Below are positions 1 to 64,000 of a stretch of DNA of 64,000 bases, piece after piece. Below the pieces are notes generated by a model that saw only the letters and a list, made by a program, of their open reading frames with translations, was not told the DNA's origin and did not search any database. Where the stretch lies: the NCBI GenBank assembly GCA_016213205.1, contig JACRAZ010000035.1:1-64000 (forward strand), read 5' to 3'. Source of the stretch: Burkholderiales bacterium (GTDB taxonomy: Bacteria > Pseudomonadota > Gammaproteobacteria > Burkholderiales > Burkholderiaceae_C). Numbering within the stretch: the first letter of the stretch is position 1; each line of letters begins with the position of its first letter. A program made the position numbers and the translations under genes.

Positions 1-1
1 C

Positions 2-1219
2 CCCCACCCCGGCCACCTCGCGGAGAACGTGATGCACTTCGCCCGCGTGCTGCGCGCCGCCGGCCTGCCGGTGGGCACTGACCGCGTGCAGCTCGCATTG
101 CAGGCCCTGCAGATCACCGGCCTGGAGCGCAAGCGCGACTTTCACGCCGTGCTGGCCACCTGCTTCGTCGACCGGGTGGAGCACCGCGAACTGTTCGACC
201 AGGCCTTCGTGCTGTTCTGGCGCGACCCCGACCTGCTGGGCCGCATGCGCGCGCTGCTGCTGCCCAAGGTGGACCTGAAGGACGCGGCCAAGCCGCAGCA
301 ACCCGAGAACCGCCGCCTCGGCGAAGCGCTGTTCCCGCACCAGCCCAACCCGCCGCCGCCGGCCGATGCCGAGCAGCCCATCGAGATCGACGCCCAGCTG
401 AGCTGGAACGACCGCGAAGTGCTGCGCAAGGCCGACTTCGACACCATGACGGCCGACGAATGGCGCGACGCGCGCCGCCTGCTGGCGCAGATGGAGATGG
501 TGTTCGAGCAACTGCCCACGCGCCGCAGCCAACCTGCTGCCCACCCCGGCCGGGCCGACTGGCGCGCCAGCCTGCAGGCCATGGCGCGCCACGGCGGCGA
601 GCTGTGGGACATGCGCTGGCGCCGGCCGCGCCACCGGCCCGCGCCACTGGTGCTGCTGGCCGACATCTCCGGTTCGATGAGCCGTTATTCGCGCATGCTG
701 CTGCACTTTGCGCATGCGCTGGGCCATGCCGAAGCGCGCGTGGAAAGCTTTGTGTTCGGCACCCGGCTCACCCGCACCACACGGCTGCTGAAAAGCCGCG
801 ACCCGGACCTGGCCGTCTCGCAGGTGGTGCGCGCGGTGCAGGATTGGTCCGGCGGCACCCGCATCACCACCAGCCTGCATGAATTCAACCAGCGCTGGGC
901 GCGCCGCGTGCTCAGCGGCCGCGCCACCGTGCTGCTGATCAGCGATGGCCTGGAGCATGGCGACACACGCCAACTCGGCTTCGAGATGGAGCGCCTGCAC
1001 AAGAGCTGCCGCCGCCTGATCTGGCTGAACCCGTTGCTGCGCTTCGAGCGCTTCGAGCCGCGCGCCGGCGGCATCAAGGCCATGCTGCCGCACGTGGACC
1101 GCTTCCTGCCCGCGCACAACCTGCAAAGCCTGGCCGAACTGGTGGCCGTGCTCGCCCAGCCCGAGCGGCCCGGCAGGGACATTCATCCTTCACGACAATC
1201 GCGCCATGCAACTCACTGA
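2..1219 (+). CDS. coxE: CoxE-type VWA domain protein, 5' end cut by window
   Basis: VWA-domain protein of the CoxE family, an accessory factor for maturation of molybdenum-containing CO dehydrogenase/xanthine-dehydrogenase-type hydroxylases in the cytoplasm. The VWA core contains a MIDAS-type metal site DISGSMS (nt 662-682) and a later VLLISDGLEHGD stretch. A GTG at 29 and an ATG at 32 could start it, but the frame is open to base 2 and the preceding residues GHLAENVMHFARVLRAAGL look like family sequence, so the true start is probably outside the window. Its 3' end overlaps coxG by 14 bp, implying translational coupling. Family assignment is firm. Which hydroxylase it serves cannot be told, because the structural genes lie upstream. 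Confidence 0.88.
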   Translation, partial: PHPGHLAENVMHFARVLRAAGLPVGTDRVQLALQALQITGLERKRDFHAVLATCFVDRVEHRELFDQAFVLFWRDPDLLGRMRALLLPKVDLKDAAKPQQPENRRLGEALFPHQPNPPPPADAEQPIEIDAQLSWNDREVLRKADFDTMTADEWRDARRLLAQMEMVFEQLPTRRSQPAAHPGRADWRASLQAMARHGGELWDMRWRRPRHRPAPLVLLADISGSMSRYSRMLLHFAHALGHAEARVESFVFGTRLTRTTRLLKSRDPDLAVSQVVRAVQDWSGGTRITTSLHEFNQRWARRVLSGRATVLLISDGLEHGDTRQLGFEMERLHKSCRRLIWLNPLLRFERFEPRAGGIKAMLPHVDRFLPAHNLQSLAELVAVLAQPERPGRDIHPSRQSRHATH

Positions 1220-1745
1220 ACAACAGACCCTGCCCGTCGGCCAGCTGCAGGCCTGGGAAGCCCTGAACGACATCGCGCTGCTGCAGTCGGCCATCCCCGG
1301 CTGCGAAGGCATCACGCCCGCCGGCGACAACCAGTACGAGGTGCTGGTGCTCGCCGCCATCGGCCCGGTGAAGGCCAAGTTCAAGGGCAAGCTGAAGCTG
1401 GAGAACCTGCAGCCGCCGAACTCGTACACCCTGCGCTTCGAAGGCCAGGGCGGCGCCGCCGGCCACGGCAAGGGCCACGCCGACATCCGGCTCGAAGCCG
1501 CCGGCGCCCACAGCACCGTGCTGCACTACACCGCGCACGCCAGCGTGGGCGGCAAGATCGCGCAGGTGGGCTCGCGCCTGGTGGACATGGCCGCGCAGAA
1601 GATGGCCACCGAGTTCTTCGAGAGCTTCAACGCCAAGCTGGCGGAGAAGTACGGCGTGGCCCCTGCACCGACCGAGGTGGCCGCGGCACCGCAAGGCCTG
1701 TTCGCCCGCCTCGTGGCCTGGTTCAAGCGGCTGTTCGGCGGCTGA
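1206..1745 (+). CDS. coxG: CoxG family membrane-anchoring protein (SRPBCC fold)
   Basis: 179-residue CO dehydrogenase subunit G-like protein. In carboxidotrophs CoxG recruits the hydroxylase to the cytoplasmic membrane. The first ~150 residues have the SRPBCC pattern: start MQLTEQQTLPV, the AIPGCEGI motif, and GxxKAKFKGKLKLEN. After an Ala/Pro linker the protein ends in a short amphipathic helix, LFARLVAWFKRLFGG, which fits membrane attachment. The start codon lies inside the end of the CoxE-type gene. CoxG homologues also accompany xanthine-dehydrogenase-family enzymes, so CO oxidation by this organism is not established. Confidence 0.88.
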   Translation: MQLTEQQTLPVGQLQAWEALNDIALLQSAIPGCEGITPAGDNQYEVLVLAAIGPVKAKFKGKLKLENLQPPNSYTLRFEGQGGAAGHGKGHADIRLEAAGAHSTVLHYTAHASVGGKIAQVGSRLVDMAAQKMATEFFESFNAKLAEKYGVAPAPTEVAAAPQGLFARLVAWFKRLFGG

Positions 1746-1761
1746 GCCGCCGGCACGCGCC

Positions 1762-2922
1762 ATGAAGGCCCGGGGCGTTCATCTCCAGTACACCTTCGAG
1801 GCCGAGGGCCAGCGCGGCGCTGCGCTGCTCAACCCGCTGTTCGACCTGCTCAGCGCGGTGCACGAACACGGCTCGATCCAGCATGCGGCCAAGGCGCTGG
1901 GTGCCTCGTACCGGCACATCTGGGGTTCGCTGAAGCACTGGGAAGAGGTGATGGGCGAGCCGCTGGTCACCTGGGCCCAGGGCCAGCCCGCGCGGCTGAC
2001 GCCCTTTGCCGAGCGCCTGCTGTGGGCCGAGACGCGCGCCCGCACCCGGCTCACGCCGCACATCGAGGCGCTGCGCGTGGAGCTCGAACGCGTGCTGGCC
2101 GAGGCGCTGGACGGCAGCCAGCACGTGCTCACCGTGTTCGCCAGCCACGACCTCGCACTGCCGAGGCTGCGCGACATCGCCAGCCAGCAGCACGGCCTGC
2201 ACATCGACCTGCGCTTTGCCGGCAGCGTGGATGCATTGCGGGCCCTGGATGCCGGCCGCTGCCTGGTGGCGGGCTTTCACGTTCCGCCGCTGCGCAGCCT
2301 GCACGAGGGTGGCAACCTGGCCGCCGCGCGTGGCGGTGCGCCGGTGTTCGCCAAGGTGATGAAGCCGCTGCTCAAGCCGGGGCAGCACAAGCTCATCGGC
2401 TGCGTGCGCCGCACGCAGGGGCTGATGGTGCAGGCCCGCAACCCGCTGCGCATCCGCGGTCTGCCGGACCTGCCCGGCAGCGCGGCCCGCTTCGTCAACC
2501 GGCAAAGCGGCTCCGGCACGCGCCTGTTGATGGACCACCTGCTGGCCGGCCAGGGCATCGATGCCGCGTCCATCCAAGGTTATGACGCGCCGCCCGAGGA
2601 CAGCCATGTCGCCGTGGCCGCCGCCATCGCCAGCGGGCTGGCCGACGTGGGCCCGGGCATCGAATCGGCGGCGGCCCAGTTCGGCCTGGACTTCATCCCG
2701 CTGATCGCCGAGGACTATTTCCTCGTCTGCCTGAAAGATGCACTCGAACACCCCGCGGTGCTGAAGCTGCGCCAGGCCCTGGCCAGCCCGGCCTGGGCCC
2801 AGGCCTTGGCCACGCTGCCCGGCTACGAGGCCTCGCACAGCGGCGAGGTGCTGGCGCTGACCAAGGCGCTGCCGTGGTGGAACTACCGCGCGCCGAAGAA
2901 GGCGGCCCCCGCCCCGCGCTAA
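1762..2922 (+). CDS. ModE-like HTH regulator with periplasmic-binding-protein-like sensor domain
   Basis: 386-residue one-component regulator. Residues ~28-70 form a ModE/LysR-type winged helix (SAVHEHGSIQHAAKALGASYR). Residues ~110-330 resemble the PBP-like domain (PF12727 type) used to sense molybdate or the molybdenum cofactor, with the family pattern FVNRQSGSGTRxLxD at ~248-262 and DSHxAVAAAIASGxADVG near 284. It lies 16 bp after coxG in the same direction and is probably co-transcribed with that maturation cluster. Regulation of the molybdenum hydroxylase genes is inference from context. The closing Pro/Ala/Lys tail looks disordered. Confidence 0.82.
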   Translation: MKARGVHLQYTFEAEGQRGAALLNPLFDLLSAVHEHGSIQHAAKALGASYRHIWGSLKHWEEVMGEPLVTWAQGQPARLTPFAERLLWAETRARTRLTPHIEALRVELERVLAEALDGSQHVLTVFASHDLALPRLRDIASQQHGLHIDLRFAGSVDALRALDAGRCLVAGFHVPPLRSLHEGGNLAAARGGAPVFAKVMKPLLKPGQHKLIGCVRRTQGLMVQARNPLRIRGLPDLPGSAARFVNRQSGSGTRLLMDHLLAGQGIDAASIQGYDAPPEDSHVAVAAAIASGLADVGPGIESAAAQFGLDFIPLIAEDYFLVCLKDALEHPAVLKLRQALASPAWAQALATLPGYEASHSGEVLALTKALPWWNYRAPKKAAPAPR

Positions 2923-2969
2923 GCTCCCGCCCCGGACGCGGCACACGGACCGCGCCAACGGGAGGAAGC

Positions 2970-4985
2970 ATGCCGATTCGGGTGTTCGGCCGCCTGCTGC
3001 GGGTGGCTTGCCTTGCACTGGCGACGCTGGCGGCCCAGGCGGCCGATTCAGGGGTTGCGCCGCCGCCGGTGGAGCGCTTCTTCGCGCCGATGCGCCTGGG
3101 CAGGCCGGTGTTCTCGCCCGACGGGCGCCGGCTGGCCCTGCTGGCGCCCAACCCGAAGGGCCGCATGCAGCTCAGCGTGATGACGCTGGAGCCGCCGTTT
3201 GCCGTGAAGCCGCTGATCCACTACGACAACGGCGACGTCGTCAACGTCCGGTGGGTGAACAACGACCGGATGATCTACACCGTGGCCGACAGCCAGAACG
3301 CCCTGGCAGACCGCTACGTGCCCACGCTGTTCGCGATCGATGCCGATGGCAGCCACGAACTGCAACTGGTGGCCTCGGAGTTTGTGCGGGTCAGGGAACG
3401 CAGTCCCGTGTCGAACCGGCTGCTGGACATCGACCATCGATTCCTGCGCACCTTGCGCGACGGCAGCGACGACATCCTGATGCTGCGCCCGAGCTTCGGC
3501 GCCGGGGGGCGGGACTTGCTCGGCACGGTGCCGCTGCGGCTGAACACGCGCACGCGCCGTGCCGCGACCACGGAGTCCGGCTACCCGGAGCGCAGCCTGC
3601 ATTGGCTGGCCGACGAGCGCGGCGTGGCGCGCCTCTTGGCCACCCTGCACCAGGGCCGCAGAAGCGTGTACCGGCGCACCGAGGGCGACAGCCCCTGGCA
3701 ACTGGTGCAGCAGGGCAGCGCCTTTCAGCTCAGCGCCGTTGGCGACTATGCGCCGTTCGGCATCGGGCCGGACGGCCGTGCCTACGTCGGCGCCCTCGGC
3801 GGCGGTGCCGAGGGCAGCATGGCGCTGTATGCGGTCGATCCCGCCACCGGGGCACTGCCGGCCGAACCGCTGCTGAGCATTGCCGGGTTCGACTTCGAGG
3901 GCTCGCTGGTCTTCGATTTCCCCAAGCGCCGCCTGCTCGGTGTGCACTATGTCAGCGACGCCGCCGGCACCGCCTGGCTCGACCCGGACATGAAGGCGCT
4001 GCAGGCCAGGGTGGACAAGCTGTACCCCGGCCGCGTGAACCGGCTCGATCTGCCCGAATGCCACTGCGGCCGCTGGATGCTGCTGACCAGCTTCTCCGAC
4101 CGGCAGCCCGTGGTCTACCACCTGCTCGACCGCGAATCGCTGGCGCAGATGACGCTCGGCCCGGTGGCGCCGGGCATCGAGGCGCGGCAGATGGCCGAGC
4201 AGGACTTCGTGCGCATCCCGGCCCGTGATGGCCAGTCGATTCCCGCCTACGTCACCCGGCCGCAGGGCAAGGGGCCCTGGCCCGCCGTGGTGCTGGTGCA
4301 CGGTGGGCCCTGGGTACGGGGCCACCGCTGGGGCTGGGAGCCCGAGGCGCAGTTCCTCGCCTCGCGCGGCTACCTGGTCGTGGCGCCGGAGTTCCGCGGC
4401 AGCACCGGCTACGGCCAGCGCTGGTTCGAGGCCGGGTGGAAACAATGGGGCCTGAAGATGCAGGACGACATCGCCGACGCCACGCGCTGGGCCGCGGCGC
4501 AGAAGCTGGCCGATCCGCAGCGCATCTGCATCGCCGGCGGCAGCTACGGCGGCTACGCCACGCTGATGGGCCTGGTGCGCGACCCGGCGCTCTACCGCTG
4601 CGGCGTGGCGTGGGCCGCCGTGACGGACATCCAGCTGATGTTCGACCTGCGCTGGAGCGATTTCAACGAAGAATGGAAGGCCTATGGCATGCCGCTGCTG
4701 GTGGGCGACCCGGTGAAGGACGCGGCGCAGTTCGAGGCCACCTCGCCACTGCACCAGGCCGCGCGCATCACCCGCCCGCTGCTGCTGGCCCACGGCGGCA
4801 TCGACCGGCGCGTGCCGGTCGAACACGGCGCCCGGCTGCGCGACGCACTGCGCAAGACCAACGACCGGGTGGAATGGATCGGCTATGCCGACGAAGGCCA
4901 CGGCTGGGCCAAGCCCGAGAACCGCTACGACTTCTACACCCGCATGGAGCGCTTCCTGGCCACGCACCTGAAGGCCGAGCCCTGA
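2970..4985 (+). CDS. Exported S9 family prolyl oligopeptidase-type peptidase
   Basis: 671-residue serine peptidase of family S9 (dipeptidyl/acylaminoacyl peptidase-like). A hydrophobic signal sequence (residues ~8-24, ending LAAQAAD) predicts a periplasmic location. The N-terminal half is a beta-propeller-like region and the C-terminal ~250 residues an alpha/beta hydrolase. The catalytic triad is visible: Ser525 in GGSYGGY, Asp612 in GGIDRRVP, His644 in DEGHGWAKP; the oxyanion-region motif VLVHGGPW also fits. The ATG at 2970 is preceded by GGGAGGAA and gives the clean signal peptide; longer versions starting upstream would lose it. Substrate unknown; no operon partner. Confidence 0.9.
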   Translation: MPIRVFGRLLRVACLALATLAAQAADSGVAPPPVERFFAPMRLGRPVFSPDGRRLALLAPNPKGRMQLSVMTLEPPFAVKPLIHYDNGDVVNVRWVNNDRMIYTVADSQNALADRYVPTLFAIDADGSHELQLVASEFVRVRERSPVSNRLLDIDHRFLRTLRDGSDDILMLRPSFGAGGRDLLGTVPLRLNTRTRRAATTESGYPERSLHWLADERGVARLLATLHQGRRSVYRRTEGDSPWQLVQQGSAFQLSAVGDYAPFGIGPDGRAYVGALGGGAEGSMALYAVDPATGALPAEPLLSIAGFDFEGSLVFDFPKRRLLGVHYVSDAAGTAWLDPDMKALQARVDKLYPGRVNRLDLPECHCGRWMLLTSFSDRQPVVYHLLDRESLAQMTLGPVAPGIEARQMAEQDFVRIPARDGQSIPAYVTRPQGKGPWPAVVLVHGGPWVRGHRWGWEPEAQFLASRGYLVVAPEFRGSTGYGQRWFEAGWKQWGLKMQDDIADATRWAAAQKLADPQRICIAGGSYGGYATLMGLVRDPALYRCGVAWAAVTDIQLMFDLRWSDFNEEWKAYGMPLLVGDPVKDAAQFEATSPLHQAARITRPLLLAHGGIDRRVPVEHGARLRDALRKTNDRVEWIGYADEGHGWAKPENRYDFYTRMERFLATHLKAEP

Positions 4986-4994
4986 CGCGCAAAA

Positions 4995-5681
4995 TCAGCG
5001 GCCATCCTCGTCGTAGTGGCGGAACAGGTCGGCCAGGGTCTGCCCCGGCTCGTCGCGGAAGCGCTCATCCAGCACCTCGAGCTGCTGGATGCGGTCGAGC
5101 CGGAAGCTGCGAAAGCCCTGGCGTGCCTCGCACCAGGCGGCCAGGGTCCACACCTGGCCCCAGAAGAAGCAGCCCAGCGGGTGCACGGTGCGCTCGCTGT
5201 CGGCCTCCTTCAGGTCGCGGTAGTGCAGGTGCAGTTTGTGGCGGCTTTCGCTGGCGCGGCGCACGACGGCCAGCCGCGCGCGGGTGGCTTCGTCGATCAC
5301 GCCGGTGGGGGCGTACAGCGCCAGGCTCTCGGCCGCGGCGCGCGTGGCCGGCGGCAGCACCGAGAGGATCTTGGACAGCGCGCCCTCGGCCTGCGCGGCC
5401 AGCGCCGCATCCAGCCGCGGTTGCGCCAGCCGCACCGCGGCCACCAGGGCCCGGGCTTCGTCGGTGGTGAACATCAGCGGCGGCAGGTCGAAGCCGGCCC
5501 GCATGCGGTAGCCGACACCGGCCTCGCCCTCGATCGGCACGCCCTGGGCCGACAGGTCGGCCACGTCGCGGTACACCGTGCGCAGCGAGACCTGCAGCCG
5601 CTCGGCCAGGTAGGCGGCGGTGGACAAGCGCCGGCCACGGATCAGCTGCACCAGTTGAAAGAGCCGATCCGCCCGCCGCAT
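4995..5681 (-). CDS. YafY-type transcriptional regulator (HTH_11 + WYL domain)
   Basis: 228-residue DeoR/YafY-type regulator. Residues 1-60 are an HTH_11 winged helix (RADRLFQLVQLIRGRRLSTAAYLAERLQ shows the fold) and residues ~135-215 a WYL domain, a ligand-sensing module; the tripeptide reads WTL here. It is the last gene of a minus-strand operon, starting 3 nt after the cupin stop, with a VOC gene ahead of it. Such regulators often control their own operon; the inverted repeat at 6681-6702 upstream of the first gene is a candidate operator. Ligand unknown. Confidence 0.88.
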   Translation of the reverse strand: MRRADRLFQLVQLIRGRRLSTAAYLAERLQVSLRTVYRDVADLSAQGVPIEGEAGVGYRMRAGFDLPPLMFTTDEARALVAAVRLAQPRLDAALAAQAEGALSKILSVLPPATRAAAESLALYAPTGVIDEATRARLAVVRRASESRHKLHLHYRDLKEADSERTVHPLGCFFWGQVWTLAAWCEARQGFRSFRLDRIQQLEVLDERFRDEPGQTLADLFRHYDEDGR

Positions 5682-5684
5682 GCG

Positions 5685-6185
5685 TTATTCGCCGTCCCAG
5701 TAGTCCACCGGTTCATTCTCGCGCGCGAGGTAGCGGAACGCGCCAGTGGGCAGCTCGGCAAACACGCCGAGCTTGCCCGAGTCCGGGTAGTGGCACACCT
5801 CCACCGGCGCCTGCGAGCTGATGGCCAGGTAGCGCAGCTCGCGCGTGCCGGTGTTGACGAGCTGGTGCGCCGTCTCCGGGCCGCCGGCGGGGCAGCCGAT
5901 CACGTCGCCCGCGCGCACCGGATGCACCGCTTCGCCCAGGCGCAGCTGGCCTTCGCCTTCGAGCACGATGAACAGCTCGTCGTCGCGGCGGTGGCTGTGG
6001 AACGGGAAGGCGCGCATGCGCGGTGGCACCGCCACCAGGCTGCAGCCCAGCTGGGTGAGGCCCAGGCGCGGCGTCAGCCGGGCCAGCCGCGCATCGAAGC
6101 GTTCGGCCGCGGCGCCGGTGGGCCGGTATTCGGGGGGCCGCGGTTCGAGCGCGATGTCTGCCAGGTTCAGGATCGGTGTTGCCAT
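5685..6185 (-). CDS. Cupin domain protein
   Basis: 166-residue single-domain cupin. Likely metal ligands are His63 and His65 with Glu70 in HSHRRDDE (cupin motif 1) and His107 in ETAHQLVNTG (motif 2). The ATG at 6185 has a good upstream GGAGG, and upstream in-frame sequence does not look like cupin. It is the middle gene of the VOC-cupin-WYL operon, 31 nt after the VOC gene and 3 nt before the regulator. The reaction cannot be assigned: cupins of this size include isomerases, dioxygenases and binding proteins. Confidence 0.85.
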   Translation of the reverse strand: MATPILNLADIALEPRPPEYRPTGAAAERFDARLARLTPRLGLTQLGCSLVAVPPRMRAFPFHSHRRDDELFIVLEGEGQLRLGEAVHPVRAGDVIGCPAGGPETAHQLVNTGTRELRYLAISSQAPVEVCHYPDSGKLGVFAELPTGAFRYLARENEPVDYWDGE

Positions 6186-6216
6186 GGTCGGCCTCCGGGG
6201 GTGCGGGCAGGCCGCG

Positions 6217-6606
6217 TCAGGCCATCGCCGTGCACAGCTCCACCAGCGTGCCGTCCGGCGCGCGCACATAGGCCACGGTCTGGCCCCAGGGCTTGGCCGC
6301 GGGCGGGCTGAGCAGCACGGCGCCGGCGTCCACCGCGCGTGTGCAGGCCGCGGCCACGTCGTCCGTCACCAGGCCGATCTCCATGCCCAGCGGGCGGGCC
6401 GATTCCTCGGCCACCACGTACTCGGTGCCCACGCTGTCGCGCGCCGTGTCGTGGTGGCAGAAGGCCAGCGTGGTCTCGCCGGTGGCCAGCGCGCCGAACT
6501 CCGCGCCTTCGGACAGGAACTGGCGTTGCAGGCCGAAGGCCTTCTCGAAGAAGGCGAGCGATGCCGCGACGTCGCGCACGTAGACGATGGTGTAGCCAAA
6601 CTTCAT
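6217..6606 (-). CDS. VOC family protein (glyoxalase/bleomycin resistance fold)
   Basis: 129-residue vicinal oxygen chelate protein with one pair of beta-alpha-beta-beta-beta repeats. It begins MKFGYTIVYVRDVAASLAFF and ends PDGTLVELCTAMA, where the Glu of VELC is a usual metal or active-site position. The ATG at 6606 follows GGAGAG at good spacing. It is the first gene of a three-gene minus-strand operon with the cupin and WYL regulator. Enzyme or binding role is not resolvable by eye. Confidence 0.85.
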   Translation of the reverse strand: MKFGYTIVYVRDVAASLAFFEKAFGLQRQFLSEGAEFGALATGETTLAFCHHDTARDSVGTEYVVAEESARPLGMEIGLVTDDVAAACTRAVDAGAVLLSPPAAKPWGQTVAYVRAPDGTLVELCTAMA

Positions 6607-6680
6607 GGGGACTCTCCGGTGGGTTCCTGGGGCGGCCACCGCACTGCGCGATGGCCAGGCTGCGCATGCTGCGCCGCTGC

Positions 6681-6702
6681 TGCTGACAGCGCCGTGTCAG
6701 CA
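6681..6702. promoter_or_regulatory. Perfect inverted repeat upstream of the VOC-cupin-WYL operon
   Basis: TGCTGACA-N6-TGTCAGCA, 8-bp perfect arms, 75 bp upstream of the VOC start and 20 bp past the LysR stop. It could be an operator for the WYL regulator encoded at the end of the operon, or the terminator hairpin of the LysR gene. There is no T-run after it on the minus strand, which favours an operator. Confidence 0.4.
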
Positions 6703-6721
6703 AGTGCCGCGCCCCCGCGCG

Positions 6722-7714
6722 TCAGGTGGGGGCCGTGCCCAGCGCACGCAGCCTGGCCTGCAGGAAATCGCCCAGCAGCCGCATGCGCGCGCTCAGGTGC
6801 GTGCCACGCGCGAGCACCAGCACCAGCGGGTAGGGCGCCGATTGCACCCCCGGCAGCACCTGCTGCAGCCGACCGGCGGCCAGGTCGGCGGCCACGTCCA
6901 GGCGTGCCTTCAGCGCGATGCCATGTCCATCCAGCGCCCACTGGCGGGCCACGAGGCCGTTGTCCGCGCTGCGCCGCTGGCGCAGGCGCACCGCCACCGG
7001 CTGGCCGCGCTCGAACAGCCGCCACTGCACCCCCGGCCGGCTGGCGATGCGCAGGCCGATGCCTTCGTGCGCGGCCAGGTCCTCCACGCTGCGCGGCAGG
7101 CCCGCGCGGCGCAGGTAGGCGGGCGAGGCGACCAGGATCGCGTGGTTGTCCAGCAGGTTGCGCACGATCTGCCCGGGCTGCGTGGGCTCGCCATAGCGCA
7201 CCGCGGCATCGATCGGCTCGCGCGCGAGGTCGCTCACCCGGTCGCTCACCGAGAGCTCCAGCTGCAGCTGCGGGTGCAGGCGCAGGAACTCGTCCAGCAG
7301 CGGCCGGATGATCTGCGTGCCCAGGTCCACCGACACGCCCAGGCGCAGACTGCCACGCACCTGCGTCAGCGGTGCGTGCAGTTCGCCCAGCGCCTGGTCC
7401 AGCAACGCCAGCGCCTCGCGGCTGCGCGCCAGAAAGGCCTCGCCCTCGCCGGTGGGCCGCAGGGCGCGGCTCGAGCGGGTGAACAGCTTCACCCCCAGCT
7501 GCGCCTCGAGCCGGCGGATCGCCGCGGTGGCGGTGGCCGGCAGCAGGTTGGCCTCGCGCGCCGCCGCGGCCACGCCGCCCAGATCGGCCACCCGCAAGGC
7601 CAGGCGCAGCGCCGGCAGTTCGGGCGCTTGCGGCGGGGCTGCCGCGGTGGGCGGGAGGGCAGGCTTCAAGGCCACGATCGACAAATGCCGTTTGTTGTTG
7701 ACGCAGTGTCCCAT
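6722..7714 (-). CDS. LysR family transcriptional regulator
   Basis: LysR-type regulator of 330 residues if started at the ATG at 7714. The winged-helix domain begins near LRLALRVADLGGVAAAARE, followed by IRRLEAQLGVKLFTRSSRALRPTGEGEAF and a substrate-binding domain opening RGSLRLGVSVDLG. It is divergent from the quinone-oxidoreductase gene at 7775 and is its likely regulator. The start is uncertain: neither ATG 7714 nor GTG 7675 has a clear ribosome binding site, and the shorter form would leave the ACAAA-N5-TTTGT repeat (7681-7695) in the intergenic region. Confidence 0.87.
   Translation of the reverse strand: MGHCVNNKRHLSIVALKPALPPTAAAPPQAPELPALRLALRVADLGGVAAAAREANLLPATATAAIRRLEAQLGVKLFTRSSRALRPTGEGEAFLARSREALALLDQALGELHAPLTQVRGSLRLGVSVDLGTQIIRPLLDEFLRLHPQLQLELSVSDRVSDLAREPIDAAVRYGEPTQPGQIVRNLLDNHAILVASPAYLRRAGLPRSVEDLAAHEGIGLRIASRPGVQWRLFERGQPVAVRLRQRRSADNGLVARQWALDGHGIALKARLDVAADLAAGRLQQVLPGVQSAPYPLVLVLARGTHLSARMRLLGDFLQARLRALGTAPT
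7681..7695. promoter_or_regulatory. Possible LysR operator between divergent genes
   Basis: Perfect short inverted repeat ACAAA-TGCCG-TTTGT, more AT-rich than its surroundings, about 80 bp upstream of the oxidoreductase start. It lies in the region where a LysR regulator would bind to control itself and the divergent gene. If the LysR gene truly starts at 7714 the repeat is inside its first codons, so this is only a suggestion. Confidence 0.3.
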
Positions 7715-7774
7715 GGCTCGATCGGCGGCGCCGGCACGCGCACAGTGCAGCCATCCCAACCCTCCAGGACCCCA

Positions 7775-8806
7775 ATGATGAAAGCCATCGGCTACCACCA
7801 GAACCTGCCGCTCGCCGACGAACGCGCCTTGCTGGACCTCACGCTCCCCGAGCCCGTGCCCGGCCCGCACGACCTGCTGGTGGCGGTGCAGGCCGTGTCG
7901 GTGAACCCGGTGGACGTGAAGCTGCGCGCCGGCGTCGCGCCCGAACCCGGCCAGGCCAAGGTGCTGGGCTGGGACGCCGCCGGCACCGTGCTGGCCGCCG
8001 GCGCCCAGGTGCAGGGCTTCGCGCCCGGCGACCGGGTGTTCTATGCCGGCGCGATCCACCGCCCCGGCGCCAATGCCGAGCAGCACGTGGTGGATGCCCG
8101 CATCGCCGCGCAGATGCCCACGCGGCTGGATTTCGCCCAGGCCGCTGCGCTGCCGCTGACCGCCATCACCGCCTGGGAGCTGCTGTTCGACCGCCTGGGC
8201 GTGGCCCGCGGCGGCGGTGCCGGCCAGCGCCTGCTGGTCACCGGCGCGGCCGGCGGCGTGGGCTCCATGCTGCTGCAGCTGGCGCGGCGCTACACCGCGC
8301 TGGAGATCGTGGCCACCGCCTCGCGGCCGGAATCGATGGACTGGGTGCTGGGGCTGGGTGCCCACCATGTCGTCGACCACGGCCGCCCGCTGGCGGACGA
8401 GCTGCAGCGCATCGGCCTGGGCGGCCCGGGCGAGGGCGTGGTGGACCTGGTGGCCAGCCTCACCCACACCGAGCAGCACTATCCGGCGCTGGTGCAGGCG
8501 CTGCGGCCGCAGGGCAAGCTCGCGCTGCTGGACGAACTGAGCGGCCCGCTGGACGTGATGGCACTCAAGCGAAAGTGCCTCTCGCTGCACTGGGAGATGA
8601 TGTTCACGCGTTCGCTGTACGGCACCGCCGACATGGCCGCGCAGGGCCGGCTGCTCGCCGAGGTGGCGCGCGGCATCGATGCCGGCGAGCTGCGCCACAC
8701 GCTGACGCGCCGGTTCGGCCCCCTCAACGCGGCGAACCTGCGCGCCGCCCACGCCTGGGTGGAGAGCGGCCGCGCCATCGGCAAGGGCGTGCTCGAGGGC
8801 TTCTGA
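7775..8806 (+). CDS. Zinc-type alcohol dehydrogenase / quinone oxidoreductase family (MDR) protein
   Basis: 343-residue medium-chain dehydrogenase/reductase of the ZADH-like branch (adh_fam_1 type). A GroES-like N-terminal domain (VSVNPVDVKLRAG) is followed by a Rossmann domain with the nucleotide-binding motif TGAAGGVGSM at ~156-165. The structural zinc cysteines of classical alcohol dehydrogenases are absent, pointing to an NADPH-dependent quinone/enone reductase. Tandem ATGs at 7775 and 7778 are both possible starts. It is divergent from a LysR gene, the usual arrangement for stress- or electrophile-induced reductases; induction by such compounds is inference. Confidence 0.88.
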   Translation: MMKAIGYHQNLPLADERALLDLTLPEPVPGPHDLLVAVQAVSVNPVDVKLRAGVAPEPGQAKVLGWDAAGTVLAAGAQVQGFAPGDRVFYAGAIHRPGANAEQHVVDARIAAQMPTRLDFAQAAALPLTAITAWELLFDRLGVARGGGAGQRLLVTGAAGGVGSMLLQLARRYTALEIVATASRPESMDWVLGLGAHHVVDHGRPLADELQRIGLGGPGEGVVDLVASLTHTEQHYPALVQALRPQGKLALLDELSGPLDVMALKRKCLSLHWEMMFTRSLYGTADMAAQGRLLAEVARGIDAGELRHTLTRRFGPLNAANLRAAHAWVESGRAIGKGVLEGF

Positions 8807-8865
8807 TCGCAGGGCCCGCGATCGGCGATGATGCGCAGCGTCACCACCGCCGCAATCCGCACCCC

Positions 8866-10257
8866 ATGCATCGCAGCCTGAATCGCCGCCAGTGCCTGGC
8901 GCTGGCGTCCGCCTTGTTCGGCGCCGGCCTCGCCGGGCCCGCCCACGGCCGGGCCGGCCCTGGCCGCCCCGCCGGGGCGGGTGCCGGGGCCGCCAGCCTG
9001 CCCCCGATGCCGCTGCGCGAGCGGCGCCTGGCCAACGGGCTGCAGGTGGTGAGCGTGGCCGATGCGGCCAGCGCCAGCGTCAGCGTGCAGGTCTGGTACC
9101 GCGTGGGCGGCAAGGACGACCCGGAGGGCCGCTCGGGCTTCGCGCACCTCTTCGAACACATGATGTTCAAGAGCACGCAGCACATGCCCAACGAGATGTT
9201 CGACCGCCTCACCGAGGACGTGGGCGGCAACAACAACGCCTTCACCGCCGAGGACATGACGGCCTACCAGAACGAGGTGCCCGCCAACCACCTGGAACGC
9301 CTGCTCTGGGCCGAAGCCGAGCGCATGGCCCACCTGAAGGTGGACCAGGCCAACTTCGACAGCGAGCGCGCGGTGGTGCAGGAAGAACTGCGCCAGCGCG
9401 TGCTGGCCGACCCGTACGGGCGGCTGTTCAACGCGCTGCCCGCCGAGAGCTTCGTGCTGCACCCCTATCGCCGGCCCGTGGTGGGCAGCATCGAGGACCT
9501 GGCCGCCGCCCAGCTCGAGGACGTGCGCCGCTTCCACGCCACCTACTACCGGCCCGACAACGCCGTGCTCATCGTGGTGGGCGATTTCGACCCGGCGCAG
9601 CTCGACACCTGGGTCGACCGCTACTTCGGCCCCTTGAAGACACCTGGCGCCGCGATCCCCCGCGTCACCGTGACCGAGCCGGTGCGCGGCGCCGACCGCC
9701 GCGTGGCCCTGCAGGGCCCCAACGTCCCACTGCCCGCGCTGGCGTTGTTGTGGCAAGGCCCGAACGCGGCGCATGCCGACGCGGCGGCACTGCAGGTGGC
9801 CTCGGCGCTGCTGGCCGCGGGCGACTCGTCGCGCCTGAACGAGGCGCTGGTCTACCGCGCCCAGGCCGCCCAGGCGGCCGGCTTTGCGGCCGAGCTGTTC
9901 GCGGATGCGGGCATGCTGGCGGCCTACGCCATTGCCGCCAGCGGGCAGCCGCTGCCCCGGCTGGAGGCTGCGCTGCTGCGCGAGATCCAGCGCCTGGCCC
10001 AGGGCCCGATCCCCGGCGCCGAGCTGGACAAGGTGCGCACCCAGCTGCTCACCGCCGCGCTGGTGTCGCGCCAGACGCCCCAGGGCAAGGCCGGCGCCAT
10101 CGGCAAGGCGGTGCTGCTGCGCGGTGATGCCCGCGACGCCAACCACGAGCTGGCCCGCCTGGCCGCCGTGGGCGCGGCCGACGTGCAACGCGTGCTGCGC
10201 AAGATGCTCCAGGGCCGGCGCGTGACGATCCAGTACACCCAGGGGGCGAAGGCATGA
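8866..10257 (+). CDS. M16 family zinc peptidase, catalytic subunit
   Basis: 463-residue insulinase-family peptidase. The zinc motif HxxEH is intact as HLFEH (His94, Glu97, His98), with the distal glutamate in VVQEEL (~173-174). The N-terminus (NRRQCLALASALFGAGLAG) looks like a signal peptide, so it should act in the periplasm. Its stop overlaps the next M16 gene by 4 bp (ATGA), so the two are made together and probably form the heterodimer typical of bacterial M16B pairs: one active, one inactive chain. Substrate unknown. Confidence 0.9.
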   Translation: MHRSLNRRQCLALASALFGAGLAGPAHGRAGPGRPAGAGAGAASLPPMPLRERRLANGLQVVSVADAASASVSVQVWYRVGGKDDPEGRSGFAHLFEHMMFKSTQHMPNEMFDRLTEDVGGNNNAFTAEDMTAYQNEVPANHLERLLWAEAERMAHLKVDQANFDSERAVVQEELRQRVLADPYGRLFNALPAESFVLHPYRRPVVGSIEDLAAAQLEDVRRFHATYYRPDNAVLIVVGDFDPAQLDTWVDRYFGPLKTPGAAIPRVTVTEPVRGADRRVALQGPNVPLPALALLWQGPNAAHADAAALQVASALLAAGDSSRLNEALVYRAQAAQAAGFAAELFADAGMLAAYAIAASGQPLPRLEAALLREIQRLAQGPIPGAELDKVRTQLLTAALVSRQTPQGKAGAIGKAVLLRGDARDANHELARLAAVGAADVQRVLRKMLQGRRVTIQYTQGAKA

Positions 10258-11738
10258 TGCACCGCACACGCAGGGCCGCCGCGCTGCTGGCCGCCGCGCT
10301 GCTGGCCGCCTCGGCGCCTGGCGCCGCCACGGCCGCGACACCGGGCGTCGATGCCCCGCCCGCCCCCCAGCCGCCGCGGCCGGTGGTGGTGCCCGCCTTC
10401 ACCGAGCAGGTGCTGCCCAACGGGCTCACGGTGGTGCTGGCGCCGCGCCACCAGGCGCCGGTGGTCACGATCGCGCTGCTGGTGCGCGCCGGCACCGAGG
10501 CCGATCCGCCGGGCCGCACCGGCACCGCCGCGATGACCGCCGCGCTGCTGACCAAGGGCGCGCGCCGCGGCGGCCGCAATGTCACCGCCACCGAACTCGC
10601 GCGCCAGGCCGAGGCACTGGGCGGCACGCTGGACGCGGCCAGCGGCTGGCGCTCGTCGACGCTGACGATGACCGTCACCCGCCCGAAGCTGCCCGCCGCC
10701 GCCGCACTGCTGGCCGACGTGCTGCAGCGGCCCACGCTGGCGCCGGCCGAGCTCGAACGCGCCCGCGCTCAAACCCTGGACAGCCTGCGCGTGAGCTACA
10801 GCGATCCCGGCGCGGTGGCCGGCATGGTGGCGCGGCGCGCGTTCTGGGGCGGCAGCGCCTGGGGCAGCGTGGTCACGCCGCCCTCCATCCAGCGCATCGG
10901 CCCGGCCGACGTGCGCGCCTTCCACGCCGCGGCCTACCAGCCGGCGCGCACGGTGCTGGTGCTGGCCGGCGATGTGGAGGTGGCCGAGGGCCTCGCGCTC
11001 GCGCGGCGGCTGTACGGCGCCTGGCAGCCGCCCTCGGCGGCCCGGCAGGCCGAGCCCGCCACGGCCGCCCAGCCGCTGGCCGAGCCGCTGGTGCTGGTGG
11101 ACATGCCCGGCAGTGGCCAGAGCGGCGTGGTGGTGGCCGCCCCATTCGTCGCCACCGATGCGGCCGACCGGCGCATCGGCCAGGTGGCCAACGCGGTGCT
11201 GGGCGGCGGCTATTCGGCGCGCCTGAACCAGGAGGTGCGCATCAAGCGCGGCCTGAGCTACGGCGCCTTCAGCGAGGCCGAGACCCACCCCGGCGGCGGC
11301 ATGGCGCAGGCCAGCACGCAGACCAGCCACCCCAACGCCGCGCAGGTGCTGCAGCTGCTGCGCGGCGAGCTCGAACGCCTGGCCGAGGCCCCGCCCGAGG
11401 CGGACGAGCTGGCCGCGCGCCAGGCCACGCTGGTGGGCAGCTTCGCGCGCCGGCTCGACACCACCGGGGGCCTGAGCTCCCTGGTGGTGGCCCAGCTGGT
11501 GCAGGGCCGCCCGCTGGCCGATCTGGCCAAAACGGTGGACGAGATCCTCGCCGTCACGCCGCAGCAGGTGCAGGCCTTCGCGCAGCGGCACTGGCGCGGC
11601 GCCGGGCTGCGTGGCGTGATCGCGGGCGACCTGAAGGCGGCCGGCGACGCGCTGAATGCCTTGCCCGGCCCTGTGCGGCGGGTGGCGATCGATCGGCTCG
11701 ACCTCGCGCAGCCGGGCCTGCAGCGCGGCACCCCCTGA
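10254..11738 (+). CDS. M16 family peptidase, non-catalytic partner
   Basis: 494-residue M16 homologue with an N-terminal signal peptide (AAALLAAALLAASAPGAATA). Where the active chain has HxxEH this one reads RTGTAAMTAALLTKG, so it cannot bind the catalytic zinc. It keeps the C-terminal-half motif KRGLSYGAFS, the Arg/Tyr region contributed by the partner domain in active M16 dimers. It overlaps the catalytic-subunit gene by ATGA. It is likely the regulatory or substrate-positioning subunit, as in processing-peptidase alpha/beta pairs. Confidence 0.9.
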   Translation: MMHRTRRAAALLAAALLAASAPGAATAATPGVDAPPAPQPPRPVVVPAFTEQVLPNGLTVVLAPRHQAPVVTIALLVRAGTEADPPGRTGTAAMTAALLTKGARRGGRNVTATELARQAEALGGTLDAASGWRSSTLTMTVTRPKLPAAAALLADVLQRPTLAPAELERARAQTLDSLRVSYSDPGAVAGMVARRAFWGGSAWGSVVTPPSIQRIGPADVRAFHAAAYQPARTVLVLAGDVEVAEGLALARRLYGAWQPPSAARQAEPATAAQPLAEPLVLVDMPGSGQSGVVVAAPFVATDAADRRIGQVANAVLGGGYSARLNQEVRIKRGLSYGAFSEAETHPGGGMAQASTQTSHPNAAQVLQLLRGELERLAEAPPEADELAARQATLVGSFARRLDTTGGLSSLVVAQLVQGRPLADLAKTVDEILAVTPQQVQAFAQRHWRGAGLRGVIAGDLKAAGDALNALPGPVRRVAIDRLDLAQPGLQRGTP

Positions 11739-11784
11739 ACCCTGCCGGCCGCGTGCGCGCGCGGCGTGGCGGACGTGGGGCCGC

Positions 11785-11808
11785 ACCGGCCCTTGAAAGC
11801 GGGCCGGT
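11785..11808. terminator. GC-rich hairpin after the M16 pair
   Basis: ACCGGCCC, 8-nt loop, GGGCCGGT: a perfect 8-bp stem 47 bp downstream of the second M16 gene. It lacks a following T-run, so it may only be a pause site or mRNA-stabilising stem. Confidence 0.35.
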
Positions 11809-11850
11809 CCGCTCCCACCTGCGAGCCCTGACCACCTTCAGGAGCGCGCC

Positions 11851-12666
11851 GTGCCGATGCTTGTGGCAGCCGGCCTCGCCCTGCTGCTGGTGCTGTGGTG
11901 GCTGGGCCAGCCCTGGCTCGCCGAGCGGCGCCGTGCCGGCTGGCGTGCCCAGCCCTTTCCCGCGGCCTGGCGGCGCATCCTGCGCCAGCGCGTGCCGCTG
12001 GTGGCACGGCTGCCGGCCGCGCAGCAACTGCGGCTGAAGCAGCAGGTCCAGGCCTTCCTGGCCGAGGTGCCCATCATCGGCTGCCAGGGCCTGGTGGTCA
12101 CCGACGAGATGCGCGTGACCATCGCCGCGCAGGCCTGCCTGCTGCTGCTGGGCCAGCGCAGCCGCTTCGTCAACCTGCGCCAGGTGCTGCTGTACCCGGA
12201 TGCCTTCGTGGTCGACCGCGTGCAGCCCGGCGCCGGCGGCGTGCTGCAGGAGCAGCGCCGCGTGCTGGCCGGGGAGTCGTGGCAGCAGGGCCAGGTGATC
12301 CTGGCCTGGGATGCGGTGCGCGAAGGTGCCGCGGTGCCCGACGACGGCCACAACGTGGTGCTGCATGAATTCGCGCACCAGCTCGACCAGGAAACCGGCG
12401 CCGCCAACGGCGCCCCGGCCATGCCCAACCCGGTGCAGGCCGCGCACTGGACACGTGTGTTCCGCGCCGCCTGGGCCACGCTGCACGAGCGCGTGGCCCA
12501 GGGGCTGCCCAGTTGCCTGAACGCCTACGGCACGCACAGCGAGGCCGAGTTCTTCGCGGTGGCCACCGAAGTGTTCTTCGAGCAGCCCCGGGCCCTGCTG
12601 GCCGAGGACCCGGCCTTGTACGACGCGCTGGCCGGCTGGTACCGCCTGCACCCCGCCAGCTGGTAG
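11851..12666 (+). CDS. mtfA: MtfA-type zinc-dependent peptidase
   Basis: 271-residue M90 family metallopeptidase related to E. coli MtfA, which binds the glucose repressor Mlc. Zinc site HEFAHQLD at His172-Glu173-His176, followed by EFFAVATEVFFEQP, where the third ligand glutamate lies. Unlike E. coli MtfA, the N-terminus has a strong membrane segment (residues ~3-20). The GTG at 11851 sits 6 bp after AGGAG and is preferred over the ATG at 11857. No Mlc-like or PTS gene is nearby, so only the peptidase family is certain. Confidence 0.88.
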   Translation: MPMLVAAGLALLLVLWWLGQPWLAERRRAGWRAQPFPAAWRRILRQRVPLVARLPAAQQLRLKQQVQAFLAEVPIIGCQGLVVTDEMRVTIAAQACLLLLGQRSRFVNLRQVLLYPDAFVVDRVQPGAGGVLQEQRRVLAGESWQQGQVILAWDAVREGAAVPDDGHNVVLHEFAHQLDQETGAANGAPAMPNPVQAAHWTRVFRAAWATLHERVAQGLPSCLNAYGTHSEAEFFAVATEVFFEQPRALLAEDPALYDALAGWYRLHPASW

Positions 12667-12793
12667 GCCGCGCGTCTGGCGCCGGGACCGGCCATCGTGC
12701 GCGGCAGAATGCCGCCATGTTGCCCCCCAGCTCACGTCGTTCGCGGCCCCCCGCGGGGGAGTTCAGGACCTTCGGAACGGCCGGGCGGTCCTG

Positions 12794-14875
12794 ATGCCCG
12801 AGGCTGCGAGCAACGCGCCCCCCCCAGCAGCCGCCCCTGGCCCCAAGTCCGCGCCGCAGCGGGCGATGGACAAGCTCGGCCTGAAGCGCGACATCGACCT
12901 GGCGTTGCACCTGCCGCTGCGTTACGACGACGAGACCCGCATCACCCCGATCGCACAGGCGCGCGAAGGCGAGCCGGTGCAGGTGGAAGGCGTGGTGCAG
13001 GAGGCACGCATCGAGCTGCGCCCGCGCCGGCAGCTGGTGGTGCGCCTGGCCGATGCCAGCGGCGTGCTGGTGCTGCGCTTCCTGAACTTCTACCCCTCGC
13101 ACCAGAAGGCGCTGGCCGCGGGCGCGCGGGTGCGGGTGCGCGGCGAGCCCCGCGGTGGCTTCTTCGGCCGCGAGATGGTGCACCCGCAGTTCAAGGCGGT
13201 GGACGAGGGCACCCCGCTGGCCACGGCCTTGACGCCTGTGTACCCCACCAGCGCGCAGCTGCCCCAGGCCTACCTGCGCAAGGCCGTGGCCTCGGCGCTG
13301 GCCCGCGCGCCGCTGCAGGAGCTGCTGCCGGCCGAGCTGCTGCCGCCCGGCCTGCCGCCGCTGCGTGAGGCGCTGCAGTGGCTGCACCACCCGCCGCCCG
13401 ATGCCGCGCTGCCGGCGCTGGAAGACCGCAGCCACCCGGCCTGGCAGCGCCTGAAGTTCGAGGAGCTGCTCGCGCAGCAGCTCTCGCAGCTGGCCGCCCA
13501 GCGTGAGCGGGCCCGGCTCGCCGCGCCGGCGCTGCAGGCGCGGCGCGGCGGCCTGCACGAACGCCTGCTGGCCACGCTGCCCTTCGGCTTGACCGAAGCG
13601 CAGCGCCGCGTGAGCGAGGAGATCGCGCAGGACCTGGGCCGCACCCAGCCGATGCACCGGCTGCTGCAGGGCGACGTGGGCGCGGGCAAGACGGTGGTGG
13701 CCGCGCTCGCCGCCGCGGTGGCCATCGACGCCGGCTGGCAATGCGCGCTGATGGCGCCCACCGAGATCCTGGCCGAGCAGCACTTCGCCAAGCTGGTGCA
13801 GTGGCTCGAGCCGCTGGTGCAGCAGGACCACGGCGGCGTGGCCTGGCTCACCGGCAGCCGCAAGGGCCGGGCCCGGCGGCAGATGGTCGAGCGCGTGGCC
13901 AGCGGCGAGGCCACCCTGGTGGTGGGCACCCACGCGGTGATCGAGCAGGACGTGCACTTCGCGAAACTGGGCCTGGCCATCATCGACGAGCAGCACCGCT
14001 TCGGTGTGGCGCAGCGCCTGGCGCTATTGCACAAACTGAGCGGCCAGCAGCTCGAGCCCCACCTGCTGATGATGACGGCCACGCCGATCCCGCGCACGCT
14101 GGCGATGACCTACTTCGCCGACCTGGCGCTCAGCACCATCGACCAGCTGCCGCCCGGGCGCACGCCGGTGCTGACCAAGGTGTTCGACGACGCCCGCCGG
14201 CCCCAGGTGATCGCCCGCATCGCCGACGAGGTGGCCCAGGGCCGCCAGGTGTACTGGGTCTGCCCGCTGATCGAGGAATCGGAGAAGCTCGACCTGCAGA
14301 ACGCCACCGAGACCCACCAGCAGCTCAGCGCCGCGCTGCCCGGCGTGATGGTGGGGCTGCTGCACGGGCGCATGCCGGCGGCCGAGAAATCGGCCGTGAT
14401 GGCCTTGTTCAAGGGCGGCGAGATGGCGGTGCTGGTGGCCACCACGGTGATCGAGGTGGGCGTGGACGTGCCCAACGCCAGCCTGATGGTGATCGAGCAT
14501 GCCGAGCGCTTCGGCCTCAGCCAGCTGCACCAGCTGCGGGGCCGTGTCGGCCGCGGCGCCACGGCCAGCGTGTGCGTGCTGCTTTATGCGGGCCCGCTGT
14601 CGCCCACCGCCAAGGACCGGTTGCGGGCGATGGCCGACACCACCGACGGCTTCGAGATCGCGCGGCGTGATCTCGAGATCCGCGGCCCGGGTGAATTCAT
14701 GGGGGCACGCCAGAGCGGCGAGGCCCTGCTGCGCTTTGCCGACCTGGCCGAGGACGCACCGCTGTTGCAGCACGCGCGGCGCATCGCCCCGCTGCTGCTG
14801 GCACAGCACCCGGGTGCCGCGCGCGCCCACGTGGCGCGCTGGCTGGACACCCGGGCGGACTTCATGAAGGCCTGA
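12794..14875 (+). CDS. recG: ATP-dependent DNA helicase RecG
   Basis: 693-residue RecG, which remodels stalled replication forks and Holliday junctions. An N-terminal wedge/OB domain is followed by SF2 helicase domains: Walker A GDVGAGKT near residue 294, motif II variant DEQH (IIDEQHRFGV, ~397), motif III MTATPIPRT and the C-terminal TRG-like region REALLRFADL. Length is normal for the family. It stands alone and ends at a strong bidirectional terminator facing the PEP-CTERM gene. Confidence 0.96.
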   Translation: MPEAASNAPPPAAAPGPKSAPQRAMDKLGLKRDIDLALHLPLRYDDETRITPIAQAREGEPVQVEGVVQEARIELRPRRQLVVRLADASGVLVLRFLNFYPSHQKALAAGARVRVRGEPRGGFFGREMVHPQFKAVDEGTPLATALTPVYPTSAQLPQAYLRKAVASALARAPLQELLPAELLPPGLPPLREALQWLHHPPPDAALPALEDRSHPAWQRLKFEELLAQQLSQLAAQRERARLAAPALQARRGGLHERLLATLPFGLTEAQRRVSEEIAQDLGRTQPMHRLLQGDVGAGKTVVAALAAAVAIDAGWQCALMAPTEILAEQHFAKLVQWLEPLVQQDHGGVAWLTGSRKGRARRQMVERVASGEATLVVGTHAVIEQDVHFAKLGLAIIDEQHRFGVAQRLALLHKLSGQQLEPHLLMMTATPIPRTLAMTYFADLALSTIDQLPPGRTPVLTKVFDDARRPQVIARIADEVAQGRQVYWVCPLIEESEKLDLQNATETHQQLSAALPGVMVGLLHGRMPAAEKSAVMALFKGGEMAVLVATTVIEVGVDVPNASLMVIEHAERFGLSQLHQLRGRVGRGATASVCVLLYAGPLSPTAKDRLRAMADTTDGFEIARRDLEIRGPGEFMGARQSGEALLRFADLAEDAPLLQHARRIAPLLLAQHPGAARAHVARWLDTRADFMKA

Positions 14876-14882
14876 AACGAGA

Positions 14883-14919
14883 CAGGCGGGGTGGCCGCCC
14901 GTGGCTGCCACCCCGCCTG
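14883..14919. terminator. Strong bidirectional terminator hairpin
   Basis: CAGGCGGGGTGGC, 11-nt loop, GCCACCCCGCCTG: 13 perfectly paired bases between the convergent recG and PEP-CTERM metalloprotease genes. Position and stem strength support a shared terminator despite the weak T-tract. Confidence 0.75.
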
Positions 14920-14955
14920 CCCCCGCCGCATGGGCGGGACTTCAGACGCCCGCGA

Positions 14956-16116
14956 TCAGGCCGGGCTGCCGGCCTCTGCCGTCGCGCGGCGGCGGCGCAC
15001 CGCGCCCATCGCGCCCATGGCGGTGAGCAGCAGCGCCCAGCTGGCCGGCTCCGGCACGAAGGACGCGAAGATGTCGGCCGAGGTCGCCCCCGCGTAGGTC
15101 AGCGCATCGAGCTTCAGGTTCCAGCCCATGGCGTCGTAGGCGGCCAGGTCCAGACCGGTCACTTCACCCATCTGCCCGAAGCAGAAGGTCGGGTCCATGA
15201 TGCCCAGCTGCGGGTTGCCGCAGCCCTGCGTGTCCTTGAAGTGGGAGGCCTGGCGGCCGTCACCGTGGTAGGTGCCCGTGGACATGGTGTTGCCGAACAG
15301 CGCGGTCTGGCCGCCGTCGATCGAGAAGTACTTCGTGCCACCGGTGCGGAAGTCCAGCGTGCCCGGCGCGCTGTAGCGGAACATGTCCAGCGCGCTGAAG
15401 ATCGAGGTGTCGTTCAGGTCGTAGCCCAGCTGGCCCTTGCCCGGGCCGTTGGGGTAGCCGTAGATGTCGAAGAAGTCGACCCCCGACACGAAGCCCAGCG
15501 CATGGCCGATTTCGTGGATGGCCACGCCCAGGAAGTCCATCTTGCCGGCGGAGATGCCGTCCAGCGGGTTGTAGTCGAAGCTGAACGAGCTGTTGAAGGT
15601 GACCGTGCCATCGAGCTGGCCGGGCGACGCGACAGCACCGCCGAGGGCCTTGATCACCGAGGTGTTGGCATACAGCACGCGCGAGGCCGTCTGCGTGCCG
15701 TTCAGCGTGGCGGTCACGGTGTTGTCGTTGTTGCCCGTGCCGTTCACGCCGGCCGTCAGGCCGCTGATGCCGCCGGTCGTGAGGGTGGGCAGCACGACGG
15801 CCTGGTCGATGGCCGAGCTGCTCTTGGTCGCGTTGACGCGGTTTTCCCAGTTCGCCACCGTGAAATCGGCGCGGCGGCTGCCGGTCTGGCCGATGACGTT
15901 GGGGTTCGACAACACCGAGAAACCAATGCCCAGATTGATCGTCGCGTTGTTGGTGAACATGTTCTCCCAGTACTTCGCGGCGATCTTGAAGCTTTGCTCG
16001 GCGGCCGAGCCCGTCACGCCACCCAGATCAACGATGTTGATGACGGTGGCGTTCGAGAGGGAGCACGTCAGGGCCGCTGCGGCGGCGACGGCGGTGCGAA
16101 TGGCTTGGGTACGCAT
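14956..16116 (-). CDS. PEP-CTERM sorted metalloprotease-like protein (NF038122 type)
   Basis: 386-residue exported protein. Signal peptide at residues 1-23. A zincin motif HEIGHALGFVSGVD at 201-214 gives His201, Glu202 and His205, with Asp214 a possible extra ligand. The C-terminal sorting signal VPEPASW is followed by a membrane segment and RRRR, the PEP-CTERM tripartite tail processed by exosortase. The body is rich in Asn/Thr/Ser/Gly, typical of surface or exopolysaccharide-associated proteins. No exosortase (EpsH) gene is in the window. Peptidase activity is inferred from the motif; the start is the ATG that begins the signal peptide. Confidence 0.88.
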   Translation of the reverse strand: MRTQAIRTAVAAAAALTCSLSNATVINIVDLGGVTGSAAEQSFKIAAKYWENMFTNNATINLGIGFSVLSNPNVIGQTGSRRADFTVANWENRVNATKSSSAIDQAVVLPTLTTGGISGLTAGVNGTGNNDNTVTATLNGTQTASRVLYANTSVIKALGGAVASPGQLDGTVTFNSSFSFDYNPLDGISAGKMDFLGVAIHEIGHALGFVSGVDFFDIYGYPNGPGKGQLGYDLNDTSIFSALDMFRYSAPGTLDFRTGGTKYFSIDGGQTALFGNTMSTGTYHGDGRQASHFKDTQGCGNPQLGIMDPTFCFGQMGEVTGLDLAAYDAMGWNLKLDALTYAGATSADIFASFVPEPASWALLLTAMGAMGAVRRRRATAEAGSPA

Positions 16117-16224
16117 GGCAAATGGCTCCGAATTTGAAGCGGCTAGGCTATCAGCCCTCAAGTTCCGTGAGCAGCCCCCATCCCCCCCTAGCCTCGGGGA
16201 GGGGAAACCAGAAAGGGCACGCAG

Positions 16225-16244
16225 CCCCCCCGATATCCGGGGGG
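16225..16244 (-). terminator. Hairpin just after the sulfotransferase gene
   Basis: CCCCCC-C-GATATC-C-GGGGGG: six G:C pairs around a GATATC core, beginning 7 nt beyond the stop of the minus-strand sulfotransferase gene. On that strand it is followed by a pyrimidine-rich stretch with TTTCT. Probable terminator separating it from the PEP-CTERM gene, whose promoter must lie in the remaining ~100 bp. Confidence 0.5.
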
Positions 16245-16250
16245 TGCCGG

Positions 16251-17720
16251 TCACGCCGGACTTGCCTTCGGATCGAAGTAATCGTCGACAAATGGCCGCA
16301 GATGGGCTTGGTAGGGCGCGGCGACGTTCAAACCATCCCGGTTGATCGGCCGGCGCACCTGAATGGCGCTGGCCGTCATCACCACGCGGTCGGTGGTGTG
16401 CGGGCGGTGCACCGCATCCTCCTCCGGCAGCCCGCAGTGGGCCAGCAGGCGGCGGGTCCACGCCGCCGGCGCGTCCACCAGCTCGGCATAGGGCACCACC
16501 AGCAGCCGCTCGCCCAGCCGGGCTTGCCAGAAGGCCAGCATCGCGTCCTCGAGCCGGAAGTGGTGCGCGATGTCCTGCAGGTCATAGCTCCACCCGACGC
16601 CGTGGATGAAAAAGGTGCGGAAGCACGACCAGGCGCTGTCGAGCGGGTCGCGGCGCATCCAGATCAGCGGTGCATCCGGCAAGGCGGCGGCCACCAGGCC
16701 GAGGAAGCGGCTCGCGTCGATGGTCTTGTCGACGATGCGGCCTTCGCTGCCGAAACGCTCCTGCAGCAGGTGCAGGTACAGCCCGGCCAGGTCGTCGGGC
16801 GTGCCCCCCTTGGCCAGGTAGGCGGCCATTGCCTCGCCCGACACACCGCCGGCCTGCACCGCCAGGTGCTGCACCAGGTTGAGCTCGGCGCCGTCGGCCA
16901 CCTGGCTGTGGCTGGCCAGGATATGCTCGACCAGCGTGGTGCCCGAGCGCGGCAGGCCGGTGACGAAGATCGGGCGGCTGGTGTCGCGCGCCCGGCGGGC
17001 ATTGAGCTGTTCGATGAAGCCCTCACCCCAGCCCGACATGGCCGAAGCGGCATTGGCCGCGTTGCCCTTGCGGCTGTAGGGCGTTTCCTGGTGCAGCAGC
17101 CGGGCGCCGCGTGCATAGGCGGCGAACGCGGCATCCGGGTCCTTGCGGTCCACGTGCAGTTTGCCCACCGCATACCAGTAGCGGGCCAGATCGCCCGGGC
17201 CCTGTCGCTCGGCGGCGGCCCCATCGGCCAGCAGGCGCTCGCCCAGCGGGTCCTGGGCCAGGTTCACGCCCGACACCAGCGTCAGCCAGGCCGGCCCCCA
17301 GCCGGGCCGGTGCCGCACGGCGGCCTCCAGCAGGGTGCGCGCCTCGTCCAGGCGGCCCAGCGTCATCGCGATGTTGCCCAGCACGTAGGCATGGCCGGCC
17401 CGGTCCGGCACATCGGGCGGCAACTGCGCCACGTAGTCGTAGGCCTCCCGCATGCGCCCGCACTGGGTGAGCAGCACGGCCTTGGAGTAGCGCGCCTGCG
17501 GCGTGTGGCCGGCGGCCGCCAGGAACGCGTCCATCGCCCGCAGGGCCAGGTTCAGCTCGCCGCTGATGCGCATGAACTCGCACACCGCGCGCCATTGCCC
17601 GCCCAGCGGCGCCTGGTGGTCCAGCAGCTGCGTCACCGCGGCATTGGAAGCGGCCCGGTCGCGTGCGGCCACGGCCTTCTTCAGGTCTTCCACCAGGGGC
17701 ATCCAGCTGGGCTCGGTCAT
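16251..17720 (-). CDS. TPR-containing sulfotransferase family protein
   Basis: 489-residue protein with N-terminal tetratricopeptide-like helices (~20-200) and a C-terminal sulfotransferase domain. PAPS-binding signatures are visible: the 5'-phosphosulfate loop TGLPRSGTTLVEHIL (~252-266) and the 3'-phosphate loop RRDPLDSAWSCF. Proteins of this design transfer sulfate to unknown cell-surface or peptide targets, and are common near exosortase/PEP-CTERM loci, as here. The ATG at 17720 is chosen because GAGAG lies 6 bp upstream; ATG 17726 is possible. The acceptor cannot be predicted. Confidence 0.85.
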   Translation of the reverse strand: MTEPSWMPLVEDLKKAVAARDRAASNAAVTQLLDHQAPLGGQWRAVCEFMRISGELNLALRAMDAFLAAAGHTPQARYSKAVLLTQCGRMREAYDYVAQLPPDVPDRAGHAYVLGNIAMTLGRLDEARTLLEAAVRHRPGWGPAWLTLVSGVNLAQDPLGERLLADGAAAERQGPGDLARYWYAVGKLHVDRKDPDAAFAAYARGARLLHQETPYSRKGNAANAASAMSGWGEGFIEQLNARRARDTSRPIFVTGLPRSGTTLVEHILASHSQVADGAELNLVQHLAVQAGGVSGEAMAAYLAKGGTPDDLAGLYLHLLQERFGSEGRIVDKTIDASRFLGLVAAALPDAPLIWMRRDPLDSAWSCFRTFFIHGVGWSYDLQDIAHHFRLEDAMLAFWQARLGERLLVVPYAELVDAPAAWTRRLLAHCGLPEEDAVHRPHTTDRVVMTASAIQVRRPINRDGLNVAAPYQAHLRPFVDDYFDPKASPA

Positions 17721-17841
17721 CACCATCTCTCGGACAAGGGGTGCCGGCAACCCCGGGTGCGGCAGCCGGTGCGGGACAGTATCACCGAGCCCGGCGCCGT
17801 GGCTGCGCGGCCCCCGGAGCCCGGTGCACAATGATCTCGCC

Positions 17842-18762
17842 ATGACCCTCACCGAGCTGCGCTACATCGTCGCGGTCGCGCGCGAGAAACACTTCGGCCG
17901 CGCCGCCGAGGCCTGCTTCGTCTCGCAGCCCACGCTGTCGGTGGCGATCAAGAAGCTGGAGGAGGAGCTCGACGTCAAGCTGTTCGAGCGCGGCACCAGC
18001 GAGGTCAGCGTCACGCCGCTGGGCGAGGCCATCGTGCGGCAGGCGCAGTCGGTGCTGGAGCAGGCGGCCGAGATCAAGGAGATCGCCAAGCGCGGCAAAG
18101 ACCCGCTCAGCGGCGCGCTGCGCTTGGGCATCATCTACACCATCGGCCCCTACCTGCTGCCCGCACTGGTGCGCCAGGCGATCGACAAGACGCCGCAGAT
18201 GCCGTTGATGCTGCAGGAGAACTTCACCGTCAAGCTGCTGGACATGCTGCGCACCGGTGAGCTCGACTGCGCGATCATGGCCGAGCCCTTCCCGGACACC
18301 GGCCTGGCGATCGCACCGCTGTACGACGAGCCCTTCATGGTGGCCGTGCCCAGCAACCACCCGCTGGCCAAGCGCGAGCGCATCAGTGCCGATGCGCTGA
18401 AGAAGGAAACCATGCTGCTGCTGGGCACGGGCCATTGCTTCCGCGACCACGTGCTCGAGGTGTGCCCGGAGTTCGCCCGCTTCTCCAGCGATGCCGAGGG
18501 CATCCGCAAGAGCTTCGAGGGTTCGTCGCTGGAGACCATCAAGTACATGGTGGCCTCGGGCATGGGCGTCACGGTGGTGCCGCAGCTCAGCGTGCCCAAG
18601 CACTCCACCGACCCCGTCACCTACATCCCCTTCGAGCCCCCCGTGCCCACGCGCCGCGTGGTGCTGGCCTGGCGCCGCAGCTTCACGCGCTACGAGGCGA
18701 TCGCGGCGCTGCGCAATGCGGTGTATGCCTGCAAGCTCGAGGGCGTGACGCGGCTGTCCTGA
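17842..18762 (+). CDS. oxyR: Hydrogen-peroxide sensor OxyR (LysR family)
   Basis: 306-residue LysR regulator with the OxyR redox pair: Cys199 and Cys208 in GHCFRDHVLEVC, matching the spacing and numbering of E. coli OxyR, where the disulfide forms on peroxide exposure. HTH at ~5-60 (EKHFGRAAEACFVSQPTLSVAIKKLEE). ATG 17842 is the first start that gives the canonical MTLTELRYIVAVA opening. It is divergent from the sulfotransferase gene, with 121 bp between. Targets such as catalase or ahpC are not in the window. Confidence 0.95.
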   Translation: MTLTELRYIVAVAREKHFGRAAEACFVSQPTLSVAIKKLEEELDVKLFERGTSEVSVTPLGEAIVRQAQSVLEQAAEIKEIAKRGKDPLSGALRLGIIYTIGPYLLPALVRQAIDKTPQMPLMLQENFTVKLLDMLRTGELDCAIMAEPFPDTGLAIAPLYDEPFMVAVPSNHPLAKRERISADALKKETMLLLGTGHCFRDHVLEVCPEFARFSSDAEGIRKSFEGSSLETIKYMVASGMGVTVVPQLSVPKHSTDPVTYIPFEPPVPTRRVVLAWRRSFTRYEAIAALRNAVYACKLEGVTRLS

Positions 18763-18863
18763 CGCACGGCGCGGCGCGCCGCGAACTTGACCTCGCTGCG
18801 GCCCGGCGGTGGCACTGCGGCGCTATGCTCGCCGGACCACACCCTTCGCACACGAGACCCCCG

Positions 18864-19496
18864 ATGAGCGACTTTCCCGACGACATCTACACCGAGCCGT
18901 CGAACATCGACGTGCACACGCTGAACAACCTGGGCCCGCTGCGCCCGCTGGCCGGCGTGTGGCAGGGCACCCGCGGGCTGGACGTGAAGCCCAAGGCCGA
19001 GGGGCCGAAGAAGCAGGCCTATGTGGAACGCATCGAGCTGCAGCCGATCGACCCGCAGACCAACGGCCCGCAGTTGCTGTACGGCCTGCGCTACCACACC
19101 CACGTGACCAAGCCCGACCAGGTGAAGACCTACCACGACCAGGTGGGCTACTGGCTGTGGGAGCCGGCCACCGGCTGCGTGATCCACACGCTGACCATCC
19201 CGCGCGGCCAGACGGCCATGGCCGCCGGCACCGCGGCGGCCGATGCGAAGAGCTTCCGCCTCGAATCGACGCAAGGGCTGGAGACCTGGGGCATCTGCTC
19301 CGCACCCTTCCTGCTGCATGCGTTCAAGACGGTGGCCTTCAACATCACCGTCACGGTGCACGACGATGGCAGCTGGGGCTACGAGGAAGACACGGTGCTG
19401 ATGATCCGCGGCCAGAGCGAGCCCTTCCACCACACCGACCGCAACCGCCTCACCAAGATCGCCGAGCCGACGCCGAACCCGCTGGCGCGCGGCTGA
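18864..19496 (+). CDS. Nitrobindin-like heme-binding beta-barrel protein
   Basis: 210-residue member of the FABP-like/nitrobindin group (DUF1794). The start of the barrel shows LGPLRPLAGVWQGTRG, the family's GxWxGxG-type motif. Later strands carry GYWLWEPATGCVIHTLTIPRG and end in DRNRLTKI, where nitrobindins place the proximal heme histidine nearby (FHHTDRNRL). Bacterial homologues bind ferric heme and may detoxify NO or peroxynitrite. Its place 101 bp after oxyR fits an oxidative or nitrosative-stress role, which is inference. Confidence 0.8.
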   Translation: MSDFPDDIYTEPSNIDVHTLNNLGPLRPLAGVWQGTRGLDVKPKAEGPKKQAYVERIELQPIDPQTNGPQLLYGLRYHTHVTKPDQVKTYHDQVGYWLWEPATGCVIHTLTIPRGQTAMAAGTAAADAKSFRLESTQGLETWGICSAPFLLHAFKTVAFNITVTVHDDGSWGYEEDTVLMIRGQSEPFHHTDRNRLTKIAEPTPNPLARG

Positions 19497-19506
19497 GGAG
19501 ACCCTG

Positions 19507-20127
19507 ATGAGCACCAAGGACCATTGGGAGCGCGTCTACACCACCAAGGCCACCGACCGGGTGAGCTGGTACCAGCCGCATGCCGACCAGTCGCTGCGCC
19601 TGATCCACGAGACCGGGCTGCCGCGCGATGCGTCGATCATCGACGTGGGCGGCGGCGCCTCGACGCTGGTGGACGACCTGCTGCACGACGGCTATTCGGC
19701 GCTGACGGTGCTGGACCTCTCCGCCGCCGCGCTGGCCACCGCGCGCGCGCGCCTCGGGCCGGACGCGGCCCGCGTGCGCTGGCTGGTCGGCAACGTGCTC
19801 GAACTGCCCTTGCCGGCGCAGGGCTTCGACCTCTGGCACGACCGCGCGGTGTTCCACTTCCTCACCGCGCCCGAGGACCGGCAGGCCTACGTGCAGACAG
19901 TGCTGCGCGCGGTGAAACCGGGCGGCCACGTGATCGTGGCCACCTTCGCCGAGGACGGCCCCACGCAGTGCAGCGGCCTGCCGGTGATGCGCTACTCGGC
20001 CACCGCGCTGCACGCCACCTTCGGTGCGCCGTTCACGCTGCTCAGGCACGAGACGGAGGCGCACCACACGCCCATGGGCACGGTGCAGCAGTTCGTCTAC
20101 TGCATGTGCCGCACGGCTTCCAGTTGA
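19507..20127 (+). CDS. SAM-dependent class I methyltransferase
   Basis: 206-residue Rossmann methyltransferase. Motif I is IIDVGGGAS (44-52), the acidic motif II residue is in TVLDLS, and motif IV lies around FDLWHDRAVFHF. The HWERVYTTKATDRVSWYQ opening is shared with proteins annotated as trans-aconitate/thiopurine-like methyltransferases; the substrate is not determinable. It begins 10 bp after the nitrobindin-like gene, with GAGGAG before the ATG, so the two are co-transcribed. Confidence 0.88.
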   Translation: MSTKDHWERVYTTKATDRVSWYQPHADQSLRLIHETGLPRDASIIDVGGGASTLVDDLLHDGYSALTVLDLSAAALATARARLGPDAARVRWLVGNVLELPLPAQGFDLWHDRAVFHFLTAPEDRQAYVQTVLRAVKPGGHVIVATFAEDGPTQCSGLPVMRYSATALHATFGAPFTLLRHETEAHHTPMGTVQQFVYCMCRTASS

Positions 20128-20173
20128 GGCTGCGCCTTTTGCGCGTCATGCGCGGCGGCTGGCCCGCGGCGCA

Positions 20174-20191
20174 GCGGCTCGCCTGAGCCGC
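20174..20191. terminator. Hairpin between methyltransferase and ABC operon
   Basis: GCGGCTC-GCCT-GAGCCGC, a perfect 7-bp stem with a tetraloop 47 bp after the methyltransferase stop. No T-run follows, so termination is possible but not assured. Confidence 0.4.
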
Positions 20192-20229
20192 CCGGCACGG
20201 CCGGATGCCGGCCCTGGCACACTCGCGCC

Positions 20230-21018
20230 ATGCCGTCCGCCACCCTCGTGCTGCAGCAGGTCGACAAGCGATTCCCCGGCGGCCTGCTGGCGCTGCAGAG
20301 TGTTTCGCTGCAGGTGGCGCGCGGCGAGTTCGTCGCGCTGCTCGGGCCCTCGGGCTGCGGCAAGAGCACGGTGCTGCGCCTGGTGGCCGGGCTGGAGGCG
20401 GCCAGCGCCGGCCTGCTGCAAGCGCCAGCACTGCAGCCCAGCGCCGAGCAGGCCACCGCCTTCGTGTTCCAGGAGCCCACGCTGATGCCCTGGGCCAGCG
20501 TGTTCGACAACGTCTGGCTGCCGCTGCGGCTGCGTGGCGTGTCGCGTGCCGCGGCCGCGCCGCAGGTGCAGCAGGCGCTGGCAGGCGTGGGCCTCGCCGC
20601 GTTTGCGCGGGCCTTCCCGCGCGAGCTGTCGGGCGGCATGAAGATGCGTGCCTCGATCGCCCGCGCGCTGGTCACGCAGCCCCAGGTGCTGCTGATGGAC
20701 GAGCCCTTCGCGGCCCTGGACGACATCACGCGGCAGAAGCTCAACACCGACCTGCTGCACTGGTGGCATGGCCGGCAGATGGCGGCGCTGTTCGTCACCC
20801 ACAGTGTCACCGAGGCGGTGTTCCTGAGCCAGCGGGTGCTGGTGATGGCCGCGCGACCCGGGCGCGTGGTGGCCGAGGTGGCCGTGCCCGAACCCTACCC
20901 GCGTGACCCGGCCTTCCACCACAGCCCCGCGTTTGCCGAGGCCTGCCGCACGCTGGGGCAGGCACTCGCCCAGGCGCACCAGGGCGACCTGAGCGCGCCC
21001 CCGCCGCGGCCCGCATGA
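20230..21018 (+). CDS. ABC transporter ATPase (SsuB/TauB/ThiZ-like)
   Basis: 262-residue nucleotide-binding subunit of an importer. Walker A GPSGCGKST (39-47), Q-loop Gln81 in FQEPTLMPW, signature LSGGM (133-137), Walker B VLLMDEP (153-159) and H-loop in FVTHSVTEA. It is first in a three-gene importer operon and overlaps the permease by ATGA. Sequence type places it with nitrate/sulfonate/taurine and pyrimidine-precursor importers. The binding protein (NMT1/THI5-like) points to a pyrimidine-type ligand. Confidence 0.92.
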   Translation: MPSATLVLQQVDKRFPGGLLALQSVSLQVARGEFVALLGPSGCGKSTVLRLVAGLEAASAGLLQAPALQPSAEQATAFVFQEPTLMPWASVFDNVWLPLRLRGVSRAAAAPQVQQALAGVGLAAFARAFPRELSGGMKMRASIARALVTQPQVLLMDEPFAALDDITRQKLNTDLLHWWHGRQMAALFVTHSVTEAVFLSQRVLVMAARPGRVVAEVAVPEPYPRDPAFHHSPAFAEACRTLGQALAQAHQGDLSAPPPRPA

Positions 21019-21791
21019 TGCGCACCCGCCTGCTGCCCACCCTGGTGCTGCTGGGCCTGCTCGGGCTCTGGGAGCTGGCCGTGCGCTGGGCGCAGATCCC
21101 GGCCTACACGCTGCCGGCGCCCTCGCTGGTCGCGCAGACCCTGTTCGCGAATTTCGGCTCGCTGGCCGCGAGCTGGTGGACCACCGTGAAGATCACCTTC
21201 GGCGCGCTGGCGCTGGCCTGCGCCGGCGGCGGGCTGATCGCGGCGACGTTTGCGCTCTCGCCGCTGCTCGAGCGCGCGCTGCTGCCGGTGGCGGTGATCC
21301 TGCAGGTGACCCCGCTGGTGGCGGTGGCGCCGCTGATCCTGATCTACGTGGAAAGCACCACCGCCGCGCTGCTGCTGTGCGCGTGGATCGTCGCGTTCTT
21401 CCCGATGCTGGCCAACACGCTGGCCGGGCTGCGCTCGGCCGACGCCAACCTGCGCGAGCTGTTCCGCCTGTACCGCGCCACGCCCTTGCAGCGGCTGCGC
21501 CTGCTGCTGCTGCCCTCGGCACTGCCGTACTTCCTGGCCGGGCTGCGCATCTCGGGTGGCCTGAGCCTGATCGGCGCGGTGAGCGCCGAGATGGTGGCCG
21601 GCGCCGCCGGGCGCGACACGGGCCTGGCCTCGCGCATCCTGGAGGCGAGCTTCCGCACCGAGACGCCGAAGATGTTCGCCGCGCTCACGCTGCTGGTGCT
21701 GACGGGGGTGATGATCTACGGCCTCTTCAATGCCTTGTCGCACGCACTGCTCGGACGCTGGCATGCTTCGGCCTCCGCGCACGAGCGCTGA
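21015..21791 (+). CDS. ABC transporter permease (SsuC/TauC family)
   Basis: 258-residue inner-membrane permease with about six membrane segments (for example LPTLVLLGLLGLWELAV and VAVAPLILIYVE). A cytoplasmic EAA-type loop around RLYRATPLQRLRLLLLPSALPYFLAGLRIS contacts the ATPase. It overlaps the ATPase gene by 4 bp and is followed 39 bp later by the binding-protein gene. One permease gene implies a homodimeric channel. Confidence 0.92.
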   Translation: MMRTRLLPTLVLLGLLGLWELAVRWAQIPAYTLPAPSLVAQTLFANFGSLAASWWTTVKITFGALALACAGGGLIAATFALSPLLERALLPVAVILQVTPLVAVAPLILIYVESTTAALLLCAWIVAFFPMLANTLAGLRSADANLRELFRLYRATPLQRLRLLLLPSALPYFLAGLRISGGLSLIGAVSAEMVAGAAGRDTGLASRILEASFRTETPKMFAALTLLVLTGVMIYGLFNALSHALLGRWHASASAHER

Positions 21792-21830
21792 CCCACGCCC
21801 GCGCGCCCCGATCCAACCGAGGAGGCTTGC

Positions 21831-22844
21831 ATGCACGTTCGCTTCACCCTGGCCCTGGTGGCCGGCCTGCTGGCCGCCCAGGCCGCCGCGGCGCAGGACA
21901 AGGTGGTCTTCGCCACCAACTGGAAGGCCCAGGCCGCGCATGGCGGCTTCTACCAGGCGCTGGCCGACGGCACCTACAAGAAGCACGGCCTGGACGTCAC
22001 CATCCAGCCCGGTGGCCCGCAGGTGAACAACCGGCCGCTGCTGCCGGCCGGCCGCGTCGATTTCCTGATGACGGGCAACCTGCTGCACAGCTTCGACAAC
22101 GTGAAGAACAAGGTGCCCACGGTGGTGGTGGCCGCCATGTTCCAGAAGGACCCGCAGGCGCTGATGGCCCACCCGGGCCAGGGCCACGAGAACTTCGAGG
22201 CGCTGAAGAACGCACCGGTGGCGCTGATCGCCAAGGACGGGCAGTTCAGCTGGTGGCAGTGGCTGAAGGTGACCCACGGCTTCAAGGACGAGGCGCTCAA
22301 GCCCTACAACTACAACCTGGCCCCCTTCCTGGCCAACAAGAAGGCCATCCAGCAGGGCTATTCGGTGGCCGAGCCGATCTACATCGAGCAGCAGGGCAAG
22401 TTCAAGCCGGTGGTGCACCTGCTGGCCGACCACGGCTTCTCGACCTACAGCACGCTGATCGAGGCGCGCACCGAAACCGTCAAGGCCAAGCCCGACATGG
22501 TGCAGCGTTTCGTCGATGCCTCGGTGATCGGCTGGGTGAACTACCTGCACGGCAACCGCACCGCCGCCAATGCGCTGATGCGCCAGCACAACCCCGAGAT
22601 GAGCGAGGCCGAGCTGGAAGCGTCGGTGGCGCTGATGAAGGCGCAGGGCATCGTCGATTCGGGCGAGGCCGCCACCCAGGGCATCGGCGCGATGAACGCC
22701 GCGCGCATCCAGGACTTCTACGCGCAGATGGTCAAGGCCGGGCTGTACAAGCCCGGCGAGGTGGACCTCGCGCAGGTGGCCACGCTGCAGTTCGTCAACA
22801 AGAAGGTGGGCCAGGACATCAAGGCCAAGCTCACCGGCAAGTGA
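21831..22844 (+). CDS. NMT1/THI5-like ABC transporter substrate-binding protein
   Basis: 337-residue periplasmic binding protein with a signal peptide (residues 1-21, ending AAAAQ). The NMT1 domain shows FATNWKAQAAHGGFYQALADGTYKKHGLDV and GGPQVNNRPLLPAGRVDF. This family binds thiamine-pyrimidine precursors (ThiY-type) or related nucleobases. GAGGAGG precedes the ATG. It is third in the importer operon, convergent with a Tsx-like porin gene that could bring the same ligand across the outer membrane. Exact ligand unproven; no riboswitch is evident upstream of the operon. Confidence 0.88.
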   Translation: MHVRFTLALVAGLLAAQAAAAQDKVVFATNWKAQAAHGGFYQALADGTYKKHGLDVTIQPGGPQVNNRPLLPAGRVDFLMTGNLLHSFDNVKNKVPTVVVAAMFQKDPQALMAHPGQGHENFEALKNAPVALIAKDGQFSWWQWLKVTHGFKDEALKPYNYNLAPFLANKKAIQQGYSVAEPIYIEQQGKFKPVVHLLADHGFSTYSTLIEARTETVKAKPDMVQRFVDASVIGWVNYLHGNRTAANALMRQHNPEMSEAELEASVALMKAQGIVDSGEAATQGIGAMNAARIQDFYAQMVKAGLYKPGEVDLAQVATLQFVNKKVGQDIKAKLTGK

Positions 22845-22892
22845 CTTGACCCCTGCGGCCCTGCGGGCCGGCCCCCGGGCGCAGGCGCAGCG

Positions 22893-23765
22893 TCAGAAGT
22901 GGTACTCGGCCCGGATCATCGGCGTCTTCGCGAAGGCGCCCTTGCCGGCGGGGCCTGCATGGTCGTTGCCGAACTTGTTGCGCCAGTACTGGTACTCCAG
23001 GCCCAGCTTCAGCGTGTTCTTGGCCTTGCCCATCACGGCGCCCACGTCCACCATGAGCTGCATGTCGATGTTGGTCTCGGGCTTGGTGGGGCCGCCGAAT
23101 TCATTCTTGCCCTTGCTGGCAATGAAGTTGGCAAAGCCCTCGAATGACAGCGGGAAGCCCACCGGGAGCGGGATGCCCCAGGCCGCCGTCAGCATGGGGT
23201 GGGCGTCGTAGCGGTAGCGCGGCGTGCCGGTGTGGGTGAAGGTGCTGTAGGGGGCGTTGCTCTCCCACAGCATCAGCAGGCTCAGGTTCAGGAAGCCGGG
23301 CACGTCCATCATCAGCGTGGGGCCGGCCACCAGCATGCGCTTCTTCGAGTTGTAGCCGGCGTCGGTCTTGGTGTTGAAGTCGAAGCCCGCGGTCAGGCCC
23401 ACGCCACGCACCGGGCCGAACTTCATGGCCGCGCCGCTGAGCTTCTCGATGTCCAGCGTGTGGCGGTACACCACGTAGACCTCGTGCGCGCCGGTGGTGG
23501 CACCGGCGCTGGAGGGGTCCTGGCTGTCGGACAGCAGCAGGTCGGCATTGAAGAAGTTGCTGCCGTACTTGTAGCCGCTGGCATGCCCGAGGTGCAGGAT
23601 GTTCTTCGCGATGTCCTTCGGGTTGAAGGGCTCGGCAAACTTGCTGCCATAGCGCCAGCCGATCGAGGTGTCGCTCCAGTCGGCGGCCTGGGCGCCCGGC
23701 GCGGCCAGGCTGGACAGCACGGCCGCAACGGCGGCCGCGGCACGGAGGGTGGGGGCTTGATGCAT
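22893..23765 (-). CDS. Tsx/OmpK-like outer-membrane channel protein
   Basis: 290-residue outer-membrane beta-barrel protein: signal peptide ending GAQA (residue 27), alternating hydrophobic strands, aromatic girdles and a terminal Phe (AEYHF) for BAM-dependent insertion. The opening WSDTSIGWRYGSKFAEPFNP resembles the nucleoside-specific channel (Channel_Tsx, PF03502) family. The ATG at 23765 is preceded by AAGGA and gives the signal peptide. It is convergent with the NMT1-type importer operon, suggesting a joint uptake route for a nucleobase-like compound (inference). Confidence 0.78.
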   Translation of the reverse strand: MHQAPTLRAAAAVAAVLSSLAAPGAQAADWSDTSIGWRYGSKFAEPFNPKDIAKNILHLGHASGYKYGSNFFNADLLLSDSQDPSSAGATTGAHEVYVVYRHTLDIEKLSGAAMKFGPVRGVGLTAGFDFNTKTDAGYNSKKRMLVAGPTLMMDVPGFLNLSLLMLWESNAPYSTFTHTGTPRYRYDAHPMLTAAWGIPLPVGFPLSFEGFANFIASKGKNEFGGPTKPETNIDMQLMVDVGAVMGKAKNTLKLGLEYQYWRNKFGNDHAGPAGKGAFAKTPMIRAEYHF

Positions 23766-23950
23766 GAGGAGGTCCTTCTCGTGGTGGGTACGGCGGCGAT
23801 CGGTGACCTCGGGGCCAAGCATTTGGCATGCCACCGCTGCCGGGCCCCGCACGCACCACCGCCGGGCGGCCATGCTCCACCGATAATCGCAGGTTTCACC
23901 CGCACCGGTGCAGCCGGCACCCACCCCTGCGCGCGGGCCCAACGCCTCCT

Positions 23951-25591
<1,641 letters not shown>

Positions 25592-25643
25592 ACACCGGCG
25601 ACCACGGCCGTTCACGCCTGCGCGAGCGGCCGCCCGGGCACGT

Positions 25644-26441
25644 TCAGGGCAGCGTGATCGTCACGTGCGCCGCCTGCGGCGCCAGCTTCACCAGGCCCGC
25701 AAAGCCCTTGAGGTCGGTCGCCGTCTGCCGCCGCAGCGCGGCGTTCAGGCCACCGAAGGCGAGCGCGGCCACCAGCGCGAACACCGAGCCCATCACCCAC
25801 AGTGGCACCTCGGTGCCGAGCCGGTGCACCACGTCGTCCGGCCGCTCGCCGTGCGGTGCAAAGGCCGCCCGGCGGCCCCGCAGGTGGGCGATTTCCTCGC
25901 CCAGGCGGGCGGTGAGGTAACCCAGCTTCTCCGGCCCCTCCAGCAGGTAGCGGCCCTGGAAGCCCAGCAGCAGGCACATGTGGAACACCTCGAGCACCTG
26001 CACCCGCGGCGCACCGCCCTGGCGCAGCTTGTCCAGGTACTCGAAGAAGCGTTCACCCGCCAGCTGTTCACCGAAGAACTCCAGCTGCAGCGGCCGGCGC
26101 TCCCATTCGGCGCGGATGCGGAAATCCGACATCAGCAAGACCTCGTCCACCAGCGCGCAGAACGCGAACTTGGCGAGGTACACGCCATCGGCGTCCACGC
26201 CCAGGCGCTGGGCGCCGCGCTCGAAGCCGGCCAGGAAGCCGCGCACGCGCTCGCGGAACTCGGCCGCATCGCCCGGGGCCTGGCCGTTCTTCAGCAGGAA
26301 GATCATGTAGCAGCCCTCGTACAGCAGGTCGAGCAGGCTGCGGGCGTCGCGCGCGGGGGTCGGCACGCGTTCGGCCGGCGCGCGCTCGGCGTCGCCGAAC
26401 AGGCTGGGCGGCTGCGGTCGGGGCGGGGCGGTGGGGTTCAT
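25644..26441 (-). CDS. tssL: T6SS inner-membrane protein TssL (DotU family)
   Basis: 265-residue TssL. The cytoplasmic DotU helical domain (SLLDLLYEGCYMIFLL through FHMCLLLGFQGRY) is followed by one membrane segment near residues 213-235 (VPLWVMGSVFALVAALAFGG) and a short periplasmic tail. It forms the T6SS membrane complex with TssM and TssJ. It has no fused peptidoglycan-binding OmpA domain; a separate OmpA-type protein is encoded at 58094. Last gene of the tssJ-tssK-tssL operon, overlapping tssK by ATGA. Confidence 0.95.
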   Translation of the reverse strand: MNPTAPPRPQPPSLFGDAERAPAERVPTPARDARSLLDLLYEGCYMIFLLKNGQAPGDAAEFRERVRGFLAGFERGAQRLGVDADGVYLAKFAFCALVDEVLLMSDFRIRAEWERRPLQLEFFGEQLAGERFFEYLDKLRQGGAPRVQVLEVFHMCLLLGFQGRYLLEGPEKLGYLTARLGEEIAHLRGRRAAFAPHGERPDDVVHRLGTEVPLWVMGSVFALVAALAFGGLNAALRRQTATDLKGFAGLVKLAPQAAHVTITLP

Positions 26442-27781
26442 GCGTTCAGGGCAAACAGTTCAAGGCTCAGGTCCGGCATGCCGGCCGGGGCGTAGATCGT
26501 GGCGCTCTGGGCCTGCAGCATGCGCTCGTACAGCGGGCCGCGTGGCTCAATCGCAAAGTAAGCGGCCCCCGGGCGCACCGGAATCGCCGCCGGCACCTGC
26601 GGCGCATGCGCCAGGCGCACGCCGGACATGGCCGAGAGCACCAGCTTGTCCACGTCGTCCGGCGCGCCCACCTTGAAGCGCGGCGGCACGATCTCCACCA
26701 GCTCGATCAAGGGCATCGCGGCCTGCACGCACAGGTAGAACGTGGTGGCCGCGTCGAGCTTCTGCGAATCGAGCCGGGCGCGGTGGAACGAGGGCTTCAC
26801 CTCTTCCAGCGCGATCGAGAAGCAGCGCGTGGAGATCACGGTCTCGAGCAGGTCGCGCACGATCGCGTCCAGCCGGCCGAAGGCCAGCGCCGGCTGCGCA
26901 TGGTCGTAGGGCGGCAGATCGGCCAGCGTGTAGCTTTTCGAGAAGGTGAGCAGGGCCCCGGCGAGCTCCAGCATGCTTTCGTAAAGGCGCTCCGGATGCA
27001 GCTGCGGGTGGTGGTGCACGTGCGACAGGCGCGCAAACGCCGAGCTCGCGGTGTGCAGCAGCCAGAACGAGGCGATGTCGCCCGAGCGGAACTCGATCAC
27101 GTGGCGCGAGGGCTCGCGGTGGAAGCCGTACAGCGCATCCACCTTGGCCTGCAGGATGTCGAGCAGGCGCCGCAGCATCGCCAGCAGCGTGGGCGATGCG
27201 CCCACCGACGTGCAGGGCGCCACGTAGCGCAGGTCGAGCTCGAAGGCGCCCGTGGCGCTGCGCCGCAGGCGGCACAGCGGCAGGCTCACCAGGTGGTCGC
27301 GCGGCTCGGTGTCGGGCAGCACGCGCAGGCAGCGGCGCAGGGTGCTGATCTCGGCCTCGGCGGCGGCGGTGAACCAGTCCGGCGCGGGCTGGTTGCGCTG
27401 CGCATACCGCAGCGCCGTGTCGGCCCCGCTGCCGGAGAAGTTGCCGCCGTGGCTGCGCATCGGCGCCAGCGCGGCATGGAACACCACCTCGTTGGCGGTG
27501 GCCGGCAGGCCCGCCAGCGACAGCGGCTCGGGCAGTTCATCGTCGCCCGGCGCGTTGAACAGCTCGCCGTCCGGCAGGGCAAGCTGCAGTTCGTCGAAGC
27601 GCAGCACGCCGCTGGCCAGCGCATCGGTGTCGACCCGCAGGCGCCGCACGCCCCAGGCGTACGGATGCAGCATGCGCGCCACCTCGGCCAACCGCCACTC
27701 GTGGTACGCGTCCTGACGCTGAAAGTGTTGGGGGCGCAGGAACAGGCCTTCGCCCCACAGAACCTTGGAAGACTGGATCAC
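26438..27781 (-). CDS. tssK: T6SS baseplate protein TssK
   Basis: 447-residue TssK, which links the baseplate to the membrane complex. It starts VIQSSKVLWGEGLFLRPQHFQRQD, the canonical TssK opening. The GTG at 27781 is chosen because AAAGG lies 6 bp upstream and the family begins here; the frame stays open further upstream but that part is unlike TssK. The rest includes RDHLVSLPLCRL and SFHRARLDSQKLDA. Middle gene of the leftward operon. Confidence 0.95.
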   Translation of the reverse strand: MIQSSKVLWGEGLFLRPQHFQRQDAYHEWRLAEVARMLHPYAWGVRRLRVDTDALASGVLRFDELQLALPDGELFNAPGDDELPEPLSLAGLPATANEVVFHAALAPMRSHGGNFSGSGADTALRYAQRNQPAPDWFTAAAEAEISTLRRCLRVLPDTEPRDHLVSLPLCRLRRSATGAFELDLRYVAPCTSVGASPTLLAMLRRLLDILQAKVDALYGFHREPSRHVIEFRSGDIASFWLLHTASSAFARLSHVHHHPQLHPERLYESMLELAGALLTFSKSYTLADLPPYDHAQPALAFGRLDAIVRDLLETVISTRCFSIALEEVKPSFHRARLDSQKLDAATTFYLCVQAAMPLIELVEIVPPRFKVGAPDDVDKLVLSAMSGVRLAHAPQVPAAIPVRPGAAYFAIEPRGPLYERMLQAQSATIYAPAGMPDLSLELFALNA

Positions 27782-27833
27782 GACGAGCCTTTGCTGGGAA
27801 ATCGCTTGAACATCGGGCAGCCGCGCCGCGGCC

Positions 27834-28475
27834 TCACTGGCAGCGCACGCCGGCCACGCGCGCGAGCTCGGGCGCGGTGTCGATCGGCTGGCCTTCGGCC
27901 ACGCTGATCGCACAGGCATGCAGGCCCAGCGTGATGCCGGCGCCGGCGCTCGCCTTGGTGTCGAACACGAAGCGCCAGCGCTGCGGTGCCGGCGCGCGGA
28001 ACAGGGCCACCACGGCCAGCTGCGCGGCCTCGCGCGGCACGGTCTCGACGAGCTCCTGCGCCTGGCCCGGCGCCAGCGTGAGCTCGCGCACCTCGATCAC
28101 GTCCTGTGCCCATGCGGCGCTGCGATCGACCGGGCCGGCCACGAAGCTTTCATAGGGTGCCTGGCGGAACGCATCACTCGAGCGCAGCTTGTAAACACGC
28201 GCAACAACGGCAAGCGAGCGTCCGTGACCATCGGTGTTCAGGCGTTCGGCGGCATGCAGGCGCACCGCCACCTTGCGCGGCTGCAGCGGCAGCTCCTGTG
28301 GCAGGGCTTCGGGCAGCGCGGGCTTCTTCAGACCCACCAGTTCCAGGGCCTTGTCCACGGGCCCGCTGGCAGAGGAGGCGCAGCCGCCCAGGCCCGCCGC
28401 CGCCAGGGCCAACAGGAGCAGGCCGGCCGGCGCGGGCAGGTGCTGCGCGCAGCGAAGGAGCGGACGAGGATGCAT
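27834..28475 (-). CDS. tssJ: T6SS outer-membrane lipoprotein TssJ
   Basis: 213-residue lipoprotein: hydrophobic leader with lipobox LGGC (Cys32), then a TssJ beta-sandwich with strands such as RKVAVRLHAAERLNTD and SLAVVARVYKL. TssJ anchors the TssM periplasmic domain to the outer membrane. First gene of the leftward tssJ-K-L operon, starting 180 bp from the divergent rightward operon. An upstream in-frame start (28538) would place 21 extra residues before the leader and is rejected. Confidence 0.92.
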   Translation of the reverse strand: MHPRPLLRCAQHLPAPAGLLLLALAAAGLGGCASSASGPVDKALELVGLKKPALPEALPQELPLQPRKVAVRLHAAERLNTDGHGRSLAVVARVYKLRSSDAFRQAPYESFVAGPVDRSAAWAQDVIEVRELTLAPGQAQELVETVPREAAQLAVVALFRAPAPQRWRFVFDTKASAGAGITLGLHACAISVAEGQPIDTAPELARVAGVRCQ

Positions 28476-28527
28476 CGCGTCATTGTCGGCGCAGCCCACG
28501 GCGCGTGCGATTGAAGTTAGGGGTCTG

Positions 28528-28580
28528 CACGATCCCAAGATCGTGGGGGCGGGGTGCGCCTATGCGGCACGGAATGCCGC
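28528..28580. promoter_or_regulatory. Divergent T6SS promoter region with two perfect inverted repeats
   Basis: Between tssJ (leftward) and the TPR-lipoprotein gene (rightward) lie two inverted repeats: CACGATC-CCAA-GATCGTG (28528-28545) and GCGGCA-CGGAA-TGCCGC (28564-28580). No sigma-54 -24/-12 pair with correct spacing is seen. Their placement between the two arms of the T6SS suggests operator sites for a regulator not encoded here; alternatively they form 5'-leader hairpins. Confidence 0.45.
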
Positions 28581-28654
28581 TACATTCGCGGCTCTCGTGA
28601 ACGTGGCATGGCCGCGTTTGTTGCGTGATAGCTTTCAGAACGGAGGGTTGGCGC

Positions 28655-29461
28655 ATGGCGGGTGAGCCGGAATTGAAGCACCTCCTGCGCACGGCCACGG
28701 CCGCGTTGGTGGTGGCCGCTGCGATGGGTCTGGGCGCCTGCGCCAACGCGCCCGCGGTGATGGCCAGTGCACCCACGCCAGCACCTGCCCAGCCCTCGCT
28801 GCAGGAGTGGATGCAGCAAGCCCAGGCCGCTGCACGCGAAGGCCAGCGCGAGCGCGCACGCCAGGCCTGGCGCTCCGCTGCCAAGGCCTACCCGGCCCAG
28901 AAGACGCCCTGGCAGAAGCTGGCCGAAGACTACTTCGATGCCGCCGACTACGGCAATGCCATCCTGGCCGCCCAGGAGGTGCTGCAGCGCGACGAGCACG
29001 ACACCCTCGCGCACAGCGTGGTGGCCGTCAGCGGCTTGCGCTTGTCCACCGTCTCGCTGTCCGCGCTGCGTGAACGCACCAGCTACCCGGTGGGCAGCCG
29101 CGAAGAAGCCGTTGGCCTGACGCGCGCCATGCGCGAGGCATTGGGCGAATCCGTCCTGCTGCCCCAGCGCCCCGCCGAGGCGGCCGCGCCCGCCCCGCGC
29201 ACCCCCACGGCCACGGCCACTGCCCGCAGCGGGGCCGCGGCACGCCCGGTGGCACCGGCCGCGCCACCTGCCCCGAATGCAGCGGTGGCCGCGGCCGGCA
29301 CCGCGGCGGCGGCTGCCGCACTGCCACGCCAGGCCGCGCTGCCCGCCTCGGGCGCCACCAGCGCCCGCGTGGTGCCGGTGTCCACCGCGGCGCGGCCGGG
29401 CACCGCAGCCCCGCAGGCCCCGGCGCGCCCGGCGACCGACCCGTTCCGCTTGTTGAACTGA
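28655..29461 (+). CDS. T6SS-associated TPR lipoprotein (TagM-like)
   Basis: 268-residue lipoprotein: leader ALVVAAAMGLGAC with lipobox Cys29, then TPR-like helices (SLQEWMQQAQAAAREGQRERARQAWRSAA, AEDYFDAADYGNAILAAQEVLQ). A long Ala/Pro/Thr-rich low-complexity stretch follows (residues ~175-255), ending DPFRLLN. Comparable lipoproteins lie at this position in Burkholderiales T6SS clusters and are called TagM; their role is unclear. GGAGG sits 8 bp before ATG 28655. First gene of the rightward T6SS operon, 34 bp before tssB. Confidence 0.8.
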   Translation: MAGEPELKHLLRTATAALVVAAAMGLGACANAPAVMASAPTPAPAQPSLQEWMQQAQAAAREGQRERARQAWRSAAKAYPAQKTPWQKLAEDYFDAADYGNAILAAQEVLQRDEHDTLAHSVVAVSGLRLSTVSLSALRERTSYPVGSREEAVGLTRAMREALGESVLLPQRPAEAAAPAPRTPTATATARSGAAARPVAPAAPPAPNAAVAAAGTAAAAAALPRQAALPASGATSARVVPVSTAARPGTAAPQAPARPATDPFRLLN

Positions 29462-29495
29462 TACGCCCGCACATCGCGAAGAAAGGACCCCCACC

Positions 29496-30011
29496 ATGGC
29501 GAAGAAGGACAGTGTTCAGAAACGGCTGCAGAAGGTGCGCCCGCCGCGGGTTCAGCTGACCTATGACGTCGAGATCGGCGACGCGATCGAGAAGAAGGAA
29601 CTGCCCTTCGTCGTCGGTGTGCTGGGCGATTTCACCGGCGTGCCCGACCCGGCCAAGCCGGTGTCCAAGCTCAAGGACCGCAAGTTCGTCAATGTCGACC
29701 TCGACACCATCGACGACGTGATGAAGGGCATGGCCCCCAAGGCCAGCTACCGCGTGAAGAACCGCCTGGGCGAAGAGGGCGGCGAGTTCGCGGTGAACCT
29801 CGAGTTCAACAAGATCGACGACTTCCGCCCCGAGTCGGTGGTGCAGCAGGTCGAGCCGCTGCGCCGCCTGCTCGAGGCCCGCACCAAGCTTTCCGATCTG
29901 CGCAACAAGCTAGCCGGCAACGACAGGCTCGAGGACATCCTCGGCGACGTGCTGGCCAGCACCGAGAAACTGGCCCGGCTGAGCCAGGAAACCGCCCACA
30001 AGCCGGACTGA
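29496..30011 (+). CDS. tssB: T6SS contractile sheath small subunit TssB
   Basis: 171-residue TssB (VipA). Conserved opening DSVQKRLQKVRPPRVQLTYDVE, core ELPFVVGVLGDFTG, and the C-terminal helices (LRRLLEARTKLSDLRNKLAGN) that pair with TssC in the sheath. AAAGGA precedes the ATG. Followed 142 bp later by tssC. Confidence 0.96.
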   Translation: MAKKDSVQKRLQKVRPPRVQLTYDVEIGDAIEKKELPFVVGVLGDFTGVPDPAKPVSKLKDRKFVNVDLDTIDDVMKGMAPKASYRVKNRLGEEGGEFAVNLEFNKIDDFRPESVVQQVEPLRRLLEARTKLSDLRNKLAGNDRLEDILGDVLASTEKLARLSQETAHKPD

Positions 30012-30153
30012 TCTGCCGCGGGCCGCGCCCCTGGCGTGCGGCCCGCTGGCCCGCCCGGCGGCGCGCCGCAGCGCCCGCGCCGGATTGCACCCGCCTGATG
30101 TCGCCTGCGCGCTGCCCGCATCCCCAGCGCCGAACCCACGAGGACCCTGCACC

Positions 30154-31644
30154 ATGAACGCCGCCATCGCCGAACAACTGGCCCCCGCCGCCACCGCCAC
30201 CGCCGAGCCCAGCCTGCTCGACCAGATCGTCACGCAGAGCAAGGTGGCGCGCTCGCAGGCCGAGCACGCCCGCGCGCGGGACATCATCGGCGAGCTGGTG
30301 CGCGAGGTGATGGAGGGCACGGTTGTCGTCTCCGACAACCTCAGCGTCACGCTCGACGCCCGCGTGGCCGAGATCGACCGCCTGATCAGCGCCCAGCTCA
30401 GCGAGGTGATGCACCACCCCGAGTTCCAGAAGCTCGAATCCAGCTGGACCGGCCTGCACTACCTGTGCAGGCAAACCTCCACCGGCGCGGGCATGAAGAT
30501 CCAGGTCTTCAACGCCACCAAGAAGGAGCTGGTGCGCGACTTCAAGACCGCGGTCGATTTCGACCAGAGCGCGCTGTTCAAGAAGGTCTACGAAGAGGAG
30601 TTCGGCACCTTCGGCGGCGCGCCCTTCGGCGCCCTGCTGGGCGACTTCGAGGTCTCGCGCAATGCCGAGGACATGTACTTCGTCGAGCAGATGGCGCACG
30701 TGGCGGCCGCCTCGCACGCGCCCTTCATCTCGGCCGCGTCGCCCGAGCTGTTCGGCCTGGATTCCTATGCCGAGCTGGGCCGCCCGCGTGACCTGTCCAA
30801 GGTGTTCGACACGGTCGAGTACGCCAAGTGGCAGTCGTTCCGCGAGTGCGAGGACTCCCGCTACGTGGGCCTGACGGTGCCCCGCTTCCTGGGCCGCCTG
30901 CCCTTCGATCCGAAGGATGGCAACACCGTCGAGGGCTTCAACTTCGTCGAAGAGGTCGACGGCACCGACCACGCCAAGTACCTGTGGGTCAACGCCGCCT
31001 ACGCCATGGGTGCGCGCCTGACCGCCGCGTTCGAGAACTTCGGCTGGTGTGCCGCGATCCGCGGTGTCGAAGGCGGTGGCCTGGTCGAGGACCTGCCCAC
31101 CCACACCTTCAAGACCGACGAGGGCGAGGTGGCACTGAAGTGCCCGACCGAGGTGGCCATCACCGACCGGCGCGAGAAGGAGCTCTCCGACCTGGGCTTC
31201 ATGCCGCTGGTGCACTGCAAGGGCAAGGACTACGCCGCCTTCTTCGGCGCGCAGTCGGCCCAGAAGGCGCGCAAGTACGACTCCGATGCCGCCAATGCCA
31301 ATGCGGTGCTGTCGGCCCAGCTGCAGTACATCTTCAGCGTCTGCCGCATCGCGCACTACCTGAAGGCCATGATGCGCGACAAGATCGGCAGCTTCGCCTC
31401 GGCCAGCAATGTCGAGGAGTTCCTGAACCGCTGGATCCGCCAGTACGTGGTCGAGGACGACAACGCCACGCAGGAAACCAAGGCCACCTACCCGCTGCGC
31501 GAGGCCCAGATCGAGGTGTCCGAGGTGCCGGGCCGCCCCGGCGTCTATCGCGCGGTGTCGTTCATCCGGCCGCATTTCCAGCTCGACGAGCTTTCCGTCT
31601 CCCTTCGTCTCGTCGCCGAGCTGCCGCAGTCCCAGAAGGGTTGA
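30154..31644 (+). CDS. tssC: T6SS contractile sheath large subunit TssC
   Basis: 496-residue TssC (VipB), the main sheath protein. Family landmarks are WTGLHYLCRQTSTGAGMKIQVFN, EDMYFVEQMAHVAAASHAPFIS and the C-terminal RPHFQLDELSVSLRLVAELP. The N-terminus includes the helix recognised by ClpV/TssH during sheath recycling. The ATG at 30154 lies after GAGGA and gives the usual length. Hcp follows 23 bp later. Confidence 0.96.
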   Translation: MNAAIAEQLAPAATATAEPSLLDQIVTQSKVARSQAEHARARDIIGELVREVMEGTVVVSDNLSVTLDARVAEIDRLISAQLSEVMHHPEFQKLESSWTGLHYLCRQTSTGAGMKIQVFNATKKELVRDFKTAVDFDQSALFKKVYEEEFGTFGGAPFGALLGDFEVSRNAEDMYFVEQMAHVAAASHAPFISAASPELFGLDSYAELGRPRDLSKVFDTVEYAKWQSFRECEDSRYVGLTVPRFLGRLPFDPKDGNTVEGFNFVEEVDGTDHAKYLWVNAAYAMGARLTAAFENFGWCAAIRGVEGGGLVEDLPTHTFKTDEGEVALKCPTEVAITDRREKELSDLGFMPLVHCKGKDYAAFFGAQSAQKARKYDSDAANANAVLSAQLQYIFSVCRIAHYLKAMMRDKIGSFASASNVEEFLNRWIRQYVVEDDNATQETKATYPLREAQIEVSEVPGRPGVYRAVSFIRPHFQLDELSVSLRLVAELPQSQKG

Positions 31645-31667
31645 TGACACAACAGGAGGTTTGTTAG

Positions 31668-32186
31668 ATGAAGGATATTTACGTCAAGTTCGAAGGTGCC
31701 AGCGAGTTGCAGGGCGACTCCACCGACACCAAGCACGCCAACGAGATCGAGGTCTCCACCTTCTCGCACACGGTGTTCCAGCCGAAGTCGTCCAGCGCCT
31801 CCAGCGCCGGCGGCCACACGGCCGAGCGCACCGAACATGGCGAGATGCTGTTCACGAAGGACATCGACAAGGCCACCTCGAAGCTGTTCCGCGCCGCCTC
31901 GGCCGGCACGGTGTACCCGAAGGTGGCGATCACGTTCTACCGCGCCTACGGCGGCAAGAGCGCGACGTCCACCTCGCAGACCCGCGTCGACTACTACAAG
32001 ATCATCCTCGAGGACGTGGTCGTCTCGTCGGTCACCACCAACATCGGCGCCGGCGAGCTGCCCTCCGAAACCTTCGGCCTGAAGTACGGCAAGATCGTCT
32101 GGGAATACAAGCAGCACAAGATGGACGGCTCGTCCACCTCCACCGGCACCGCCGGCTGGGACCTGCGCAAGAACGTCGCGGTCTGA
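31668..32186 (+). CDS. hcp: T6SS inner-tube protein Hcp (TssD)
   Basis: 172-residue Hcp, which stacks as hexameric rings to form the expelled tube and can carry small effectors in its lumen. Typical features: DIYVKFEGASELQGDS start, the KPSSS-like segment QPKSSSASS, FTKDIDKATSKLFRAA and closing GWDLRKNVAV. A near-ideal AGGAGG ribosome binding site precedes the ATG. A hairpin 38 bp after the stop may boost hcp over downstream genes. The next gene is a candidate Hcp-delivered amidase. Confidence 0.97.
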   Translation: MKDIYVKFEGASELQGDSTDTKHANEIEVSTFSHTVFQPKSSSASSAGGHTAERTEHGEMLFTKDIDKATSKLFRAASAGTVYPKVAITFYRAYGGKSATSTSQTRVDYYKIILEDVVVSSVTTNIGAGELPSETFGLKYGKIVWEYKQHKMDGSSTSTGTAGWDLRKNVAV

Positions 32187-32223
32187 TCCTTCCGGATCCA
32201 GCAACTACGCTTGTTGCGTGTTA

Positions 32224-32252
32224 GGCGGCGGTCTGCGGGCCGCCGCCTGTTT
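32224..32252 (+). terminator. Hairpin after hcp
   Basis: GGCGGCGG, 8-nt loop, CCGCCGCC followed by TGTTTG. An intrinsic terminator or attenuator between hcp and the downstream effector and tss genes, consistent with a need for far more Hcp than other parts. Confidence 0.65.
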
Positions 32253-32290
32253 GCCGTCACCGAGGTACAACGCCACCGCCACTGCCAACC

Positions 32291-32683
32291 ATGAGTTATC
32301 GCCTCCGAATCGCCGAGAAGGATGTCTTCGGCAAAGACAAGTTCGCCAACGACAAGGGCAACACCGAGTGTGTCGAGTTCGTCCGCCAGGCCACCGGCGC
32401 GCCGCCCTCGGCCACCTGGCGAAAGGGCACCTTGGTCTCGAGCGCCCGGTCGGGCGCCATCACGCGCGGCACGGCCATCGCCACCTTCGATGCCAATGGC
32501 CGGTACCCCACCGATGCGCTGGGCCGGCATGCCGCGATCTACCTCGAGCACACGGCCGAGCGCATCGTGGTGCTGGACCAATGGAACGCCCAGGGCGAGG
32601 TGAAGCAGCGCTCGATCTGGTTCAACCGCCCCAAAGGCACCCGGCGCAGCAATGATGGCGACACCTTCAGCGTCATCGAGTAG
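32291..32683 (+). CDS. Predicted T6SS amidase effector (BPSL0067 family, NlpC/P60-like)
   Basis: 130-residue protein of the BPSL0067 type. The arrangement suggests a small cysteine peptidase: Cys27 in NTECVEFVRQ at the start of a helix, His80 in GRHAAIYLEH on a strand, and Asp96 in VVLDQW as third residue. Such folds cleave peptidoglycan cross-links and are delivered by Hcp or VgrG to the target periplasm. It has no signal peptide, as expected for T6SS cargo, and is followed 4 bp later by a gene for an exported partner. Catalytic assignment is by motif only. Confidence 0.75.
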   Translation: MSYRLRIAEKDVFGKDKFANDKGNTECVEFVRQATGAPPSATWRKGTLVSSARSGAITRGTAIATFDANGRYPTDALGRHAAIYLEHTAERIVVLDQWNAQGEVKQRSIWFNRPKGTRRSNDGDTFSVIE

Positions 32684-32687
32684 CGCC

Positions 32688-33140
32688 ATGCACACCGCCT
32701 TGCACCCCGCCTGTCACACCGCCTTGCGTTTGCTGCTGGCCGGCACCCTGGCCGCCGGCTCGTGCCCGCTGCTGGCGGCCCCCGTGGCCTGCCCGGCCGT
32801 GCTGAGCGAAGTGCCCAGCGTGAGCCCGGTCGCGCCTGGCTGGACCGTGCTCGCCCAGCCGGGCGACCGCCCGCTGGAGCAAGCCGGCGTCTACCTGGGC
32901 GCCCCCGAGCAGCGCGGCGCGCTGACGCCCGACACCGTGCAGCGGGACAAGCAGCACGAACAGCTCCGCTGGCAGCTCCACCGGAAAGCGGGCGACGAGT
33001 TCTGGATTGGCTGCAGCTACCAGGGCACCACCGCCATGGTGTTCCGCAAGCTGGAGAGCACCACCACCCGCTGCCAGGCGCGCTACGCGCTGCTGCCCAC
33101 CGGCAGACGCCTTCGGCTCGACAGCCTGGACTGCGATTGA
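32688..33140 (+). CDS. Periplasmic STY0301-type protein, probable immunity to the adjacent amidase
   Basis: 150-residue exported protein: signal peptide to about residue 31 (LLLAGTLAAGSCPLLAA), then ~120 residues with four cysteines (ACP, IGCSYQ, TRCQA, LDCD) likely forming disulfides. It resembles the STY0301 family found in T6SS clusters. Its position directly after a predicted peptidoglycan amidase and its periplasmic destination fit an immunity role, as with Tae/Tai pairs. That role is inference; no structure match can be made here. Confidence 0.7.
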   Translation: MHTALHPACHTALRLLLAGTLAAGSCPLLAAPVACPAVLSEVPSVSPVAPGWTVLAQPGDRPLEQAGVYLGAPEQRGALTPDTVQRDKQHEQLRWQLHRKAGDEFWIGCSYQGTTAMVFRKLESTTTRCQARYALLPTGRRLRLDSLDCD

Positions 33141-33147
33141 AGCGCCC

Positions 33148-33639
33148 GTGAGCAACACCTTTGCCCCTTCCCTGCTCGACAAGCTGCTTGGCGAAGGCAC
33201 CGGCCTGCGCGGCGGCGGCACCGCGCCGCGCTTCACGGTGGAGCAGGTCAAGGACTCGGTGGCACGCGACATCGAACTGCTGCTGAACACCCATGCCGCC
33301 TTCCAGCCCGACGAACTGGCCGGCCTGCCGCTGCTGGACCGCTCGCTGCTGACCCTGGGCCTGACCGACATCTCGGCCATGAGCCTGGCCAGCGACCGCG
33401 ACCGCCTGCGCATCACCGAGGCGCTGCGCAAGGCGCTGGCCGACCACGACAAGCGCCTCACCCAGGTGGAGGTGCGGGTGCGCGAGGCCAAGCCGGGCAC
33501 GCCGGGGCTGATGTTCTCGATCCGCGCGAAGCTGCTGCTCAACCCCAGCATCGAGCCAGTGAGCTTCGATGCGGTGCTGCAACCGGGCTCGAACCGCTAC
33601 GCGGTGTCCAAGGCCGCGCGGCCCGGCCTCGCCGAGTAG
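33148..33639 (+). CDS. tssE: T6SS baseplate protein TssE (gp25-like)
   Basis: 163-residue TssE with a GPW/gp25 domain: FTVEQVKDSVARDIELLLNTH, then LLTLGLTDISAMSL and EVRVREAKPGTPGLMFSIRAKL. It starts at GTG 33148, 7 nt after the preceding stop, giving the typical SNTFAPSLLDKLL opening. The frame extends upstream, but that part overlaps the immunity gene and is not TssE-like. tssF follows 8 bp later. Confidence 0.93.
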   Translation: MSNTFAPSLLDKLLGEGTGLRGGGTAPRFTVEQVKDSVARDIELLLNTHAAFQPDELAGLPLLDRSLLTLGLTDISAMSLASDRDRLRITEALRKALADHDKRLTQVEVRVREAKPGTPGLMFSIRAKLLLNPSIEPVSFDAVLQPGSNRYAVSKAARPGLAE

Positions 33640-33647
33640 ACCTCCCG

Positions 33648-35510
33648 ATGCGCGACCTGCTGCCCTACTTCCAGCGCGAGCTGCAGTTCCTGCAGACGCA
33701 CAAGAACGAATTCGCCGCCGCCTACCCCGAGATCGGCGGCCGCCTGGCCACGGCCAGCGACCTGATCGACGACCCGCATGTCGAGCGCCTGATCCAGTCC
33801 TTCGCGCTGCTGTCCTCACGCATCCACAAGCGACTGGACGACGACTTTCCGCTCTTCACCGAATCGCTGCTGGAAGTGCTGTACCCGCACTACCTGCGGC
33901 CGTTTCCGGCCTGCTCGGTGGCCTGCTTCGACCTGGGCGGCAGTGCCGCACAGCTCAGCCAGGCACAGCAGGTGCCGCGCGGCGCGGTGCTCGACAGCCG
34001 CGCCGTGCGCGGCGTGAAGTGCCGCTTCCGCACCGCGTACGACGTGACGCTGCTGCCGGTGCGCGTGGCGGCCGCGGGCTTTCACGCCGCGCTGCAGGCC
34101 CCCACCGGCAGCGTGCTGCCGCGTGGCGCGACCTCGGTGTTCTCGGTCAGCTTCGAGCTGCAGTCGCCCCAGGCCGACTGGGCCACGCTGGACGTGCACG
34201 CGCTGCGGGTGCACCTGCATGGCGAAACCTCGATGGTCAACGCGTTGCGCGAGGCGCTGGCCGGCCAGGTGCTGGGCACGCTGGCGCAGGGCGATGGGCC
34301 CGGCCCCTGGACTCCGGTCGCGGCGGACCAGGGCGCGGCGCTGCCCCGCATCGTCGGCTTCAGCGACGACGAAGCGCTGATCCCCTTCGACGCCCGCTCG
34401 CACCCGGCCTACCGGCTGCTGACCGAGTATTTCGGCTTCCCGGCCAAGTTCAACTTCTTCGATCTGCCTCTGCCGCCGCCGGCGCAGCGCCCACGCGGGC
34501 GCCGGCTGACGCTGCACTTCCCGATGGCCGGCATCCGCGGCGAATCGGAAACCGCGCGCCAGCTCGAACTGGCCGACGCCAGCAGCCTGCTGCTGGGCTG
34601 CACGCCGGTGGTGAACCTGTTCGCGCAGCGCGCCGACCCGATCCGCATCACCCACACCGGCAGCACCTACCCGGTGCTGCCGGACGGCGGACGGCGTGCG
34701 TTCGGCTACGAGGTGTACTCGATCGACCGCGTGTTCCGGGTGCAGCAAACCCCGCAGGGCGAAAGCATCCACGCCTTCCAACCCTTTTACTCGCTGCGCC
34801 ACGCCCAACTGCTGCGCGAGGGCGAACAGGCCGGCCGCTACTGGTACAGCCAGCGCAGCGAATCGATGGCCGAGCGCAGCCCGGGTTATGAAACCGAGAT
34901 CGCGATCGTCGACATCGCGTTCGACCCCGCCGCGCCGCAGACCGACACGCTCTCGATCGATGTGCACGCCACCAACCGCGACCTGCCCAGCCAGCTCAGC
35001 GTGGGCCATGCCGGCGGCGACCTGTTCGCCGAAGGCGGCGGCTTCGCACGCGAGATCCGGCTGCTGCGGGTGCCCAGCCACAGCCACCGCTTCGAGCGCG
35101 GCGAGGGCGCGCTGTGGCGGCTGATCTCGCACCTGTCGCTGAACCACCTGTCGCTGGGCGGCGCGGGCATCGAGGCCCTGCAGGAACTGCTGCGCCTGTA
35201 CGACCTGCCCCGCAGCGCCACCAACCGGCGGCTGGCCGACGGCCTGGTGGCCATCCACTGCGCGCCGGCCAGCGCCTGCCTGCCGGGCAATCCGTTTCCC
35301 ACCTTCGTGCGGGGCACCCAGGTGCGGCTCACGGTGGACGACAGCGCCTACCTCGGCCACGGCCTGCGGCTGTTTGCGCAGGTGCTCGATCACTTCTTCG
35401 GGCTGTACGTGCACACCAACAGCTTCACCCAGCTCGAACTGGTCTCGGCGCAGACGCAGGAGGTGCTGGTCAGCTTTGCGCACCGCGCCGGCGGCGCGGC
35501 CTTGCTGTGA
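33648..35510 (+). CDS. tssF: T6SS baseplate protein TssF
   Basis: 620-residue TssF. Canonical N-terminus MRDLLPYFQRELQFLQTHKNEFAAAYPEIGGRL and the VERLIQSFALLSSRIHKRLDDDFPLFTESLLEVLYPHYLRP block. The C-terminus EVLVSFAHRAGGAALL overlaps the tssG start (GTGA). It forms the baseplate wedge with TssE, TssG and TssK. Confidence 0.96.
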   Translation: MRDLLPYFQRELQFLQTHKNEFAAAYPEIGGRLATASDLIDDPHVERLIQSFALLSSRIHKRLDDDFPLFTESLLEVLYPHYLRPFPACSVACFDLGGSAAQLSQAQQVPRGAVLDSRAVRGVKCRFRTAYDVTLLPVRVAAAGFHAALQAPTGSVLPRGATSVFSVSFELQSPQADWATLDVHALRVHLHGETSMVNALREALAGQVLGTLAQGDGPGPWTPVAADQGAALPRIVGFSDDEALIPFDARSHPAYRLLTEYFGFPAKFNFFDLPLPPPAQRPRGRRLTLHFPMAGIRGESETARQLELADASSLLLGCTPVVNLFAQRADPIRITHTGSTYPVLPDGGRRAFGYEVYSIDRVFRVQQTPQGESIHAFQPFYSLRHAQLLREGEQAGRYWYSQRSESMAERSPGYETEIAIVDIAFDPAAPQTDTLSIDVHATNRDLPSQLSVGHAGGDLFAEGGGFAREIRLLRVPSHSHRFERGEGALWRLISHLSLNHLSLGGAGIEALQELLRLYDLPRSATNRRLADGLVAIHCAPASACLPGNPFPTFVRGTQVRLTVDDSAYLGHGLRLFAQVLDHFFGLYVHTNSFTQLELVSAQTQEVLVSFAHRAGGAALL

Positions 35511-36616
35511 GCACCGGCACCATGCACGCCGCCGCCCATAGCGCCATCGGCCACCTGCTCGCGCAGCCGCAGCGCTATGGCTTCATGCAGGCGGTGCGCC
35601 TGCTCGAACGCTGGCATGTGCAGCAGCTGGGCCTGGGCGCACAGGAGGTGATGAACACCCGGCTGCGCTTTCGCAATTCGCTGTCGCTGGCCTTTCCGCC
35701 GAGCGAGATTGCCGACTTCCGCCCGGTGCCGGTGGCGCGCGGGCAGGGCGCGGCCCCCCACGGGCCGGCCGCCGACGCACCGGCGCAGGCACCCATGGAC
35801 GGTGATGTCGTGCGTTACGACATCACGCCCGCCTTCATGGGCCTGCTGGGCGCCGGTGGCACGCTGCCCACCTTCTACACCGAGCTGTTCGCCAAGCGAG
35901 AGCAGCTGCACAAGGACACCAGCTCGCGCGGCTTCCTGGACATCTTCGTGCACCGCGCGGTGGCGCTGTTCTACCAGGCCTGGCGCAAGCACCGGCTGCC
36001 GCTGCGCTTCGAGGCCGACCGTCGCAACGAATACCTGCCCCGGGTGCTGGCGCTGGCCGGCCTGGGTCAGCGGGCGCTGCGCGATCGCCTGCACGCGCCG
36101 CGTGGCGGCGTGGCCGACGATTCACTCGCCCACTACAGCGGCCTGCTGCAGCAGCGGCCGGTGTCGGCGGCCGCCATCCGCCAGATCCTGTCGCACTACT
36201 TCGATGTGCCGGTGCGGCTGGAGCAGTTCGTCGGCCGCTGGTTCACGCTGCCGCGCGCGCAGCAAAGCCGGCTCGGCCTGGGCCAGGTGACGCTGGGGTC
36301 GCAGGCCGTGGTGGGCGAGCGTGTCTGGCAACGCGACCTGCGGTTGCGGGTGACCCTGGGCCCGCTGTGCCGCGACCAGTTCCAGCGCTTCCTGCCGGCT
36401 GGTGCCGGGCAGCTGGCGCTGCGCGAACTGCTGGCCCTGCTCACCGGCCTGGCGCTCGAGTACGAGATCCGCCTGTGCCTGCGCGCGGCCGATCTGCGCC
36501 CCGCCATGCTGGATGCGCACACCGCGCCCCGCCTGGGCTGGGACAGCTTCCTGATCACCCAGCCCGCCGCCAACGACCGCAGCGACGCCGGCTACGACCT
36601 GCTGGCCTCGGCCTGA
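35507..36616 (+). CDS. tssG: T6SS baseplate protein TssG
   Basis: 369-residue TssG: LLAQPQRYGFMQAVRLLERW near the start, the RFRNSLSLAFPPSEIADF strand and FLDIFVHRAVALFYQAWRKH. The GTG at 35507 overlaps the tssF stop (GTGA) and is preferred for coupling; the ATG at 35522 in the same frame is an alternative that loses five residues. The C-terminus LGWDSFLITQ is typical. Confidence 0.94.
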   Translation: MSTGTMHAAAHSAIGHLLAQPQRYGFMQAVRLLERWHVQQLGLGAQEVMNTRLRFRNSLSLAFPPSEIADFRPVPVARGQGAAPHGPAADAPAQAPMDGDVVRYDITPAFMGLLGAGGTLPTFYTELFAKREQLHKDTSSRGFLDIFVHRAVALFYQAWRKHRLPLRFEADRRNEYLPRVLALAGLGQRALRDRLHAPRGGVADDSLAHYSGLLQQRPVSAAAIRQILSHYFDVPVRLEQFVGRWFTLPRAQQSRLGLGQVTLGSQAVVGERVWQRDLRLRVTLGPLCRDQFQRFLPAGAGQLALRELLALLTGLALEYEIRLCLRAADLRPAMLDAHTAPRLGWDSFLITQPAANDRSDAGYDLLASA

Positions 36617-36665
36617 TCGGGGCCAGCCCCTGCCGGCACCCCGCCTTCCACCGCCCGACGACACC

Positions 36666-39467
36666 ATGAGCACCACGCTGAAGACCCTGATCTCCAAGCT
36701 CGACACCACCTGCCGCACCGCGGCCGAGCGGGCCGCCAGCCTCACGATGGCGCGCGGCCACTTCGAGGTGGACATCGAGCACCTGTTCCTCGCGCTGCTG
36801 GAGCAACCGCACAGCGACTTCGCGCTGCTGTGCCGGCGCTACGAGGTCTCGCCCAGCGCGCTGCAGCAAGACCTGGAGCGCGAGATCGCCCGCCTGCGCA
36901 ACGGCAACACCCGCACGCCGGTGTTCAGCGCCCACATGCCCACGCTGCTGGAGCACGCGTGGCTGATCGCCTCGCTCGACGCCCATCACAGCCGCATCCG
37001 CAGCGCCCACCTGCTGCTGGCCCTGCTCACCGAGCCCGGCCTCGCGCAACTGGCCTCCCGCGGCAGCGCGCTGTTCGCCAAGTTCAAGCTCGACGACCTG
37101 AAGCACCGCCTCGGCGAGGTGACGCTGGGTTCGCAGGAAGCGGCCGAGGGCATCCACCACGAGGCAACCCCCACCGTGCCGGCGGCCGACATCACCACCG
37201 AGCGTGGCGAGCCTGGCGACGGCAAGACCCCGGCGCTGGACCAGTACACCACCAACCTGACCCAGCGCGCGCGCGAGGGCCACCTCGACCCGGTGATCGG
37301 CCGCGACGCCGAGATCCGCCAGGCCATCGACATCCTGATGCGCCGCCGCCAGAACAACCCCATCCTCACCGGCGAGGCCGGCGTCGGCAAGACCGCGGTG
37401 GTCGAGGGCCTGGCGCTGGCCATCGCCGCCGGCGAGGTGCCGCCCCCGCTGCAGGGCGTGGCGCTGCACGTGCTGGACATGGGCCTGCTGCAGGCCGGGG
37501 CCAGCGTGAAGGGCGAGTTCGAGAACCGCCTGAAGAACGTGATCGACGAGGTCAAGCGCAGCCCGCACCCGATCATCCTGTTCATCGACGAGGCCCACAC
37601 CATGATCGGTGCCGGCGGCGCCGCCGGCCAGAACGACGCGGCCAACCTGCTGAAGCCCGCGCTCGCCCGCGGCGAGCTGCGCACCGTGGCCGCCACCACC
37701 TGGAGCGAGTACAAGAAATACTTCGAGAAAGACGCGGCCCTGGCACGCCGCTTCCAGGTGGTGAAGATCGAGGAGCCCAGCGAGCCCATCGCCGCCGCCA
37801 TGCTGCGCGGCATGCGCCCGCTGATGGAGCGCCACTTCCAGGTGCGGGTGCTGGACGCGGCCATCACCGAGGCGGTGCGCCTGTCGGCCCGCTATATCAG
37901 CGGCCGCCAGCTGCCGGACAAGGCCATCGGCGTGCTCGACACCGCCTGCGCCAAGGTGGCGCTGGGCCACAACGCGGTGCCGGCGCTGATCGAGCAGCGC
38001 CGCAAGCAGCAGGAGCGCCTGCAGGCCGAAACCGCCGCGCTGCGGCGCGAAGCCGCGCTCGGCGCCGCCCACGCCGAGCGCCTGGCCGAGCTGGCCGCGC
38101 AGGGCACCACGCTGCACGAGGAACTGCAGACCCTGGAACACCGCTGGGCCGCCGAACGCGCGTTGGTCGACGAGATCACGCGCCTGCGCCAGGCGCTGGA
38201 GGCCGACCCGGCCATGTCCGACCCCGGTGCGCCGCGATCCGGCGCACCGGGCGCCGACGCCGCCGCGGCCAGCCCCACCACACCCAACACCCCCGCCGAG
38301 CCCACCCGGCGCAGCAGCCGCAAGGCCGGCAAGTCCACGCCCGCCGGCGCGGGTGCCGTCGCCGCGGCACTGACCCCGGCCCAGGCAGCGCTGCAGGCCA
38401 AGCAGGCCGAGCTGGCCGCGCTGCAAGGCGAATCGCCGCTGATCCCGATGCAGGTGGACGGCAGCGTGGTGGCCGAGATCGTGGCCGCCTGGACCGGCAT
38501 CCCGCTGGGCAAGATGGTCAAGGACGAGCTGCGCGCGGTGCTCGAGCTCGACAGCCGCCTGCAGCAGCGCGTGATCGGCCAGGCGCAGGCGCTGGGCGCG
38601 GTGGCGCAGCGGGTGCGCACCGCACGGGCGCTGCTCGAAGACCCGAACAAGCCCAAGGGCGTGTTCCTGTTCGTCGGCCCCTCGGGCGTGGGCAAGACCG
38701 AGACCGCGCTCGCGCTGGCCGAGGCGCTGTACGGCGGCGAGCGCAAGCTCATCACCATCAACATGAGCGAGTACCAGGAGGCGCACAGCGTCTCCGGCCT
38801 CAAGGGCTCGCCCCCCGGCTACGTGGGATATGGCGAAGGTGGCGTGCTCACCGAGGCGGTGCGGCGCAGCCCCTACAGCGTGGTGCTGCTCGACGAAGTG
38901 GAAAAGGCCCACCCGGACGTGATGGAACTGTTTTTCCAGGTCTTCGACAAGGGCGTGATGGACGACGCCGAAGGCCGCGAGATCGACTTCCGCAACTGCG
39001 TGATCATCCTCACCAGCAACGTCGGCAGCGCACAGATCATGCAGGCCTGCCTGAACAAGCCCGAGGCCGAGCTGCCCGAAGCCGACGCGCTGGCCGATGC
39101 GCTGCGCCCGGTGCTCTGCAAGCACTTCAAGCCCGCCTTCCTGGGGCGGTTGAAGGTGGTGCCCTTCTATCCCATCGCTGACGAGGTGCTGGCGCAGATC
39201 ATCCGCCTGAAGCTCGACCGCATTGCCAGCCGCGTGGCCGCCAACCACAAGGCCGGCTTCGACTACGACAGCAAGCTGGTCGAGGCCGTGCTGGCGCGCT
39301 GCACCGAGGTGGATTCCGGCGCCCGCAACGTCGACCACATCCTCAACGGCACGCTGCTGCCCGAGATCGCCGAGGCCGTGCTCACCCGCATGGCCGATGG
39401 GCGCGCGCTGGCGCGCATCCAGGTGTCGGCCAGCAAGAGCGGAGATTTCAAGTACAGCGTGGCCTGA
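36666..39467 (+). CDS. tssH: T6SS sheath-recycling AAA+ ATPase TssH (ClpV)
   Basis: 933-residue ClpV. N-terminal repeat domain (1-160) that binds TssC, D1 ATPase with Walker A GEAGVGKT (~237), coiled M domain (~440-520), and D2 with Walker A GPSGVGKT (~672) and LLDEVEKAHPDV. It disassembles contracted sheath. Oddity: between the M domain and D2 there is a ~50-residue Pro/Ala/Ser/Thr-rich insert (about nt 38210-38360, including PTRRSSRKAGKS) that most ClpVs lack. Confidence 0.96.
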   Translation: MSTTLKTLISKLDTTCRTAAERAASLTMARGHFEVDIEHLFLALLEQPHSDFALLCRRYEVSPSALQQDLEREIARLRNGNTRTPVFSAHMPTLLEHAWLIASLDAHHSRIRSAHLLLALLTEPGLAQLASRGSALFAKFKLDDLKHRLGEVTLGSQEAAEGIHHEATPTVPAADITTERGEPGDGKTPALDQYTTNLTQRAREGHLDPVIGRDAEIRQAIDILMRRRQNNPILTGEAGVGKTAVVEGLALAIAAGEVPPPLQGVALHVLDMGLLQAGASVKGEFENRLKNVIDEVKRSPHPIILFIDEAHTMIGAGGAAGQNDAANLLKPALARGELRTVAATTWSEYKKYFEKDAALARRFQVVKIEEPSEPIAAAMLRGMRPLMERHFQVRVLDAAITEAVRLSARYISGRQLPDKAIGVLDTACAKVALGHNAVPALIEQRRKQQERLQAETAALRREAALGAAHAERLAELAAQGTTLHEELQTLEHRWAAERALVDEITRLRQALEADPAMSDPGAPRSGAPGADAAAASPTTPNTPAEPTRRSSRKAGKSTPAGAGAVAAALTPAQAALQAKQAELAALQGESPLIPMQVDGSVVAEIVAAWTGIPLGKMVKDELRAVLELDSRLQQRVIGQAQALGAVAQRVRTARALLEDPNKPKGVFLFVGPSGVGKTETALALAEALYGGERKLITINMSEYQEAHSVSGLKGSPPGYVGYGEGGVLTEAVRRSPYSVVLLDEVEKAHPDVMELFFQVFDKGVMDDAEGREIDFRNCVIILTSNVGSAQIMQACLNKPEAELPEADALADALRPVLCKHFKPAFLGRLKVVPFYPIADEVLAQIIRLKLDRIASRVAANHKAGFDYDSKLVEAVLARCTEVDSGARNVDHILNGTLLPEIAEAVLTRMADGRALARIQVSASKSGDFKYSVA

Positions 39468-39488
39468 CCACCGCCGGCCCCAAGCGCC

Positions 39489-42400
39489 ATGAACCTGCTC
39501 GACCTGCTGAACTCGCTGCTGGGGCCCAGCACCCAGGCCACGCGCCTGCTGCGCCTGCACACGCCGCTGGGCGCCAATGCGCTGCTGGCCGAGCAGGTGC
39601 GCATCGCCGAACACATCGGCCCACGCGCCGGTGCCGCACCCGCAGGCCTGCGGCTGGAAGTGTTTGCACTGTCGGCCGACACCCACCTCGCAATGAAATC
39701 CCTGCTCGGCCAGCCGGTGCTGCTGGAACTGCTGCCGCAGCAAAGCCGCACCACGCTGCGGCCCTGGCACGGCCATGTCACCGAGGCCGCGCTGCTGGGC
39801 AGCGACGGCGGGCTGGCGCGCTACCGCCTGGTGGTCGAGCCCTGGCTGGCCTTTTTGGGCCACCGGCAAGACAGCTGGGTGTTCCAGGGCCGCACGGTGA
39901 TGGAAATCATCGAGGAGGTGTTCACCGATCACGAGGCGCAAGGCCGGCTCGCCCCCGCCTGGCGCTGGGACCTGGCAGACCCCGCGGTGTACCCGCAGCG
40001 CTCGCTGTGCATCCAGTACCAGGAAACCGACCTCGCGTTCGTGCAGCGCCTGCTGCGCGAGGAGGGCCTGTTCGCCTGGTGGGAACACGAAGGCGACACC
40101 CGCGCCCCGGCGCTGGGCCGCCACACGCTGGTGATCGCCGACCACAACGGCGCCATCCCGGACAACCCCCACGCACAGGTGCGCTACACGCAAACCGGCA
40201 TGGCGCTGCCCGAAGACAGCCTCACCCGCTGGCAACGCAGCCGCCGCGTGCGCACCGCCACCCTCAGCCTGGCCAGCCGCGACTACCGCACGCTCTCGCT
40301 GCGCGAATCGGCCCAGCACGGCAGCGAACTGCCGCCCGCCGCCGCGCTGGACATGCTGGGCCTGCACGACGTGCCGGGCCTGTACGCCTACGAGGATGCC
40401 GCCCAAGGTGAGCGGCTGTCGCGCGTGCAGATCGAGGCGCTGGATGCGCAGCGCGAGCAGGCCACCGCCCGCGGCAGCTGGCGCACCGCCGCGCCCGGCA
40501 CCCGCTTCACGCTGCGCGACCACCCGGTGCACGATGGCAGCGATGCCGCGCGCGACGGCTTCATCACGCTGGCCGTGGAACACCTCGCCCGCAACAACCT
40601 CAGCGCCGACGAGCAGGCCCAGGTCGATAACCTGCTGGGCGCGCTCGAGCGCGCCCAGGCCGGCGCGCCACACAACGCGGGCGACGAGCCGCTGTACGAG
40701 TGCATCGTGCACGCTCAGCCGGCGCGCCTGCCGGTGCGCGCGCCGCTGCTGGAGCCGGCATCCGACGCATCCGAGGCCGAGGCACCGGGCCTGCCCGATG
40801 TGCGGCTGCACCCGCGCCCCACCATCACCGGCGTGCAGACCGCGCTGGTGGTGGGCCTGGGCGAGCCGGTGCACACCGACCGCGACCACCGCATCAAGGT
40901 CCAGTTCCACTGGCAGCGCGGCGCCAACGCCAGCCACCGGCTGCAGCACCCGGGCGGCGACAACGCCCCGGCCACCGATGCCTCGGGCACCTGGGTGCGT
41001 GTGGCCGAAAGCGTGGCCGGCGCCAACTGGGGTTCGAACTTCGTGCCGCGGCTGGGGCAGGAGGTGCTGGTGGCCTTCGTGGGCGGCGACATCGACCGCC
41101 CGGTGGTGGTGGGCAGCCTCTACAACGGCCAGGGCCAGCCCGATGCGCAAGGCAACCAGTTGCTCGCCGGCGCCGCCGGCGCGGTGGGTGCGGCCGATGC
41201 GTGGTTCCCGGGCAGCAAGACCCAGGGCCGGTGGCAAGGGCACCAGCACCCCCAGGTCTTCAGCGGCTACAAGAGCCAGGAGCTGGCGACCAGCCAGGGC
41301 GGCTTCGGTGGTTTCAACCAGCTGGTGTTCGACGACACGCCGGGCGAAGGCCGCATCGAGCTGTTCAGCAGCACGGCCCAGACCCGGCTGCAGCTGGGCC
41401 ACCTGCGCCACCAGATCGACAACCGCCGGCTCGAGCCGCGCGGCCATGGCGCCGACCTGGCCACCGCCGCCTGGGGCGCCGTGCGCGCCGGCGCCGGCCT
41501 GCTGCTCAGCGCCCATGGCCGCCCGGGCAGCCAGCAGGCCAGCCGGCAGGTGGATGCCCGCGAGCCGCTGGCCCAGCTCGAAGCCGGCCAGCAGCTGCTG
41601 CACACGCTGGCCGAAAGCGCGCAGCAGCACAACGCCAAATCGGCCACCGAGCCCAACACCGTGGGCGCCCGGCGCGAGCACAGCGCGCGCCAACTGAGCG
41701 CCGAACGCGGCCTGGTCGCCAGCCTGGACAGCCTGCAAACCACCGACACCCGCGGCGGCCCCGAAGGCGATGCCGAGTCCATCGGCGGCGGCGCGGGCAC
41801 CGTGCCCGCCTGGGGCCGGCCCGACCTCGTCACCGCCGCGCCCGCGGGCATCGCCGCGTTCACGCCCGCGGCCACGCTGCTCACCGCCGGCGCCACCCTC
41901 ACCTTCACCGCCGGCCAGGACATCCAGTCCGTCGCGCAAGGCCACCACGCCACCGCGGTGAACGACGCGCTCATCCTCTACACCCACGGCAAGGCGCAGA
42001 ACGCGGCCAAGCCGAACCCCGAAACCGGCATCGCGCTGCACGCGGCCACCGGCAACGTGCAGACCCAAAGCCAGACCGGCCCCACCCACCTGGCCGCCGA
42101 CCGCCGCGTGCACCTGGTCTCCACCACCGGCAAGGTCACCCTCGCCGCGCCCAGGCACATCCTGCTGGCCGCCAACGGCGCGGCCATCCGCATGGAAGGC
42201 GGCGAAATCTCCTGCACCGGGCCGGGGTCGGTGTTCTACAAGGCGAGCCTGAAGGTGTTCAACTCGCCGGGGGGCAATGTGCCGTTCGGGTTCATGCACC
42301 TGCCACGGCCCGATCCGCTCAAGCCCAACGAGTTGGAGTTCCGGCGTGTCTACCCCGACGGCACACCGATCCCTGGGTTGCCCTACACCGTCACCTTCAG

Positions 42401-42587
42401 CGACGGCTCCCAGCGCAAGGGCCGTACCGACACCGCCGGCCTGGCGCGGCAGGCCGGCGTGCCGCCGGGCGCTGCCAGCGTCATCTACGGGCTCGATCCC
42501 AACACGCCCGCCGCCAGCGTCCAACTGGCGGTCGATGACGACTTCCAGCGGCTGTTCGGTCTTGGCAGCACGGGGGCTTCGCAATGA
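39489..42587 (+). CDS. vgrG: T6SS spike protein VgrG1 with DUF2345 and transthyretin-like tail
   Basis: 1032-residue VgrG (TssI). gp27/gp44-like base (1-~400: RLLRLHTPLGANALLAEQ, SLCIQYQETDLAFVQRLLREEGLF), OB/gp5 needle (RIKVQFHWQRG, GANWGSNFVPRLGQEVLVAF, DRPVVVGSLYNG). A helical segment ~670-740 is followed by DUF2345 (~760-930). The C-terminal ~85 residues open PNELEFRRVYPDGTPIPGLPYTVTF, a transthyretin/carboxypeptidase-regulatory-like fold used by some VgrGs to hold effectors. The stop overlaps the EndoU effector start (ATGA), and no adaptor gene lies between. Tail function is inference. Confidence 0.93.
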   Translation: MNLLDLLNSLLGPSTQATRLLRLHTPLGANALLAEQVRIAEHIGPRAGAAPAGLRLEVFALSADTHLAMKSLLGQPVLLELLPQQSRTTLRPWHGHVTEAALLGSDGGLARYRLVVEPWLAFLGHRQDSWVFQGRTVMEIIEEVFTDHEAQGRLAPAWRWDLADPAVYPQRSLCIQYQETDLAFVQRLLREEGLFAWWEHEGDTRAPALGRHTLVIADHNGAIPDNPHAQVRYTQTGMALPEDSLTRWQRSRRVRTATLSLASRDYRTLSLRESAQHGSELPPAAALDMLGLHDVPGLYAYEDAAQGERLSRVQIEALDAQREQATARGSWRTAAPGTRFTLRDHPVHDGSDAARDGFITLAVEHLARNNLSADEQAQVDNLLGALERAQAGAPHNAGDEPLYECIVHAQPARLPVRAPLLEPASDASEAEAPGLPDVRLHPRPTITGVQTALVVGLGEPVHTDRDHRIKVQFHWQRGANASHRLQHPGGDNAPATDASGTWVRVAESVAGANWGSNFVPRLGQEVLVAFVGGDIDRPVVVGSLYNGQGQPDAQGNQLLAGAAGAVGAADAWFPGSKTQGRWQGHQHPQVFSGYKSQELATSQGGFGGFNQLVFDDTPGEGRIELFSSTAQTRLQLGHLRHQIDNRRLEPRGHGADLATAAWGAVRAGAGLLLSAHGRPGSQQASRQVDAREPLAQLEAGQQLLHTLAESAQQHNAKSATEPNTVGARREHSARQLSAERGLVASLDSLQTTDTRGGPEGDAESIGGGAGTVPAWGRPDLVTAAPAGIAAFTPAATLLTAGATLTFTAGQDIQSVAQGHHATAVNDALILYTHGKAQNAAKPNPETGIALHAATGNVQTQSQTGPTHLAADRRVHLVSTTGKVTLAAPRHILLAANGAAIRMEGGEISCTGPGSVFYKASLKVFNSPGGNVPFGFMHLPRPDPLKPNELEFRRVYPDGTPIPGLPYTVTFSDGSQRKGRTDTAGLARQAGVPPGAASVIYGLDPNTPAASVQLAVDDDFQRLFGLGSTGASQ

Positions 42588-43927
42588 ACGAAGTGCTCAA
42601 TGCCGCGTGGGAGCGGGCCGTCGGCGGGCTGGACTGGCTCAAGCAGGTGATCCTGGGCGAGTTCGCCGATCACCGCGACCTGTCCGCGATCATCGCCGAC
42701 ATGCTGGCGAGCTTCGTGCCCGGTGTCGTCATCGTCACCAGTGCGCGCGACCTCACCGCGGTGATCCTGCGCCTGGCCAAGCACCCCGAGAAACGCGACC
42801 AGGTCGAAGAATGGATGCTGCTGGTGGCCTGCGCCGTGCCGCTGGTGTTGCCCATCCTGGCGGCCGCGGCCGGCGCGGTGGCGGCTGGCGTTGGCGCCGT
42901 TGTCGGCGGCATCGCAGGCAGCGAAGCGGGCGCGGTGCTGCGCGCGGTGTGCCTGCTGCTCATCAAGAAGGGCGGCTACGTGCTGGCCGAGGTGGTGGGC
43001 TTCCTGCGCCGCTTCGTCAAGGGCGACATCCTCAAGGTGCTGCGCGACATCCAGTTCGTGAAGTACTCCGATGCGCTGGTGAAGTACATCGGCCAGCTCA
43101 TCGGCAAGCTCATCACGGCCATCCAGCGCCTGCGCGCCGAACTGCTCAAGATCGACGCGTTCCACTGGTTGGCCGACGTTCTCAAGAAGCTCGACGAGCT
43201 GGAGCGCGCGTTCTATGCGGTGCAGACCAGCGCCGTGAAGGCCATCCCGAAGGCGCTGGTGGAACTGGACATCCGGCTGCAGCAGGTGCTGGCCGAGGCG
43301 CTGCCGCACAACCCCAGGCCGGCGTTGGCGGGCGTTCCCGCGGCGCCGGGTGTTCCCGTGCCGGCCAGGCCCGAGCGCGTGCCGGCGATGCCAGGCAACC
43401 CGCTGGGAAGGCCCGAAGGCACGAAGCCGCCCGGGCCTCCGCCGCGAACGGGAGAGGGGCCGAACCTGCATCCGGAGAATCCGCGCGAGCCACACAGCGT
43501 GCCCGACCTGAATTCCAAGGCATCGCAGGACGTTGGCAAGGTCACCGCGCCTATCGACTTTGACGGACACATCCTCAATGCCGAGGTCAAGGCGAATGGA
43601 CAGGTTGTCGGCGGGCACTCGACAGCTTCAGGCAAAGTCAGGGTCATACCGGGCTCTCAATCCCCGCCCAACGCTCAAGGCGTCTACAGCGCACGGATCG
43701 AGGTCGCCGACCCGAACAATCCAAGCGCCTTCATACCGAAGACAAACAACGGTGGCGTCTCAACGATGTTTCCGGATTCCTGGAGTGCGGACCGTGTCAA
43801 AGTCGAGGTCGATGCCGCATATCAGAACAAGACTGTGTCGGGCAACAAGTGGAGCGGCACAACACCAAGTGGAGTGAAGGTCGAAGGCTACCTGAACCCC
43901 AAGACCACGGTCTATCCGAAGCTGTAA
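42584..43927 (+). CDS. VgrG1-linked T6SS effector with C-terminal EndoU-type RNase domain
   Basis: 447-residue predicted toxin. Residues 22-62 form a module shared with the vgrG2-linked effector (ILGxFxDH, SxVP, RD). A hydrophobic, Ala/Gly-rich segment at ~78-128 could span a membrane, ~140-240 is helical, and ~245-300 a Pro-rich linker. Residues ~318-447 resemble bacterial EndoU nucleases: GHIL (His329), VGGHS (His345), IPKTNN (Lys386) and TMFPDSWS (394-401) are catalytic-region candidates. EndoU toxins cleave RNA. The nuclease part uses visibly less GC-rich codons than the N-terminal part, suggesting a swapped cassette. It lacks a signal peptide. Confidence 0.82.
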   Translation: MNEVLNAAWERAVGGLDWLKQVILGEFADHRDLSAIIADMLASFVPGVVIVTSARDLTAVILRLAKHPEKRDQVEEWMLLVACAVPLVLPILAAAAGAVAAGVGAVVGGIAGSEAGAVLRAVCLLLIKKGGYVLAEVVGFLRRFVKGDILKVLRDIQFVKYSDALVKYIGQLIGKLITAIQRLRAELLKIDAFHWLADVLKKLDELERAFYAVQTSAVKAIPKALVELDIRLQQVLAEALPHNPRPALAGVPAAPGVPVPARPERVPAMPGNPLGRPEGTKPPGPPPRTGEGPNLHPENPREPHSVPDLNSKASQDVGKVTAPIDFDGHILNAEVKANGQVVGGHSTASGKVRVIPGSQSPPNAQGVYSARIEVADPNNPSAFIPKTNNGGVSTMFPDSWSADRVKVEVDAAYQNKTVSGNKWSGTTPSGVKVEGYLNPKTTVYPKL

Positions 43928-43936
43928 GCCACTGCG

Positions 43937-44326
43937 ATGAACCTCAAATTCTTCTGGACAATTTCGGACGATATGCCCAGCCCCAACTGCCAGTCCGATT
44001 CGGTCGACAAGGACGGCGTCAGTCCGCTCGAGTGCCTGTTGACAGACGATGGTGGACAGCCCTATCTGAGCACCATCCCCTGGCTGGAAGCCGGCTTGAA
44101 TTCCATTGACCTGGTCAAGACCGGCATGGCTGAGCGTCAGCATTGGGATCGTGAGTGCTGGGGTGCAGAGCTTTCGCAGAGTCAGGTTCGCGTCTATTCC
44201 CTGTATGACGAGAACTGCGCGGAAACCTTGAGTCTGAGCGCGTTTGAGCTGGCATTGTCGGGTTGGGCTGCGTTTCTTCGGTCGCAACCAGATGCTCAGC
44301 GTGTGACGACGATTCCACTGCCTTGA
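43937..44326 (+). CDS. Probable immunity protein for the EndoU effector
   Basis: 129-residue acidic cytoplasmic protein starting 9 bp after the EndoU effector. Its C-terminal pattern (LSLSAFELALSGWAAFL) resembles that of the protein at 44559 (FDLETYRLVLEGWRQFL), and both fit a YacL-like immunity fold. Position, acidity (favourable against a basic RNase domain) and atypically low GC support an immunity role; it is not shown by motif alone. Confidence 0.72.
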   Translation: MNLKFFWTISDDMPSPNCQSDSVDKDGVSPLECLLTDDGGQPYLSTIPWLEAGLNSIDLVKTGMAERQHWDRECWGAELSQSQVRVYSLYDENCAETLSLSAFELALSGWAAFLRSQPDAQRVTTIPLP

Positions 44327-44387
44327 TTTGACGCAGCTCGCAGGGACTGAACGGCCCGGAGACCTACGCCGCAGGTGATTGCGTGTC

Positions 44388-44537
44388 ATGGACGAGGACT
44401 TCAGGTATTTTGTCAAGGACAAGGGGTTCGGTCCTCCGACGCACGCCCAGCCTGTTCCTGTCACGTCCTCAGGGGTCCTGGTGGAGGGGTATCTGCAACC
44501 ACGCACAACGGTCTATCCGTTGTACCAAGGCCGCTGA
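44388..44537 (+). pseudogene. Orphan EndoU toxin C-terminal tail
   Basis: Short reading frame of 49 codons whose last part matches the end of the EndoU effector: SSGVLVEGYLQPRTTVYP against PSGVKVEGYLNPKTTVYP, 15 identities over 20 aligned positions including one residue to the left. No catalytic histidines are present upstream, so it cannot be an active toxin. It is best explained as the leftover end of a displaced toxin cassette, retained with its own immunity gene (44559). Confidence 0.75.
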
Positions 44538-44558
44538 TCGCCCCCTATAGAGCAACGC

Positions 44559-44981
44559 ATGAGAATCACTTTCAAGTACTTGAGTGGCGGCCAGCATGCG
44601 CTGCTGGGCGAGGTTCTGTATCCCGCGCAGCTCGCATCTGACGGTGCGAACCAGACTCGCTTTCAACGCTATCTCGCCAGCCCTATCGGCAGCGTTGCGC
44701 GCGACGTCGAGGCCTGTGACCGAGTGCTTTCGATGATCCGCGATGTTGAGCGGGGGCGCGTCGAAACCGCGCACCACGACGCCGACGACGTCGAGCTCAC
44801 GCTGACCCGGCATGCCGTTCAAGTCGACATCGTCGTGAATGATCAGTGGGTCGACAACCCGGACGGCCGGTTCGACCTGGAAACCTACCGCCTCGTGCTG
44901 GAGGGATGGAGGCAGTTTCTTGGGCTTCCCAAGCGCCTGGACTCGATCGTCGAAGTGGCCTTGCCTGACGACATCCACTGA
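44559..44981 (+). CDS. Second YacL-like immunity protein, linked to the orphan toxin tail
   Basis: 140-residue protein beginning MRITFKYLSGGQHALLGEVLYP, with a central DVELTLTRHAVQVDIVVNDQW and closing FDLETYRLVLEGWRQFLGLP. The overall pattern is YacL-like, shared in outline with the immunity candidate at 43937. It starts 21 bp after the orphan EndoU tail. It probably protects against a related EndoU toxin variant once encoded here or carried by kin. Confidence 0.7.
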   Translation: MRITFKYLSGGQHALLGEVLYPAQLASDGANQTRFQRYLASPIGSVARDVEACDRVLSMIRDVERGRVETAHHDADDVELTLTRHAVQVDIVVNDQWVDNPDGRFDLETYRLVLEGWRQFLGLPKRLDSIVEVALPDDIH

Positions 44982-45013
44982 CCGGCCCTTAATGTCACGG
45001 CACCCCCCAGGAC

Positions 45014-45625
45014 ATGAACCAAATACCTGTGTCCATGCTGGCCCTACAACCCTTCATCGATGCCCACCCGCCCAGCCCGACCGTCGTTCCGGCCCCGCCG
45101 GAGCTCATCGAGCGGTACCGGCGCCTGCTGCCGGATGCAATGCTGGCACTCTGGGCTGATCATGGCCTCGGCTTCTTCGGCGATGGACTCGTGCAGCTCA
45201 TCAACCCGGACGACTACCGGCGCAATCTCAACGCCTGGTTGATGCGGGACGAAGACGACCCGACGCGGCTGCCCATCGCGCTGTCCGGGTTAGGCCTCGT
45301 CCTGTATTACCGGCGCCTGAGCGACGATGGCGACGAGGACGTCTGCTACCTGGACCCTCACACATCCGAGTGCGATGTGCTTTCGTGGTCCTTGGAGGAG
45401 TGCTTCAACGACCTGCTTTGCAACCCCCAGGTGCTGCGGGACTCGCTGGACGCGCCAATGATGCGCGAAGCGGCCGCTCGCCTGGGGCCGTTGCGCCATG
45501 GCGAGATCTACAGCTACGAACCGGCGCTGCGGCTGGGCGGGTCGAAATCATCGGGCCACCTGGCGCGCTGCGACGCCCTCACGCAACTCGATCTTCTGCT
45601 CCAGTTGGCGCTTTCGGCCCCGTGA
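45014..45625 (+). CDS. GAD-like / Tdi1 C-terminal domain protein, orphan T6SS immunity
   Basis: 203-residue protein with an N-terminal GAD-like domain (residues ~10-80: LIERYRRLLPDAMLALWADHGLGFFGDGLVQLINPDDY) and a C-terminal DUF1851/Tdi1-C region (HGEIYSYEPALRLGGSKSS, DALTQLDLLLQL). In Agrobacterium, Tdi1 of this type neutralises the DNase effector Tde1. No cognate nuclease gene lies beside it, so it is an orphan immunity gene in the island. AGGAC precedes the ATG. Confidence 0.82.
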   Translation: MNQIPVSMLALQPFIDAHPPSPTVVPAPPELIERYRRLLPDAMLALWADHGLGFFGDGLVQLINPDDYRRNLNAWLMRDEDDPTRLPIALSGLGLVLYYRRLSDDGDEDVCYLDPHTSECDVLSWSLEECFNDLLCNPQVLRDSLDAPMMREAAARLGPLRHGEIYSYEPALRLGGSKSSGHLARCDALTQLDLLLQLALSAP

Positions 45626-45763
45626 ATTCGGCCGGACGACAGGGCAACGGGCGTGCGCTCTTGACAGCGCCGCGTCGGGCCGCAGGCGTCCCCACCAGAC
45701 GCGTTGACACTCGCGCACCACACCTGGGACACCACTGCGAAAGCCAGGGTTCGAAACGAGAGC

Positions 45764-45949
45764 ATGCTGTGCGACAGCAAGACCGGCAACATCGGTTGGA
45801 ATCAGACGTCGGAATCGAACAAGGACAAGACCGAGTCAGCGCTGCACGAGCGCGACAAGGACACCTACAAGGATCCGAAGGCCAGGGACAAGGCGGCCCA
45901 TCCTTGGCAATACTCCGGGGTCTGCTATGCCGATCACCTCAACGACTAG
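45764..45949 (+). CDS. Small polar protein, possibly an orphan toxin tail
   Basis: 61 codons from ATG 45764 (the frame is open back to 45666, so it may be the end of a longer lost gene). Strikingly hydrophilic and Lys/Asp/Glu-rich (SNKDKTESALHERDKDTYKD), ending WQYSGVCYADHLND. Not recognised. It overlaps by 23 bp a gene for an exported protein, the order seen for toxin-tail/immunity remnants nearby. Could also be non-coding. Confidence 0.4.
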   Translation: MLCDSKTGNIGWNQTSESNKDKTESALHERDKDTYKDPKARDKAAHPWQYSGVCYADHLND

Positions 45950-46547
45950 CATTCAACACAGGCGAGGCCACGGAGCAACGCTTGTTGTGCTTGGCTTGCT
46001 CCTGTGCGGGCACGTGGCGGCGCAGTCCCAGGCACAGGCCGAAGTTCTTGCCGGCGAAATCCTGACCTTGTCCGAAGCCAGGGCCAGCGTCAAGGTGGGT
46101 GGGGTGAACCGCGCCGTGTCGGTTCCACCGGGGCTGGCGCGGCAGCTCGGCCTTGCGCAGGACTACTTCTTCGTCGGCAAGACCGCCGTCGAGTCTGGCA
46201 ATGCCCGGTATCTGTTGCTGGTCCTGCAGACGCCTTCCACGACGCACCGCGGCGTCGGCCACTGCGGCGCCGGAACCGAGGACATCCTGCGCGTGCTGGC
46301 GTTCGAGCGCGCCGCGTTGCGTCTGGTTCAGCGTGGCCAACTGGTGCTGCAAAGCTGCCTGGACTCGCTGAGCCTGTCGGACGACACAGGTGCGTCACTG
46401 CGAGAACGCATGGAGTCCATCGCCAAGCCCGATTGCCTTCGGCTCCAGTGGCTCGGCCACCCGAAGTACGGCGAAGAACCGGTCGCATTGCATGTCTACC
46501 GCGGCAAGCTTGTGCAGGGTTGCGGGGTCGGCAACCCGGCTCGGTGA
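45927..46547 (+). CDS. Exported protein of unknown function, candidate periplasmic immunity
   Basis: 206-residue protein with a signal peptide (ATLVVLGLLLCGHVAAQSQA), then ~170 residues containing four cysteines (GHCGAG, LQSCLD, KPDCLR, VQGCGV), likely disulfide-bonded in the periplasm. No family recognised. Its place in the T6SS immunity island, after a short toxin-like remnant, suggests protection against a periplasm-acting effector; this is context only. Confidence 0.65.
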   Translation: MPITSTTSIQHRRGHGATLVVLGLLLCGHVAAQSQAQAEVLAGEILTLSEARASVKVGGVNRAVSVPPGLARQLGLAQDYFFVGKTAVESGNARYLLLVLQTPSTTHRGVGHCGAGTEDILRVLAFERAALRLVQRGQLVLQSCLDSLSLSDDTGASLRERMESIAKPDCLRLQWLGHPKYGEEPVALHVYRGKLVQGCGVGNPAR

Positions 46548-46781
46548 TCCACCGGCGCGCGGGCATTCGCCCGGAGGGTCCTCAAGCCCACGGCTCGTCC
46601 CAGTCGTGTTTCGTGCGGCGGGGTCTGCCGGGCTGGGCATGTTCAACACTGCCGCGGCCTCCGGCCTACCCAGGTCAACGAGCGTGAGGCGCTGTGCGAC
46701 ACGACCGCCAGGCGCGAGTGCCCGTGGAAGGCGCCGATGTGCTGCGCTTGCCCCTCGACCTGTTCGCGTCAACGCGGGTGA

Positions 46782-46970
46782 TTCAAGGCGTTCTGGCAAG
46801 ATGGGTCTGCGCCGGACACGGTGTTCCAGATCCATGCCTCGCACGATGGGGCCATGCCGCTTGCCCTGGCCGTTCACAGCATGGCCTTTGGCTTCGTCGA
46901 ATCGATGAGGCCGGCAAGCTTCAACGATCCCACCCATGTCGGCGCAGGCGCGCTGCAGCAGTGGACCTGA
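46782..46970 (+). pseudogene. Possible remnant of a degraded gene
   Basis: The 448-bp stretch 46548-46995 holds no convincing intact gene. One frame from 46782 to a stop at 46970 encodes 62 residues that look protein-like (FQIHASHDGAMPLALAVHSM, PASFNDPTHVGAGALQQWT) but lacks a start and is preceded by an in-frame stop. It is probably the 3' end of a frameshifted or truncated gene. Function unknown. Confidence 0.35.
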
Positions 46971-46995
46971 TGGCAACCCAACCAAGACTTTCCAG

Positions 46996-47757
46996 ATGAG
47001 TGTCAATCCGACCATTGACAGTGCGCTTCGTGTCGCATTGGTAACCGGGTCCACTTCAGGCATCGGCGCAGCCATCGCGCGCAGGCTCAGCCATTCAGGC
47101 TATGCCGTGGTGCTTCATTCGCGAAGCTCCGTGCAGACGGGCCAGGCCATGGCTGCTGAATTGAAGCGGGCCATCTATGTGCAGGCCGATCTTGCCTTGG
47201 AGTCCGAAAGGGCAAGGCTTGTCAGCGAGGCCATCGCCGCGTGGGGCCAGCTGGACGTGCTGGTCAACAACGCCGGCATCAGCAAAGTCATTGCGCACGC
47301 AGACCTTGGCGCCGCCACTTCCGCGGTGTGGCATGAACTCCATGAGGTCAACGTCGTGGCGCCATTCCACCTCGTCGCATTGGCCGAGCCGGCTTTGCGC
47401 GAAGCCGCCCGGTGCCGCCGGGCGGGCTGCGTGGTGAACATCAGCTCCCATGCGGGTGTCCGCCCCAAAGGCGCTTCCATTCCCTACGCGGTCAGCAAGG
47501 CCGCGCTCAATCACATGACCCGCTTGCTCGCACTGACATTGGGACCCGACATTCGTGTCAATGCCGTCGCGCCGGGTCTGGTCGACACGCCGCTGACCGC
47601 CGAGTGGACTGGCGCGCAAGCATTGTGGCGCGAGCGTGCTCCCATGCACCGGGCGGCAAGTCCCGACGACATTGCCCACGCCGTGGCCATGCTGGTGGCC
47701 TCGGATTACCTGACGGGTGAAGTGCTGCTGTCGGACGGCGGATTGAACCTGACCTAG
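46996..47757 (+). CDS. Short-chain dehydrogenase/reductase
   Basis: 253-residue classical SDR: cofactor motif TGSTSGIG (17-24), NNAG near 91-94, catalytic Tyr164 and Lys168 in PYAVSK, and C-terminal LSDGGLNL. FabG/PTER-like overall. It is out of place in a T6SS locus and sits at the end of the toxin/immunity island, so it may have been carried in with it. The ATG at 46996 is the start just before the usual N-terminal strand; an ATG at 46936 adds an unrelated extension. Confidence 0.88.
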   Translation: MSVNPTIDSALRVALVTGSTSGIGAAIARRLSHSGYAVVLHSRSSVQTGQAMAAELKRAIYVQADLALESERARLVSEAIAAWGQLDVLVNNAGISKVIAHADLGAATSAVWHELHEVNVVAPFHLVALAEPALREAARCRRAGCVVNISSHAGVRPKGASIPYAVSKAALNHMTRLLALTLGPDIRVNAVAPGLVDTPLTAEWTGAQALWRERAPMHRAASPDDIAHAVAMLVASDYLTGEVLLSDGGLNLT

Positions 47758-47921
47758 CGCATGCCAACACCGCAGGACGTGCGCGAAGTCCGCTGGGAGT
47801 ACTGGGCCCCGCAAGGGGGTGTGCATAATTTCCGTGGACGCCACCCCCGCCAGCGGGAACCATCCGGCTGACGCGGCCACTCACCGCAGGCACACCGCCG
47901 CTGCCCAAGGAGTACCCGACC

Positions 47922-48722
47922 ATGCTGCCTCGCCCCGCCCCCGTCCAGCTGTCCACCACCGGCGGCACGTCGGCGCCCCAGGCCCTGCCCAGCTTCGCCA
48001 ACCAGCCGCAGCTGCTGCCGGTGACGGTGGACACCCCCGCCGAGATCGAAGGCGGCTGGCCCAAGCCCGAGGCCGTGGGCCTGCTGACGGGCCGCTGCAC
48101 GCTGGGGGCGCCGCCGCAAGGCTGGCGGCGCGAAGACATCGTGGGCGCGGTGATGAAGGTCAGCCTCGAGGATTGGCAGGGCGGCATGCCGCTGGCCAGC
48201 AGCCGCCAGCTCGGCGAGTACCAGCGCCTGGACCCGCTGCCGACCGACGCCGGTGACGCCACGGTGGTGTACCAGCGCGACGATGTCGACCTGCTCGTGG
48301 GCCGCCCGCACCCGGCCACGCTGGCCGTCGATGGCCAGCGCGCGCAGGGCCAGGCGCCCCACCTGGGCTCGCTGCAGGACGACGGCATCGTGGTCGACCG
48401 CACCGAGCAGGGCGCCGGTGGCAAGACGCTCTACCGCACCCGCAAGCTGATGCGCCGCGAGCACCACGCGGGCAACTTCGAGCTGTGCCTTGCGCTCAAT
48501 GCCGAATCGCTGCAACGCCTGCGCGACAGCGGCGAGCTGGTGTTCTTCACCGGCGCGGACGACCTGCAGTACCCGCTCGCGCTGCGGCGTGCCACGCTCT
48601 CGGTCACCTACGGCGAGCGCCGCGCCACCGAAACCGGCGCGGCGGGCGACACCGCCCTGATGGGTGGCCTGGCCAGCATGGCCGGCCGCTGGCGCACGCC
48701 GGGCGACTTTTCCAGCACCTGA
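47922..48722 (+). CDS. Conserved-looking T6SS-locus protein of unknown function
   Basis: 266-residue protein, no signal peptide or membrane segment, mostly beta-strand-like (VDLLVGRPHPATLAVDG, GELVFFTGADDLQYPLALRRATLSVTYGERR). The N-terminal 40 residues are Pro/Thr-rich. AAGGAG precedes the ATG at good spacing, and codon use matches the tss genes, unlike the AT-richer island before it. It follows a 164-bp gap that could hold a promoter. I do not recognise the family; it may be a T6SS accessory protein. Confidence 0.7.
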   Translation: MLPRPAPVQLSTTGGTSAPQALPSFANQPQLLPVTVDTPAEIEGGWPKPEAVGLLTGRCTLGAPPQGWRREDIVGAVMKVSLEDWQGGMPLASSRQLGEYQRLDPLPTDAGDATVVYQRDDVDLLVGRPHPATLAVDGQRAQGQAPHLGSLQDDGIVVDRTEQGAGGKTLYRTRKLMRREHHAGNFELCLALNAESLQRLRDSGELVFFTGADDLQYPLALRRATLSVTYGERRATETGAAGDTALMGGLASMAGRWRTPGDFSST

Positions 48723-48774
48723 GCCCGGGGGCCTCGGGGTCCGGGGTGTCCTGCGTGCCGGGCGCCGCGCCGAC

Positions 48775-48797
48775 CCTCGCACCGTGCGAGGCTTGTT
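48775..48797 (+). terminator. Short perfect hairpin followed by CTTGTT
   Basis: CCTCGCAC-C-GTGCGAGG (48775-48791) then CTTGTT. Looks like an intrinsic terminator after the unknown gene at 47922, but it ends only 18 bp before the next ATG, so it may instead regulate the thioesterase gene. Confidence 0.5.
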
Positions 48798-48809
48798 AGC
48801 CTGCGCCCC

Positions 48810-49229
48810 ATGAACGCCACCGACATCCCCGAGGGCTACCAGCCCCACACCCGCCGCAGCCCGCTCACCGAACCCTGGGAGCCGCTGTTCGCCCGCCCGC
48901 TGGGCCACACGGTCCAGCTGGCGGTGCAGGTGCGCGAGGCGCACTGCAATTCACGCGGGCTGGCGCACGGCGGGCTCATTGCCGCGCTGGCCGACAACGC
49001 GATGGGCCTGTCGGCCGTGACCACCGCGCGCAGCACGCGGCCCGAGCAGGCCGGCGCGGTGACCGTCGGGCTGACGCTGGACTACATCGACAGCGCCCGT
49101 CCCGGTGACTGGCTGGAGTTCCACCCCACGGTGCTGCGGTGCGGCGCCACGCTGGCCTTCGTGGAGTGCCGCGTGGTCTGCGGCGAGCGCGTGGTGGCGC
49201 GCGGCAGCGCCAGTTTCAAGATGGCGTAG
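48810..49229 (+). CDS. PaaI-type hotdog thioesterase
   Basis: 139-residue hotdog-fold protein. Motif NSRGLAHGGLIAALADNAMG contains the HGG at the start of the central helix and the catalytic Asp/Asn region of PaaI-like acyl-CoA thioesterases; later strands VTVGLTLDYIDSARPGD and VVARGSASFKM fit. Substrate unknown. Convergent with, and overlapping by 14 bp, the next minus-strand gene. It seems unrelated to T6SS function. Confidence 0.85.
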   Translation: MNATDIPEGYQPHTRRSPLTEPWEPLFARPLGHTVQLAVQVREAHCNSRGLAHGGLIAALADNAMGLSAVTTARSTRPEQAGAVTVGLTLDYIDSARPGDWLEFHPTVLRCGATLAFVECRVVCGERVVARGSASFKMA

Positions 49230-50148
49230 CGGCCCGGCCCGGCGCGCTGGCGCCCCGGGCCACCAGCTTCGGTGACGCTGGCGCCTTCAAGCGCAGCGGA
49301 CAGGCCGGGTGCGTGCCCCAGTGCGCCTCGCACACCCGGCGCCGGCAGGCGCGCGATTGCGCCAGTGTGGCCTGCACCTTGCACCGCTGCACCCGCTGAT
49401 CGAGCGTGCCCGCGCGGCCTGAGCCCACGGCCGCGCCGCGCGGGGCGGCAGCGGCGGCCACGCGGCCAGCCGCTGGTGCCGGTGCGACCCGGCCCTCTTC
49501 TGGCGGCGGGCCCGCGCGGCGTGGCGCAGCCGCCGCCGGTGGCACATGGGCCATCAGCGCCGCCACCAGGTCCACGTCCGGATCCTCCGCGGGCGGCGGG
49601 CCTGCGGGCCGGGGAACCACCGGCGTGCGCGGTGGCGCCTCGGCTTGCGGCAGGCGCCCCGGCCGTGTGGGTGCCAGCGTGGGTGCCAGCGCGGGTGCCG
49701 ACGCGGGTGCCACCGCCGCCGCCGCCGCCGGCAAACGCAGCGCGGGGCGCACGGCGGGTGGCGGTGCCGGGGCATCCGCATGCGCCGCCAACCCCTCACC
49801 CGCCGATGCCGTACCGTCCGGCGCCGCCGGCCGCTCGATGACCGCTGCGGCGCTGGCCGCGGCCACCACCGCGGCGGGCGCCGCCGGCAACAATGGCAAG
49901 GCGGTGGGCGGCGGCGCCGCATCGGCGGGCGACCGGGCCGGGCCCGGCACGCGATCCGGATCAGCCATCGCCGCCGACGCTCCCGCCGCGGGCCGCGCCC
50001 AAGCTAGGGATGGCAGGCTAGGGATGGACTGCGACGCCAGCCAAAGCCAGGCCACCCCCCCAATCGCCAGCAGTGGTAACAGCCACAGCCACCACCGGCC
50101 ACCGATGGGTGAAGCGGCCTTCGGCGCAACCCCTAATCCGTCGAGCAT
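49216..50148 (-). CDS. Single-pass membrane protein with long Ala/Pro-rich domain and Cys-rich tail
   Basis: 310-residue protein: 18 cytoplasmic residues, one membrane segment (19-38, WWLWLLPLLAIGGVAWLWLA), then ~200 residues of Ala/Pro-rich low complexity. The tail is compact, with four cysteines (QRCKVQATLAQSRACRRRVCEAHWGTHPACP). The ATG at 50148 is preferred, with GGAG upstream; a TTG at 50247 would extend it. Function unknown. The architecture suggests a periplasm-spanning stalk with a small disulfide-bonded or ligand-binding end. Confidence 0.65.
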   Translation of the reverse strand: MLDGLGVAPKAASPIGGRWWLWLLPLLAIGGVAWLWLASQSIPSLPSLAWARPAAGASAAMADPDRVPGPARSPADAAPPPTALPLLPAAPAAVVAAASAAAVIERPAAPDGTASAGEGLAAHADAPAPPPAVRPALRLPAAAAAVAPASAPALAPTLAPTRPGRLPQAEAPPRTPVVPRPAGPPPAEDPDVDLVAALMAHVPPAAAAPRRAGPPPEEGRVAPAPAAGRVAAAAAPRGAAVGSGRAGTLDQRVQRCKVQATLAQSRACRRRVCEAHWGTHPACPLRLKAPASPKLVARGASAPGRAATPS

Positions 50149-50429
50149 GCGCAGCTCGCTCCGGCCCGCTGGGCCACTGTTTTTCGGCGTTATCAGGCTC
50201 GGCCTGGCCGCACCAGATGCTTGCAAGGGTGAATGGGTACTGGACAATGCGCGCTCTCCGCTGCGGGTTCAAGCCACGGGCCATGGCCGCCACGGCCACC
50301 GGGGGCGCAGCCTGCCAGATTTCGCCAGGAGTTGCTATCACCCAAAGCCCGCGGCCCTTCCGCCCCGCCCATCCGAGACCGGTTGCCGCGGTGGGCCCAC
50401 CCCTCACAAGCCCGACATAGCGTGTGCGC
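50149..50429. other. Intergenic region between divergent genes
   Basis: 281 bp between the minus-strand membrane protein and the M15 peptidase gene. It must hold both promoters. I see no clear palindrome, RNA gene or coding remnant. Confidence 0.5.
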
Positions 50430-51293
50430 ATGGTCTTCGGTGTCGTCCTGTACTTCCTGCTGGTGACAGCCGTGCTGGCCTGGCTGTTCCTGCCGCCTGT
50501 GCGCAGCCTGGCCGGCAGCGGGCTGCAGCGCGCCCGTGCCTGGGGGCAGGGCCGCTCGCGCCGCTGGGTGGCCAGCGGCACCCGGCGCGGCGCGGCCACC
50601 GGGCGCTGGCTGCACGGGCTGCAGGCCCGGGCGCGCGCCGGCTGGCGCAGCCACTGGCGCATGCTGTGCCCGGCGCTGCTCCTGCTGCTGGCGGTGCCGG
50701 CGCTGGCGCTGGCGCTGCGCGGCTGGTGGCGGCTGGACGGCTTCGACCACACCGCCACGCGGGTGGTGGACGAACGCGTGGCCGCCCTGCTGCAGGGCGA
50801 GCAGCTGGTGCCGCCCCCGCCGCTGCCGCCGGAGCTGTTCAGCACCCGCGAGCTCGAACTCTCGCGCCCCCTGGTGGGCACGGCCAGCCGCCAGTGGGAG
50901 CTTCTGGACGAAGACTTCCGCCGCCGCCTGCTGCTGGTGTTCAAGCTGCTGAGGCAGCAGCACGGCTACGAGGCGGTGCTGCTCGAGGGCTACCGCAGCC
51001 CCGAACGCCAGCAGGCGCTGGCGGCGCTGGGCCCCACGGTCACCCAAGCCGGGGCCTTTGAAAGTTATCACCAGCACGGCCTGGCCGCCGACGTGGCCTT
51101 CCTGCGCGAGGGCCGCATCGTGATCTCCGAGCGCGACGAATGGGCGATGCGCGGCTACGAGCACTATGGCGCGCTCGCCGCCTCGGTGGGCCTGACCTGG
51201 GGCGGCCAGTGGCGCGGCCTGAAGGACTACGGCCATGTCGAGCTGCGGCGCCCGGGCGTGCTGCCGTCGCCGCAGGCCCCCGCCGCGCGCTGA
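50430..51293 (+). CDS. Membrane-anchored M15 family peptidoglycan peptidase (TagX-like)
   Basis: 287-residue protein with two hydrophobic segments (~2-22 and ~80-97) and a C-terminal M15 zinc peptidase domain. SYHQHGLAAD (212-221) supplies His214 and Asp221, DYGHVEL supplies His269, and GYEHYG (Glu244) the catalytic base; LLEGYRSPERQQAL is typical of VanY/CwlK enzymes. In Acinetobacter an L,D-endopeptidase of this kind (TagX) opens peptidoglycan for T6SS assembly. Position next to PAAR and tssM supports a similar role here, as inference. ATG 50430 chosen; GTG 50424 possible. Confidence 0.82.
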   Translation: MVFGVVLYFLLVTAVLAWLFLPPVRSLAGSGLQRARAWGQGRSRRWVASGTRRGAATGRWLHGLQARARAGWRSHWRMLCPALLLLLAVPALALALRGWWRLDGFDHTATRVVDERVAALLQGEQLVPPPPLPPELFSTRELELSRPLVGTASRQWELLDEDFRRRLLLVFKLLRQQHGYEAVLLEGYRSPERQQALAALGPTVTQAGAFESYHQHGLAADVAFLREGRIVISERDEWAMRGYEHYGALAASVGLTWGGQWRGLKDYGHVELRRPGVLPSPQAPAAR

Positions 51294-51337
51294 CACCCCA
51301 GGCCCGCGCACCCCCACCCCCACCCCAGGAGGCATCC

Positions 51338-51607
51338 ATGGCCAGACCCGTCATCCTTCTCGGCGACCGCCACAGCCACGGCGGCGTCGTGATCTCGGCC
51401 GCACCGGCCACCGACCACTACGGCATCCCGATCGCCCGCATGGGCGACCGCGTCACCTGCCCGGTGCCGGGCCACGGCGTGAACGTCATCGCCAGCGGCG
51501 ACCCCACCTGCATCATCGATGGCCAGCCGGTGGCCCGCAGCGGCGACCGCACGGCCTGCGGCGCGGTGATCTTCCATCGCCAGCAACCCACGATCGACCA
51601 CCTCTGA
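51338..51607 (+). CDS. T6SS PAAR spike-tip protein
   Basis: 89-residue stand-alone PAAR protein that caps the VgrG trimer. It opens ARPVILLGDRHSHGGVV and carries the repeating HG/GDPT/GDRT turns (VPGHGVNVIASGDPTCIIDGQPVARSGDRTACG) with His and Cys zinc ligands. AGGAGG lies upstream of ATG 51338. No toxin extension, so it serves as a general tip for both VgrGs. Confidence 0.93.
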   Translation: MARPVILLGDRHSHGGVVISAAPATDHYGIPIARMGDRVTCPVPGHGVNVIASGDPTCIIDGQPVARSGDRTACGAVIFHRQQPTIDHL

Positions 51608-51639
51608 GGCCCCGACCGGCCGCTGCGGCACCCACGGCA

Positions 51640-53124
51640 ATGAAGAAGATGATCCAGGGCACGGCCCTGCTCGTGGCGGTGTGCTGCGGCGTGTGGCTCG
51701 CGGTGCTGTGGCGCTGGCAGGCCACGCCACGCGCGCTCAGCGGCACCGATGTGGCCGTCTACCTGGTGGTGCTGCCGCTGGTGGTGTTCGGCTTCGTGCT
51801 GGCTTTTCGCTGGGCCGGGCGGGCCGCCTGGGCCGCCGCGCCCGGCGGTGCAGGCGCGGCCGCGCCGGTGGCCCCCGGCAGCGGCCCGGGCACGGCGCCC
51901 AGGGCCAGCACCGAAGCGGCCCAGCGCCACGCCACCGTGCAGCTGCTCGCCGCCGCGCTGAACTGCGCCTGCGCCGACCGCCCGCCCGCGTTGCTGGCCG
52001 CCGGTGCGGCCGGCCAGCCGCGGCCCGCGCTGGACAAGCAACTGCTCAATGCCGAAGGGCTGCCGGTGATGGCCTGCCGCATCGCCGAGCTGCCGCTGGA
52101 CGCGCTGCAGGCCTGCCTGCCGCTGCTGCGGCCCGTGCCGGCCGCCGATGCCGACCCCGTCGACCCGCCAGCCCTGCACGTGCAACGCGCGCTGGCCGCG
52201 CTGGCCGCGCCGCTGGACCAGGCGCTGCAGGGCCTGGCGCCCTGGCAGGCCTGGTTGGCCGATGCACGGTCGCCCGTGCCGGTGCGGGTGCTGCTGGCCT
52301 GGCCCGACCTCTGGCCGGAGGACGACGGCGCGCTCGCGCTGGCCTGGTTGCGGCAGCGGCTCGCCAGCGCCGAAGGGCCCGGCGCCGGCTGGGTCTGGCG
52401 CATCGAGGGCCGGGCGATGACAGGCGTCGAGCTGCTCGCCGAGGCCGACCGCCGGCTGCATGCCGGCGGCCGCCACCGTTCGCCCGAGCTGCTGCTGCTG
52501 GCCGCCTGCCACAGCGACCTGAGCGACGAGGCCATCGCGGTGCTGGAGCACCAGCGCCGGCTGTTCTCGCCGGCCGAGCGACCGAAGGGCCTGATCCCCA
52601 GCGAATCGGCCGCGGTGCTGGTGCTGGCGCCCGCGGACTGGCCGGCCGCGCCGGACACCCCCGACGCCCCGGTGCACCTGCACCGCCCCGCCATCACCCG
52701 CCGCGACAAGGCCATCGACGCCCCGGGCCGCGTGAGCAGCGACACGCTGGTGCACACCCTCACCGACGCACTGGCCGCCGCGCAGCGCCCCGCGGCCGAG
52801 GTGGCCGCGCTGGTGTGCGATGCCGACCAGCACAGCCCCCGCGGCACCGAGCTGTTCGGTGCCCTGCTGGCCACGCTGCCGCAGCTCGACCCGACCGAGC
52901 ACCTGTGCATGACCGGCGAGCTCGCCGGCCAGGGCGAGGCCGGGCCGCTGATGGCGGTGGCCGCCGCCGCCGCGCGCGCACGGGCCGACAACGCGCCGTG
53001 TGTCGCGCTCTCGGTGGGCGACAGCCACTGGCGCCTGGCACTGCTGGCGCGCCCCGCACCCACGGCACCCACCGCGCCCGCCGCTGCCACACCGGCTTCC
53101 CGCTCAGCTGCCCCCGCCGCATGA
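51640..53124 (+). CDS. T6SS-linked two-TM protein with thiolase-like C-terminal region, function unknown
   Basis: 494-residue protein. Two N-terminal membrane segments (~7-26 and ~38-59), an Ala/Pro linker, then a large cytoplasmic or periplasmic part. The C-terminal third (DTLVHTLTDALAAAQ, CMTGELAGQGEAGPLMAVAAAAARAR, CVALSVGDSHWRLALLAR) recalls beta-ketoacyl-synthase/thiolase-like folds, but no catalytic Cys-His-His set is evident. It lies between PAAR and tssM, 28 bp before the latter, as in some Burkholderiales T6SS loci. Possible membrane-complex accessory; no assigned function. Confidence 0.72.
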   Translation: MKKMIQGTALLVAVCCGVWLAVLWRWQATPRALSGTDVAVYLVVLPLVVFGFVLAFRWAGRAAWAAAPGGAGAAAPVAPGSGPGTAPRASTEAAQRHATVQLLAAALNCACADRPPALLAAGAAGQPRPALDKQLLNAEGLPVMACRIAELPLDALQACLPLLRPVPAADADPVDPPALHVQRALAALAAPLDQALQGLAPWQAWLADARSPVPVRVLLAWPDLWPEDDGALALAWLRQRLASAEGPGAGWVWRIEGRAMTGVELLAEADRRLHAGGRHRSPELLLLAACHSDLSDEAIAVLEHQRRLFSPAERPKGLIPSESAAVLVLAPADWPAAPDTPDAPVHLHRPAITRRDKAIDAPGRVSSDTLVHTLTDALAAAQRPAAEVAALVCDADQHSPRGTELFGALLATLPQLDPTEHLCMTGELAGQGEAGPLMAVAAAAARARADNAPCVALSVGDSHWRLALLARPAPTAPTAPAAATPASRSAAPAA

Positions 53125-53152
53125 GCACTTCCACGGGCACGGAGGCCCGCCG

Positions 53153-56100
53153 ATGAACCGCTTCTGGACCTTTCTGTTCGATGCCCGCGTGCTCAGCGTG
53201 CTGGGGCTGGCCGCGCTGGCCGCGTTCCTGTTCATCGGGGCGGCCGAGCTGCAGGTGGCGCTGGTGTGGGCCGGCCTCGCCCTGGCGCTGGTGCTGCTGG
53301 TGTGGCTCATCGTCTGGGGCGTGCGCAAGTGGCGTGCGGTGAAGGCCGCGCGCCAGCTCGAAGCCGCGATCGAGGACGATGCCGAACAGGCCACGCTGCG
53401 CATCCGCGCCGAAGACCGCGCGCCGGCCCAGGCCGTGAAAGAGCGGCTGCTCACCGCGGTGAAGACCATCCGCAGCTCGCGCCTGGGCCAGCTCACCGGC
53501 CGCGCCGCGCTGTACGAGCTGCCCTGGTACATGGTGATCGGCAACCCGGCCGCGGGCAAGAGCACCGCGGTGGTCAAGTCGGGCCTGAACTTCCCGCTCG
53601 CCGCCGACGGCGGCAAGCCCGAAGCCGCCGTGATCCAGGGCATCGGCGGCACCCGCAACTGCGACTGGTTCCTCACCAGCGAAGGCATCCTGCTGGACAC
53701 CGCCGGCCGCTACTCGGTGCACGAGGAAGACCGCGACGAATGGCTGGGCTTCCTCGGCCTGCTGAAGAAGCACCGGCCCAAGGCCCCGATCAACGGCATC
53801 CTGATCGCCGTCAGCGTGGCCGAGCTGGCCCAGGGCAAGCCGGAGGCCGCGATCGCGCTGGCCAAGCGCCTGCGCCAGCGGGTGCAGGAGCTGACCGAGA
53901 AACTCGAGGTCTTCGCCCCGCTGTACCTGGTGTTCACCAAGGCCGACCTGGTGTCGGGCTTTGCCGAGTTCTTCGAGGACTTCGACCGCGCCGAGCGCGA
54001 CCGCGTCTGGGGCGCCACGCTGCCCTACGTGCCCGATGGCCGCAGCGACGCGGTGGCCCTGTTCGACCAGCACTTCGACGAACTGCGCGACGGGCTGAAG
54101 GAGATTGCGCTGGCCCGCATGTCGCTGCAGCGCGGCCAGGCCCTGCCCACCGGGCTGCTGACCTTTCCGCTCGAATTCGCCGCGGTGAAGCCAGCGCTGC
54201 GGGCCTTTGTCGCCACGCTGTTCGAAGACAACCCCTACCAGTTCCGCCCGGTGTTCCGCGGTTTCTACTTCACCAGTGCGGTGCAGGAAGGCGCGGCCAC
54301 CAGCCGTGCCAGCGAAGCGGTGGCGCGCCAGTTCGCGCTGGGCGCGCGTTCGGAGCGCACCACCGCGCGCGTGGTGGCGAGCAACGGCTTCTTCCTGAAA
54401 GACCTGTTCCAGCGCGTGATCTTTGCCGACCGGCAGCTCGTGCGGCGCTACGCCAGCCGCAGCAAGCAGCGCACCCGCCTGGCCGCGTTTGCGGTGGCGG
54501 TGGCAACGCTGGCGCTGCTGCTGGGCGGCTGGAGCTGGGCCTACCTGGGCAACCGCCAGCTCATGGCCGACGTGCAGGCCGACCTGGCCAAGGCCGGCAG
54601 GCTGCAGGCCGAACGCATCGACCTCGCGTCGCGGCTCGAAGCGCTGGAAGTGCTGCAGTACCGCATCGAGCAGCTTGCGGCCTGGAACGACAAGCGCCCG
54701 TTCGGCTTGGGGCTGGGCCTGTACCAGGGCGAGACCATCGAACGCACGCTGCGGCGCGAATACTTCGACGGCCTGCGCCAGGTGATGCTGCAGCCGGTGG
54801 CGCGCGCGATCGAGGGCTACCTGGGCGAAGTGAACGGCAACGCCGCGCAACTGCAGCCGATGGCCCGCGCGCCGGAATCGGGGGCGCCGGTGCTGGTGCC
54901 GGTGGCGGCGGTGGCGCCAGGCGCAGCGCCGGCCGGCGCACCACGCCCGCCCTCGCGCTATGTCGAGGCCTCGCCGGGCGACGTGGAGGAGGCCTACAAC
55001 GCCCTGAAGACCTACCTGATGCTGGCCGAGCGCCAGCGCATGGAGCCCGGCCACCTGAAGGACCAGATCGCCCGCTTCTGGCGCGGCTGGCTCGATGCCC
55101 AGCGCGGCAACCTGCCCACCGAGCAGCTCAAGCGCCGCGCCGAGAGCCTGATCTCGTTTGCGATGGAGAACCTGCAGGACCCGGCCTTTCCCACGCTGGA
55201 GACCAACTTCAACCTGGTGGACCAGACGCGCGGCAACCTGCGCCGCGTGATGCGCGGCATGCCCGCGCGGGAGCGGGTGTATGCCGAAGTGAAGGCACGC
55301 GCGGCCACCCGCTTCGCGCAGGTGACGGTGGCACAGATCGTGGGCGAGGCCGGCCGCGCCAGCATTGCCGGCAGCCAGGTGATCCCGGGCACCTTCACCC
55401 GCGAGGCCTGGGACGGCTACATCGACAAGGCCTTCAAGGAGGCCGCCAACGGCGAGCTGCAAAGCACCGACTGGGTGCTGCAGACGGCCGCCCGCGACGA
55501 CCTCACGCTCGAAGGCAGCCCGGACCAGATCCGCAAATCGCTCACCGAGCTGTACAAGGCCGAGTACGTGCGCGAGTGGCAGCGCTTCATGCAGGGCGTC
55601 GCGGTGGCCGAGTTCGGCAGCTTCGACGCCGCGGTGCAGCACATGAACCGCCTGGGCGACGCGGCCGATTCGCCGATCAAGCGCCTGCTCACCACGCTGG
55701 TGGACCAGACCTCCTGGGACAACCCGGCGCTGCTGAACGAAAAGCTCGGCCAGGTGCAGCGTGGCTTCATCGAGTGGTTCAAGCAGAGCATCCTGCGCCA
55801 GGCGCCCTCGCGGGTGGAGGTGCGGGTCGATGTCAGCGGCACCGGCAACGGCGTGGCCATGGGACCGATCGGCCGCGAGTTCGCCGCGCTGCACCGCCTG
55901 ACGATGCCGCGCGACAGCAACCCGCCGCTGCTGAACGACTACCTCAAGGCCCTGGGCGCGGTGCGCTCGCGCTTCAACCAGATCAAGACCCAGGGCGACC
56001 CCGGGCCCGCGGCACGCAAGCTGATGGCGGCCACGCTGGAAGGCAGCCCATCCGAGCTGGTGGATGCGGTGCGCCTGGTGGAGGAGCAGATGCTCACCGG

Positions 56101-57022
56101 CATGACCGATTCGGCCCGCGCCACGCTGCGCCCGCTGCTGCTGCGGCCGCTGATGCAGAGCTTCGCGGTGCTGGTGCCGCCCACCGAGACCGAGCTCAAC
56201 CGGGCCTGGGTGGCGCAAGTGCATGAGCCCTTCCAGCGCTCGCTGGCGGGCAAGTACCCGTTCGATGCGAACTCACGCGTGGAGGCGGTGCCGCAGGAGA
56301 TCGCCAAGCTCTTCGGCCCCGAGGGCGCGGTGGCCCGCTTCGCCAACGACACGCTGGGCCCGCTGGTGATGCGCCGCGGCGACAGCATCGGCCCGCGCAG
56401 CTGGCTGGACATGAGCGTGCGGCTGCGGCCCGAGTTCAGCGCGCAGTTCGCGCACTGGGTGGCGCCGCTGGACGGCGCGGCCGGCAGCGCCGCGCCCGCG
56501 GCCGCCGGTGCCGCCACGCCCCCCCCGCCCACGCAGACGAGCTTCCAGATCCTGCCGCAGGGCGCCCCGGGCCTGAGCGAGTACACGATCGAGATCGACG
56601 GCCAGCAGCTGCGTTACCGCAACGCCGCCGCGGCCTGGGTGTCGATGGTCTGGCCGCACCCGGGTGGCACGCCGGGGGCGCGCATCACCGGCGTCACGCT
56701 CGACGGCCGCAGCATCGAGCTGCTGAACGTGCCCGGCCGCTTCGGCCTGCAGCGCATGTTCGAAACCGCCGAGCGCCGCAAGCTCGCCGACGGCAGCAAC
56801 GAGCTCAGCTGGGCCCAGGGGCCGCACGCGGTGACGATCACCTTGCGTGTCATCAGCCAGCCGGGCGCCGCGCCGCCGCCACCGGCCGGCGGCGCCCAGG
56901 CCGCACCCACACCGGGCGCCGGCGGCCTGCGGGGCCTGCGCCTGCCCGCGATGGTGGCCGGCGACGACTCCGGCGCCACGCTGGCGCAGGCGCGCGGCGC
57001 CGCATCGGGGGTGAGCCGATGA
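53153..57022 (+). CDS. tssM: T6SS membrane-complex ATPase-like protein TssM (IcmF)
   Basis: 1289-residue TssM. Two N-terminal membrane helices (~12-30, ~34-56), a cytoplasmic NTPase domain with intact Walker A GNPAAGKST (130-138), a third helix at ~443-467 (LAAFAVAVATLALLLGGWSWAYLGN), then a large periplasmic domain that contacts TssJ. The C-terminal ~60 residues are Ala/Pro/Gly-rich. GGAGG precedes ATG 53153. tagF follows. Confidence 0.96.
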   Translation: MNRFWTFLFDARVLSVLGLAALAAFLFIGAAELQVALVWAGLALALVLLVWLIVWGVRKWRAVKAARQLEAAIEDDAEQATLRIRAEDRAPAQAVKERLLTAVKTIRSSRLGQLTGRAALYELPWYMVIGNPAAGKSTAVVKSGLNFPLAADGGKPEAAVIQGIGGTRNCDWFLTSEGILLDTAGRYSVHEEDRDEWLGFLGLLKKHRPKAPINGILIAVSVAELAQGKPEAAIALAKRLRQRVQELTEKLEVFAPLYLVFTKADLVSGFAEFFEDFDRAERDRVWGATLPYVPDGRSDAVALFDQHFDELRDGLKEIALARMSLQRGQALPTGLLTFPLEFAAVKPALRAFVATLFEDNPYQFRPVFRGFYFTSAVQEGAATSRASEAVARQFALGARSERTTARVVASNGFFLKDLFQRVIFADRQLVRRYASRSKQRTRLAAFAVAVATLALLLGGWSWAYLGNRQLMADVQADLAKAGRLQAERIDLASRLEALEVLQYRIEQLAAWNDKRPFGLGLGLYQGETIERTLRREYFDGLRQVMLQPVARAIEGYLGEVNGNAAQLQPMARAPESGAPVLVPVAAVAPGAAPAGAPRPPSRYVEASPGDVEEAYNALKTYLMLAERQRMEPGHLKDQIARFWRGWLDAQRGNLPTEQLKRRAESLISFAMENLQDPAFPTLETNFNLVDQTRGNLRRVMRGMPARERVYAEVKARAATRFAQVTVAQIVGEAGRASIAGSQVIPGTFTREAWDGYIDKAFKEAANGELQSTDWVLQTAARDDLTLEGSPDQIRKSLTELYKAEYVREWQRFMQGVAVAEFGSFDAAVQHMNRLGDAADSPIKRLLTTLVDQTSWDNPALLNEKLGQVQRGFIEWFKQSILRQAPSRVEVRVDVSGTGNGVAMGPIGREFAALHRLTMPRDSNPPLLNDYLKALGAVRSRFNQIKTQGDPGPAARKLMAATLEGSPSELVDAVRLVEEQMLTGMTDSARATLRPLLLRPLMQSFAVLVPPTETELNRAWVAQVHEPFQRSLAGKYPFDANSRVEAVPQEIAKLFGPEGAVARFANDTLGPLVMRRGDSIGPRSWLDMSVRLRPEFSAQFAHWVAPLDGAAGSAAPAAAGAATPPPPTQTSFQILPQGAPGLSEYTIEIDGQQLRYRNAAAAWVSMVWPHPGGTPGARITGVTLDGRSIELLNVPGRFGLQRMFETAERRKLADGSNELSWAQGPHAVTITLRVISQPGAAPPPPAGGAQAAPTPGAGGLRGLRLPAMVAGDDSGATLAQARGAASGVSR

Positions 57023-57095
57023 GACACGCCCCCGGACACGCCGCAGCCCGCCGCCCGACGGCCGGCCCGTCACGCCCCCTCGGGAGGGCCGCCCC

Positions 57096-58097
57096 ATGAG
57101 CCGGCACATGCCCACCGAGATCATCTACTTCGGCAAGCTGCCCGCGCGCGGCGATTTCGTGCGCAATGGCGACGCACAAGGCCTCACCGAACGCCTGGAC
57201 CTCTGGCTCACGCAGGGCATCGAGCGCCTGGCGCGCGAGCCGCGCTGGAAGGAGGTGTACGACCAGGCCCCCTCGGCCGATTTCGCCTTCCTGGGCGTGA
57301 AGCGGCGCGCCGTGGTGGCCGGCCACCTGATGGCCAGCACCGATGCCTCGGGCAGGCGCTTCCCCTTCGTGGCCGTGGGCAAGCTGGAGGTCGAGGCGCC
57401 GCTGCCCTTCATGCAACGTGCGCCGATGGCCTTGTCGCCGCTATGGCTGCAGCTCGGCCAGGCCGCCGACCGCGCCCATGCCGCCGACGACGTGGTGCCC
57501 GCGCTGAACCTGCTGGACCGGCTGCGCCCCGCGGTGGACATCGACCCCCGCGCCCACGACGCGGGCTACCGCGAGTTCCTGGAGCTGCACACGCTGGGCA
57601 GCTTGCAGGCCCTGCTGCGGGATGCCGCCGAAGAAACCGACCTGCGGCGCGCGCTGCTGGGCCTGGGCCTGCTGCTCGCGCCGGTGCCCGGCAGCGGCGC
57701 GCAACGGCTCGAGCGGGGCGTGCGGCTGCCGATGCCAGCCGACCCGCAACTGCAGCCGCTGGTGGCCACGCTGTGGCTGGACCTGGCGGCGCGCTTCCTG
57801 GCCCGCAGCGATTTCGAGGTGGCCCTGTTCCTGCCGCGCCGCGCGCCGGACGGCACCGCCAGCGGTGCGCCCGGCATGGCGCTGGGCTTCTCCGGCGATT
57901 CACCCGCGCTGCTGCACGCGCTGCTCGACCCCGGGGCCGGCGGCGACCACTTCGTGGACCTGTTCGCGCCCGAATGGGTGGACGACTCGGCCGAGCTGGA
58001 CTACCCGCTGCGCAAGCTCAACAGCTACCTGCCGCAGCCCGCGCTGTCGCTGGCGCAGGCGCGTGCCACCTTCAACGAAGCCTTTCTGGGGGAATGA
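57096..58097 (+). CDS. tagF: T6SS-associated protein TagF
   Basis: 333-residue protein with the TagF N-terminal domain (EIIYFGKLPARGDFVRNGDAQGLTERLDLWL), which in Pseudomonas represses T6SS firing post-translationally by sequestering Fha. Its presence implies the threonine-phosphorylation pathway (PpkA/PppA/Fha), whose genes are not in the window. The C-terminal ~190 residues are less conserved. It overlaps the OmpA-type gene by ATGA. Confidence 0.9.
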   Translation: MSRHMPTEIIYFGKLPARGDFVRNGDAQGLTERLDLWLTQGIERLAREPRWKEVYDQAPSADFAFLGVKRRAVVAGHLMASTDASGRRFPFVAVGKLEVEAPLPFMQRAPMALSPLWLQLGQAADRAHAADDVVPALNLLDRLRPAVDIDPRAHDAGYREFLELHTLGSLQALLRDAAEETDLRRALLGLGLLLAPVPGSGAQRLERGVRLPMPADPQLQPLVATLWLDLAARFLARSDFEVALFLPRRAPDGTASGAPGMALGFSGDSPALLHALLDPGAGGDHFVDLFAPEWVDDSAELDYPLRKLNSYLPQPALSLAQARATFNEAFLGE

Positions 58098-59023
58098 GCG
58101 TGAACCGACTCCATCGCCACCCGCTGCGGCGCGCCGGCCTGGCTGCCGTGGTGATGCTGGCCGCGCTGGCCCCGGCCACCGGCCAGCCGCTGGCCGCGGC
58201 CTCCACCGCCCCCGCACCGCCGCCCGCACCAGCGCCCGCCCCCGCGCCATCGGCAGCGCCCTCGCCGGCACCGTCGCCGGCAGCAGCCCGGCCGGCCATC
58301 GCGCCACCGGTGGCCAGCCCCGCCGCGGCGCCCCAGGTCGTGGTCTCCGGCACGGTGCCCGACGAGGCCACGCGCGCGGCCATCCTGGCCCGCGTGCGCG
58401 AGGTCTATGGTGCCGAGCGGGTGGTCGACCAGCTCGGCGTGGGCCCGCTGGCCGCGCCGCCGCAGTGGGGCCAGCAGGTGCAGAAGCTGCTCACCGCCGA
58501 CATCAAGCGTGTCTCGCAGGGCCAGCTGCGCATCGAGGGCAACATGGTCGAGATCACCGGCCAGGTGGATAACGCGCAAACACAGCAGCAGCTGGTGCGC
58601 GGCATCGCCACCCGGCTGGACAACCCCACCTACACGGTGCGCGACAACCTGCGCGTGGGCGCCAGCGGCCAGCAGGTGCTGGACGCGGCGATGGCCAACC
58701 GCATCGTGGAGTTCGAGCCCGGCAACGCCACGCTCACCGCCGCCGGGCTGCAGGTGCTGGAACACCTGCTGCCGGTGCTGCAGAAGCTGGCCGGCCGGCG
58801 CTTCGAGATCGTGGGCCACACCGATTCCGACGGCGCCCGGCCGCAGAACCTGCTGCTCTCGGCGGCGCGGGCCGAATCCGTCAAGGCCTACCTGGTGCAA
58901 CGCGGCATCCCGGCCTCGGCGCTGGTGACCACGGGCGTCGGCCCCGACCGGCCGGTGGCCGACAACACCAGCGCCGAAGGCCGCGCCCGCAACCGGCGCA
59001 TCGAGTTCAGGCTGCTGGCCTGA
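58094..59023 (+). CDS. OmpA-type peptidoglycan-binding protein of the T6SS (TagL-like role)
   Basis: 309-residue exported protein. Signal region ending LAAAS, an Ala/Pro linker (~38-75), BON-like modules (~78-190), then an OmpA/MotB domain (~200-309) with peptidoglycan-contact residues in HTDSDGARPQNLLLSAARAESVKAYL and RARNRRIEF. TssL here lacks a peptidoglycan-binding domain, so this protein may anchor the membrane complex to the wall. Coupled to tagF by ATGA and convergent with tssA (no gap). Confidence 0.87.
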   Translation: MSVNRLHRHPLRRAGLAAVVMLAALAPATGQPLAAASTAPAPPPAPAPAPAPSAAPSPAPSPAAARPAIAPPVASPAAAPQVVVSGTVPDEATRAAILARVREVYGAERVVDQLGVGPLAAPPQWGQQVQKLLTADIKRVSQGQLRIEGNMVEITGQVDNAQTQQQLVRGIATRLDNPTYTVRDNLRVGASGQQVLDAAMANRIVEFEPGNATLTAAGLQVLEHLLPVLQKLAGRRFEIVGHTDSDGARPQNLLLSAARAESVKAYLVQRGIPASALVTTGVGPDRPVADNTSAEGRARNRRIEFRLLA

Positions 59024-59911
59024 TCAACCGGGCCGCGGCGGCTCCACGCCCAGCAACTCTTCCAGGTGCGCGAGCGAACCGCCGTCCTTCACCACGGTGC
59101 GCAGCCAGCCGTGCAGATCCATCGTGCCCCAGCGTGCGGCCTTGTCGGCCAGGTAGGCCACCGGGCTGTGCGGCTCGGTGCGGCGGAAGAACTCCGCCAC
59201 CTGGCGCAGCTGCTGCAGGGCCTGGGCCCGCGTCTGCAGGGGGCCGGCGCCCGACGTGGCCGCACCGGGCGCCGCGGCGCCTGCAGCGTTGGGGCCCGGC
59301 TCGGCCGCGGGGTCGGCGGCATCGGCGGGCAGGTCGGCCAGCACGGCCTTCAAGGCCTCTCGCGCGCCCACGAAGCCGGGGCCTTCGGCGCCCAAGCGCG
59401 CGTCGGCCGCCGCCTGCAGCTGCGCCAGCGCCTGCAGCGCACCGGCCAGCGCAATACGCGAGGGTGCCGCGGCGCCTGCCCGCACGAGCTGGCGCGCCAG
59501 CGGCGCCACCCGGCCCAGCAGCCAGCTCAGGCTGCCCACACGCAGCTCGTGGTCGCCGCCCTCGGGCAGCGGATGCAGGCCCTCCCAGTGGCGTGTGATC
59601 ATCGCCGCCGCCAGTGCCAGGCCATCGGCCAGGCCGCCGAAGCCGCGTTCGTGGGCCCAGCCCTCGGCCAGCCAGCCCACCAGGCGCAGGTCCTTGCTGC
59701 GCTCGCGCAGCAGCGTTTCGCACAGCGCGCACAGCGCGGGCCAGTCGGCCACCTTGGGCTCCTTGCCCTTCTCCTTCCACTCGCCCAGCGGCAGGCTGGC
59801 GTCGTCCTCGCGCCGCAGCTCGGCGATGGTGTCGAACTCGGCGCTGAACGACAGGTCTTCGCCGCAAGGCGGACCCTCGGCCATCGGCTGCAGCAGCGTT
59901 TCCAGGTCCAT
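59024..59911 (-). CDS. tssA: T6SS protein TssA (ImpA N-terminal domain)
   Basis: 295-residue TssA, which primes or caps tube and sheath assembly. It opens MDLETLLQPMAEGPPCGEDLSFSAEFDTIAELRRE (ImpA_N) with the DWPALCALCETLLRERSKDLRLVGWLAEGW block. The C-terminus has LRQVAEFFRRTEPHSPVAYL, the short TssA C-terminal type. ATG 59911 with GAGG upstream is chosen over an upstream TTG. It is divergent from vgrG2, with 215 bp between. Confidence 0.93.
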   Translation of the reverse strand: MDLETLLQPMAEGPPCGEDLSFSAEFDTIAELRREDDASLPLGEWKEKGKEPKVADWPALCALCETLLRERSKDLRLVGWLAEGWAHERGFGGLADGLALAAAMITRHWEGLHPLPEGGDHELRVGSLSWLLGRVAPLARQLVRAGAAAPSRIALAGALQALAQLQAAADARLGAEGPGFVGAREALKAVLADLPADAADPAAEPGPNAAGAAAPGAATSGAGPLQTRAQALQQLRQVAEFFRRTEPHSPVAYLADKAARWGTMDLHGWLRTVVKDGGSLAHLEELLGVEPPRPG

Positions 59912-60126
59912 CGCACACACCTCGTCCAGCCCCAAAGGCGCGGATTCTGCCCCTGCCGTGCTAACGCCGGAAAGGGGCGAACATGCGGTTACAGCAGCAC
60001 TGGCATCTTGGGGGGTTGTTGGCGTGCGGCGCGCTTCGATAATCCGCCGATCTTCCGGGCCGCGGCCATGCCGTCAGCGGCGGTGGCCCGGGCACCATTC
60101 CCAAAAACACCCAGGGAGCCGAGGGC
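59912..60126. promoter_or_regulatory. Divergent promoter region tssA / vgrG2
   Basis: 215 bp that must hold the promoters of tssA (leftward) and vgrG2 (rightward); AGGGAG serves as the vgrG2 ribosome binding site. It is somewhat AT-richer near 59985-60050. No clear operator or sigma-54 site found. Confidence 0.5.
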
Positions 60127-63100
60127 ATGACGCCCCCATTGCCCGTGCCCGCAACACCGGCCTTGCCCGGCCTGCCCTCACCGGGCCCTCTGGCGCAGCA
60201 GCTCGGGCACACGCTCGGCCAGGCACTGGGTCCATCGCTGGCCAGCGCGCTGGGTTCATCACTGGGCAACGCGCTAGGCCCATCCCTGGGCAACGCGCTG
60301 GGGCAGCTGGCGGGCCAGCAGCTTCAGCAGGCCTTGGCACGGCTGGACTTCCCTGCGCTGTTCGACCAACGCGGGCGCATGCTGCAGATGCAGACGGCCC
60401 TGCCCAGGCTGGCGCTGATCCCCGAGCGCCTGGTGCTGCACGAGGCGGTGAACCAGCCCTTCGAGCTGGTGGTGGATTGCATCAGCACCTCGGCCACCTT
60501 CGAGCTCAAGCACCTGATCGGCGAGCAGATGTCGCTGCAGTTGCTGCAGCCCGATGGCCGCTACAAGCCCTGGCACGGCTATGTGTTCGAGGCCGCGCAG
60601 TTGGGCGCCGACGGCGGCCTCGCGCGCTACCGGCTGGTGATGCGCCCGTGGCTGATGTTCCTGGCCCACCGGCGCGACTGCTTCATCCACCAGGACCAGG
60701 ATGTGCGCGCCATCCTGGAAGACATCTTTGCCGACTACCCGCAGGCCAGCTTCCGGTTCGAGCTGAGCGAGCCGCTGCGCCAGCGCAGCCTGTGCGTGCA
60801 GTACCGTGAATCGGACTTCGAGTTCGTGAGCCGCCTGCTGGCCGAGGAAGGCCTGAGTTATCACTTCGAGCACGACAACACCGGCGCCGCGCTCGAATCC
60901 GGCGCCAGCGCGCTGCACTGCCTGGTCATCACCGACCGCCGCGCACAGCGTCCCGAACTGGGCGAGGTGCGCTTCACCGCCCAGCACCCCACCGCCCAGC
61001 TCGAAGGGCAGAAGGACAGCATCACCGCCTTCGCCGCGCGCCGCGCGCTGCATGCCAATGCGGTGACGCTGGGCGCCTGGAACTACAAGCACCTGGCCGG
61101 CACCACGGCCGAGGTGGCCACCGCGCTGGACATCGGCGAGGTGCCCGAGCTGGAACACTACGACGGCGCGGGCGCCTGCCGCTACGAGCACCCGCTGCAT
61201 GCCGAGCGCGCGGCCGAGCTGGCGCTCACCGCGCTGGAGCTGGACTTCAAGCGCTTCGAAGGCCAGGGCGGCGCGCGCCACTTCGAGGCCGGGTACACGT
61301 TCAGCCTGATCGACCACCCGCTGTACGGCGCCGGTGCGAGCGGCGGACACACCGGCGGCTTCGTCAGCCATGCGCGGCCCGACAACCACTTCGTGCTGCT
61401 GGCGGTGGAGCACCACATCACCAACAACCTGGGCGCGCAGGCGGCCGAGCTGCTGGGCGCCACCGAGCTGGAGCACGGCACCTACCGCAACCACTTCCAT
61501 GCCGCGCCGGCGGCTGCGGCCGTGGTGCCGCGCTTCATCCGCAAGCCCACCGCCCCGGGCCTGCAGACGGCGCTGGTGGTGGGCCTGGCCGGCGAGCCGC
61601 TCACCACCGACCGCGAGCACCGCGTGAAGATCCAGTTCCCGTGGCAGCGCGGCGTGGCCCCGCTGCCCGGCGGCCTGGGCCACGACGAACGCTCGCCCGA
61701 CGCGCAGGGCAACGCGCCGGGCAACGAATCCTCCGGCACCTGGGTGCGCGTGGCCAGCCCCGCGGCCGGCGCCAACTGGGGCGCGGTGTTCACCCCGCGC
61801 ATCGGCACCGAGGTGGCGGTGGAGTTCATCGAGGGCGACATCGATCGCCCGCTGATCCTGGGCACGCTCTACAACGGCCAGGACCTGCCGCCCTGGTCCG
61901 CCGGTATCGATGCCGGCGTCAACCACCCGGGCACGATCTCGGGCCTGCACACCCATGCGCTCGATGGCGCGGGTTTCAACCAATGGGTGGTGGACGACGC
62001 CACCGGCCAGCTGCGCATGCGCCTGCTGTGCAGCTACACCGCCGCCGAGGTGGGCCTGGGCCACCTGATCCAGCAGAGCGCCACCTCGGCCCAGCGCGGG
62101 CCCTGGCGCGGCGCGGGCTTCGAGGTCAGCACCCAAGGCTGGGCCAGCCTGCGGGCGGCCAAGGGGCTGCTGGTCAGCACCACCGCCCGCGCGGGCAGCT
62201 ACGGCTCGGCCCAGTCCACCCAGCTCGACGATGCCGAGGCCGTGGCCAAGCTGCAGGCCGCGCGCGCGCTGGGCAGCACGCTCACCACCGCCGCCCGCAA
62301 GGGCCAGGCGCATGGCCTCTCCACGCACGATGCCGGCCAGGCGATGGACACGCTCACCGCCGCGGTGGACCTGGCCCAGCGTGGCCGCCACGAGGCCAGC
62401 GTGGGCGGCCAGCGCGCGCAGCAGCAGGATGCGGCGCGGGCCGACACCGACGCAGTGCACGCGTTTGCCGACCCGGTGCTGCTGATGGATGCGCCCAGCA
62501 CGGTGGCCTTTGCCACCGAGGCGCAGTTCGCCAGCACCGCGGGCCAGGACACCAGCCTCGTCGCCCACGGCGACAGTCACCAGGCCGCCGCCCACACCTA
62601 CGCCTCGGTCTCGGGCAAGACCACCAGTCTGTACGCCCACGACGGCGGCATCAAGGCCTTTGCGGCCAACGGCCCCGTCTCGCTGCGCGCCCACACCGAT
62701 GCGATGCAGATCCTGGCCGACCAGGAACTCACGATCTACTCGATCAACGACGAGATCCACATCGACGCCAAGGAACGCATCGAGCTCTTCGACGGCAAGA
62801 GCTCCATCGTGCTCGAAGGCGGCGACATCACCTTCACGATGCCGGGGCTGTACTCCGCGCCGATGAGCACGCACGAGTTCATGGCTGCCGGGGGCGGGCA
62901 GCCCGATCTGTCCGCGCTGCCGCGGGGCACGGTGAAGGAGCCGCCGAACGAACTGGAGCTGCACTTCCACTACGACGATCTGTCGCCGGTGGCGGGTGCC
63001 ACCTACACGGTGACCTACGAGACCGGCGAGGTCTACCAGGGCAGGCTCGACAGCGCCGCCTACACGCTGATTCCCGGCGTTCCAAAGGGCCGCTACCGGG

Positions 63101-63267
63101 TCGAGTACGGCGAAGATGCCAGGCCCTGGGCGGCCCCGCCGCTGCCAACGGATACCGCCGAGTTCCGCAAGGGCGAGGTACAGGCGATGGGCCGCGAGAT
63201 CATCGAACGTGCACTTGATCGCGAGGCCCCGTTGGCCGACGCAGACGATGAAGGAGCCGCCCCATGA
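60127..63267 (+). CDS. vgrG: T6SS spike protein VgrG2 with N-terminal repeat and transthyretin-like tail
   Basis: 1046-residue VgrG. Residues 1-75 are an unusual Pro-rich then Leu/Gly/Ala repeat extension. The gp27/gp44 base starts near LFDQRGRMLQMQTALPRLALIPERLVLHE. Needle motifs are VKIQFPWQRG, GANWGAVFTPRIGTEVAVEF and DRPLILGTLYNGQ; DUF2345 spans ~800-930. The C-terminal part begins PPNELELHFHYDDLSPVAGATYTVTYETG, a transthyretin-like fold similar to the VgrG1 tail, plus an acidic end. The stop overlaps the next effector by ATGA. Confidence 0.93.
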   Translation: MTPPLPVPATPALPGLPSPGPLAQQLGHTLGQALGPSLASALGSSLGNALGPSLGNALGQLAGQQLQQALARLDFPALFDQRGRMLQMQTALPRLALIPERLVLHEAVNQPFELVVDCISTSATFELKHLIGEQMSLQLLQPDGRYKPWHGYVFEAAQLGADGGLARYRLVMRPWLMFLAHRRDCFIHQDQDVRAILEDIFADYPQASFRFELSEPLRQRSLCVQYRESDFEFVSRLLAEEGLSYHFEHDNTGAALESGASALHCLVITDRRAQRPELGEVRFTAQHPTAQLEGQKDSITAFAARRALHANAVTLGAWNYKHLAGTTAEVATALDIGEVPELEHYDGAGACRYEHPLHAERAAELALTALELDFKRFEGQGGARHFEAGYTFSLIDHPLYGAGASGGHTGGFVSHARPDNHFVLLAVEHHITNNLGAQAAELLGATELEHGTYRNHFHAAPAAAAVVPRFIRKPTAPGLQTALVVGLAGEPLTTDREHRVKIQFPWQRGVAPLPGGLGHDERSPDAQGNAPGNESSGTWVRVASPAAGANWGAVFTPRIGTEVAVEFIEGDIDRPLILGTLYNGQDLPPWSAGIDAGVNHPGTISGLHTHALDGAGFNQWVVDDATGQLRMRLLCSYTAAEVGLGHLIQQSATSAQRGPWRGAGFEVSTQGWASLRAAKGLLVSTTARAGSYGSAQSTQLDDAEAVAKLQAARALGSTLTTAARKGQAHGLSTHDAGQAMDTLTAAVDLAQRGRHEASVGGQRAQQQDAARADTDAVHAFADPVLLMDAPSTVAFATEAQFASTAGQDTSLVAHGDSHQAAAHTYASVSGKTTSLYAHDGGIKAFAANGPVSLRAHTDAMQILADQELTIYSINDEIHIDAKERIELFDGKSSIVLEGGDITFTMPGLYSAPMSTHEFMAAGGGQPDLSALPRGTVKEPPNELELHFHYDDLSPVAGATYTVTYETGEVYQGRLDSAAYTLIPGVPKGRYRVEYGEDARPWAAPPLPTDTAEFRKGEVQAMGREIIERALDREAPLADADDEGAAP
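60214..60309 (+). repeat. Four-fold 24-bp in-frame repeat in vgrG2
   Basis: Four consecutive 24-nt units encode LGQALGPS, LASALGSS, LGNALGPS and LGNALGQL (VgrG2 residues 30-61). Units three and four share nearly identical DNA (CTGGGCAACGCGCTxGG), indicating recent duplication. The Gly-x-x-x-Gly-like spacing suggests helix packing. Confidence 0.85.
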
Positions 63268-64000
63268 GTTCGGCCGTGGCCACCGCACCAGGGTCCGCAA
63301 CGGGCCGAAGATCGCAGATCGAGAGCTTCTTCCGCACATTGATCCTCGGCGACTTCGAGGACCACCCCAACACACCCGCCGAGATCATTGGCGGCCTCAT
63401 CTCGCTGGTGCCGGTGCTCGACCAGGTGATGGACGTGCGCGACATCGCTGCCTGCCTGTACAAGATCAACAACCAAGGCGGCTTCAAGCACGCCACGCCA
63501 GAGCAAGTGGTCAACCTCGGCTTCGCGGCGATCGGCGCCATCCCGGAAGTCGGCAGCGCCTTCAAGACCGTGTTCAAGCCCTTGTGGCGCGAACGCCACC
63601 TTGCCAAGACCGCTGTCAACAGCGGCGTGCACGCAGTCGAAGCGCTGCTGGGCATGCGCAAGGGCGGCGCCATCGACTGGATCCGCAAGGAGTTGATCGG
63701 CAAGTGGGGTGCCCGCACCAGCCAAGCCATCCAGCGGGTGAACGCGGCCCTCGACGCCTGCATCGCCCTGCTGGAATTCGTGGCCACGGCACAGGGCTGG
63801 AAAGGCTGGCTCATACCGGACAGCATCCAGACCCTGGCGCACGGCATGCTGCCGGGCATGAAGGCCATGCGCACCGACGTCAACAGCACCATGCAGCGCG
63901 CATCGGCAGAGATCGGGATCTTTCTGCAGGACCTGTTGGGCGAGCAGGCCGCTGCCGTGGTGATGGCCGCCGGCCAGAAGGCCGTGGCAGCCTCTGCGCT
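63264..64000 (+). CDS. VgrG2-linked T6SS effector, 3' end cut by window
   Basis: At least 245 residues, open to the window edge. Residues 26-66 (ILGDFEDHPNTPAEIIGGLISLVP, VRDIAA) align without gaps to residues 22-62 of the EndoU effector. Hydrophobic stretches follow (VVNLGFAAIGAIPEVGSAF, CIALLEFVATA), then helical sequence. The toxic domain must lie beyond base 64000. The ATG overlaps the vgrG2 stop (ATGA), coupling cargo to spike. No signal peptide. Confidence 0.85.
   Translation, partial: MSSAVATAPGSATGRRSQIESFFRTLILGDFEDHPNTPAEIIGGLISLVPVLDQVMDVRDIAACLYKINNQGGFKHATPEQVVNLGFAAIGAIPEVGSAFKTVFKPLWRERHLAKTAVNSGVHAVEALLGMRKGGAIDWIRKELIGKWGARTSQAIQRVNAALDACIALLEFVATAQGWKGWLIPDSIQTLAHGMLPGMKAMRTDVNSTMQRASAEIGIFLQDLLGEQAAAVVMAAGQKAVAASA

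Follow-up and report, generated by a model that had tools for sequence, protein, structure and literature searches.

A TagZ/TsmK-type pseudo-ketosynthase with a predicted two-helix anchor, probably accessory to the T6SS membrane complex, in a TssJ-containing cluster of a Burkholderiales bacterium

The window, i.e., the whole stretch of 64,000 nucleotides that was analysed here, carries a T6SS gene cluster in which an open reading frame (ORF) of 494 amino acids is the third in a tight row encoding an M15_4 peptidase (TagX-like), a PAAR protein, the 494-aa protein, TssM, TagF, and an OmpA/BON protein. The intergenic gaps flanking this ORF are 32 bp and 28 bp. The genes of the cluster to which we refer below are the following:

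25644-26441, minus strand: TssL
26438-27778, minus strand: TssK, start provisional
27834-28538, minus strand: TssJ lipoprotein of the same T6SS cluster, start provisional (PF12790, E = 7e-26)
50424-51293, plus strand: M15_4 peptidase, TagX-like (Pfam, E = 7.4e-12)
51338-51607, plus strand: PAAR protein, directly upstream of the tagZ/tsmK-type gene (Pfam, E = 8e-25)
51640-53124, plus strand: tagZ/tsmK-type gene with ATG start for a pseudo-ketosynthase of 494 aa with a predicted anchor of two transmembrane (TM) helices (ORF, AlphaFold2, structure match, orthology)
53153-57022, plus strand: TssM (NCBIfam, E = 4.9e-214)
57096-58097, plus strand: TagF (Pfam)
58094-59023, plus strand: OmpA/BON peptidoglycan-binding protein (Pfam)
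59024-59935, minus strand: TssA (Pfam, NCBIfam)

The remaining T6SS genes, also in the window, encode a TPR protein, TssB and TssC (both called via annotated matches), Hcp, a gp25/TssE-like protein, TssF, VgrG, and a protein ending in an EndoU domain. The TPR protein that follows TssJ is TagM-like by its position, and another gene of the cluster is presumably ClpV, as judged from its position. A second, different TssM and a second TssJ are encoded on another contig of the same genome. In an effector-immunity island at 39489-45625 within the T6SS cluster, VgrG is followed by a protein whose C terminus is an EndoU nuclease domain (42584-43927). The island also includes two small ORFs that have no Pfam match and a GAD-like/Tdi1-type immunity protein (45014-45625). 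A second VgrG gene lies just past TssA at 60127-63267.

The 494-aa protein has no Pfam or NCBIfam match at E ≤ 1. Homologues turned up in 5 out of 60 relatives and in 19 of 300 genomes of the order (own genome counted in both cases, with several of the 19 being weak or partial) as well as in 134 stretches of named genomes, and this recurrence shows that the ORF is a real gene.

The original prediction, made from the sequence of the window alone, had described a protein of 494 residues with two membrane segments and a C-terminal part reminiscent of thiolases but devoid of recognizable catalytic residues, and all of this was borne out. An AlphaFold2 model based on an alignment of 20 homologues (mean pLDDT 86.2, pTM 0.78) shows two N-terminal helices, a low-confidence linker (residues 68-96), and a remainder that forms one globular domain, with the following parts:

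51643-51723, plus strand: TM helix 1, residues 2-28 (AlphaFold2; W19 and W26 invariant in a 47-row alignment)
51742-51834, plus strand: TM helix 2, residues 35-65 (AlphaFold2; P46 invariant in the 47-row alignment)
51928-53061, plus strand: pseudo-ketosynthase domain, residues 97-474 (AlphaFold2, Foldseek, FabF superposition, hhalign)
52417-52419, plus strand: M260, aligned with the catalytic Cys163 of FabF and variable in the family (bridge alignment)
52582-52629, plus strand: PKGLIPSESAAVLVL stretch, residues 315-330, counterpart of the ketosynthase (KS) "GxxxGEGAG" strand (P320, E322, and A324 invariant)
52819-52821, plus strand: D394, aligned with the catalytic His303 of FabF (Asp in 98 of 100 rows)

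A Foldseek search of the PDB with this model returned 704 matches at E ≤ 0.001, with a ketosynthase/chain-length factor at the top. All of the 50 matches listed are ketosynthases or related thiolase-fold enzymes except for the T6SS adaptor Tla3 (structure 8yz3), which ranks second. The best superposition by VIA-align is with FabF (4jb6_A; Z 30.6, 341 residues aligned at an rmsd of 3.6 and 11% identity, model range 96-474). The structure check suggested with the original prediction therefore confirmed a ketosynthase/thiolase-type fold for the modeled domain rather than an unrelated one.

This fold is the one argument for an active ketosynthase-like enzyme that works on lipids near the machine, and the catalytic positions speak strongly against it. 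When FabF is mapped onto the family through a bridge alignment with soluble relatives described below, Cys163 falls on the variable M260, His303 on D394, and His340 on the variable A429, while Lys335 has no mapped counterpart. Across 100 family rows, no column of the domain is conserved as Cys, His, or Lys in more than 80% of cases. The Cys-His-His residues of the beta-ketoacyl-ACP synthase (KAS) class are missing, which places the protein outside this class and makes enzymatic activity very unlikely judging from the alignment.

Basic residues are found before helix 1 (K2, K3), after helix 2 (R57, R61), and in or near the loop between them (R25, R31). By the charge rule, the first two pairs favor a cytoplasmic location of the soluble domain, but weakly so because of the third pair.

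Relatives of the protein have been named AsaB, TsmK, or TagZ. In Acinetobacter baumannii, the asaB gene lies between tssEFG and tssM (PMC3602014), and its product was characterized in 2023 as TsmK, a protein with two TM helices and a predicted, catalytically dead pseudo-ketoacyl-synthase domain that likewise appears as a large cytoplasmic domain in the topology prediction (PMC10564176). A. baumannii TsmK binds TssM, TssL, and TagX and stabilizes the membrane complex, and Hcp secretion is lost upon deletion of its gene (PMC10564176). In 2019, a study of Ralstonia, Rubrivivax, Achromobacter, and Xanthomonas had introduced the name tagZ for homologues of asaB and also noted the paar-tagZ gene pair (PMC6612558). 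The words "thiolase" and "ketoacyl" are absent from the text of PMC6612558, which does not appear to assign a fold or mechanism to TagZ, and our literature search found no paper linking betaproteobacterial tagZ with a pseudo-ketosynthase.

To connect the window protein with this family, we used a profile of 100 rows composed of the window protein, 80 loci of named genomes, and 19 others (18 of them from the order of the window), without any named Acinetobacter. In an A. baumannii T6SS locus (L187), this profile matched the ORF at 25327-26736 with 98.3 bits (E = 1.9e-30), followed by 0.5 bits for the next ORF. The matched ORF encodes 470 aa, ends 30 bp before tssM, and agrees with the TsmK residues printed in PMC10564176 (I5, W24, F36, I57, Y58, S470, and a single Cys), though the reported retained His366 is an Asn in this ORF with a His at position 363. 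Comparison of the family with the A. baumannii ORF by hhalign gave a probability of 98.2 (E = 3.2e-14, 381 columns). By contrast, blastp of the window protein against A. baumannii TsmK yielded only 20% identity over 151 aa, with E = 2e-8 when compared to this one sequence, which falls short of the published TsmK threshold of E < 1e-20 at ≥60% coverage (PMC10564176). With pairwise similarity this weak, a threshold set on blastp could have given the impression that TsmK is specific to Acinetobacter.

The window protein shares with TagZ the TM helices near the N terminus (AlphaFold2, conserved residues), a TagX-containing T6SS-1-type cluster with PAAR immediately upstream, and homology to A. baumannii AsaB. 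It shares with TsmK in the sense of PMC10564176 the pseudo-ketosynthase fold without catalytic Cys but not the lack of TssJ, which is encoded at 27834-28538. Profile and synteny identify the window protein as an orthologue of A. baumannii TsmK/AsaB. We thus consider it probable that the gene encodes the TagZ/AsaB/TsmK orthologue of the TagX-type (Burkholderia T6SS-1/Acinetobacter) lineage, which would assist the T6SS membrane complex as an accessory subunit with a dead KS domain as scaffold. The original suggestion of such a subunit next to tssM is supported by the interactions of the A. baumannii orthologue. However, the novelty that had been anticipated for a degenerate metabolic fold recruited to a secretion machine did not hold up: the recruitment is real but already described in Acinetobacter (PMC10564176), and the gene had its name as tagZ (PMC6612558). 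What is new here is that TsmK is not specific to Acinetobacter and that the window cluster has TssJ as well.

We surveyed the distribution of the family among the 134 relatives found in named genomes, of which 80 were kept; all have titles of betaproteobacterial genera or families except for L038 ("Gammaproteobacteria bacterium"). TssM is the next recognized gene at 57 of these 80 loci, arranged as M15-PAAR-TsmK-TssM (36), M15-TsmK-TssM (18), or without an M15 gene in the stretch read (3). Another 20 loci have TssF and TssK as neighbors and no TssM, 13 of them with VgrG or PAAR, and the last 3 fit neither arrangement. The earlier proposal that the protein is specific to this type of T6SS therefore holds for the most part, with the TssF-TssK loci as the exception. 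Two further genomes have a TssF-TssK locus with only TssF, TssK, and TsmK among the genes sought. Islands of the form TssF-TssK-(VgrG-PAAR)-TsmK without adjoining TssM were seen at L048, L046, L306, and L309-L310, with Massilia among the hosts, and the genome of L048 (G716) has no TssM or TssJ match at all.

Profile matches were obtained in 35 of 369 genomes of the class, only 4 of them full-length (own genome included) and the others partial; the three partial matches that we inspected (L130, L135, L136) are soluble KS-like proteins. A tblastn search of a plasmid collection with a TsmK found nothing. This collection contains several chromosome-sized records with gyrB, dnaA, or core T6SS genes that are filed as plasmids, e.g., NZ_CP077849.1. 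Overall, these data correct the published scope of the subunit. It had been described as specific to Acinetobacter and linked to a lack of TssJ, but it occurs widely in Burkholderiales and, in the window, together with TssJ.

The nearest sequence relative that we found is a soluble thiolase-like protein of DUF2169/PIPY spike-loading operons, as judged by profile comparison. The 100-member family profile scores all four soluble proteins of ca. 340 aa with 32.6-45.6 bits, while the next best score outside the family in the same small database is 5.4 bits for a Tla3 homologue, similar to the 5.0 bits of the best unrelated ORF of the window, with FabF at -0.9. An hhalign comparison of the TsmK family with the soluble family spans 324 columns, or residues 94-472 of the window protein, at a probability of 97.2 (E = 2.9e-11). 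FabF is matched by the soluble family both in hhalign (probability 95, E = 3.8e-8) and by HMM (E = 9e-7 in a database of ca. 60 sequences). A direct hhalign comparison of TsmK and FabF is not significant (probability 0.5), and there is one weak direct match, to the PKS 5erb (E = 0.0028). The homology of TsmK with ketosynthases is therefore based on the fold and the bridge via the soluble family plus the weak 5erb match.

Two soluble proteins that we scanned (L119, L121) belong to NCBIfam NF004798/PRK06147. The window protein has no match to this model at E ≤ 1 (curated cut-off 342 bits), and three of three other TsmK-type proteins tested match it weakly and below the cut-off. At the two of the four soluble loci that were annotated, L119 and L121, the soluble gene lies between DUF2169 and Tox-PAAR-like genes, which is the "synteny type A" of PMC11883445. 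That study describes the exact function of the thiolase-like gene as not known and cites transposon data from P. mirabilis in which inactivation of each gene of the cluster abolished effector-dependent killing (PMC11883445). A soluble thiolase-like protein similar to the PRK06147 type is also encoded in the window's own genome, on contig C3 at ca. 81112-81807 (L130), directly after a gene read by eye as DUF2169-like. This genome hence has a soluble dead ketosynthase in addition to the membrane-tethered one.

This kinship, the soluble gene's place in these operons, and the P. mirabilis phenotype all point to another reading in which TsmK mainly is a membrane-tethered loading factor for the spike tip or effectors that would bind PAAR/VgrG and bring the tip to both the membrane complex and the baseplate. 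Gene neighborhoods agree with it insofar as PAAR lies between M15 and TsmK at 36 of the 54 named loci where both M15 and TssM occur, as the 20 TssF-TssK loci lack TssM and mostly have VgrG or PAAR, and as paar-tagZ pairs are reported from triple-vgrG islands of Burkholderia (PMC6612558). However, no PAAR was detected beside TsmK at the other 18 of these 54 loci. The second rank of Tla3 in the Foldseek search fits as well, but this match concerns the fold only: hhalign with the single Tla3 sequence is not significant, the HMM score of 5.4 bits is about that of the unrelated window ORF, and the window protein matches neither Tla3_N nor Tla3_C of Pfam. More importantly, the loss of Hcp secretion in the A. 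baumannii mutant is a defect of the machine rather than of specific effectors, and its TsmK binds TssM, TssL, and TagX (PMC10564176). We therefore regard a role mainly in loading as a serious but lesser possibility. Apart from this question, a Tla3 homologue of 556 aa with Tla3_N and Tla3_C Pfam domains (L118; 637-2307, minus strand) begins with two hydrophobic segments by eye and thus has the layout of TsmK.

For A. baumannii, it has been proposed that TsmK helps to make up for a missing TssJ (PMC10564176). To see how the two genes co-occur, we tested 28 genomes from the 80 named loci and compared the positions of TssJ, TssM, and locus ranges by hand with contigs matched by coordinates. TssJ is present in 23 of them. 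Of the 28, 7 have TssJ at a distance of up to 25 kb from the TssM linked to TsmK, 7 have it near a different TssM, 3 have TssM but no TssJ, and 11 are ambiguous. In four TssJ-less cases (G710, G717, G718, and G722), stretches of ca. 100 kb each contain TssL, TssK, the TagM-like gene, TssB, TssC, Hcp, TssF, ClpV, and TsmK-TssM, but TssJ is missing at the very place that it occupies in the window, i.e., between TssK and the TagM-like gene, and a profile of 10 TssJ sequences gave no match.

In a separate and less biased draw, we queried 349 genomes of the order with the window TssM and scored up to two candidates per genome, by which some clusters of the lineage may be missed. Counting the window's own, 22 TssM of the lineage were retrieved, the other 21 at 53-57% identity, and their clusters comprise 15 with and 7 without TsmK. 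All 7 clusters without TsmK carry TssJ. Among the 15 with TsmK, 5 have TssJ, 2 lack it (G350a, G676a), and 8 have their TssK/TssJ region outside the DNA read. PAAR sits at the TsmK spot in 13 of the 15 clusters with TsmK versus none of the 7 without it, which again agrees with a loading role. Clusters were also read in 9 of 13 genomes with a more distant TssM (36-45% identity in the listed segments), and all 9 have TssJ and none has TsmK by profile. A plasmid-borne Paraburkholderia cluster (L188) likewise has TssJ and no TsmK. Four genomes with a TsmK-less cluster (G042, G377, G379, and G703) showed no TsmK elsewhere with an early 5-row profile and few candidates scored per genome. However, since G350 and G676 have TsmK elsewhere in the genome and relocated tagZ is reported for Burkholderia (PMC6612558), any "loss" of TsmK is to be understood as loss from the cluster.

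We then placed these patterns on a midpoint-rooted TssM tree of 48 rows (39 with and 9 without TsmK). Besides the distant G617, the rows without TsmK form four separate nests within TsmK-positive branches; 5 label changes are needed, of which at least 4 are forced by well-supported branches, compared to an average of 8.4 in shuffles. Apart from Acinetobacter, the rows that lack TssJ fall into a single clade with full support that has 15 rows, of which 6 were read directly and 6 called from genome-wide counts, with L054, L064, and L111 outside both; Acinetobacter stands apart on a long branch. The tree is consistent with an old TsmK whose gene disappeared from the cluster on several occasions, in each case with TssJ retained, and with losses of TssJ only where TsmK was retained. 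The clusters of the lineage that we read carry TssJ, TsmK, or both and never neither, with 8 of them read partly and TsmK possibly located elsewhere. This either-or pattern is only suggestive because the number of events is small and "absent" means absent from the cluster.

At face value, the same pattern favors TsmK as a substitute for TssJ, given that the TssJ-less clusters read all have TsmK (L187, G710, G717, G718, G722, G350a, and G676a, with absence in L187 judged by the window TssJ query only) and that the seven clusters without TsmK have TssJ. Nevertheless, we consider this reading improbable. The window cluster and others carry both genes, the TsmK domain is predicted to be cytoplasmic whereas TssJ is an outer-membrane lipoprotein, and the single TssM clade of TssJ-less rows other than Acinetobacter implies few independent events of TssJ loss. 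Furthermore, a GS-linker motif of TssM that is said to accompany the absence of TssJ was found in only 1 of 12 TssJ-less tails of the clade, i.e., at chance level, which leaves this idea unsupported outside Acinetobacter; the A. baumannii tail was clipped by match boundaries.

Returning to the accessory subunit that we favor, the two TM helices would hold TagZ/TsmK in the inner membrane, and the cytoplasmic KS-fold domain that lost its catalytic Cys and His would serve as a binding scaffold. By analogy to the A. baumannii orthologue, the window protein probably stabilizes TssL-TssM, presumably on the cytoplasmic side, at the meeting point of TssLM with the PAAR/VgrG tip and the baseplate. It would strengthen the complex alongside TssJ and not replace it. 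Because of the gene pairs with PAAR, VgrG, and TssF-TssK islands and the kinship with proteins of spike operons, we predict that the cytoplasmic face contacts the spike tip or baseplate and docks them onto the membrane complex, as these sequence data suggest.

A broader and more speculative proposal, which we consider rather unlikely as a whole, is that TagZ/TsmK is the membrane-tethered branch of T6SS dead ketosynthases for the handling of spike tips and docks the PAAR tip and baseplate onto TssLM. It would then be an old part of the TagX lineage rather than an invention of Acinetobacter, and TssJ and TsmK might in part compensate for one another, such that a cluster can lose one of the two but has to keep the other. 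Beyond TsmK, the link to the DUF2169/PIPY proteins could bring several T6SS proteins with thiolase fold under one idea, i.e., dead ketosynthases as docking scaffolds for spike and baseplate. Environmental, non-pathogenic hosts with both genes make the roles of TssJ and TsmK separable by gene removal.

Compared to known systems, the 494-aa protein has its fold in common with FabF (beta-ketoacyl-ACP synthase II) but lacks the catalytic Cys and His of this enzyme, and their direct profile comparison is not significant. Tla3 (PMC6560169; PDB 8yz3) is another T6SS protein with a thiolase-like fold, but the P. aeruginosa protein is reported to be cytoplasmic and to serve one effector only (PMC6560169), whereas the window protein is predicted to be membrane-anchored. 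The soluble NF004798/PRK06147 proteins have a domain homologous to that of TsmK, with the catalytic residues also gone in the aligned member and an Asp likewise at the His303 position, but they comprise only ca. 340 aa, have no two-helix membrane anchor, and are linked to DUF2169 and PIPY-type PAAR-like genes. TsmK/AsaB of A. baumannii (PMC10564176) resembles the window protein in having two N-terminal TM helices at the same place, a dead pseudo-ketosynthase domain, and a gene directly upstream of tssM. The two are homologous by profile at ca. 17-20% identity, and the Acinetobacter cluster has no TssJ and its PAAR gene after the OmpA gene, whereas the window has TssJ and PAAR directly upstream. 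TagZ of beta- and gammaproteobacterial T6SS-1 clusters (PMC6612558) shares with the window protein the T6SS lineage, the paar-tagZ pair, and the N-terminal TM helices.
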